A DNA stretch of 23,439 nt, taken from a virus. Position 1 is the first letter of the stretch, and each line of letters begins with the position of its first letter. Both the position numbers and the translations under genes were made by a program. The stretch is taken from the IMG/VR virus record IMGVR_UViG_3300033143_006098, positions 1 through 23,439 of that record. The stretch is one strand, 5' to 3'. The notes under the pieces were generated by a model. The model was not told the DNA's origin, made no database searches, and saw only the letters and a program-made list of their open reading frames with translations. Below, piece after piece: positions 1 through 23,439 of this stretch.

Positions 1-717
1 ATTTCTTTTATTTAATGGTATATATCCTCGTTCAATATATTTATCAATAGTATCCCATCTATCTCCAAAATGTGATGGATTTACAATCCAAGAAGCCACC
101 GAATCCGAGCCAAGTTCATTACCTTTCAAACTACTCCAAACAGATTTATCTGATAACGGATGAGGCATTGTAAATGTTTTTATACCTGCGAATCTAAAAC
201 AATTAAACGATATTTGCATATCCTCACAATTATCATATCTAATTGGATCTTCTGCCCACATATATTTCAACCATTCTGTTTTAAGACCAATGACGTGCCC
301 ACCAAAGTCGCATTCGATTGAATCATCACATGGATTTCCCCATCCAGGACAATCCCATTTTTTTTCTTCTGGATGAATAATTCTACCATTCCCTACTACA
401 ATGCAATTATTTTTTTTAATAAATTCTACTGCTTTTTCAACAAAACGTTCTCCACACATAGTATCATCATCAAAGAAAAAAATATATTCGGTCTGTGCAA
501 GAAGCCCTATTGCAAATCGCAAATGATAACGCATATTAACAGACGAATGAATTACATGTGCATCTTTTGGATAATCAAATTTAACTCCTCCTTCGTTCTG
601 GACAATTATAAGTTTATCAGATTTTACTGTTTGATTTTCAATAGACAACAACTGTTCCTTCAAATAATTGGGTCTTTTATATGTCTGTAAAATAGTTGTA
701 ATTGTTGGTTTGTTCAT
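1..717 (-). CDS. GT2-family glycosyltransferase, 3' end outside window
   Basis: The frame is open from an ATG at 717 to the window edge (239 codons seen), so the C-terminus is missing. The N-terminus reads ITTILQTYKRPNYLKEQLLS, the usual opening of GT-A family 2 transferases (nucleotide-sugar binding strand followed by the Arg-Pro loop). A metal-binding acidic motif FFDDDT follows near residues 80-85, and a second acidic motif, NCEDMQIS, lies near residue 170 where the family has its catalytic ED. It probably transfers a sugar to a phage or host surface target. It is the third glycosyltransferase in this left-arm cluster. No Shine-Dalgarno precedes the start, as for most left-arm genes. The family call is firm; substrate and acceptor are unknown. 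Confidence 0.8.
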   Translation of the reverse strand, partial: MNKPTITTILQTYKRPNYLKEQLLSIENQTVKSDKLIIVQNEGGVKFDYPKDAHVIHSSVNMRYHLRFAIGLLAQTEYIFFFDDDTMCGERFVEKAVEFIKKNNCIVVGNGRIIHPEEKKWDCPGWGNPCDDSIECDFGGHVIGLKTEWLKYMWAEDPIRYDNCEDMQISFNCFRFAGIKTFTMPHPLSDKSVWSSLKGNELGSDSVASWIVNPSHFGDRWDTIDKYIERGYIPLNKRN

Positions 718-845
718 AATTATGTTATTTTGTATAGCCAGGAGAGCTTCTTAAAAAATGTGAGGGTGGTTTACTATAGCTTTGAGGTATAAAACCCTAA
801 ACCAATGATCCTAGAACCTCTGGTCCTGGTTCTAAAGTAGTTTTA
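718..845 (-). other. intergenic spacer with small hairpin and a shared 13-bp motif
   Basis: There is no gene here. A perfect 6-bp stem (AGAACC/GGTTCT) lies at about 815-835. The 13-mer GGTGGTTTACTAT at 765-777 (plus strand) recurs at 19215-19227, both times after an A-rich run. Its role is unknown. Confidence 0.4.
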
Positions 846-1061
846 TTACCACTTTTCAAGAGTAATTGAGTCATAAAACGGACAAGTACTTTTTGAACAG
901 TGAATTCCCCTAAATGATATACCGTTTTCAGAAAATTCATCTCTGTAGATTCCTATCCATTCGTTACAAATAGGGCAACGGAAAAAACCCAATTGAAGTC
1001 GTTTCTCAACTTTGTCGATCTTATAATTCTTAACCCATTTTTTCTTTTTAATGTATCGCAT
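846..1061 (-). CDS. small zinc-ribbon-like protein
   Basis: A 71-aa protein with a very basic N-terminus (KKKKWVKNYK), then C29-x2-C32 and H54/C55-x4-C60, a spacing that suggests one zinc-binding ribbon. No catalytic motif is visible. It starts 5 nt after the stop of the upstream glycosyltransferase and has no Shine-Dalgarno, so it is probably translated as part of the same leftward message. It may bind nucleic acid or stabilise a virion part. I do not recognise the family. Confidence 0.6.
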   Translation of the reverse strand: MRYIKKKKWVKNYKIDKVEKRLQLGFFRCPICNEWIGIYRDEFSENGISFRGIHCSKSTCPFYDSITLEKW

Positions 1062-1066
1062 AGTTG

Positions 1067-2053
1067 TTAATTAGTAAATACATCATCCCACGAATATTTA
1101 GATTTGCCTGTTCTAATTACATGTAAAATATTATTAACAAGAGGATAACAATCAAAATGTTTGAGTACATGCATTTGACCTTGTTTTGCAATTTTTTCTC
1201 GAATCTCATCATGCTTCAAATAATAATCTATTTTAGTTTTAAATTCAGTAAGATCATGAAACCAATCTAAATGTACTCCTCTTTTAAAAACTTCTTCAAT
1301 TCCTTTAAAATAATGAGCAAGATAAAATGTTCCGCATGACATATAATTACCAAGCCGATCAGAACTATACTTATCTCGGTTGAAACTATTTACTCCAATT
1401 CCAATCTTCGCGCCATTGATATATCGAACATAGTCAGGATCTCCAAGCCAATTATTATCTAAACCAAATAATTTAATATGATAAAAATCAGACATTTCTT
1501 TATATTTAAGAAGTTGGTCAATAATTTCATTTCTTACAGGATTATCACCAAACCCCCGCCTTCCCGTCCATAATACATTTGTTTCATATCCTTTATCTAC
1601 TGAAATATCTCGATAATAAGAAGAATCTGTAAATGTGATTATTGAACACACTGCTTTCATATTCTTCGTCAAATGTTTTCGTAAATATTCTCCTCCGTAA
1701 GTAGCAAAGAAAAAATCGATATAATTATTATGACCTAAATCATGTTCAGTAGGATTATTACGAACATCAGCACCAAATTTACAAAAAATAGCTTTTGGAA
1801 ACGATTCTCGCAATTGTTTAATTGTCTCTGGTAAAATCAATTCACATTTCCCAAACCAAAACACGTTGGGTTTAATTTTATTAGCATACTTAAGTAAATT
1901 TTCATTTGGATTAAGTTCTGCACGATAATCAAATAAAAAGGCATCATAGCCATTTGCTAGGAAACCTTTGTAAAAAACACGATCGCCACACATTGGAGAT
2001 GCTTGATGTATTAATCGTGAATCGAACACACCGATATGTAGAGAACGCAACAT
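1067..2053 (-). CDS. GT-B type glycosyltransferase (family 1-like C-terminal domain)
   Basis: A 328-aa protein. The N-terminal half (residues 1-150) looks like a Rossmann-type acceptor domain, starting LRSLHIGVFDSRL and including FWFGKCELILPETI. The C-terminal half carries a nucleotide-sugar pattern: ...YINGAKIGIGVNSF..., then RLGNYMSCGTFYLAHYFKGI and a DLTEFKTKIDYYL helix. This resembles the Glyco_trans_1_2/CgeB-like group, in which a conserved R-x2-x-Y-x-x-x-G loop and a following Glu contact the donor sugar. It sits with two GT2 enzymes and small structural genes, which suggests decoration of the virion or phage DNA, or change of the host surface. The fold class is fairly sure; the substrate is unknown. 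Confidence 0.7.
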   Translation of the reverse strand: MLRSLHIGVFDSRLIHQASPMCGDRVFYKGFLANGYDAFLFDYRAELNPNENLLKYANKIKPNVFWFGKCELILPETIKQLRESFPKAIFCKFGADVRNNPTEHDLGHNNYIDFFFATYGGEYLRKHLTKNMKAVCSIITFTDSSYYRDISVDKGYETNVLWTGRRGFGDNPVRNEIIDQLLKYKEMSDFYHIKLFGLDNNWLGDPDYVRYINGAKIGIGVNSFNRDKYSSDRLGNYMSCGTFYLAHYFKGIEEVFKRGVHLDWFHDLTEFKTKIDYYLKHDEIREKIAKQGQMHVLKHFDCYPLVNNILHVIRTGKSKYSWDDVFTN

Positions 2054-2082
2054 ATAGTTGTTTTAAAACATTTTAAATATGT

Positions 2083-2364
2083 CTACTTATACGTAATTGA
2101 CAATACCTTGCTACCCGCTGCAGAAATTGCATTAACTGAACCTGTGTATAAATTGTCTGAATTGATTTCAAAATAACCACCGACGGCTAATCGAATGCCT
2201 TGATTCATTACAGCATCTTCACCTAATGCTAAATAAATAACAGCATCACTATCGTTTGTTATTCTCGCAAAAACTCTAGTATCATCTGCTTCTAATACTT
2301 CTGTAGTTGTTGCAGCAACAGTTACTTTTGAATTTGTTGCTGAAGTAAAAAATACTACACTCAT
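2083..2364 (-). CDS. small beta-rich virion protein (head-fibre or decoration-like)
   Basis: A 93-aa protein with alternating hydrophobic/polar beta strands, no Cys and few charges. It includes RVFARITNDSDAVIYLALGE and a glycine-rich turn (RLAVGGYFEIN). This resembles short beta-sandwich proteins encoded near phage head genes that decorate capsids. Its ATG overlaps the TGA stop of the upstream glycosyltransferase (ATGA), so translation is probably coupled. The assignment rests on composition and context, not on a recognised family. Confidence 0.5.
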   Translation of the reverse strand: MSVVFFTSATNSKVTVAATTTEVLEADDTRVFARITNDSDAVIYLALGEDAVMNQGIRLAVGGYFEINSDNLYTGSVNAISAAGSKVLSITYK

Positions 2365-2999
2365 ATTTTATTTTTTAATTTATTAAATGCTTCTTTATTA
2401 TGTTTGAAAAATGTTTCTTTTGAAACGATTTCGGGATCGCCGATATGCTTAATCTCAGCTTGAGGATCTACAAATATTTTAAATCCTGCTTTCTTTGATT
2501 TCATACAAAAGTCGAAGTCGACAGAATAATGTCGTGGGGGATTATCTTTTGTGTAGAAAGTTTCGAAATACGGAAATGTTAGCTTCTTCAGAACTTCCAT
2601 TTTTATTAAAATTGCTCCGCTACCAACGACATCTACTTCTTGAAATACTTCTGGCAAAATTGGATAATGTAATCCATCTTCTTTCTTTCTATAAACACAA
2701 GGCGTATATTCGGGTCTTCGTTTAAATGCTAAAGCACCAACTATATCTACATCGTGAGCAAGTAATTTTAATGCTAAGTCTGGCTCAAACTGATGATCGT
2801 CGTCAATCATCAACATGTGCGTGAAGTCAGAAGTTTTCAATGCCTCTTTCACAAGATTATTTCTTGCAGTGTCGATCATTGAACGTACTTGCCAAATAAC
2901 ACGCGTCGTAGGCGTAAGTTGCAATCCCATTAAACTACTTGCAAATCGATAATCGACATTCCCATTCGTGGGCAGACCAATTATAAGTTTATTTTCCAT
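2361..2999 (-). CDS. GT2/GT-A glycosyltransferase
   Basis: A 212-aa phage-type GT-A transferase. The opening strand is KLIIGLPTNG. The metal-binding motif MLMIDDDHQF has D66-D68. The glycine loop VVGSGAILIKMEVL is typical of this group, and SVDFDFCMKSKKAGFKIFVD holds the catalytic acidic motif. A late His in EIKHIG (about 185) matches the family's metal-ligand position. It is shorter than cellular GT2 enzymes but normal for phage versions. It ends with TGA overlapping the next start codon. Donor and acceptor are unknown; modification of capsid or surface glycans is an inference from context. Confidence 0.75.
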   Translation of the reverse strand: MENKLIIGLPTNGNVDYRFASSLMGLQLTPTTRVIWQVRSMIDTARNNLVKEALKTSDFTHMLMIDDDHQFEPDLALKLLAHDVDIVGALAFKRRPEYTPCVYRKKEDGLHYPILPEVFQEVDVVGSGAILIKMEVLKKLTFPYFETFYTKDNPPRHYSVDFDFCMKSKKAGFKIFVDPQAEIKHIGDPEIVSKETFFKHNKEAFNKLKNKI

Positions 3000-3020
3000 G
3001 TTTTAAAAACATTTAGAAAT

Positions 3021-3281
3021 TTATTTGAAAATGAATATAACAACTGTCCAAATAAGACTTACTAAAATCGTAACAACTGTTATTGTTGTTTTAGTTTTTA
3101 ATTTATAATTTTCAAGCTCTTTTATTCTGTTGCAGTGATCATGTACATTTCCGTTGATTTTACCCAAATGTATGTTGATATGTTTTAATTCTTCTTCCAT
3201 TCTTACTTGTGTCTTAGAAACATTAGCGAGTTCCTTAGAGACATTGAGAATTTCTTCGTAGATTTTACTTTCACTTTTCAT
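3021..3281 (-). CDS. holin-like XhlA-type membrane protein
   Basis: An 86-aa protein with a heptad-rich charged helix (residues about 5-58, ending RIKELENYKLKTK) followed by one strongly hydrophobic segment (about 64-85: TITVVTILVSLIWTVVIFIF) and a C-terminal Lys. This coiled coil plus single C-terminal membrane span is the layout of XhlA-type haemolysin/holin accessory proteins that act with holin and endolysin in host lysis. No endolysin gene is next to it in this window. It starts just past the right end of the TnpB element. A tail or membrane anchor role is possible instead. Confidence 0.5.
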   Translation of the reverse strand: MKSESKIYEEILNVSKELANVSKTQVRMEEELKHINIHLGKINGNVHDHCNRIKELENYKLKTKTTITVVTILVSLIWTVVIFIFK

Positions 3282-3311
3282 TTGATTTACAAAATTAAAA
3301 AATAAATTGTA

Positions 3312-3470
3312 ATTCCTGCTTCAACATTTCGCTAATGCGACAACTCCACAGGCTCGACCCGCTTCAACAGCGGTGATAATGCAAACTTTTTGATATTATT
3401 TGCTGCTAATATATCTCTATCGTGTGTAGTTTTACATTCTGGACACGTCCAAGTTCTTTGAGAAAGTTTC
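3312..3470 (-). ncRNA. predicted omega RNA (TnpB guide scaffold)
   Basis: In this family the omega RNA overlaps the 3' end of tnpB and ends at the element's right end, with the flanking DNA serving as guide. Here the scaffold would run through the tnpB C-terminal codons and stop to GAAGCAGGAA, at about 3312. The guide would be the roughly 16-20 nt beyond it, a very AT-rich stretch at about 3290-3311. Its extent is inferred from family knowledge; only the right-end sequence is directly visible. Confidence 0.45.
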
Positions 3471-4462
3471 AATTCTTTGTTTATCCAGCCACAACTACAC
3501 ATTTTACTGGATGGTTCAAATCTACCAATTGTAAGTAAATTTTTTCCATACCATTCACATTTATAAGTTAATTGTCTTACGAATTTAGACCAACTTACAT
3601 CTGCTATAGCTTTTGCTAAATAATGATTTTTCAACATTTCTTTAACGTTTAAATTTTCAATAGCATACGTATTCACTTGGTTATCGTGAGTAAGTTGATA
3701 AGTTAAATTATGTAAAAAGTTCGACCTTTGATTTGTTATTCTATTATGTAATTTTGCTACTTTGAATTTTGCCTTTTTTCTATTCTGACTACCTTTTTTC
3801 TTTTTACTTAATCTTCTTTGCAAAATAGATAATCTTTGTTCATTTTCTTTCGAATATTTAGGATTTTTTATTTTCTTTCCATTTGATAATATAGCAAAAT
3901 CTTTAATTCCTAAATCAATTCCTATTGTTGTTTTTTCTTTTACTGCTTTCAATTTTGGCAATATAATATCTTCTTCGACATTGTAAGAAACAAAATATTG
4001 ATTGATATTATTTTTTGAAATAGTTGCTTTAATTATTCTACCTTTGAATTTTCTATCTACTCTTATTTTTATTTCGCCTATTTTAACAAAACTCGCTTTT
4101 CTATTTTTCCAATCTATTTTATTTCCTTGTGGCATACTAAATGATCGTTTTCCTTTTTTACTTTTAAATCTTGGAAATCTATTATGCTTCTTAAAGAAAT
4201 TAGCATATGCTTTATCTAAATTTCTTAAAGCCATTTGAAGAGATTGAGCATTTATTTCTTGTAGCCATTCATTTTTCTTTTTTAATTCAGGAAGTTCTTT
4301 TGATATTTCAAAACACGATAGTTGTTTTTTATCATTTTGATATGCTTTGATTTTTTGTTCTAAACCATAATTAAATATCCACCGCATTGCTCCAAAATGT
4401 TTTTCTAATAATGTCTGTTGTTCTTTGTTCGGATAGATCCGATATTTATATCCTTTATTCAT
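3332..4462 (-). CDS. tnpB: TnpB RNA-guided nuclease (IS200/IS605 accessory)
   Basis: From the ATG at 4462 this is 376 aa, a full-length TnpB. The N-terminus is KGYKYRIYPNKEQQTLLEKH (OrfB_IS605 helix-turn-helix domain). RuvC-like catalytic acids are D183 in GIDLG, E269 in AIENLN and D348 in HDRDILAANN. A zinc ribbon lies between the last two: C322, C324, C340, C343. The first pair is CSC rather than the usual C-x2-C, one residue short. A longer frame opens at 4480, but a perfect promoter overlaps it, so the 4462 start is preferred. There is no tnpA, so the element is a stand-alone TnpB. It lies inside an HNH gene, which it has cut. TnpB is known to use an omega RNA made from its own 3' end to cleave target DNA. 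Confidence 0.92.
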   Translation of the reverse strand: MNKGYKYRIYPNKEQQTLLEKHFGAMRWIFNYGLEQKIKAYQNDKKQLSCFEISKELPELKKKNEWLQEINAQSLQMALRNLDKAYANFFKKHNRFPRFKSKKGKRSFSMPQGNKIDWKNRKASFVKIGEIKIRVDRKFKGRIIKATISKNNINQYFVSYNVEEDIILPKLKAVKEKTTIGIDLGIKDFAILSNGKKIKNPKYSKENEQRLSILQRRLSKKKKGSQNRKKAKFKVAKLHNRITNQRSNFLHNLTYQLTHDNQVNTYAIENLNVKEMLKNHYLAKAIADVSWSKFVRQLTYKCEWYGKNLLTIGRFEPSSKMCSCGWINKELKLSQRTWTCPECKTTHDRDILAANNIKKFALSPLLKRVEPVELSH

Positions 4463-4920
4463 ATAGATATTATAACACATCTGTACAGTTTGTCAAGTTT
4501 CATTTTGTAATTCAAAATAGATAATAATTTTCTACCTAGACATTGCTCTGCTACGTGTCTACTTTGACGTATTCTTTTGCTATCTACATAAATTACCCAT
4601 CTATTCTTATGAAGATATTTTCCACCTTTCCAATTCCAACTTTTTTCAAGTGCATATCGTCCCGTTCTAGATGCACTCATTAGATCTTTTGTAGATTGTT
4701 TGTGTTTCTTCCCATACATTCCATTTTTTGTACCCGCTATTAGATATCCTCGTCCCGTCATTGCATTATTTTTACCAGAATAATCATGATGTTTGTAAAA
4801 ACATTGTAATGTACAAAATTTTCTTTTTTCAGCAGCCGTTGGTGTAAGATATATTGTAATTCCACATCCTTGACATATAAATGGTACTGTGCCTCGACTC
4901 CATTGATAAATATTTGACAT
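4459..4920 (-). pseudogene. NUMOD3/HNH homing endonuclease, C-terminus lost to tnpB insertion
   Basis: The 153-aa frame has an N-terminal zinc finger (C16, C19, C36, C40), then a NUMOD3 DNA-binding segment (about 50-90, with NGMYGKKHKQSTKDLMS), then the start of an HNH domain: WNWKGG (95-100) and RHVAEQCLGRKL (121-132). In this family the catalytic His-His, Asn and His follow the LGR-x-L motif. Here the frame enters the tnpB element about 5 codons later and stops, so the nuclease core is absent. No HNH remainder is found on the far side of the element. The ATG has a ribosome site (GAAAGGG) directly after a TTCTG/CAGAA hairpin. Its place just downstream of an intron-bearing capsid gene fits a former intron-homing enzyme. 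Confidence 0.8.
4460..4496 (-). promoter_or_regulatory. consensus promoter of tnpB, apparently leaderless
   Basis: On the minus strand, TTGACA (4496-4491) and TATAAT (4474-4469) are separated by 16 nt; both boxes are perfect. The predicted RNA start, about 7 nt past the -10 box, falls on the A of the tnpB ATG at 4462. No ribosome site precedes that ATG. The message is therefore probably leaderless or nearly so. Confidence 0.7.
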
Positions 4921-5158
4921 AAAAATGCCCTTTCTGTAAACAGAAGACTGTTGTGCATAATCACGTTAAGACGACTATGAACAACAGACTACTATTTCTT
5001 AACGATTTGAAAAAATAACTACATCGTATCCTTTAACTTCTCTTACCAATTTGGACAGTAAGGGTAAGAGTATACCGTCCAAATAAACTTAAAGGATTAT
5101 TGATTTGTTCTGTTCACACGTAAATCAAACGCGGATTCTTAGTCAATTTTTTTTGAAG
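4921..5158 (-). other. untranslated spacer between capsid exon 3 and HNH gene
   Basis: No coding sequence is visible. Besides the nested element at 5028-5097 it holds a 7-bp stem CGTTAAG/CTTAACG (4964-4970 with 4998-5004). It also holds a TTCTG/CAGAA hairpin just before the HNH ribosome site. Confidence 0.5.
5028..5097 (-). ncRNA. compact RNA element with nested stem and pseudoknot
   Basis: An outer 12-bp stem pairs 5028-5039 with 5086-5097 (one mismatch). Inside it, an 11-bp stem pairs 5050-5060 with 5073-5083 (one G.U). The 12-nt loop of that stem contains an 8-nt segment (5063-5070) perfectly complementary to 5040-5047, giving an H-type pseudoknot or an alternative hairpin. It lies between the last capsid exon and the HNH gene. 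It may be a 3'-end stabiliser, a terminator-like element or a regulator. No known class is recognised. Confidence 0.55.
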
Positions 5159-6670
5159 TTAAACAATCGAGCTCCATCCCTTGCGCCAGTCCCCCCACAA
5201 AATTTCCGTTTTTGTTATATGTGAAAAATTTCACAAAGTTAAGTCATTTCTGCTTAACTCTGAACGTTAGTGCTTCATTTTTTTAAGGTATATAGCACAC
5301 TTACCTTATTGAACAAAAATTTGTCAATATTATTTTTCCGTTCAGTCCAGACTATACCTTGTACTTTTTTAAAAAGTACCTCTCCGTCTAGTCGTTACAC
5401 TTTCAAAAGCAAATTGCTTAAGCTTAGCTCGGGATTGTCCTCATTATAAATAAATTTTTCAATTTATTTAATAAGGAGTTTCCCCGAATTTGAAGAGTAA
5501 GGGCAAAAAAATTACCCCTCCAATCGATCGATTTTGTTACTACTTTATTTACATAAAGCGGATAAGTCATTTCTGCTTATCTCCACACGTCGCCGCGTGG
5601 ACCAGACTATCCCATCATCCATTTCTGGATGTTCGAATTATAGTCGTTGAACCTTCCTGAATTTTTCAGGCTTGGCTGCAGATTGTCTGCAATCTTCCGT
5701 TGTTACCATTTAGGTAGGAAGATATACTCAGAGTTTCCCGCAATTTATCGAATTTTATCATTATGAATTGCTTCATAATGCGGCAAATTTGTCTACCGTA
5801 GTATAGCTTCTTGCGCATAAACGCAGATTCTGTGTTTGAGGTTAATGAAGAGAAGACAGGTTTCTTTCGCATCTGTAGAATCAATGGTTTGATTACTCCA
5901 CGAGTGTCAAACAGGTACCAGTTATTAGCATCTGTAAGATACTCAGAAATCAAGAGATCTAACGAACCTTTCAGAACGTTGGTTGCCATCTTATTCGTGG
6001 TAGTACCTTCCTCTGGATAGAACTGTGAGTTCAATAACTCTTTAGCAGTCCATTCAAGATCAGGCGGTACAGTCAACAAATTTGGCTTTGTGCCAGCAGG
6101 TTTGCCTTTGTCATTCTTGAATTTTCGCATTGCCGTAATAGCAGCACGAAGTCCAGAAACGCCTAAAGCATCAGTGCCTTCATTTGCTTGTGTACCCGAT
6201 TCTCCTTCTGTATGATCTGTTGCAAAGTACGCTTTGCCATCATAACACGAAAGAGTCACACCATCATAAATAGTGCCCGCTGTTCCCGATGTGCTAGTCC
6301 CTTGAGCAATCAATGTGAAAGCCATTTCACCAAAAAATCGCACAGCTTCAGTAGCAAGTTCTTTTACACGAATTTCAATTTGTCCATATTGGTCGTCATC
6401 GATCGCATTTTTGTCAACAGCAATTGAAGATTCAAAATCTCTATTAGCAATAGAGAAATTGTGCTCCAACATACCTTGAGGAATACGTTCATCTTTCCAT
6501 TCGTGCATTTTTGGAACTCCACCAAGCCATGGATATGTTTCAGAACTCTTTGATGATCCAATTTGCGATGCTAGTTTTGCGTATTCTTTATCAGCTGTTT
6601 CGTACGCTTTCATGAACTCTGTTCGCATTCCAGCAAGTAATAACTTCGGAATATCACCTTTATTAAGCAT
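5159..6670 (-). CDS. Mu gpT-like major capsid protein, split by two group I introns
   Basis: Exon 1 (6670-5795) encodes 292 residues of a Mu gpT-type major head subunit. It opens NKGDIPKLLLAGMRTEFMKAY, has WYLFDTRGVIKPLILQMRKK near residue 265, and ends ESAFMRKKLYYG. The raw frame then runs 42 codons into intron sequence. My splice model is exon 1 to 5795, exon 2 at 5528-5514 (IDWRG) and exon 3 at 5206-5159 (EILWGDWRKGWSSIV, stop TAA). That restores the YG-[V/I]-D-x-R-G motif which, as I recall it, follows in gpT proteins. It also gives 312 aa, close to Mu gpT. Exon 1 ends on a codon boundary and the other joins keep frame. Exon 1 is certain to be capsid; the exact 3' splice sites are inferred. 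The start has no Shine-Dalgarno. Confidence 0.85.
5207..5513 (-). ncRNA. group I intron 2 in the capsid gene
   Basis: A 307-nt ORF-less intron with core parts on the minus strand: CGGGGAAACTCC (5491-5475), ATCCCGAGCTAAGCTT, the P7 5' strand GTAACGACTAGAC (5398-5386) and the P7 3' strand GGTATAGTCTGGAC (5358-5345). P1 pairs AGGGGU with GCCCUU, with U.G at the splice site after 5514. P10 can pair exon-3 GAAA with the U-run before the guide sequence. The core differs from intron 1, so this is a separate intron, but both carry the same capped hairpin (loop TCATTTCTG on the plus strand). Confidence 0.82.
5529..5794 (-). ncRNA. group I intron 1 in the capsid gene
   Basis: A 266-nt self-splicing intron core without an ORF. 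Visible core parts on the minus strand are the conserved GCGGGAAAC segment (near 5731-5746), CAGCCAAGCC, the P7 5' strand GGTTCAACGACTATAATT (5653-5636) and the P7 3' strand GGGATAGTCTGGTCC (5613-5599). P1 pairs exon end CGGU with GCCG, leaving the usual U.G at the splice site after 5795. The 3' end after G5529 is chosen because it restores frame and the capsid motif. Only that end is uncertain, by some tens of nucleotides. Confidence 0.85.
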
Positions 6671-6673
6671 ATT

Positions 6674-7084
6674 TTATTTAGCAGCTAAGTCGATTCTCAA
6701 CTTAATGTTTGAAGAATCAACAATGTCTACACAATAACCAGCTAAAATTGAATTTGTCGAACTAGTATCTACAGCGTTGTCGTCTCGAATATACATTGCT
6801 ACACCAAGATCTGTTTGAACAGCTGTTGGCTTAGGTATTTGATACACTCCTGTTTTGTACACTCGTACAGAAATATCTCCATCAGAACCACTTGAGTTGT
6901 CAGCTTTCTCGACAGCGATGCCAAGAAAAGTATAACTACCTGCGTTTGATCCTGGTGAGGCATAACCTGTGCCTTTATCAACTACTATTGCACCTTTGTA
7001 TATCGTTGCAGACTCTTTGACTTTAACATCAATGATCTCACCATCTTGTCGTTTTGCTTCAAAATTATCAGATAATGCAGTCAT
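6674..7084 (-). CDS. capsid decoration/stabilisation protein (DUF2190-like)
   Basis: A 136-aa beta-rich protein with the pattern of small decoration proteins: KVKESATIYKGAIVVDKGTG, then SYTFLGIAVEKADN, then GDISVRVYKTGVYQIPK. In this group a variable strand is followed by repeated hydrophobic strands and a V-x-T-x-G turn. It lies between the protease-scaffold gene and the major capsid gene, the standard place for a head decoration or stabilising protein in Mu-like and lambda-like phages. It ends 4 nt before the capsid start codon and has no Shine-Dalgarno. The role is well supported by position, less so by sequence. Confidence 0.65.
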   Translation of the reverse strand: MTALSDNFEAKRQDGEIIDVKVKESATIYKGAIVVDKGTGYASPGSNAGSYTFLGIAVEKADNSSGSDGDISVRVYKTGVYQIPKPTAVQTDLGVAMYIRDDNAVDTSSTNSILAGYCVDIVDSSNIKLRIDLAAK

Positions 7085-7132
7085 TTAATTTTTAATGTGC
7101 TAGTTAATTTGAATTGAATATTCAAATTTCGG

Positions 7133-9844
7133 TTAAAAAATTGTTTCTTTCATTTCATCTTCTTCTTTTTTCAATTCCTGTGCATGTGTCCAAGATTCCT
7201 TTGCGTCCTCGTCAGATAAACCTAATTTATCTTTAAAGAAGCTTTTTGCATCCTCTGGCATTTCACCAGAAGTCTTGTTGACAGGAGCTGAATCATTTAC
7301 ATCAGTTCCTTTTTCTTCGAAATCAACTATTTTCGGTTGTGCATCTAAGAAGTTTTTCATGACTTCGTGAAGATCGACCTTTTTGTCATCACTAAAATCA
7401 AGCGCTTTCTTAGAAGCAAACAATTTAATGAAGGCTTCCTTTTGAGCAGGAATAATTTTGCCCTGCTTCAGGTACTCTTCATACGTATTCTGTGCCTCTG
7501 CTAAGTCAACCTTAGCATCGGACTGAACATCTTCATCTTCTTTAGACTTTTTAACCTCTAAAGAAGAATCAGATAATTGTTTTGCCATTTCTGCTTTGCA
7601 TGTTTTTACTGCTTCAGCAAATTTTTTGCCAGCTTTCAGTTGTTTCTTCATGCAATCAGCATATTTTGATTTGTCGATATTTTTTTCATATTCAGATTTT
7701 ACAATGTCTTCGTCTTTTCCATCATCGACCATTTTCTTGATGCATTCGTTTAAAGAAGCATCAAGAGATTTGTTAATTTCTTCATCCGAAACTTCTTCTG
7801 GTGTTTCAGTATCTACTTTTTCATCCTCTTTAATGTCTTCTTTCTTTTCTTCTGTCTCGTCTTCTTTCTTTTCAGTGTCATCTACGATAGGATCTTCTTT
7901 TTTCTCTTCAGTAGAAATTTCGTCTTCTTTATTAATTTCCATAGATAATTCAATTAATTTATTTTTAATATTTGTAATTTCTTCTTTAAGTGATAATGCA
8001 GTATCCTCAAACTGAAGAACGGGTCGACCTACAAAGTCTTCAGATAAAGGGATAAACCCTTGCATTCCCTTAATATATGGTTCCTGCACAAGTGCTGCAT
8101 GCAACATAGTAGGTCCCACAAATTTATTAGACGTTTTCACTAAATAATTTGGATCGATACTAGCAGAAACGCATTTAATTAATCCGTCTTTTATTTTTTT
8201 CGCGATTGTCTTATCTTTGACTTCAATTATAGCATCTAATCCTTTATCAGTCTGGATCAAGTCAACAACATTGCCTGTATTTTTCGAAGGGTCATTCGTA
8301 TGTGTCAATGGAACTGACACATTTTCGATAACTTTTTCTTTGAAGTTGTCTACTATTTTTCCTACTAAATCTTTTGTGATTTCCAGCACTCCTTTTTCTG
8401 CATCCCAATGATACCATTTACCAAACTTTAAAACTTGTTTCCGAAATGTGTCACCATCCTTTAATTCAATATTCGTTGTAGAGTTAAGTTGATATATTGG
8501 TCTGTTTTCAGAAACGTCATCAAAGTTATATGTATGAATTTCATCTGACAAAGTTTCTTCTTTTGTGGTCTGCATAAATTTTATTGCATTTTCAATTATT
8601 TCTTTTTCTTCATCAGATAACTTTCCTGCTAACACTTGAAGATTTCCAATAATTGCATCATCTTCATCTTCTAATAATTCATATGATACTTTTTTTTCAG
8701 GAACTTTCTTGTCAAATTGTTTATAATGTTGAGCAAGATGATTATATGTCGCATCAATTTCTTCAGCTGGTATGTTTGTTTTGCCTTTAATGCCAAGCAA
8801 TTCCGTCATTGCTTTTGCGACGCCTTGCCAAACAACTACTAAATTACCGTCTTTCACAGTGTGATGCTGCAATTTATAACCATCTATGCTTTTCGTGTTG
8901 TTCGGGTCACACCACGCAAAAGCTTCTTGATATTTACTCCAATCAATTGTGTCATTATTGCCAGAACCATCTGAACTAGCATAAATAGCAATTTCATTTT
9001 TTTCAGAAGCAGACCATTCTTCTAAAACATCTGCAATAGGAGATTTTTCAATAGTTTCCTCTTCTAATGAATCGACAAGATTTTGAATACCTTCTTTAAT
9101 TTCTCTTGCTGTTCGTGTTCCTGCAATGTCTTTTAATTTTTCTAATATGTTCATATTTTGATTTTTTGAAGTGTACGCATCAACTGCAACAGCTTCATTA
9201 TTTGCTGGCACAGAAACTAATGATACTTCAACGAATTTAATTTTATTAATTTGATAAACACCATTTGAAATTTGTTCTTCTTCAATTACACGTCCACTAA
9301 TTGACCATTTGCTAATAATTCCTTCGGTGACCTTAGTCCAAATATCCTTTTCTGTTTTTGATAAAATTACTTTGATCAATAAACCTTTGTCATCAACTTC
9401 TGTATCGATCACCTTGCCAATAGGTCTATTTGAATCATGATTGAAAAGAACAGTAGAATATTTCACGAAATCGTTTTTTGCTCCGAGCAGAGCGTCTTTA
9501 GTGATTTGATCATTTCCCGTATCAACATCAAATGTTGAAGCATATCCCCAAACAATCCAATCTCCTTTATTCTCTTCTGTTTTCGTTACTGAATTCTGGA
9601 AAGTTCTTTTTTTATATTCACTCAACTCCTTCTTTTTTATCTTCACCCATTTGTTTCCAACTTTTTTGTAAAGTTTCTTCCATTGAGTCCATGCTATTGC
9701 TATTGCGTTTTTAATGCCTGGCTTATTTTTAACAGCATCGTAAATTTCTGCAAGTTTATTTATTTGAGCAAGTGTCATAGGAGCTCCTTCTGCATGAGTT
9801 GGAAATCCATTGTCTTTCGCTGAATTGATTGATACGTATGGCAT
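7133..9844 (-). CDS. prohead protease-scaffold polyprotein with two protease-like domains
   Basis: A 903-aa protein. Residues 1-70 resemble a ChaB-like segment (FPTHAEGAPMTLAQINKLAE, AIAWTQWKKLYKKVGNKW). Residues 90-225 look like an HK97-type prohead protease (WIVWGYASTFDVDTGNDQIT; candidate His136 in LFNHD and Ser181 in KWSISGRV; EVSLVSVPANNEA). Residues 275-383 form the DGYKLQHH...NHLAQHYKQF domain often joined to it. Residues 470-605 look like a second protease of the Mu I type (VPLTHTND with His515, NTGNVVDL, CVSASI with Ser560, ALVQEPYIKGMQGFIPLS). Residues 630-903 are acidic and helical with spaced Cys (700-750), as in scaffolds. It would cut scaffold and capsid during head maturation. 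Most single-domain homologues are 200-400 aa. Confidence 0.8.
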   Translation of the reverse strand: MPYVSINSAKDNGFPTHAEGAPMTLAQINKLAEIYDAVKNKPGIKNAIAIAWTQWKKLYKKVGNKWVKIKKKELSEYKKRTFQNSVTKTEENKGDWIVWGYASTFDVDTGNDQITKDALLGAKNDFVKYSTVLFNHDSNRPIGKVIDTEVDDKGLLIKVILSKTEKDIWTKVTEGIISKWSISGRVIEEEQISNGVYQINKIKFVEVSLVSVPANNEAVAVDAYTSKNQNMNILEKLKDIAGTRTAREIKEGIQNLVDSLEEETIEKSPIADVLEEWSASEKNEIAIYASSDGSGNNDTIDWSKYQEAFAWCDPNNTKSIDGYKLQHHTVKDGNLVVVWQGVAKAMTELLGIKGKTNIPAEEIDATYNHLAQHYKQFDKKVPEKKVSYELLEDEDDAIIGNLQVLAGKLSDEEKEIIENAIKFMQTTKEETLSDEIHTYNFDDVSENRPIYQLNSTTNIELKDGDTFRKQVLKFGKWYHWDAEKGVLEITKDLVGKIVDNFKEKVIENVSVPLTHTNDPSKNTGNVVDLIQTDKGLDAIIEVKDKTIAKKIKDGLIKCVSASIDPNYLVKTSNKFVGPTMLHAALVQEPYIKGMQGFIPLSEDFVGRPVLQFEDTALSLKEEITNIKNKLIELSMEINKEDEISTEEKKEDPIVDDTEKKEDETEEKKEDIKEDEKVDTETPEEVSDEEINKSLDASLNECIKKMVDDGKDEDIVKSEYEKNIDKSKYADCMKKQLKAGKKFAEAVKTCKAEMAKQLSDSSLEVKKSKEDEDVQSDAKVDLAEAQNTYEEYLKQGKIIPAQKEAFIKLFASKKALDFSDDKKVDLHEVMKNFLDAQPKIVDFEEKGTDVNDSAPVNKTSGEMPEDAKSFFKDKLGLSDEDAKESWTHAQELKKEEDEMKETIF

Positions 9845-9870
9845 ACGATAATTATTATGTATTATGTACT

Positions 9871-9900
9871 ATTGTAATATATTTTTTTGACCTTGTACAA
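9871..9900 (-). promoter_or_regulatory. likely promoter of the protease-scaffold gene
   Basis: On the minus strand, TTGTAC (9900-9895) and TACAAT (9876-9871) are 18 nt apart. The RNA would start near 9864, giving a leader of about 20 nt without Shine-Dalgarno. The -35 match is imperfect. Confidence 0.45.
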
Positions 9901-10007
9901 ATATGTCATTTGATGATCGCGAGATATATTCTTTAGAATTCTGGCAGAAAAAAAATAAAAAGTTATCGTTTTTCCAGAGGTTTTAAGAAAATTTTTGCTA
10001 TATATAT

Positions 10008-10084
10008 TAGTCTTGTTAATTTAGTCTTGTTAATTTAGTCTTGTTACTGGACTATTATAGTCCTACCCCGGACTATTATAGTCC
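10008..10084. promoter_or_regulatory. operator-like cluster: three 14-bp repeats and two identical palindromes
   Basis: TAGTCTTGTTAATT occurs twice in tandem (10008-10021, 10022-10035), followed by a partial third copy (10036-10047). Two identical 15-bp palindromes GGACTATTATAGTCC follow at 10049-10063 and 10070-10084, exactly 21 bp apart, which is two helical turns. The cluster sits between the HTH gene and the protease promoter, so it could be a repressor or initiator binding array. It could also form two small RNA hairpins, but no U-run follows to make a terminator. Confidence 0.6.
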
Positions 10085-10092
10085 TACCTAAT

Positions 10093-10353
10093 TTACATAT
10101 TTTGTTTAAGATTACACCAAGTATCCTTAGGTACTTTTTTCCAGTGTTTTTTGTGCAATAATCGATATATGTTATGAGAACCATCTGTTCGTTCAACTGA
10201 TATAATATTCAATTGTTCTAATATTTTTATACCTCTTTTAACTTTGTCTAAAGATATTCCCATTTCTAATGCAATATGTTTTCGACCTGGGAAAGCTTTT
10301 TTCGTTTTGCTATTAGCATGACGTTTTAATGCTATATACAACAAATTTAGCAT
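10093..10353 (-). CDS. winged-HTH replication/regulatory protein, C-terminal part
   Basis: An 86-aa frame containing LYIALKRHANSKTKKAFPGR, KHIALEMGISLDKVKRGIKI, then LEQLNIISVERTDGSHNIYRL. This is the winged helix-turn-helix pattern of phage DnaD-like or replication-initiator N-terminal domains, where F-P-S/G-x-x-x-I-A precedes the recognition helix. The usual upstream piece (a short strand plus FIDKYAKF) is found in the overlapping frame 10313-10513. The two are probably one gene with a frameshift near 10335-10345. The in-frame ATG at 10353 has no ribosome site. It may bind the repeat cluster just downstream. Confidence 0.65.
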   Translation of the reverse strand: MLNLLYIALKRHANSKTKKAFPGRKHIALEMGISLDKVKRGIKILEQLNIISVERTDGSHNIYRLLHKKHWKKVPKDTWCNLKQNM

Positions 10354-10513
10354 ATTTGTCTATAAAATCATTATCAATCATAAAGTAATGACCAATACTT
10401 TCATCAATTACAATTGATGGGTTATTGTAATTAATTACTTTTCTTTTTACTTTTTTTGTTTTGTTTGTTTTTTCAAAATTGTCCATAAATTGATCTATAT
10501 TATCTATATTCAT
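10313..10513 (-). CDS. N-terminal part of the winged-HTH protein (frameshifted relative to 10093-10353)
   Basis: A 66-aa frame with a basic linker (TNKTKKVKRKVINYN), then GHYFMIDNDFIDKYAKFV, a segment that in related phage HTH proteins continues directly into a VYxALxRHAN helix. Here the frame instead ends VYSIKTSC, while the next frame (+1 relative) begins at the equivalent point with LYIALKRHAN. A single +1 shift at GTT-G-TAT (about 10338-10344) would join them as KYAKFV-YIALKRHAN. It may be a natural frameshift, a programmed one, a disrupted gene or a sequencing error. Confidence 0.5.
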   Translation of the reverse strand: MNIDNIDQFMDNFEKTNKTKKVKRKVINYNNPSIVIDESIGHYFMIDNDFIDKYAKFVVYSIKTSC

Positions 10514-10550
10514 ATATTTTTTGTTATATTAATTAAATTTGAACGATGAC

Positions 10551-10832
10551 CTATTTATTTGTAGTTATTTTGTATGTCAATGTAATAATTTGACATTTGC
10601 CTTTTTGCTTTTCAATAGTAATATGTTCATTTGCTTTTAAACAATTTAACCATTTTTTGATATTTACTTTAGTAGTATTACATTTTTTTGCAAAAATGCT
10701 TTCAGATTGAAAACACTGTCCATTCATGTTAACTATATCAATAATAATTGCAAATAATTTTTTTGTACCTATTGATATATTTTTATACTTTTGTATTTCT
10801 GTTTTTAAAAACTCTTTTTCTCTTGTTGTCAT
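10551..10832 (-). CDS. small helix-turn-helix DNA-binding protein
   Basis: A 93-aa, Lys-rich protein. Residues 20-80 look like a winged helix: ISIGTKKLFAIIIDIVNMNG, then FAKKCNTTKVNIKKWLNCLK as a helix-turn-helix, then a wing (EHITIEKQKGKCQIITLTYK). It resembles phage replication-organiser or DnaD-like N-terminal domains, as does its neighbour at 10093-10513, so the pair may be paralogues that regulate or start replication. The ATG lies about 20 nt past a terminator-like hairpin with no promoter between, so expression probably needs read-through. There is no Shine-Dalgarno. Confidence 0.6.
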   Translation of the reverse strand: MTTREKEFLKTEIQKYKNISIGTKKLFAIIIDIVNMNGQCFQSESIFAKKCNTTKVNIKKWLNCLKANEHITIEKQKGKCQIITLTYKITTNK

Positions 10833-10845
10833 ATTAGATTTTTTT

Positions 10846-10934
10846 AAAAAAACTCTTTTAGCAAAGATCCTAGATCCTTAGCCATGAAATATAACGACGA
10901 ATTTCGTTGGATCAGGATCTTTTCTAAAAAAGTT
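10846..10934 (-). terminator. long hairpin plus U-run (terminator or attenuator) before the HTH gene
   Basis: On the minus strand, arm 10934-10909 pairs with arm 10877-10851 over about 25 bp with one bulge and few mismatches. The second arm is followed at once by a run of T. The loop has its own small ACGA/TCGT stem. A 13-codon minus frame (MAKDLGSLLKEFF, starting near 10886) ends inside the T-run and could be a leader peptide, though no ribosome site precedes it. It ends transcripts from the 11.0-11.4 kb unit or gates expression of the HTH gene. Confidence 0.6.
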
Positions 10935-11006
10935 CTTTGACGTTATTTATAAATGTGGCTAAACATTATTTGTATTTTGTATTATACTAACAATAATCTA
11001 CTATGT

Positions 11007-11407
11007 AAACTTATAGTAAGAGTCAAGAGTTAATTATTTATTTCTCAAAATTCCAGGTGGGTAATTCATCTGTTCCAGGGTTATTTGGAGTAGCTCCTTC
11101 TATATATTTTTTTCTATCTTCTGGTAGTGTTTCGGGACAATACTTTGTACAATAATCAAAAATAATATATCTCATTGCACCACTTGGTCTTCCGAGATAA
11201 AATTTATCTTTAATTAAATCTTTAACTCCTTTTCTTTGTTCTTTATCGCTGATAGATGCATCAACGATTGTTAATATTTGTCCGAGAAATCTTTTACTTA
11301 TTTCCTCATAATTCTCTTGCAAATATCCATTTAACTGATAAATTGGTTTTAACTTTGCTTGACTCATTTGATTTTTCCTTTCTTGACTTGACTCTTACTA
11401 TAAATTT
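11007..11407 (-). repeat. gene-enclosing inverted repeat around 11038-11367 (leftward unit)
   Basis: The arms at 11387-11407 (5' side in RNA) and 11007-11027 (3' side) match over 21 nt, with 20 Watson-Crick pairs and one G.U. The arms share CTTGACTCTTACTATAA and do not carry the CTGGAAC core of the right-arm units. The same design, with a GAAAGGA ribosome site, occurs here on the opposite strand. Confidence 0.88.
11038..11367 (-). CDS. unknown 109-aa protein enclosed by an inverted repeat
   Basis: Not recognised. It is mostly helical, with QENYEEISKRFLGQILTIVD, then SDKEQRKGVKDLIKDKFYLG, a short aromatic stretch (MRYIIFDYCTKYCPETLP) and a polar C-terminal tail. Unlike other left-arm genes it has a good ribosome site (GAAAGGA) before the ATG. 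It is also flanked by a 21-nt inverted repeat (11387-11407 before, 11007-11027 after). Both traits match the right-arm cassette genes, so it probably belongs to that regulatory class although it lies on the minus strand among morphogenesis genes. Confidence 0.65.
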   Translation of the reverse strand: MSQAKLKPIYQLNGYLQENYEEISKRFLGQILTIVDASISDKEQRKGVKDLIKDKFYLGRPSGAMRYIIFDYCTKYCPETLPEDRKKYIEGATPNNPGTDELPTWNFEK

Positions 11408-11410
11408 GCA

Positions 11411-11494
11411 TTATGTGTCAAGAGGCCACCAACATTTTTTACAATGTTTATTACAATCTGGGTTAAGTGTCCCACAACGTTTGCATGTTTTCAT
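11411..11494 (-). CDS. zinc-ribbon microprotein
   Basis: A 27-aa reading frame, MKTCKRCGTLNPD... ending HCKKCWWPLDT, with Cys at 4, 7, 14, 18 and 21. The C-x2-C ... C-x2-C arrangement is that of a single zinc ribbon, as in the zinc-ribbon domains of many phage and bacterial proteins. It begins 17 nt after the stop of the virion protein gene and ends 4 nt before the inverted repeat of the next unit. The leader AAAGTAAAAAATATG lacks a Shine-Dalgarno, like its left-arm neighbours. The regular Cys spacing argues for a real gene despite its size. Confidence 0.6.
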   Translation of the reverse strand: MKTCKRCGTLNPDCNKHCKKCWWPLDT

Positions 11495-11510
11495 ATTTTT
11501 TACTTTAATA

Positions 11511-12278
11511 TTAAATTGCTGTATGTTCATGAAAGTCATATCCAATAGCTATATCTATAACTCCTCCAGAAGTATTCGTAACTTTTACTGTATAATTCTT
11601 ATTATGGTCAAACCACCAGTATGCTCCCGTGGTTTCTCCTCCAACAGCTGAAAACTTTCCTGCTGCTCCGAGTAAAGCACATTCCAATTCAGTTCCATCA
11701 GCACCAATAGTCGGGTCTCTAAAAAAAGTTGCATCTGGACTTGCATCAGTTTCACGATTTAAACAACGAGGAATTACAGTAGTTCCATCACCCGTTATAG
11801 TTGGAGTTTCATAAAGGAAAAGATTTGCTTTCCCTGAAGTCATTATTCCAATATTCCCATGAGGAGTTTTATCTCCTGCTTTTATAAGAAAATAAACAGA
11901 ATTAGTATCAGCAATAGCTGACCAACAATAATTAGCATAAAACTCTTTAGATTCTTTGATTCTATGATGAACGGCTCTTGCAACCACTAAAGCATCACAA
12001 CAAACAGATGCACCAACAATATCTATCTGACCATGTCTATCGTCATCTACTAACATTCTTCTTCCATTCCCTGCTGCATCTCTAAATCCTCTGGTATGCA
12101 ATCTTCCAGCTGAATCAACAATAACATAACGAACTGTTCCGCTTCCATCTATATCAGAATTTCCTTTTAATACAATTTCACTTTCACCATCGTCATTAAC
12201 TTTTATTACAATATATTTGCCATCAGATGTCCGTCCAACGATTATTTGTTTATTAGTATTTTCAATTTCTTCTGCCAT
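11511..12278 (-). CDS. virion surface/decoration-like structural protein
   Basis: A 255-aa protein with a variable N-terminal part (VGRTSDGKYIVIKVNDDGES, RYVIVDSAGRLHTRGFRD). A conserved beta-rich C-terminal half runs from FYANYCWSAIADTNSVYFLI and NLFLYETPTITGDGTTVIPR through CLNRETDASPDATFFRDPTI to YWWFDHNKNYTVKVTNTSGG. That half (sheath-like strands, L/YE-x-PT, NR, DPT, W-x-L/D-x-N-x-x-Y, VTN) recurs in phage head decoration or fibre proteins. It follows two small genes in a tight, overlapping operon. It is probably exposed on the virion. The exact part (head fibre, tail) is not clear. Confidence 0.65.
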   Translation of the reverse strand: MAEEIENTNKQIIVGRTSDGKYIVIKVNDDGESEIVLKGNSDIDGSGTVRYVIVDSAGRLHTRGFRDAAGNGRRMLVDDDRHGQIDIVGASVCCDALVVARAVHHRIKESKEFYANYCWSAIADTNSVYFLIKAGDKTPHGNIGIMTSGKANLFLYETPTITGDGTTVIPRCLNRETDASPDATFFRDPTIGADGTELECALLGAAGKFSAVGGETTGAYWWFDHNKNYTVKVTNTSGGVIDIAIGYDFHEHTAI

Positions 12279-12492
12279 TGTTATTCATTAGCCAATTAAA
12301 CACTTCTAGCTTAATTTCTAACTTTATTACTTCGTCTTTGTGTCCTTTTCTTTCATTCTCTAAAAAAAGAGCATGAATTCGTTTTTGTTCATGTCGTATT
12401 TCTTTCACAGATCTTAATTCTCTTTTGATTTTCCGATTAGTTCTATATCTGCTTAAAATAGTTCTTGGAAGTTGTATTAATCTTTTTATCAT
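12262..12492 (-). CDS. small basic helical protein
   Basis: A 76-aa, strongly basic, helical protein: LPRTILSRYRTNRKIKRELR, then a heptad-like KGHKDEVIKLEIKLEVFNWL. No Cys, no membrane span. Its ATG overlaps the TGA of the upstream gene, and its end overlaps the start of the virion protein by 17 nt, so translation is likely coupled in this stretch. Basic coiled-coil proteins in this position can be head-tail connectors or DNA-associated virion proteins, but nothing specific is recognised. Confidence 0.55.
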   Translation of the reverse strand: MIKRLIQLPRTILSRYRTNRKIKRELRSVKEIRHEQKRIHALFLENERKGHKDEVIKLEIKLEVFNWLMNNNGRRN

Positions 12493-12785
12493 TCTTTTAT
12501 CATTAATTTAATATTAAAATCTTCATCAACTGTTGAATTACTAATTGCAAGTGTGCAAATTCCAAGTACAGGTAATTCTAACAACTCGTTTAACTTGCCA
12601 ATCACATTAGTTCGAGTTAATATTACGTCATCGTCACTATCCGTAATTGTAAAATCAAACACTGTCGATGAAGAAGATGATTTAATAAAGATATGTTTAA
12701 TATAACCGCCTGGAATATACAAAGTGTTTCCACACCATTCACCAGAGTCAATTTCAATTGTTTCGCGATATGTATAGAATAACAT
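12489..12785 (-). CDS. small beta-rich structural protein, unknown
   Basis: A 98-aa acidic, beta-rich protein: TYRETIEIDSGEWCGNTLYI, then GYIKHIFIKSSSSSTVFDFT, then NELLELPVLGICTLAISNST. Such short proteins, with one sandwich and a Ser-rich turn, are common near phage head genes. The stop TGA overlaps the next ATG. No Shine-Dalgarno. I do not know a named family. Confidence 0.5.
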   Translation of the reverse strand: MLFYTYRETIEIDSGEWCGNTLYIPGGYIKHIFIKSSSSSTVFDFTITDSDDDVILTRTNVIGKLNELLELPVLGICTLAISNSTVDEDFNIKLMIKE

Positions 12786-12786
12786 A

Positions 12787-13080
12787 TTAGTAGATAGTTA
12801 ATGGAAAAAACACATCGTCATGATTTGAATAATTTTTATATCCTATCTTTTTCATTTGTTCAATATGCTCTGGATAAACTGCAATATAGCCTTCTACTTT
12901 ATTATGACCACAACAACACTCAAGAGTTTTAATTTTCATCTTCCATAATTTTTTAATTTCATCTAATATGCAATTATCAATATTGCATAACTTATATTTA
13001 CCTGTAGAATATTTCCAGAACGTTTTAAGCACTGTGCTATTTGAATAACTTCCCATTTCTACATTTTGACATTTACACAT
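12787..13080 (-). CDS. cysteine-rich phage protein with CCCGH motif
   Basis: A 97-aa protein. The most marked part is TLECCCGHNKVEGYIAVYPE, a CCCGH-x-K...I-V motif that I recognise from small phage proteins of unknown function. An N-terminal C-x-C (MCKCQNVE) and further Cys at KLCNIDNCI suggest metal binding. A hydrophilic C-terminal stretch follows (HIEQMKKIGYKNYSNHDD). It starts 2 nt after the exonuclease stop. It probably binds zinc or another metal; there is no evidence for an enzyme activity. Confidence 0.55.
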   Translation of the reverse strand: MCKCQNVEMGSYSNSTVLKTFWKYSTGKYKLCNIDNCILDEIKKLWKMKIKTLECCCGHNKVEGYIAVYPEHIEQMKKIGYKNYSNHDDVFFPLTIY

Positions 13081-13081
13081 G

Positions 13082-13612
13082 TTATATGTTAATTAATTCT
13101 TCGTAACATTTCTTTGTTGCGCGAGCATCACCCAACGCAGAATGAGCATCCTCAAATTCAATCCCAAAGAAATGTCGATATAGTTCTGTTAATTTAGGCC
13201 ATTTCCCAAATATTTTCCTGCTTTTCTGCATAGTGCAAAATCTTTTGTCTTTATGCAACGCATTAACAATCTCTTCTTTATCAATTCCAAATCTTAATAG
13301 ATTTGCTTTTATGATCGAAATGTCAAAGTAAATATTATGGCCAACTAACTTCTCTGCTTTCTTTGCAGCTTCTAAAAACTCAGTTAAAATTTCTTTCCCA
13401 TCTCTACCCTCTTTCATTGCTCTTTCTTGATTAATGCTGTGAATGTCAGCTACTTTTTCAGGTATCATCCAACCATCTGGTTTAATAATATAACAATGTT
13501 CTTTGTCATTAATCCAAGCAATCTGGACAATATAAGGAAATCTATCATAGTCTGTTTCCCAATTTGCTCCATTTGGAATTAATCCTGTCGTCTCGACATC
13601 AAAAGTCAACAT
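13082..13612 (-). CDS. DEDDh 3'-5' exonuclease (DnaQ-like)
   Basis: A 176-aa protein with the full DEDDh set: D5 and E7 in TFDVETTGLIP, D97 in VGHNIYFDISIIKANL, and H157/D162 in DAHSALGDARAT. This matches the proofreading exonuclease domain (DnaQ/epsilon fold), a metal-dependent 3'-5' nuclease acting on single-stranded or mismatched DNA or RNA. Length is normal for a stand-alone phage version. It is one of the few left-arm genes with a strong ribosome site (AAGGAGG, about 10 nt before the ATG). It could proofread phage replication, degrade host DNA or trim RNA. Confidence 0.88.
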   Translation of the reverse strand: MLTFDVETTGLIPNGANWETDYDRFPYIVQIAWINDKEHCYIIKPDGWMIPEKVADIHSINQERAMKEGRDGKEILTEFLEAAKKAEKLVGHNIYFDISIIKANLLRFGIDKEEIVNALHKDKRFCTMQKSRKIFGKWPKLTELYRHFFGIEFEDAHSALGDARATKKCYEELINI

Positions 13613-13833
13613 ACTTTATGTCCCTCCTTATCCCACGAGATCCGTAGATTCTCCTTCCCCCATTTATCATATCCTATGCCGAAATGTTCTGCAATCCATT
13701 CGAATAATGCAGACATTGTTTCTTTGTCAGTATCCCTGTCTTCAATAACTTCTTTTTGTGTTTCAAAAACTCCCTCCTTAACTTCCTCGTCCCATGAGAG
13801 AATGTAACCATTAGTTATTCTGTCAATTTTCAT
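13606..13833 (-). CDS. small acidic phage protein, unknown
   Basis: A 75-aa acidic protein: KIDRITNGYILSWDEEVKEG, then EDRDTDKETMSALFEWIAEH, then GYDKWGKENLRISWDKEGHK. It has the look of small phage proteins of the ITNGYxLxWxEE type found near nucleases, but no function is known to me. Its ATG overlaps the stop of the preceding gene, and it ends inside the start region of the exonuclease, so the three genes form a coupled cluster. Confidence 0.6.
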   Translation of the reverse strand: MKIDRITNGYILSWDEEVKEGVFETQKEVIEDRDTDKETMSALFEWIAEHFGIGYDKWGKENLRISWDKEGHKVC

Positions 13834-13988
13834 AATATCTCATCAATAATAAAATCTGCCATGTCGTCATTCGTCCATTCTTCCAACATATCTATCTCTT
13901 CACTATTCTTATCAGGTTGCTTACAATTCCGTATATATTTCTCAAATCCCCATTCATCTAATAATTTTTTTATTTCAGATTTAGTCAT
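13830..13988 (-). CDS. unknown 52-aa protein starting at the tRNA 3' end
   Basis: Starting at the ATG at 13988 it reads TKSEIKKLLDEWGFEKYIRN then an acidic C-terminus (EEWTNDDMADFIIDEIL). A longer frame could start at GTG 14012, but that lies in the tRNA T-arm, so the ATG is preferred. There is only 1 nt between the tRNA discriminator base and this ATG and no ribosome site, so tRNA 3' processing would leave a nearly leaderless message. Helical, probably a small regulatory protein; not recognised. Confidence 0.6.
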   Translation of the reverse strand: MTKSEIKKLLDEWGFEKYIRNCKQPDKNSEEIDMLEEWTNDDMADFIIDEIL

Positions 13989-13989
13989 A

Positions 13990-14062
13990 CAGGAAGGAGG
14001 TGAATCGAACACCTGACTCTGGTTTTGGAGACCAGTGTTTTACCTTGCTAAACTACCGACCT
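13990..14062 (-). tRNA. tRNA-Trp (anticodon CCA)
   Basis: A 73-nt cloverleaf: acceptor AGGTCGG, D-stem GTTT/AAAC, anticodon arm CTGGT-CTCCAAA-ACCAG (anticodon CCA), variable AGTC, T-arm AGGTG-TTCGATT-CACCT, then CCTTCCT and discriminator G. The CCA end is not encoded. The acceptor stem has two adjacent mismatches (positions 4-69 U.U and 5-68 C.U), unusual for a working tRNA. The 5' end overlaps the portal gene's last codons and stop (TAG is tRNA nt 8-10). The 3' end abuts the next ATG. Confidence 0.88.
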
Positions 14063-15510
14063 AAACTTTTTTCTGCAAAAGCACGACCATATGCTTCAAA
14101 CTTTTCTGTAAAATACGGATCGTCTTTTAGTTTGATTGCTTTTTTAATTAATTCTGTTTTTAACTCCTTTGACACTTTAACAGCAGGTTTTTTTAATTTG
14201 TCAAATGTTTCTTTCTTACCCGACTCAAAAGCTTTCAAAGCCATTTCTGCAGGATCCATTCGAGTTTCTAATCCTAAATACTCTGCAACAGAATTAGCTA
14301 AAGTTGATACATATTCAGAAGACAATAAACTAGGATCTTTTGTTACTAAGTTTTTAAATATTTCAAGTAGGTAGTTCTTTTGAGCACTGTGCAACGGTTG
14401 AAGCTTAATCTTCGGATAACTACCATTTTTGAAATTCCAATCTATCAATGGAGCAACAGCCCATTCATTCAAAGTATCCTCCATCGATCTCATCACCATC
14501 TGGAGCATTTGAATAATAAATTCATTTTGCTGGCTAACACCGCTTCCATAAGTGTATGCATATTTAGATTTTGTCCCCGTTTGAATCGCTTGCGCGAGTG
14601 TTGATAATACAATTTGAGTATCATGATGTTCAATTAAACTTAATACATCATAACCACTGCTTGCACGATCAATTTCTAAATCAAATCCAGTCGGCAAAGT
14701 TACTCTCGTATTTGCTCCAATATTATCTACAGCAGATTCAGCAGCAACTACTTCACCGCTGCTCATTGGCTTATTTAGCTTAAGCATTTTTACTCCAATA
14801 GCATCAACTTCTGCTTTTTTATGAGCCAGATAATAAAGTTTATGTTTCTTATCATAGTGATACCAAGCCGTTTTTAAAATTGACTCTCCATAAAAAGGAT
14901 GTCTCTCTTTCTGGAAAGTATAAAGAACTATTTTTTCTGGTGGAATATCAATATCAACTGTCCTAGTTCCGAATGTAGCTGTTTGATGAACACCTTTAAA
15001 TCCTCCGTGCTCATCAGCTCTAATCGAAATAGTAGAAGCATCTCGTTGAGCTAATTTTTTCCATCCAATTTTTCCTTTGTATTTTCCTTCTTTAATTATA
15101 TGGGGAACTTTTTCATACACACGAAATCCTTCGAAAATAGCTCTGGTCATATCAGCAATAATAAAAGAAAGAGGAGTAGACATTCCCCCTTCCTTTTGTG
15201 TTTTTAAAAAAACAGTTTCGATAAAATCTCTTTCTCCTTTATCATTTTTGCTAGGAAGAATTTTAATCGGAGTAGATTGAATTGGCATAGCAAACAGTCT
15301 AGTAATTGCACGGATCGTACCATCATTTTCCTGCATTGAAATATAAGAACCAATAGAACGAGAATCAGGATTTTCTTCCTCATTATAAGTACCAATGACA
15401 GTATCAGATCTTAAACCCAATTCATTCATTAATTGAGGCACTGTCAATTTTGGGGAGTCGTTAGAAATTTTTTTCTTTTTGAATCCCGTTAAAAAAGAAT
15501 AGAAAGACAT
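14053..15510 (-). CDS. portal protein (Mu gp29/DUF935-like)
   Basis: A 485-aa portal protein, the normal length. Typical parts are YISMQENDGTIRAITRLFAM near 55-75, FIIADMTRAIFEGFRVYEKV, KIGWKKLAQRDASTISIRAD, PEKIVLYTFQKERHPFYGES and HHDTQIVLSTLAQAIQTGTK, matching the gp29-like portals (DUF935), which form the DNA-entry ring and bind the terminase. A basic N-terminus (FKKKKIS) and a Lys-rich C-terminus flank the core. It is the first gene of the leftward cluster, with its own promoter and a short leader without Shine-Dalgarno. Its stop codon lies inside the tRNA gene. Terminase genes are not in this window. Confidence 0.88.
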   Translation of the reverse strand: MSFYSFLTGFKKKKISNDSPKLTVPQLMNELGLRSDTVIGTYNEEENPDSRSIGSYISMQENDGTIRAITRLFAMPIQSTPIKILPSKNDKGERDFIETVFLKTQKEGGMSTPLSFIIADMTRAIFEGFRVYEKVPHIIKEGKYKGKIGWKKLAQRDASTISIRADEHGGFKGVHQTATFGTRTVDIDIPPEKIVLYTFQKERHPFYGESILKTAWYHYDKKHKLYYLAHKKAEVDAIGVKMLKLNKPMSSGEVVAAESAVDNIGANTRVTLPTGFDLEIDRASSGYDVLSLIEHHDTQIVLSTLAQAIQTGTKSKYAYTYGSGVSQQNEFIIQMLQMVMRSMEDTLNEWAVAPLIDWNFKNGSYPKIKLQPLHSAQKNYLLEIFKNLVTKDPSLLSSEYVSTLANSVAEYLGLETRMDPAEMALKAFESGKKETFDKLKKPAVKVSKELKTELIKKAIKLKDDPYFTEKFEAYGRAFAEKSLGR

Positions 15511-15531
15511 AGAGTAAGATTAATTATTTTT

Positions 15532-15560
15532 ATTATAACACTAAAAGTAAACTTCGTAAA
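15532..15560 (-). promoter_or_regulatory. leftward promoter for the portal-led operon
   Basis: On the minus strand, TTTACG (15560-15555) and a perfect TATAAT (15537-15532) lie 17 nt apart. RNA would start near 15525, only about 15 nt before the portal ATG, again without a ribosome site. Confidence 0.65.
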
Positions 15561-16320
15561 ATATTACTATATTTTTAATTTTTTTTAAAAAGTTTTTAAA
15601 TGTAGTTTGAATGTAGATTTGATTTATTTTTATGTTTTTTATTTTACATATTTTGCTATATTGTTTGTATGATATTTTTAATATTTATTTTATATTACTG
15701 AAAAAAATTTTTAATACATTCTTTACCTTACTTATTTACCTTACATATATTACTATATTACTTTATTAAAAATTATTTTACATATAATACTATATTACTT
15801 ATTTGAAAAATATTTTTAATAAATCTTTTACCTATTTACTTTATCTTACCTTACATATATTACTATATTACCTTTATTATATTTATTTTTAATAATTTTT
15901 TTACCTTATTTTCTTTACTTATTTACCTTACATATATTACTATATTACTTTATTAAAAATTACTTTTGATATATTTGAGACCTATTAACGCCAAAAAATA
16001 CCTCTTTTTTTTTATCAATAATTTAATCTAACCCTTTAACAAAAAATCCTTAATATCTTTAATTTTTTAATCAATCCTAACATTAAAAACCCTCATTTTT
16101 ACCCTGACCATTTACCTCATCTTTACCAAATAAACCCCTTATAAACCATTTTAAGCACATACCCCGCCAAACCTTTCAAATACCCCCTACAAACCCAGTA
16201 CCCCCTAAATCTAACAAACCACCCTCAAAATCACAAAACCTTCTACAATCCATTTTAATACATTCTAACACTATCATACACACCCCCTAAAACCTCTCAA
16301 ACTCAACCCTAAACCCTCAA
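15561..16320. repeat. AT-rich direct repeats and G-free strand (origin region)
   Basis: A 46-bp direct repeat lies at 15730-15775 and 15917-15962, identical as far as I can read. A 26-bp core of it (TTACCTTACATATATTACTA and 6 more) recurs at 15846-15871, with a diverged copy near 15777-15800. From 15721 to 16320 the plus strand has only about 9 G in 600 nt, while C is frequent from 16020 on. No gene is present. AT-rich repeats next to DnaA boxes suit an unwinding region or iterons. The extreme strand bias suits R-loop formation by leftward transcripts. Confidence 0.75.
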
Positions 16321-16327
16321 ATACCAC

Positions 16328-16347
16328 TTATCCACAGGTTATCCACA
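16328..16347 (+). other. pair of perfect DnaA boxes, likely replication origin
   Basis: TTATCCACA at 16328-16336 and again at 16339-16347, 11 bp apart and in the same orientation, so on the same helix face. Both match the consensus bacterial DnaA box exactly. The AT-rich repeat region lies directly upstream. The phage probably uses host DnaA, or a plasmid-like mode of replication. Confidence 0.75.
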
Positions 16348-16387
16348 GTTTCACTTTTTAAGCCCTTAAAACTCAAAAAAATGACTA

Positions 16388-16415
16388 TTTACACACTTTT
16401 TAAATATGATACAAT
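16388..16415 (+). promoter_or_regulatory. rightward promoter for the small-gene arm
   Basis: TTTACA (16388-16393), 16 nt, then TGA-TACAAT with -10 box at 16410-16415 and an extended -10 TG. RNA would start near 16422, about 35 nt before the first gene-enclosing stem. This is the only good rightward promoter I see before the cassette array. Confidence 0.7.
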
Positions 16416-16454
16416 ATACATAAACATAACAGCACTTTAACAACTCAACCCCCT

Positions 16455-16739
16455 CATTATCTTAATCTTTTGGAACTTGAAAACGAAAGGATAAATCAAA
16501 TGACAAAAACAAAATCTTTAACATATGATATTGAAATCTATTTCAATAACTTATCAATTGAAAGTCAAAATGATTTAGTAAATCAATACATTTCACATTT
16601 CAATCTCAATAATACACTACAATCAAATGACAGAATAAAAATAAAAAACAATATTGCAAGTTATTTCCCAATCACCCACAAAATCACAATCTCTTAATTT
16701 ACAATTAATATTTCAAGTTTCAAAACATTAAGATAAATG
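16455..16739 (+). repeat. gene-enclosing inverted repeat, unit 0
   Basis: Arm 16455-16484 (TTATCTTAAT...TTGGAACTTGAAA) pairs with arm 16711-16739 (TTTCAAGTTTCAAAA...ATTAAGATAA). The unit-specific outer part TTATCTTAAT is matched only here. It encloses gene 16500-16697. Confidence 0.88.
16500..16697 (+). CDS. unknown 65-aa early protein
   Basis: The first gene of the rightward array. It starts at ATG 16500 after a CGAAAGGA ribosome site; a TTG at 16470 is in frame but lies inside the stem arm and is rejected. The protein is Asn- and Ile-rich, helical: LTYDIEIYFNNLSIESQNDL, VNQYISHFNLNN, ending YFPITHKITIS. No Cys, no membrane span, no recognised family. Being the first gene after the promoter suggests very early expression. 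Confidence 0.65.
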   Translation: MTKTKSLTYDIEIYFNNLSIESQNDLVNQYISHFNLNNTLQSNDRIKIKNNIASYFPITHKITIS

Positions 16740-17000
16740 GCAACAACAAAAGCCAACGACCAGCGATCTTTGACAAGCGAAATCTAAATGGGACACAAGA
16801 ACCCAAACCTATTCAGCAATAATTACCCCCTGAAGGGTATATGCTCAATATAACATTAAGGTTTTCTAGGGAAAGTTTAGATTTCAATTATACCATTATT
16901 CTAAAATAAATTTTTAGAATTATTATGGACATATTTATAAATTATAGCCAGCACAACCCCTGGCATAACGCACACGAATTATAAATATGTATAAAAATTT
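16740..17000 (+). ncRNA. structured intergenic RNA region between units 0 and A
   Basis: No convincing gene. Three stems stand out: GAAATCTAAA/TTTAGATTTC (16779-16788 with 16876-16885) enclosing a CCC-TGAA-GGG hairpin near 16828-16837; ATTCTAAAA/TTTTAGAAT (16898-16906 with 16912-16920); and a 14-15 bp stem (16929-16943 with 16977-16990) enclosing GCCAG/CTGGC (16947-16951 with 16960-16964). Two tiny frames (16 and 21 codons from 16738 and 16789) exist without ribosome sites. It may be a small RNA, or a degenerate cassette that has lost its gene. Confidence 0.45.
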
Positions 17001-17326
17001 CAAGTAGGTATTCTGAAGCTTAAGGGAAACATAGAAAGAATTATGATTATGAATTATAATGACCAATTAAAAGCATACAGAATCTTAGCATCAAAATCAG
17101 CAACTGATATTAGAATAACTGTAAATGAAATTAATAACAATATTATTGAAAGCAATGACAATAATAAATTCTTAAATCTTTCTGTATGGATTAATAAAAT
17201 TGAGAATGAATTAACAACATTAAAATTAGTCAACGAATTATCGACTAAAGCATACAGAAAACGAGAAAAGTTAGAAGAGTAAATTTATAAATTAATACTT
17301 CTCTTAAGCTTTAAAATACCTACTTG
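17001..17326 (+). repeat. gene-enclosing inverted repeat, unit A
   Basis: Arm 17001-17025 (CAAGTAGGTATTCTGAAGCT...) and arm 17302-17326 (TTAAGCTTTAAAATACCTAC...) pair at 22 of 25 positions, plus one G.U and one C.A. The outer CAAGTAGGTA is unique to this unit. It encloses gene 17049-17282. Confidence 0.92.
17049..17282 (+). CDS. unknown 77-aa helical protein
   Basis: Two ATGs are in frame (17043, 17049). The second is chosen because the GAAAGA-to-start spacing of 9 nt then matches the sister genes. The protein is helical: NYNDQLKAYRILASKSATDI, KFLNLSVWINKIENELTTLK, ending KAYRKREKLEE, with a short basic tail. No family recognised. It may act as a small DNA- or protein-binding factor. Confidence 0.65.
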   Translation: MNYNDQLKAYRILASKSATDIRITVNEINNNIIESNDNNKFLNLSVWINKIENELTTLKLVNELSTKAYRKREKLEE

Positions 17327-17342
17327 AATATGTGTGTATAAT

Positions 17343-17651
17343 ATACGGAGGGATATTCTGGAATTCAATAATTATAAAGGAAATATAATTATGGATACAT
17401 TAAAAGAATTATTATTAATTATAGGTCAATTAAAAGAGAATATGATAAATAAAAAACATAAATCAAATTCTCCTGAATATATTAAAAATCATATTTTAAC
17501 GCAAATTAAAATATGGTCCGGATATAATAAAAATGAAATTAAAGAATTAATACAATATATTAATTCGATGTCAATTAATATGTTAATGACATTATGGGAT
17601 AAATCATAAAATATAATTAAAATTATTGAGTTCCATACTATCCTTCCGTAT
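17343..17651 (+). repeat. gene-enclosing inverted repeat, unit B
   Basis: Arms 17343-17373 and 17621-17651 pair at 27 of 31 positions, plus two G.U. Unit-specific ends are ATACGGA/TCCGTAT outside and CAATAATT/AATTATTG inside. It encloses gene 17391-17609. Confidence 0.95.
17391..17609 (+). CDS. unknown 72-aa helical protein
   Basis: Starts at ATG 17391 after TAAAGGA; an earlier in-frame ATG lies in the stem arm and is rejected. All-helical look: DTLKELLLIIGQLKENMINK, SPEYIKNHILTQIKIWSGYN, EIKELIQYINSMSINMLMTL. The C-terminal part (KEL/EL-x-x-I...L-x-x-L-W) faintly resembles the next gene, so the two may be distant paralogues. No known function. Confidence 0.62.
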   Translation: MDTLKELLLIIGQLKENMINKKHKSNSPEYIKNHILTQIKIWSGYNKNEIKELIQYINSMSINMLMTLWDKS

Positions 17652-17652
17652 A

Positions 17653-18020
17653 GCTTAGGGAGATATTCTGGGACTTAAAGGAAATATAAAAAGAATATAA
17701 TTATGAATCCAAAAAAAGAATTAACCGAATTAGTAGAAGAGATAATGATTTATCACGGTTTACCTCAAAAAGGAAATGATGATGAATTTAGTAAATCTTA
17801 TGCTGAAGTTGTTATCCATCTAATTAATCAAATTATTGACAAAGATTCTGGTATATCTAAAAAACGTCAAAAAGAATTAATTGACTATCTTGATTATGAT
17901 ATACCAACTAAGGAAATAGAAAAATTAATTTCTCCAATGTGTATTTATGAATTATATATATTGGCGCAAAAATAATAATTAACAACTAATTTCTTTAAAT
18001 TCTAAAATATCTTCCTAAGC
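17653..18020 (+). repeat. gene-enclosing inverted repeat, unit C
   Basis: Arms 17653-17683 (GCTTAGGGAGATATTCTGGG...) and 17991-18020 (...AAAATATCTTCCTAAGC) pair with a few G.U and mismatches. GCTTAGG/CCTAAGC is unit-specific. It encloses gene 17703-17975 and abuts unit D directly. Confidence 0.9.
17703..17975 (+). CDS. unknown 90-aa acidic helical protein
   Basis: A 90-aa protein: MNPKKELTELVEEIMIYHGL, a polar loop with NDDEFSKSYAEVVIHLINQI, then KRQKELIDYLDYDIPTKEIE and a hydrophobic end (CIYELYILAQK). Helical and acidic; no motif of an enzyme or DNA-binding fold. The C-terminal layout is like that of the previous gene. The ribosome site is AAAAAGAA, weaker than in neighbours. Confidence 0.62.
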   Translation: MNPKKELTELVEEIMIYHGLPQKGNDDEFSKSYAEVVIHLINQIIDKDSGISKKRQKELIDYLDYDIPTKEIEKLISPMCIYELYILAQK

Positions 18021-18021
18021 A

Positions 18022-18330
18022 AATTATAGAAGGACATACTGGAACTCAAGAAGGAAAGGAATAAAAATATGAATAAAATTAAACACGATTATAAATGTGA
18101 TATGTGTGGTAAACCCGCTATTATTAATTTACAAAATTATTGGCATAAATATAGAATTGAAAAAAATGGTTCATTTATTGAAGAAGGCGAGTGGGAAGGT
18201 GAATCAAATGAATTCTATTGTGAAGAATGTGCTAAAGAAAATGGTTATATGTAGTATAATATAATATAGTAAATTATAGAATTAGTTAATTAGTTAATTA
18301 ATCTTGAGTTTCAATTCGTCCTTCTATAAT
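18022..18330 (+). repeat. gene-enclosing inverted repeat, unit D
   Basis: Arms 18022-18053 (ATTATAGAAGGACATACTGG...) and 18303-18330 (CTTGAGTTTCAATTCGTCCT...). ATTATAGAAGGAC/GTCCTTCTATAAT is specific to this unit, as is CTCAAG/CTTGAG inside. It encloses gene 18069-18254. Confidence 0.93.
18069..18254 (+). CDS. small zinc-finger protein
   Basis: A 61-aa protein with C10-x2-C13 (YKCDMCGKPA) and C51-x2-C54 (FYCEECAKENG), a clear four-Cys zinc ribbon with a 37-residue beta-rich insert (LQNYWHKYRIEKNGSFIEEG). Such proteins are common among phage early genes and may bind nucleic acid or a host factor. A good GGAAAGGAA ribosome site precedes the ATG. Confidence 0.75.
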   Translation: MNKIKHDYKCDMCGKPAIINLQNYWHKYRIEKNGSFIEEGEWEGESNEFYCEECAKENGYM

Positions 18331-18544
18331 GTCCGGGGAGATATTCTGGAACGTGAAATTATAGAAAGGGTATAATTATGAAAAAATACATTAAATTAAC
18401 ACGAAAATACTGGTTATGTTTTGGTTATACTAAAAACAAATCATTCTCGTTTTTCATTAAAGTACTAAATAATAATTCTAATTTAGAATGTTGGTAAATT
18501 AATAAATTAATAACATTTTCACGTTTCAAAACTTCTCCCTGGAC
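18331..18544 (+). repeat. gene-enclosing inverted repeat, unit E
   Basis: Arms 18331-18360 (GTCCGGGGAGATATTCTGGA...) and 18515-18544 (...ACTTCTCCCTGGAC) pair at 24 of 30 positions plus two G.U. Specific parts are GTCC/GGAC outside and CGTGAAA/TTTCACG inside. It encloses the 39-codon gene 18378-18497. Confidence 0.92.
18378..18497 (+). CDS. unknown 39-aa basic miniprotein
   Basis: A 39-aa reading frame: KKYIKLTRKYWLCFGYTKNK then SFSFFIKVLNNNSNLECW. It has a good ribosome site (GAAAGGG) and sits exactly inside a matched stem pair, which argues that it is a real gene despite its size. Basic N-terminus, aromatic-rich, two Cys. It could be a membrane- or RNA-associated peptide. No family recognised. 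Confidence 0.6.
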   Translation: MKKYIKLTRKYWLCFGYTKNKSFSFFIKVLNNNSNLECW

Positions 18545-18545
18545 A

Positions 18546-18787
18546 AAAATTGGAAGGATATTTTTGGAGTTTGATATAGAAAGGGTATAATTATGGACAA
18601 TCAAAAACTTTATTGCAAAATGGTGGAAAATATCTATGATATTATTCTCCAGACTAAATTCGAAAAAGTGGATTGGCTCTAAAAATGTCAGTGTTGACAA
18701 TAATCGCGGCATAATTGAAATTGGTGCTAATTTCAAATTAACATTAAAATAATTAACATCGAACTCCAGCATTATCCTTCCAAATTT
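18546..18787 (+). repeat. gene-enclosing inverted repeat, unit F
   Basis: Arms 18546-18577 (AATTGGAAGGATATTTTTGG...) and 18756-18787 (...ATTATCCTTCCAAATTT). The core differs from the consensus (TTTTTGGAG) and the partner differs to match (CTCCA), a good covariation case. Its 3' arm shares AATTT with the next unit's 5' arm. Confidence 0.9.
18593..18752 (+). pseudogene. small gene with a probable frameshift
   Basis: The ATG at 18593 follows the standard GAAAGGG leader, but its frame ends after 29 codons (18682). The +1 frame from the same point is open to 18752, filling the stem-enclosed space as in the sister units. It encodes KNFIAKWWKISMILFSRLNS, then ...VSVDNNRGIIEIGANFKLTL. One missing or extra base near codons 3-6 would join start and long frame into about 53 aa. 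This is either a decayed gene, a programmed +1 shift, or a sequence error. Function unknown. Confidence 0.45.
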
Positions 18788-18828
18788 AGAGAGACGTTCT
18801 GGGACTCAAGAGAGAAAGGAACACAATT

Positions 18829-19152
18829 ATGAACAATCAAGAAGAATTAACACAATTTGTTTTTCACGAAATAGGTGATAATCAAACAATGTTAATTGAC
18901 AAATTGTTAAAAGAATGTATTTTTAGTTGGGACGAAATTATAAACTACGAAGCAGATGAGGATTATCCTATTGAAATTATGGAATGGTGGCTAGCAACTG
19001 ATTGGATGATTGATAAACTGGAAGCAAAAGGCGAGATAATTCTTAAAACAGACTTTGGCAATTGGTGGGGAAGAACAAGTTCTGGACAGGCAATAATGTT
19101 AGATGAAGTGATTGAAAAGATTTATAACGAAATGAAAGAATATATGCCTTAA
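18829..19152 (+). CDS. phage protein with WWGRTSSGQAI motif
   Basis: A 107-aa acidic protein: DEDYPIEIMEWWLATDWMID, KLEAKGEIILKTDFGNWWGR, TSSGQAIMLDEVIEKIYNEM. The W-W-x-x-x-D-W, W-G-R-T-x-S-G-Q-A-I-x-L-D pattern belongs to a small phage protein family seen in many unrelated phages, of unknown function. Ribosome site GAAAGGA. Probably an early host-interaction or regulatory protein. Confidence 0.75.
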   Translation: MNNQEELTQFVFHEIGDNQTMLIDKLLKECIFSWDEIINYEADEDYPIEIMEWWLATDWMIDKLEAKGEIILKTDFGNWWGRTSSGQAIMLDEVIEKIYNEMKEYMP

Positions 19153-19283
19153 ACTAACGATTAATTAAGAATTATCCAGAAAAAACGCGGAATCCCGCCC
19201 GGGAAAAATTTAAAGGTGGTTTACTATGGAAAAATGAGTAGAAAAACGAAATCTACTAAAAAGAGCAAATTATTAAATTAACT
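19153..19283 (+). other. tail of unit G with possible 15-codon frame
   Basis: After the gene's stop comes a GC-rich hairpin (GCGGAATCCCGC, near 19179-19190). It is followed by a ribosome-like AAAGGTGGT and two overlapping tiny frames (ATGGAAAAATGAG; then MSRKTKSTKKSKLLN, 19233-19280). The peptide is very basic. Whether it is translated cannot be judged. Confidence 0.35.
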
Positions 19284-19583
19284 AATTCTTGAGTTCTAAA
19301 ATGTCTCTCTAAATAAAAAATTGCAATAAAAAACGTGATAACCTAAACACCGACTCAAAAATATGCCGATAGCTTTTTGACATGTTAGTGGATAAAAATA
19401 GACCATTAAAATGTTGCAGAGATAACTAGAGAGGGTTTTTAGATGAATTAACAAATTATTGTTGACAATGTAAAATATAGCAATAGTTAAAGTTTGTTTA
19501 TAATTACGCCAAAGAGTCGGTTTGACCCCCAGGGAGAACTGAAAATAAAGTGTTGCAGAGCAGTGCCAGAGTGGCTTATTTGG

Positions 19584-20125
19584 GATAAATTCTGGAAAAA
19601 TGAAAATTAGGTAAATATTGCATAAATTATACACGCAAGTGTGCTCTTGGAGAGAATATTTTGGGCATAAATTAGAAAATAAAAATGCTCAATAAATGCC
19701 TTAGGTTTAACCAAAACCGCGGCTTTTGGGTTTTGAAATAACGGCCTGAATTAATCGAACGAAGGGTGGCCCAAAAACCAAATACACTATAGAAATCGAT
19801 GAATTTTAATGAAATCTAATAAATTTTATTAAAATTTGTCGTTAGAAAATAAAATCGAATAAACATTGAAAAATAAAAAAAAGAAAAGAAAATGAATCTG
19901 GTAAACAAAAAATTGAATAATTAAGAATCCAAAAGCAGAATATGAATATAAAAAAATATGAAAGTATATCTTAATTGGTATTTATTTAATTAAGATTACT
20001 GATTATGTTATTGGAGGATATACTATTATGCTTTATCTTGCATTCCGCGCAATTTGATAAAGTGCCTCTATTTATGCTAGAGATGAAAAAACAAAAGTGT
20101 AGTATTTGACTTTTTAGAATTTATC
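19584..20125 (+). repeat. degenerate gene-enclosing inverted repeat, unit P
   Basis: Arm 19584-19602 (GATAAATTCTGGAAAAATG) pairs with 20107-20125 (ACTTTTTAGAATTTATC): ten perfect pairs, a bulge, then five or more. It has the CTGGAA core but no gene. It overlaps unit Q in interleaved order. Confidence 0.55.
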
Positions 20126-20207
20126 TATGGCTTCTACAAAATTAACGTACATTCCGCGCAACTTTGAAATGGGATACTAAATTATACCTTAAATATCCTC
20201 TCCAAGA
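19645..20207 (+). repeat. gene-enclosing inverted repeat, unit Q
   Basis: Arm 19645-19675 (TCTTGGAGAGAATATTTTGG...) pairs with 20177-20207 (...AAATATCCTCTCCAAGA). TCTTGGAGAG/CTCTCCAAGA is specific. It encloses no full-size gene. Confidence 0.75.
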
Positions 20208-20209
20208 AA

Positions 20210-20896
20210 AGTTTAGAGGGATACTCTGGAACTTGAGAATGAAAGAAACAATTATGGAAAAAATAACAAAAGAATACGAAGTATTTGAGTATGATGAATT
20301 AAGCACTGAAGCAAAAGAAAAAGTGCTTGAAAACAGTAGAGATATAAACTGCCAGGATTATTGGTATGAATACACCCTTGAAGATATGACTGAACGATTA
20401 AATGAAATGGGATTTGAAGATGCTGAGATATTTTTCTCAGGTTTTTGGTCTCAAGGAGATGGTGCTAGTTTCAAAGCTCAAATTAATATTGATAAGTTGT
20501 GTAAGTATTACAAGCTCAATACAACATTCGCGAAATTGCTTAAAGCATACGAAATCACTGGAAAGATAACTCAATCAGGTCGTTATTATCATTCTAACCC
20601 AATGAGTATTGAATTAGACTTCGAAACAAAAGGCAATTATGACGCAATAAGAAAAATTGGTGAAGCCAGACAAGCACTGCTTGATAAATTATCAGATGAA
20701 TTTGAGAATAAAGTATTGACAATTGCCCGAAATGAAGCTGATAAGATATATGATGAATTAGAAAAAGTATATGAAAGTTATCTTACTGACGAATCGGTGA
20801 TAGAGACACTTAAAGCAAATGAATTCAAATTCTTGAAAGATGGGTCAGTATTTTAATTAATTAATTTTCTCAAATTCTAAAGCATCTCTCTAAACT
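20210..20896 (+). repeat. gene-enclosing inverted repeat, unit H
   Basis: Arms 20210-20241 (AGTTTAGAGGGATACTCTGG...) and 20866-20896 (TTCTCAAATTCTAAAGCATC...). AGTTTAGAG/CTCTAAACT is specific. It encloses the 200-aa gene 20254-20856, the largest in the array. Confidence 0.92.
20254..20856 (+). CDS. phage FSGFWSQGDGA-family protein
   Basis: A 200-aa protein. It starts at ATG 20254, after GAAAGAA; the longer frame from 20164 would cross both stem arms and is rejected. It has the pattern of a widespread phage family: EVFEYDELSTEAKEKVLENS, then FEDAEIFFSGFWSQGDGASF, then SGRYYHSNPMSIEL, then a C-terminal helical domain (EADKIYDELEKVYESYLTDE). Family members are often annotated as hypothetical, sometimes as antitoxin-like. 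No catalytic set is visible. Function unknown. Confidence 0.78.
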   Translation: MEKITKEYEVFEYDELSTEAKEKVLENSRDINCQDYWYEYTLEDMTERLNEMGFEDAEIFFSGFWSQGDGASFKAQINIDKLCKYYKLNTTFAKLLKAYEITGKITQSGRYYHSNPMSIELDFETKGNYDAIRKIGEARQALLDKLSDEFENKVLTIARNEADKIYDELEKVYESYLTDESVIETLKANEFKFLKDGSVF

Positions 20897-20897
20897 T

Positions 20898-21215
20898 AAT
20901 TGGAAGGATTATCTGGAACTTAAGAATAATGAAAGGAATACAATTATGACAAAACCCGTCGTAAAATTAATAGATGAAGATGAAAATGCTTTTGCAGTGC
21001 TAGCAAAGGTTAATACAGCACTGAAAAAAGCAGGAATGGAAAAAGAAGCAAAAGAATTTATGGCAGAAGCAACGTTAGGTGGTTACGATCATTTATTGCA
21101 AACAGTGATAGATTACGTTGAAATTGAATAACCTAATACAATGAACATAATTTCAAAGAGATACATTTTAATTAAGATAATAATAATTCTTAAGTTTCAT
21201 ATTATCCTTCCAATT
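20898..21215 (+). repeat. gene-enclosing inverted repeat, unit I
   Basis: Arms 20898-20930 (AATTGGAAGGATTATCTGGA...) and 21185-21215 (ATTCTTAAGTTTCATATTAT...CCTTCCAATT). Outer AATTGGAAGGAT is matched exactly. It encloses gene 20946-21131. Confidence 0.94.
20946..21131 (+). CDS. small conserved phage protein (GGYDHLLQT type)
   Basis: A 61-aa protein: KLIDEDENAFAVLAKVNTAL, KKAGMEKEAKEFMAEATLGG, YDHLLQTVIDYVEIE. The pattern (E-D/N-x-N-A-F-x-L... KALKKAG... EF-x-E-A-x-x-G-x-YDHLLQ-x-x-x-x-Y) is one of the commonest small phage families across diverse hosts, function unknown. Good ribosome site GAAAGGAA. Probably an early host-takeover protein. Confidence 0.8.
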   Translation: MTKPVVKLIDEDENAFAVLAKVNTALKKAGMEKEAKEFMAEATLGGYDHLLQTVIDYVEIE

Positions 21216-21265
21216 ATATCAGAAAAGCTTTCTGGAACTTGAGAAGAATGAAAGGAAATAATATA

Positions 21266-21535
21266 ATGAATCTACACAAAAATCTCTATTACGATAAAGA
21301 GATTAGAGTCAAGAATAAGAAAATCTCAAAATTATCAATGTTATTATCAATTGAAACTCGCGATATTGCCAATGTGCCTGATTGTAAAGTTGGAAGTTTT
21401 AAGTATAACTTTTGGCTTAGAACTAACGCAGGAATAAATAAAAAAGCATATCGTTCCCGAAAAACTCTTGAAAAGGCAGTTGAAAAATTATTGATAAAAA
21501 ATGGATTTGTTATCCTTGGCTGGGAAAAATCTTAA
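21266..21535 (+). CDS. unknown 89-aa basic protein
   Basis: Starts at ATG 21266 after GAAAGGAAA; an upstream in-frame start overlaps the stem. Sequence parts: NLHKNLYYDKEIRVKNKKIS, then ETRDIANVPDCKVGSFKYNF, then AYRSRKTLEKAVEKLLIKNG and FVILGWEKS. A basic alpha/beta protein; the last part looks like a short helix plus strand as in RNA- or DNA-binding minidomains. Not recognised. Confidence 0.62.
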   Translation: MNLHKNLYYDKEIRVKNKKISKLSMLLSIETRDIANVPDCKVGSFKYNFWLRTNAGINKKAYRSRKTLEKAVEKLLIKNGFVILGWEKS

Positions 21536-21545
21536 TTCTCAATAC

Positions 21546-21606
21546 TATCACCTTTACAAATATAGCAAAAGGTGGTATAATAGAACTGGAAAGTGAGGTG
21601 ATAATT
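21546..21606 (+). promoter_or_regulatory. internal hairpin and alternative leader in unit J
   Basis: TATCACCTTT (21546-21555) pairs with AAAGGTGGTA (21568-21577), with one G.U. It is followed by GAAAGTGAGGTGATAATT directly before the ATG. The same leader is used at 22541-22559 and, with one change, at 22817-22834. GAGGTGAT is the ribosome site. Confidence 0.6.
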
Positions 21607-21771
21607 ATGACAGAATTTAACGTGATACTTCGAAAAATACAATATGCTGAAATGATAGTAAATGCAAAAAATGAAAAAGATGCAAAAGAATTAGCAATGG
21701 ATATATACGAAAGTGGAAACGCAAATTGGGGAGAAGTTGAAGTCGAAGTATTAGAAGTTGAAGAAATTTAA
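21607..21771 (+). CDS. unknown 54-aa acidic protein
   Basis: A 54-aa frame: TEFNVILRKIQYAEMIVNAK, NEKDAKELAMDIYESGNANW, GEVEVEVLEVEEI. The pattern (hydrophobic strand, then a helix EKDAKELAMDIY, then alternating V/E strand) is that of small proteins with a strand-helix-strand unit, such as the EAxxEEEA-type proteins in this array (compare 22197-22460). Strong GAGGTGAT ribosome site. It is the second gene in unit J. Function unknown. Confidence 0.68.
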   Translation: MTEFNVILRKIQYAEMIVNAKNEKDAKELAMDIYESGNANWGEVEVEVLEVEEI

Positions 21772-21838
21772 TAATTAACTTCTCAAGTTTCAAAATGTTT
21801 TTCTGATACACACAGTGTGCACGTTCCAGATATAGCTA

Positions 21839-22146
21839 CATTAAATAGACATTCTGGAACTTAAGAGATTGGAAAGAAATTAATTATGAATCGAAATTAT
21901 TACAATAAAGCAAATGCAATTATTCGGCGAATGAAAAAAATTGCAATAGATAAAGGCATTTATGAAAATTTCGGAGAGAAAGAATTAAGAAAGTTTAATG
22001 CCTTAATAAATCAAGATGATAATTTAACATACGCTGAAAGAGCAGAATTATCTGCTTATTTAAGTGAAATGTTATCAAGTATAGACGATAAAAATAAATT
22101 TAATTAAATTATAATTTCTCTTAAGTTCTAAAACGTCTATTTAATG
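21839..22146 (+). repeat. gene-enclosing inverted repeat, unit K
   Basis: Arms 21839-21870 (CATTAAATAGACATTCTGGA...) and 22113-22146 (...AAAACGTCTATTTAATG). CATTAAATAGAC/GTCTATTTAATG pairs perfectly and is specific. It encloses gene 21886-22107. Confidence 0.94.
21886..22107 (+). CDS. unknown 73-aa helical protein
   Basis: A 73-aa protein: NRNYYNKANAIIRRMKKIAI, DKGIYENFGEKELRKFNALI, NQDDNLTYAERAELSAYLSE. Two helices with a short linker; the N-terminal helix is basic, the rest polar. The YAERAEL-x-A-x-L part looks like a helix-hairpin. No Cys, no known family. Ribosome site GGAAAGAA. Confidence 0.63.
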   Translation: MNRNYYNKANAIIRRMKKIAIDKGIYENFGEKELRKFNALINQDDNLTYAERAELSAYLSEMLSSIDDKNKFN

Positions 22147-22149
22147 AAA

Positions 22150-22498
22150 GTTAGATAGATACACTGGAACATAAAAGACACGAAAGGAATAAAATTATGA
22201 CAATGTATAAAATTAAAATTGATCACGAAGATGAAATTGAAGCAAATAGTGAAGAAGAAGCACGTGAAAAATTTTACTTAGAAATGAAAAGACGCAATGA
22301 AAAAGCAGACACTTTTCTTGACGATCTTATCTCAATTAAAGAATTATGCCCTCATTGTGGTGTAGAATTAGAAAGTAAAATGATTGACATAGACGGAACA
22401 AATTTAGTAGAACACGATATTTGTCCAGAGTGTCAATATGGTATGCCCGCATTAACTTAAATTATAATTTCTCTTATGTTTCGTTTTGTCTATCTAAC
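22150..22498 (+). repeat. gene-enclosing inverted repeat, unit L
   Basis: Arms 22150-22180 (GTTAGATAGATACACTGGAA...) and 22469-22498 (...TTGTCTATCTAAC). GTTAGATAGA/TCTATCTAAC is shared in part with unit M, but the inner ACATAA/TTATGT is specific. It encloses gene 22197-22460. Confidence 0.9.
22197..22460 (+). CDS. small zinc-ribbon protein with EAxxEEEA helix
   Basis: An 87-aa protein. N-terminal strand-helix (YKIKIDHEDEIEANSEEEAR) of the type common in short phage proteins, then C51-x2-C54 (LCPHCGVELE) and C76-x2-C79 (HDICPECQYGMP), a four-Cys zinc ribbon. It may bind nucleic acid or a partner protein. The ATG at 22197 gives the standard 9-nt distance to GAAAGG; an alternative ATG lies two codons on. 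Confidence 0.73.
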   Translation: MTMYKIKIDHEDEIEANSEEEAREKFYLEMKRRNEKADTFLDDLISIKELCPHCGVELESKMIDIDGTNLVEHDICPECQYGMPALT

Positions 22499-22559
22499 AT
22501 TAGATATATATTCTGGAACTCGGAGATAACTAAAAAATTAGAAAGTGAGGTGATAAAAA

Positions 22560-22760
22560 ATGAAACAAGAAATAGAAAAAAGTTTTTTAGAACTTGTGGA
22601 ATTTCTACAAAACAACACAGGACTAGCAGAATACATACAGAGTTACGGAGGAAATGATGAAAAAACAGATAACTATCCCGAAGGAGAATATGCCACAATT
22701 GAAAGATATTTAAGAAGAGAAATTGAAGAAGAAGAAATTGAAAATTATCTTGAATGCTAA
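22560..22760 (+). CDS. unknown 66-aa acidic protein
   Basis: A 66-aa protein: KQEIEKSFLELVEFLQNNTG, then LAEYIQSYGGNDEKTDNYPE, then ATIERYLRREIEEEEIENYL. Very acidic C-terminal helix. The leader is GAAAGTGAGGTGATAAAAA rather than the common GAAAGGAATA type. First gene of unit M. Acidic small phage proteins are sometimes DNA mimics or inhibitors, but there is no specific sign of that here. Confidence 0.66.
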   Translation: MKQEIEKSFLELVEFLQNNTGLAEYIQSYGGNDEKTDNYPEGEYATIERYLRREIEEEEIENYLEC

Positions 22761-22768
22761 GCTACTGA

Positions 22769-22834
22769 CTATCCTTTCAAACTTTTTGAAAGAATAGATG
22801 AGTATCTTACTCACTAGAAAGTGCGGTGATAATT
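22769..22834 (+). promoter_or_regulatory. internal hairpin and alternative leader in unit M
   Basis: CTATCCTTTCAA (22769-22780) pairs with TTGAAAGAATAG (22786-22797), with one C.A mismatch. A second small hairpin GAGTA/TACTC follows, then GAAAGTGCGGTGATAATT before the ATG at 22835. The layout parallels the gap inside unit J. Confidence 0.6.
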
Positions 22835-23137
22835 ATGGCAAATTGGCAAAGAAAAATAGACATTAGCAAAATGTGGAAAAAATGTGAAAACGATAAAAGT
22901 CTTTTTCGTGAATTAGCAAAAGAGATTGTTTTCAAATTACGTCTATTACTTCCATTTGAAAATAGTCTTGATGATGAAAAAGAAGACTTAATTTATGAAT
23001 TTGAAGAAATAGTAAACTGTCCAGAATGCACAATAGAAGATTTTGATAACATAATGGAAGATCTATATGATTGGGGAGATATTAAATTAGACGATGAATG
23101 GCCACCGGCAAAAGTTTGTTGGATTGGAACGTTCTAA
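22835..23137 (+). CDS. conserved phage protein (YDWGD...CWIGTF type)
   Basis: A 100-aa protein. It starts at ATG 22835 (ANWQRKIDISKMWKKCENDK), after the GCGGTGAT site; an ATG 9 nt earlier lies in the leader and is rejected. The middle is LAKEIVFKLRLLLPFENSLD, the end DFDNIMEDLYDWGD then KVCWIGTF. The pattern W-x-x-x-I-D-I-x-x-x-W ... LAKEI ... EDFD-x-x-x-x-x-LYDWGD ... CWI-x-TF belongs to a common phage family of unknown function. Acidic, helical. Confidence 0.77.
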   Translation: MANWQRKIDISKMWKKCENDKSLFRELAKEIVFKLRLLLPFENSLDDEKEDLIYEFEEIVNCPECTIEDFDNIMEDLYDWGDIKLDDEWPPAKVCWIGTF

Positions 23138-23199
23138 ATTATAATTAAACTTCTCTGAGTTTCATAATATCTATCTAACTTAAGCAAATTATATTGCTT

Positions 23200-23439
23200 A
23201 AATAGACATTCTGGAACTTAAAGATAATTAGAAAGGGTATAATATGATATTAGATTCTACTGAAATTTTTATTCTTAACAAAATGATTGAAAGAGAAATG
23301 GGTAAAAAAGAAAACGATTCGTTATTCCGGGTTTTTAGAGAAATGAAAGAAAAACTTAAACATGAAAAAATCACATTACGAGCACTTGAAAATTTTTATC
23401 AATAATTAAAAAATTCTTTAAGTTTCAAAATATCTATTT
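23200..23439 (+). repeat. gene-enclosing inverted repeat, unit O (at window end)
   Basis: Arms 23200-23229 (AAATAGACATTCTGGAACTT...) and 23412-23439 (TTCTTTAAGTTTCAAAATAT...). Paired AAATAGA/TCTATTT and CTTAAAGA/TCTTTAAG; the 3' arm runs to the window edge. A TAAGCAA/TTGCTTA hairpin (23181-23200) sits just before it. It encloses gene 23244-23405. Confidence 0.88.
23244..23405 (+). CDS. unknown 53-aa basic helical protein
   Basis: A 53-aa frame: ILDSTEIFILNKMIEREMGK, KENDSLFRVFREMKEKLKHE, KITLRALENFYQ. Predominantly helical and charged. It has the GAAAGGG leader with TATAAT directly before the ATG, as in units E and F. It lies exactly inside the last matched stem pair. Not recognised. Confidence 0.65.
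   Translation: MILDSTEIFILNKMIEREMGKKENDSLFRVFREMKEKLKHEKITLRALENFYQ

Follow-up and report, generated by a model that had tools for sequence, protein, structure and literature searches.

Private, co-evolving RNA stems enclose small genes in a phage accessory-gene array

The right-hand part of a viral DNA stretch of 23,439 nucleotides (IMG/VR record IMGVR_UViG_3300033143_006098; the whole stretch is referred to here as the window) carries an array of 16 tandem, head-to-tail units, each bounded by two arms that pair across the RNA between them. The array occupies positions 16453-23439 on the + strand. Fifteen units are complete and the last, P, is cut by the contig end at base 23439; the first-pass annotation had counted 'fifteen clear units'. 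That the stem itself is under selection, as RNA of the coding strand, is well supported. The layout probably allows one long transcript to act as messages of one gene each, either by cutting or by insulation. The balance tips slightly in favour of regarding this as a new mRNA architecture, in which private co-evolving stems all share one imperfect core, recognised by a dedicated factor, and yield self-contained, transferable messages with sealed ends.

Fourteen units enclose one or two small genes. Unit A (16453-16741) has its 5′ arm at 16453-16483, its 3′ arm at 16710-16741 and an ORF at 16500-16697. Listed in the same order, B (16998-17329) consists of 16998-17029, 17298-17329 and 17043-17282; C (17341-17653) of 17341-17378, 17616-17653 and 17391-17609; D (17652-18021) of 17652-17684, 17989-18021 and 17703-17975; E (18022-18331) of 18022-18052, 18301-18331 and an ORF with CxxC motifs at 18069-18254; and F (18329-18546) of 18329-18359, 18516-18546 and a 39-aa ORF at 18378-18497. 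Unit H (18783-19315; arms 18783-18812 and 19286-19315) contains an ORF with a PHROG match (18829-19152), followed by an untranslated tail of about 130 nt. The genes in J (20208-20898; arms 20208-20240 and 20866-20898; ORF 20254-20856) and K (20896-21217; arms 20896-20928 and 21185-21217; ORF 20946-21131) match phrog_5162 and phrog_1933, respectively. Two ORFs each are found in L (21216-21809; arms 21216-21247 and 21778-21809; ORFs 21266-21535 and 21607-21771) and O (22499-23179; arms 22499-22527 and 23151-23179; ORFs 22560-22760 and 22835-23137). Units M (21838-22147; arms 21838-21869 and 22116-22147; ORF 21886-22107), N (22149-22499; arms 22149-22179 and 22469-22499; zinc-ribbon-like ORF 22197-22460) and the truncated P (23199-23439; arms 23199-23225 and 23414-23439; ORF 23244-23405) complete the set. 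The encoded proteins look mostly soluble; a few, those of units b in contigs G391 and L231 and unit a in G007, resemble small membrane proteins.

The earlier claim that each gene has a loop to itself goes a little too far. Unit G (18545-18788; arms 18545-18576 and 18757-18788) has only short and doubtful ORFs, the first ATG being at 18593, and unit I (19644-20208; arms 19644-19676 and 20176-20208) has no convincing ORF and is apparently a non-coding structured RNA (fold z -4.4). Moreover, no stem covers 16742-16997 or approximately 19316-19643. The first of these gaps, between units A and B, holds a structured non-coding RNA (16742-16997, + strand) with a motif at about 16934-16985 that is common to two other arrays; the related motif has no Rfam match and was found in only one other viral contig. 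Against Rfam 15, only tRNA exceeded the gathering score in the window, and lenient searching of the intergenic RNAs gave no credible match.

Ahead of the array, a promoter-like site on the + strand (16388-16415; TTTACA-16-TACAAT) is recognised by consensus match only. A further promoter-like site at 21553-21581 lies within the loop of unit L; transcripts begun there would therefore miss the 5′ arm of L. The 5′ arms themselves were considered as promoters, with TATTCT as the −10 element, and this was dropped as there is no consistent −35 element and the 3′ arm is left unexplained. Intrinsic terminators were also rejected, since the arms contain no terminator-like site (a local hairpin, then a U run).

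The evidence for a selected stem comes from the specificity of pairing and from compensatory change, both of which the first-pass annotation had proposed. The matching arms that it quoted are present: ATACGGA/TCCGTAT in unit C (its unit B), GTCC..CGTGAAA/TTTCACG..GGAC in unit F and CATTAAATAGAC/GTCTATTTAATG in unit M. In an all-against-all duplex matrix of the window arms, 15 of 16 pair best with their own partner and only truncated P does not; the mean duplex energy is -33.4 kcal/mol for own partners and -15.6 otherwise. Pairing with next-neighbour arms is much weaker (means -13.9 to -26.1 versus -31.5 to -43.6). When 37 units are pooled, the own partner is uniquely best in 36 (z 12.8 in within-array permutations), and 25 of the 28 pair columns have changed on both sides; double-change cells number 251, compared with 71±8 in shuffles. 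In register, 91.7% of cells are paired, as opposed to 30-51% after sliding by 1-3 columns. Nor do the arms change independently in related phages, which would have spoken against the proposal: around homologous early genes in different viruses the stem is kept and the arms have changed yet still match, with 7 and 9 double changes in two pairs. Unit d of L231 has non-matching arms; it is a recombinant between two neighbours, with a truncated gene, and a mismatch is therefore tolerated at least transiently.

The strand and the form of the selected molecule can be read from the type of mismatch. The 5′ strand hardly varies in core columns +1 to +3, and changes of the 3′ strand there are limited to bases that still pair, giving 45 G-U cells and no A-C cells; the flanks contain 37 G-U and 18 A-C cells (p 0.014). 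This drift via G-U and not A-C supports coding-strand RNA as the form on which selection acts. Template switching, a known mutational process at quasi-palindromes, could in principle keep the two arms alike free of selection. It is scarcely credible here: it would erase the asymmetric core, in which C and A remain unpaired in most units and G-U is retained, it would not tie the geometry to translation signals, and it left L231 unit d uncorrected. In addition, when 297 partly overlapping loci (2.98 Mb) were scanned, chains of three or more such repeats turned up in array-bearing contigs alone. As a measure of chance, five dinucleotide shuffles of the array region gave 0, 0, 3, 0 and 0 such inverted repeats and no chain.

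The inner end of the helix lies a median of 18.5 nt upstream of the ATG (IQR 16-21) on one side and shortly past the stop codon on the other. With this spacing, ribosomes can start and stop within the loop. The start region is not less but slightly more accessible with the stem (0.61) than with a scrambled 3′ arm (0.56; p 0.003), although the effect is small. This bears on type I toxin mRNAs such as hok and AapA, in which a small ORF is likewise closed by pairing of the 5′ and 3′ ends and the ribosome site stays hidden until processing. In those mRNAs, with one gene per locus and an antisense RNA, the pairing sequesters the ribosome site (PMC6733600), whereas here the site lies free outside the helix. 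A similar role for the array is hardly to be expected: the few membrane-protein-like products would suit it, but most of the encoded proteins would not.

The stems also form when no pairing is imposed. When whole arrays are folded by MFE with no constraint, 33 of 35 stems close (5/5, 5/5, 9/9 and 14/16), the stem of unit O being among those left open; the same folding of two control stretches gave 0 and 2 long helices. This long-range closure over a whole array would also suit loops that are never cut, in which the stem insulates the cistrons of an intact polycistronic mRNA, favours ribosome recycling by keeping start and stop close to each other, and guards the start region against pairing with distant sequence. 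The position of the helix just beyond the ribosome footprints at both ends and the gain in accessibility agree with such a role. It is nevertheless rather unlikely, given that the gain is slight, that the near-invariant core and fixed C-A are left unexplained, and that it offers no reason for stems around two genes or around the apparently non-coding unit I.

The helix is of about 27-30 bp and thus spans at least about two turns, as in stems processed by RNase III. Its 5′ core is UUCUGGRAC, and the single consistently unpaired column is a conserved central mismatch in which C faces A (30 of 36 units), with a retained G-U wobble three bases further on. The same core is found in six contigs, namely that of the window virus and five others, while the flanks are free to vary. 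This universal sequence core is more than RNase III would generally need in a substrate, and it points to a further, specific recogniser. Since a generic substrate requires neither UUCUGGRAC nor a fixed C-A, the enzyme or an accessory factor may be other than RNase III. Taken further, a dedicated phage or host RNA-binding factor could read the UUCUGGRAC, C-A and G-U core in place of RNase III and control the stability, translation timing or localisation of a regulon. The constancy of the core amid free flanks favours such a factor, as does the finding that the window virus and the MAG phage described below each combine two or more stem classes that differ in core. On its own, however, it gives no reason why the arms should enclose a gene, and no shared candidate gene was seen among the incomplete contigs; it is an unlikely explanation.

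Enclosure by stems is not limited to the right arm, to which the first-pass annotation assigned it. A second stem class encloses a late gene on the − strand (11003-11411; gene 11038-11367; arms 11387-11411 and 11003-11027). Homologues of this gene in four related contigs have different but matching arms, with 4-17 double changes. The two classes, with different cores in the early array and at late genes, are both present in the window virus and also in a phage binned in a metagenome-assembled genome (MAG).

The MAG belongs to the Patescibacteria, and its phage, which may be misbinned, is one of five additional viral contigs that share this architecture and core. Arrays are present in contigs whose portal is about 59-65% identical to that of the window, and in the MAG phage. 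The MAG contains an RNase III gene. Neither the first relatives found by their capsid gene (L009-L013) nor the large relatives (37-77 kb) carry an array; the distribution is therefore patchy. No second array came up when 384 genomes of the MAG's class and 380 of its phylum were scanned for the pattern, and a portal profile had no match in 380 genomes of that phylum. Across viral contigs, a loose core pattern gave chance matches only, a pattern of single arm plus ribosome site recovered no array, and a search with the unit J protein found nothing. Phages of Acinetobacter, Cronobacter and Salmonella carry homologues of the unit J gene, but no chain of stems there, and DNA similarity searches of annotated phages and plasmids revealed no comparable region. 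The earlier statement that no phage mRNA system is known to be organised in this way has stood up to this survey, no comparable system being described in the annotated phages, plasmids, Rfam entries and open-access papers covered.

Gene content is shuffled between the arrays of different viruses. Together with the tandem arrangement and the recombinant unit in L231, this raises the possibility that the arms are recognition sites in DNA, either integron-like folded single strands or terminal inverted repeats, that move genes; the core might then be a protein site, and if the + strand folded in single-stranded DNA form, G-T would likewise be accepted more readily than A-C. Integron cassettes are likewise tandem single-gene units with imperfect inverted repeats. 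Their attC sites, however, fold within the intergenic site, whereas the partners here lie on opposite sides of the gene and neighbouring arms pair far more weakly. Transposon terminal inverted repeats are common to all copies, whereas each unit here has private arms; fixed spacing to start and stop codons and strict 5′/3′ core polarity would also be unexpected. The surroundings of the array showed no recombinase gene, and no IntI tyrosine recombinase was noticed among the window ORFs searched and their family matches, which cover part of the ORFs of an incomplete contig. Recombination cassettes are, overall, decidedly improbable.

Stems that flank an RNA and pair across it, as the arms do here, are known from rRNA. 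Long-range complementary flanks enclose 16S and 23S within the polycistronic precursor; the enclosed RNA is structural there and coding here. In phage T7, RNase III processes polycistronic early mRNA between genes; this takes place at local intergenic hairpins, in contrast to arms that flank a gene. The closest precedent is the intervening sequence (IVS) in Coxiella burnetii 23S rRNA, where the S23p ORF lies in a loop closed by a long inverted-repeat stem of 28 bp with one mismatch and a bulge; RNase III, which also processes rRNA precursors, cuts it mid-stem, and the excised RNA is rapidly degraded (PMC4990558). Cutting therefore need not stabilise. The IVS is a single excised element in 23S rRNA, whereas the array consists of tandem mRNA units with a core common to many different genes; no rRNA is present in the window, as an insertion of the IVS type would require. 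In Staphylococcus aureus cspA, RNase III trimming leaves a 5′ hairpin that stabilises the mRNA and helps translation (PMC3386247), which is likewise a base-paired end, but a local one in a single gene.

Helix geometry, the RNase III gene in the array-carrying MAG and the Coxiella precedent make rRNA-like cutting by RNase III plausible. The mechanism favoured here, with roughly even chances of being correct, is that of closed gene domains in a long RNA, cut by a probable host RNase III with a core-reading factor into single-gene mRNAs. In the long sense-strand RNA, every accessory gene is one closed domain, in which, as the covariation shows, the arm ahead of the start pairs with its own partner past the stop. 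The geometry is such that translation can run wholly within the loop, and the helix need not melt. The cut, at or near the middle of the helix, would be made by an endonuclease specific for double strands, most probably host RNase III, helped or directed by the core-reading factor. The products would be single-gene mRNAs closed at their two ends by a base-paired stub, which would shield them from exonucleases and from their neighbours. In an extreme form, very unlikely, the released loops would be ligated into circular mRNAs; genes for a T4-like RNA ligase and for a polynucleotide kinase-phosphatase are present in the array-bearing MAG phage. With its own matched stem, each gene could be gained, lost and shuffled as an independent cassette, and the second stem class may play the same role for single genes of the late operon.

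The usual picture of a bacterial or phage operon is an open row of genes with local signals in between. In this phage, an entire gene block forms a chain of closed RNA domains with one gene each, and evolution strongly supports the upkeep of the helices. This offers a testable route by which a phage could obtain single-gene messages without single-gene promoters and terminators, and it may explain the shuffling of accessory genes as plug-in modules. Similar arrays may have gone unnoticed elsewhere, because local searches for RNA structure miss arms that are 200-850 bases apart and arrays tend to sit at contig ends. The arrangement could also serve as a general model for bacterial mRNAs that are insulated and protected at their ends.

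The small genes of the window's right arm are enclosed by selected RNA helices that share a universal imperfect core and a ribosome-compatible spacing. Sixteen tandem units (A to P) emerged from searches for inverted repeats, an all-against-all matrix of duplex energies and a hand-anchored alignment; their arms frequently adjoin the next unit without a gap. The mean duplex energy of these arms is −33.4 kcal/mol with their own partners and −15.6 in other combinations; the own partner gives the best duplex in 15 of the 16 units, all except the one truncated where the contig stops. Dinucleotide shuffles produced no chain, with at most three inverted repeats of equal strength per shuffle. Across 297 scanned loci (2.98 Mb, overlaps included), only array-bearing contigs had chains of at least three strong units. 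No terminator-like sites were found at the arms. Unit I (19644–20208) apparently holds a non-coding RNA that is predicted to be strongly structured and in which the motif ATTCCGCGCAA recurs.

The window is a metagenome-derived viral contig of 23,439 bases. Its structural module runs leftward (Mu-like portal, S78 protease, gpT capsid) and includes a TnpB-like (IS605 OrfB) gene at 3332–4480; a tRNA-Trp gene at 13989–14063 directly adjoins the portal gene. The small-gene block runs rightward past an A+T-rich, ORF-poor gap between the divergent modules; two DnaA-box-like TTATCCACA sequences (16328–16347) make this stretch a possible replication origin. The virus is also represented by a second, independent contig (L008/G001, 99.9% identical), which spans window positions 1–15980 plus some 10 kb further leftward and ends short of the array.

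The same architecture occurs elsewhere. A junction-pattern scan of 84,980 genomes found an array of nine aligned units at the end of contig 4 of a Patescibacteria MAG (L161/G007). This contig is phage-like, with PHROG matches to exonuclease and sigma factor, and might be misbinned. The MAG phage carries genes for a polynucleotide kinase-phosphatase (L170, 1446–2390), a T4-like RNA ligase (4061–5128) and a tyrosyl-tRNA synthetase-like protein (279–1100); its putative terminase is 42–44% identical to that of large relatives of the window virus. When viral contigs were searched with a second pattern, L205/G391 emerged; its five units lie past the portal gene, which is transcribed divergently, in exactly the window's arrangement. 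A portal-profile scan added L231 (five matched units), L230 (one) and L237 (one). Every array reaches a contig end or sits near one and is incomplete; many further relatives have no array.

Covariation was assessed in an ungapped core alignment of 37 units, the kinship of units inside one array being handled by permuting partners within each array. Over 16 flanking pair positions, own partners have a mean score of 15.08 against 10.48 (s.d. 0.36) when permuted, the highest score in any permutation being 12.19. That the stem itself is selected, as the first-pass annotation had proposed, is borne out: in 36 of the 37 units no other arm scores as well as the own partner and, in a 36-row alignment, changes fall on both sides in 25 of 28 pairs. 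This alignment contains 251 double-change cells (71 ± 8 when shuffled), and a one-base shift of the partner removes almost half of the pairing. At core columns +1 to +3, variation lies almost exclusively on the 3′ side and leads to bases that still pair, G–U included, while in 30 of 36 rows the column in which C faces A has no pair. This asymmetry speaks against arms being kept alike by template-switching homogenisation, and for an RNA of the coding strand. In the flanks, G–U exceeds A–C by 37 to 18 (p = 0.014), a modest bias that agrees with coding-strand RNA.

Independent change, in relatives, of the two arms around one gene, which the first-pass annotation had named as counting against its claim, does not occur; compensatory double changes were found instead. 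There are seven between G391 unit d and L231 unit f (proteins 42% identical), and nine between unit a of L230 and unit a of L237 (56%). A second class of stems, variably placed near the portal gene, surrounds single late-operon genes: window 11003–11411 (minus strand), L009 4691–5132, L230 3576–3994, L231 6673–7241, L232 2141–2473, L243 4759–5266, L247 14121–14446, L291 4287–5160 and L169 7602–8556. Their 5′ arms often contain GTTCTTT, and many end in GTCAAG. Pairwise comparison of homologues of the window's late gene in L009, L230, L232 and L247 shows 4–17 double changes and few breaks. Another late gene, 41% identical between L291 and the MAG phage, is enclosed in both; its arms are unlike between the contigs and self-matching within each. 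The gene of window unit L recurs in the last unit of L231 (57% identity), which is cut. The sole unit seen with non-matching arms, L231 unit d (about 1868–1690, minus strand), is evidently a recombinant: its 5′ arm resembles that of unit c, and its truncated gene and 3′ arm resemble those of unit b.

When whole arrays were folded to minimum energy without constraints, the closing helices formed in 5/5 units of G391, 5/5 of L231, 9/9 of the MAG array and 14/16 of the window's 7-kb array. Two 7-kb left-arm control stretches contain none and two helices of this kind; of the two, one is the late-gene stem. The complementary strand also forms long helices, as is inherent to any inverted repeat, so folding alone cannot pick the strand. 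On its inner side the helix ends a median of 18.5 nt upstream of the first ATG (interquartile range 16–21; a small number of ATGs were called automatically and may be off by one codon group), whether or not a Shine–Dalgarno sequence is visible. With the stem present, accessibility of the start region is slightly higher.

Further RNA elements accompany the stems. In or near the late operon, a third inverted repeat, also conserved (TTAAGCAGGGACATAA / TTATGTCTCTGCTTAA), surrounds 140–180 nt that lack a clear ORF (L257 9708–9880, L251 4716–4871, L262 2392–2575, L230 3427–3565). Between units, a structured RNA (window 16742–16997, fold z −4.5) has a motif, AYTATARCY..ACAAYCC..ATARCGCACACGAA, common to three arrays (window about 16934–16985; on the minus strand, L171 of the MAG phage about 18250–18205 and 12928–12890, and L231 about 842–805). 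Its small hairpin covaries (GCTTA/TAAGC, GCCAG/CTGGC, CCGG/CCGG); it has no match in Rfam, and is possibly an antitermination-type or other regulatory RNA. A near-identical promoter-like sequence, CTTTACAAATATAG..GGTATAATA, lies in the loops of window unit L (21553–21581) and MAG unit f (L171 about 15400–15370, minus strand).

Nothing like these arrays was found in Rfam, annotated phages and plasmids, or papers with open access. Integron attC sites fold between genes; a test of the arms for such an intergenic fold was negative. In type I toxin mRNAs a long-distance interaction of like topology hides the ribosome site, which is not hidden in the phage units (PMC6733600). The Coxiella 23S intervening sequence offers the best precedent: there too an ORF sits in a stem-closed loop, and RNase III cuts in the middle of the 28-bp stem, which has one mismatch and a bulge (PMC4990558). 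In S. aureus cspA, RNase III trimming leaves a stabilising 5′ hairpin (PMC3386247). An RNase III is encoded in the array-bearing MAG. Since generic RNase III needs no conserved core, a dedicated recogniser of that core, as an alternative or an addition, has to be taken seriously. We infer that the gene-enclosing helices would be cut by RNase III or an enzyme like it.
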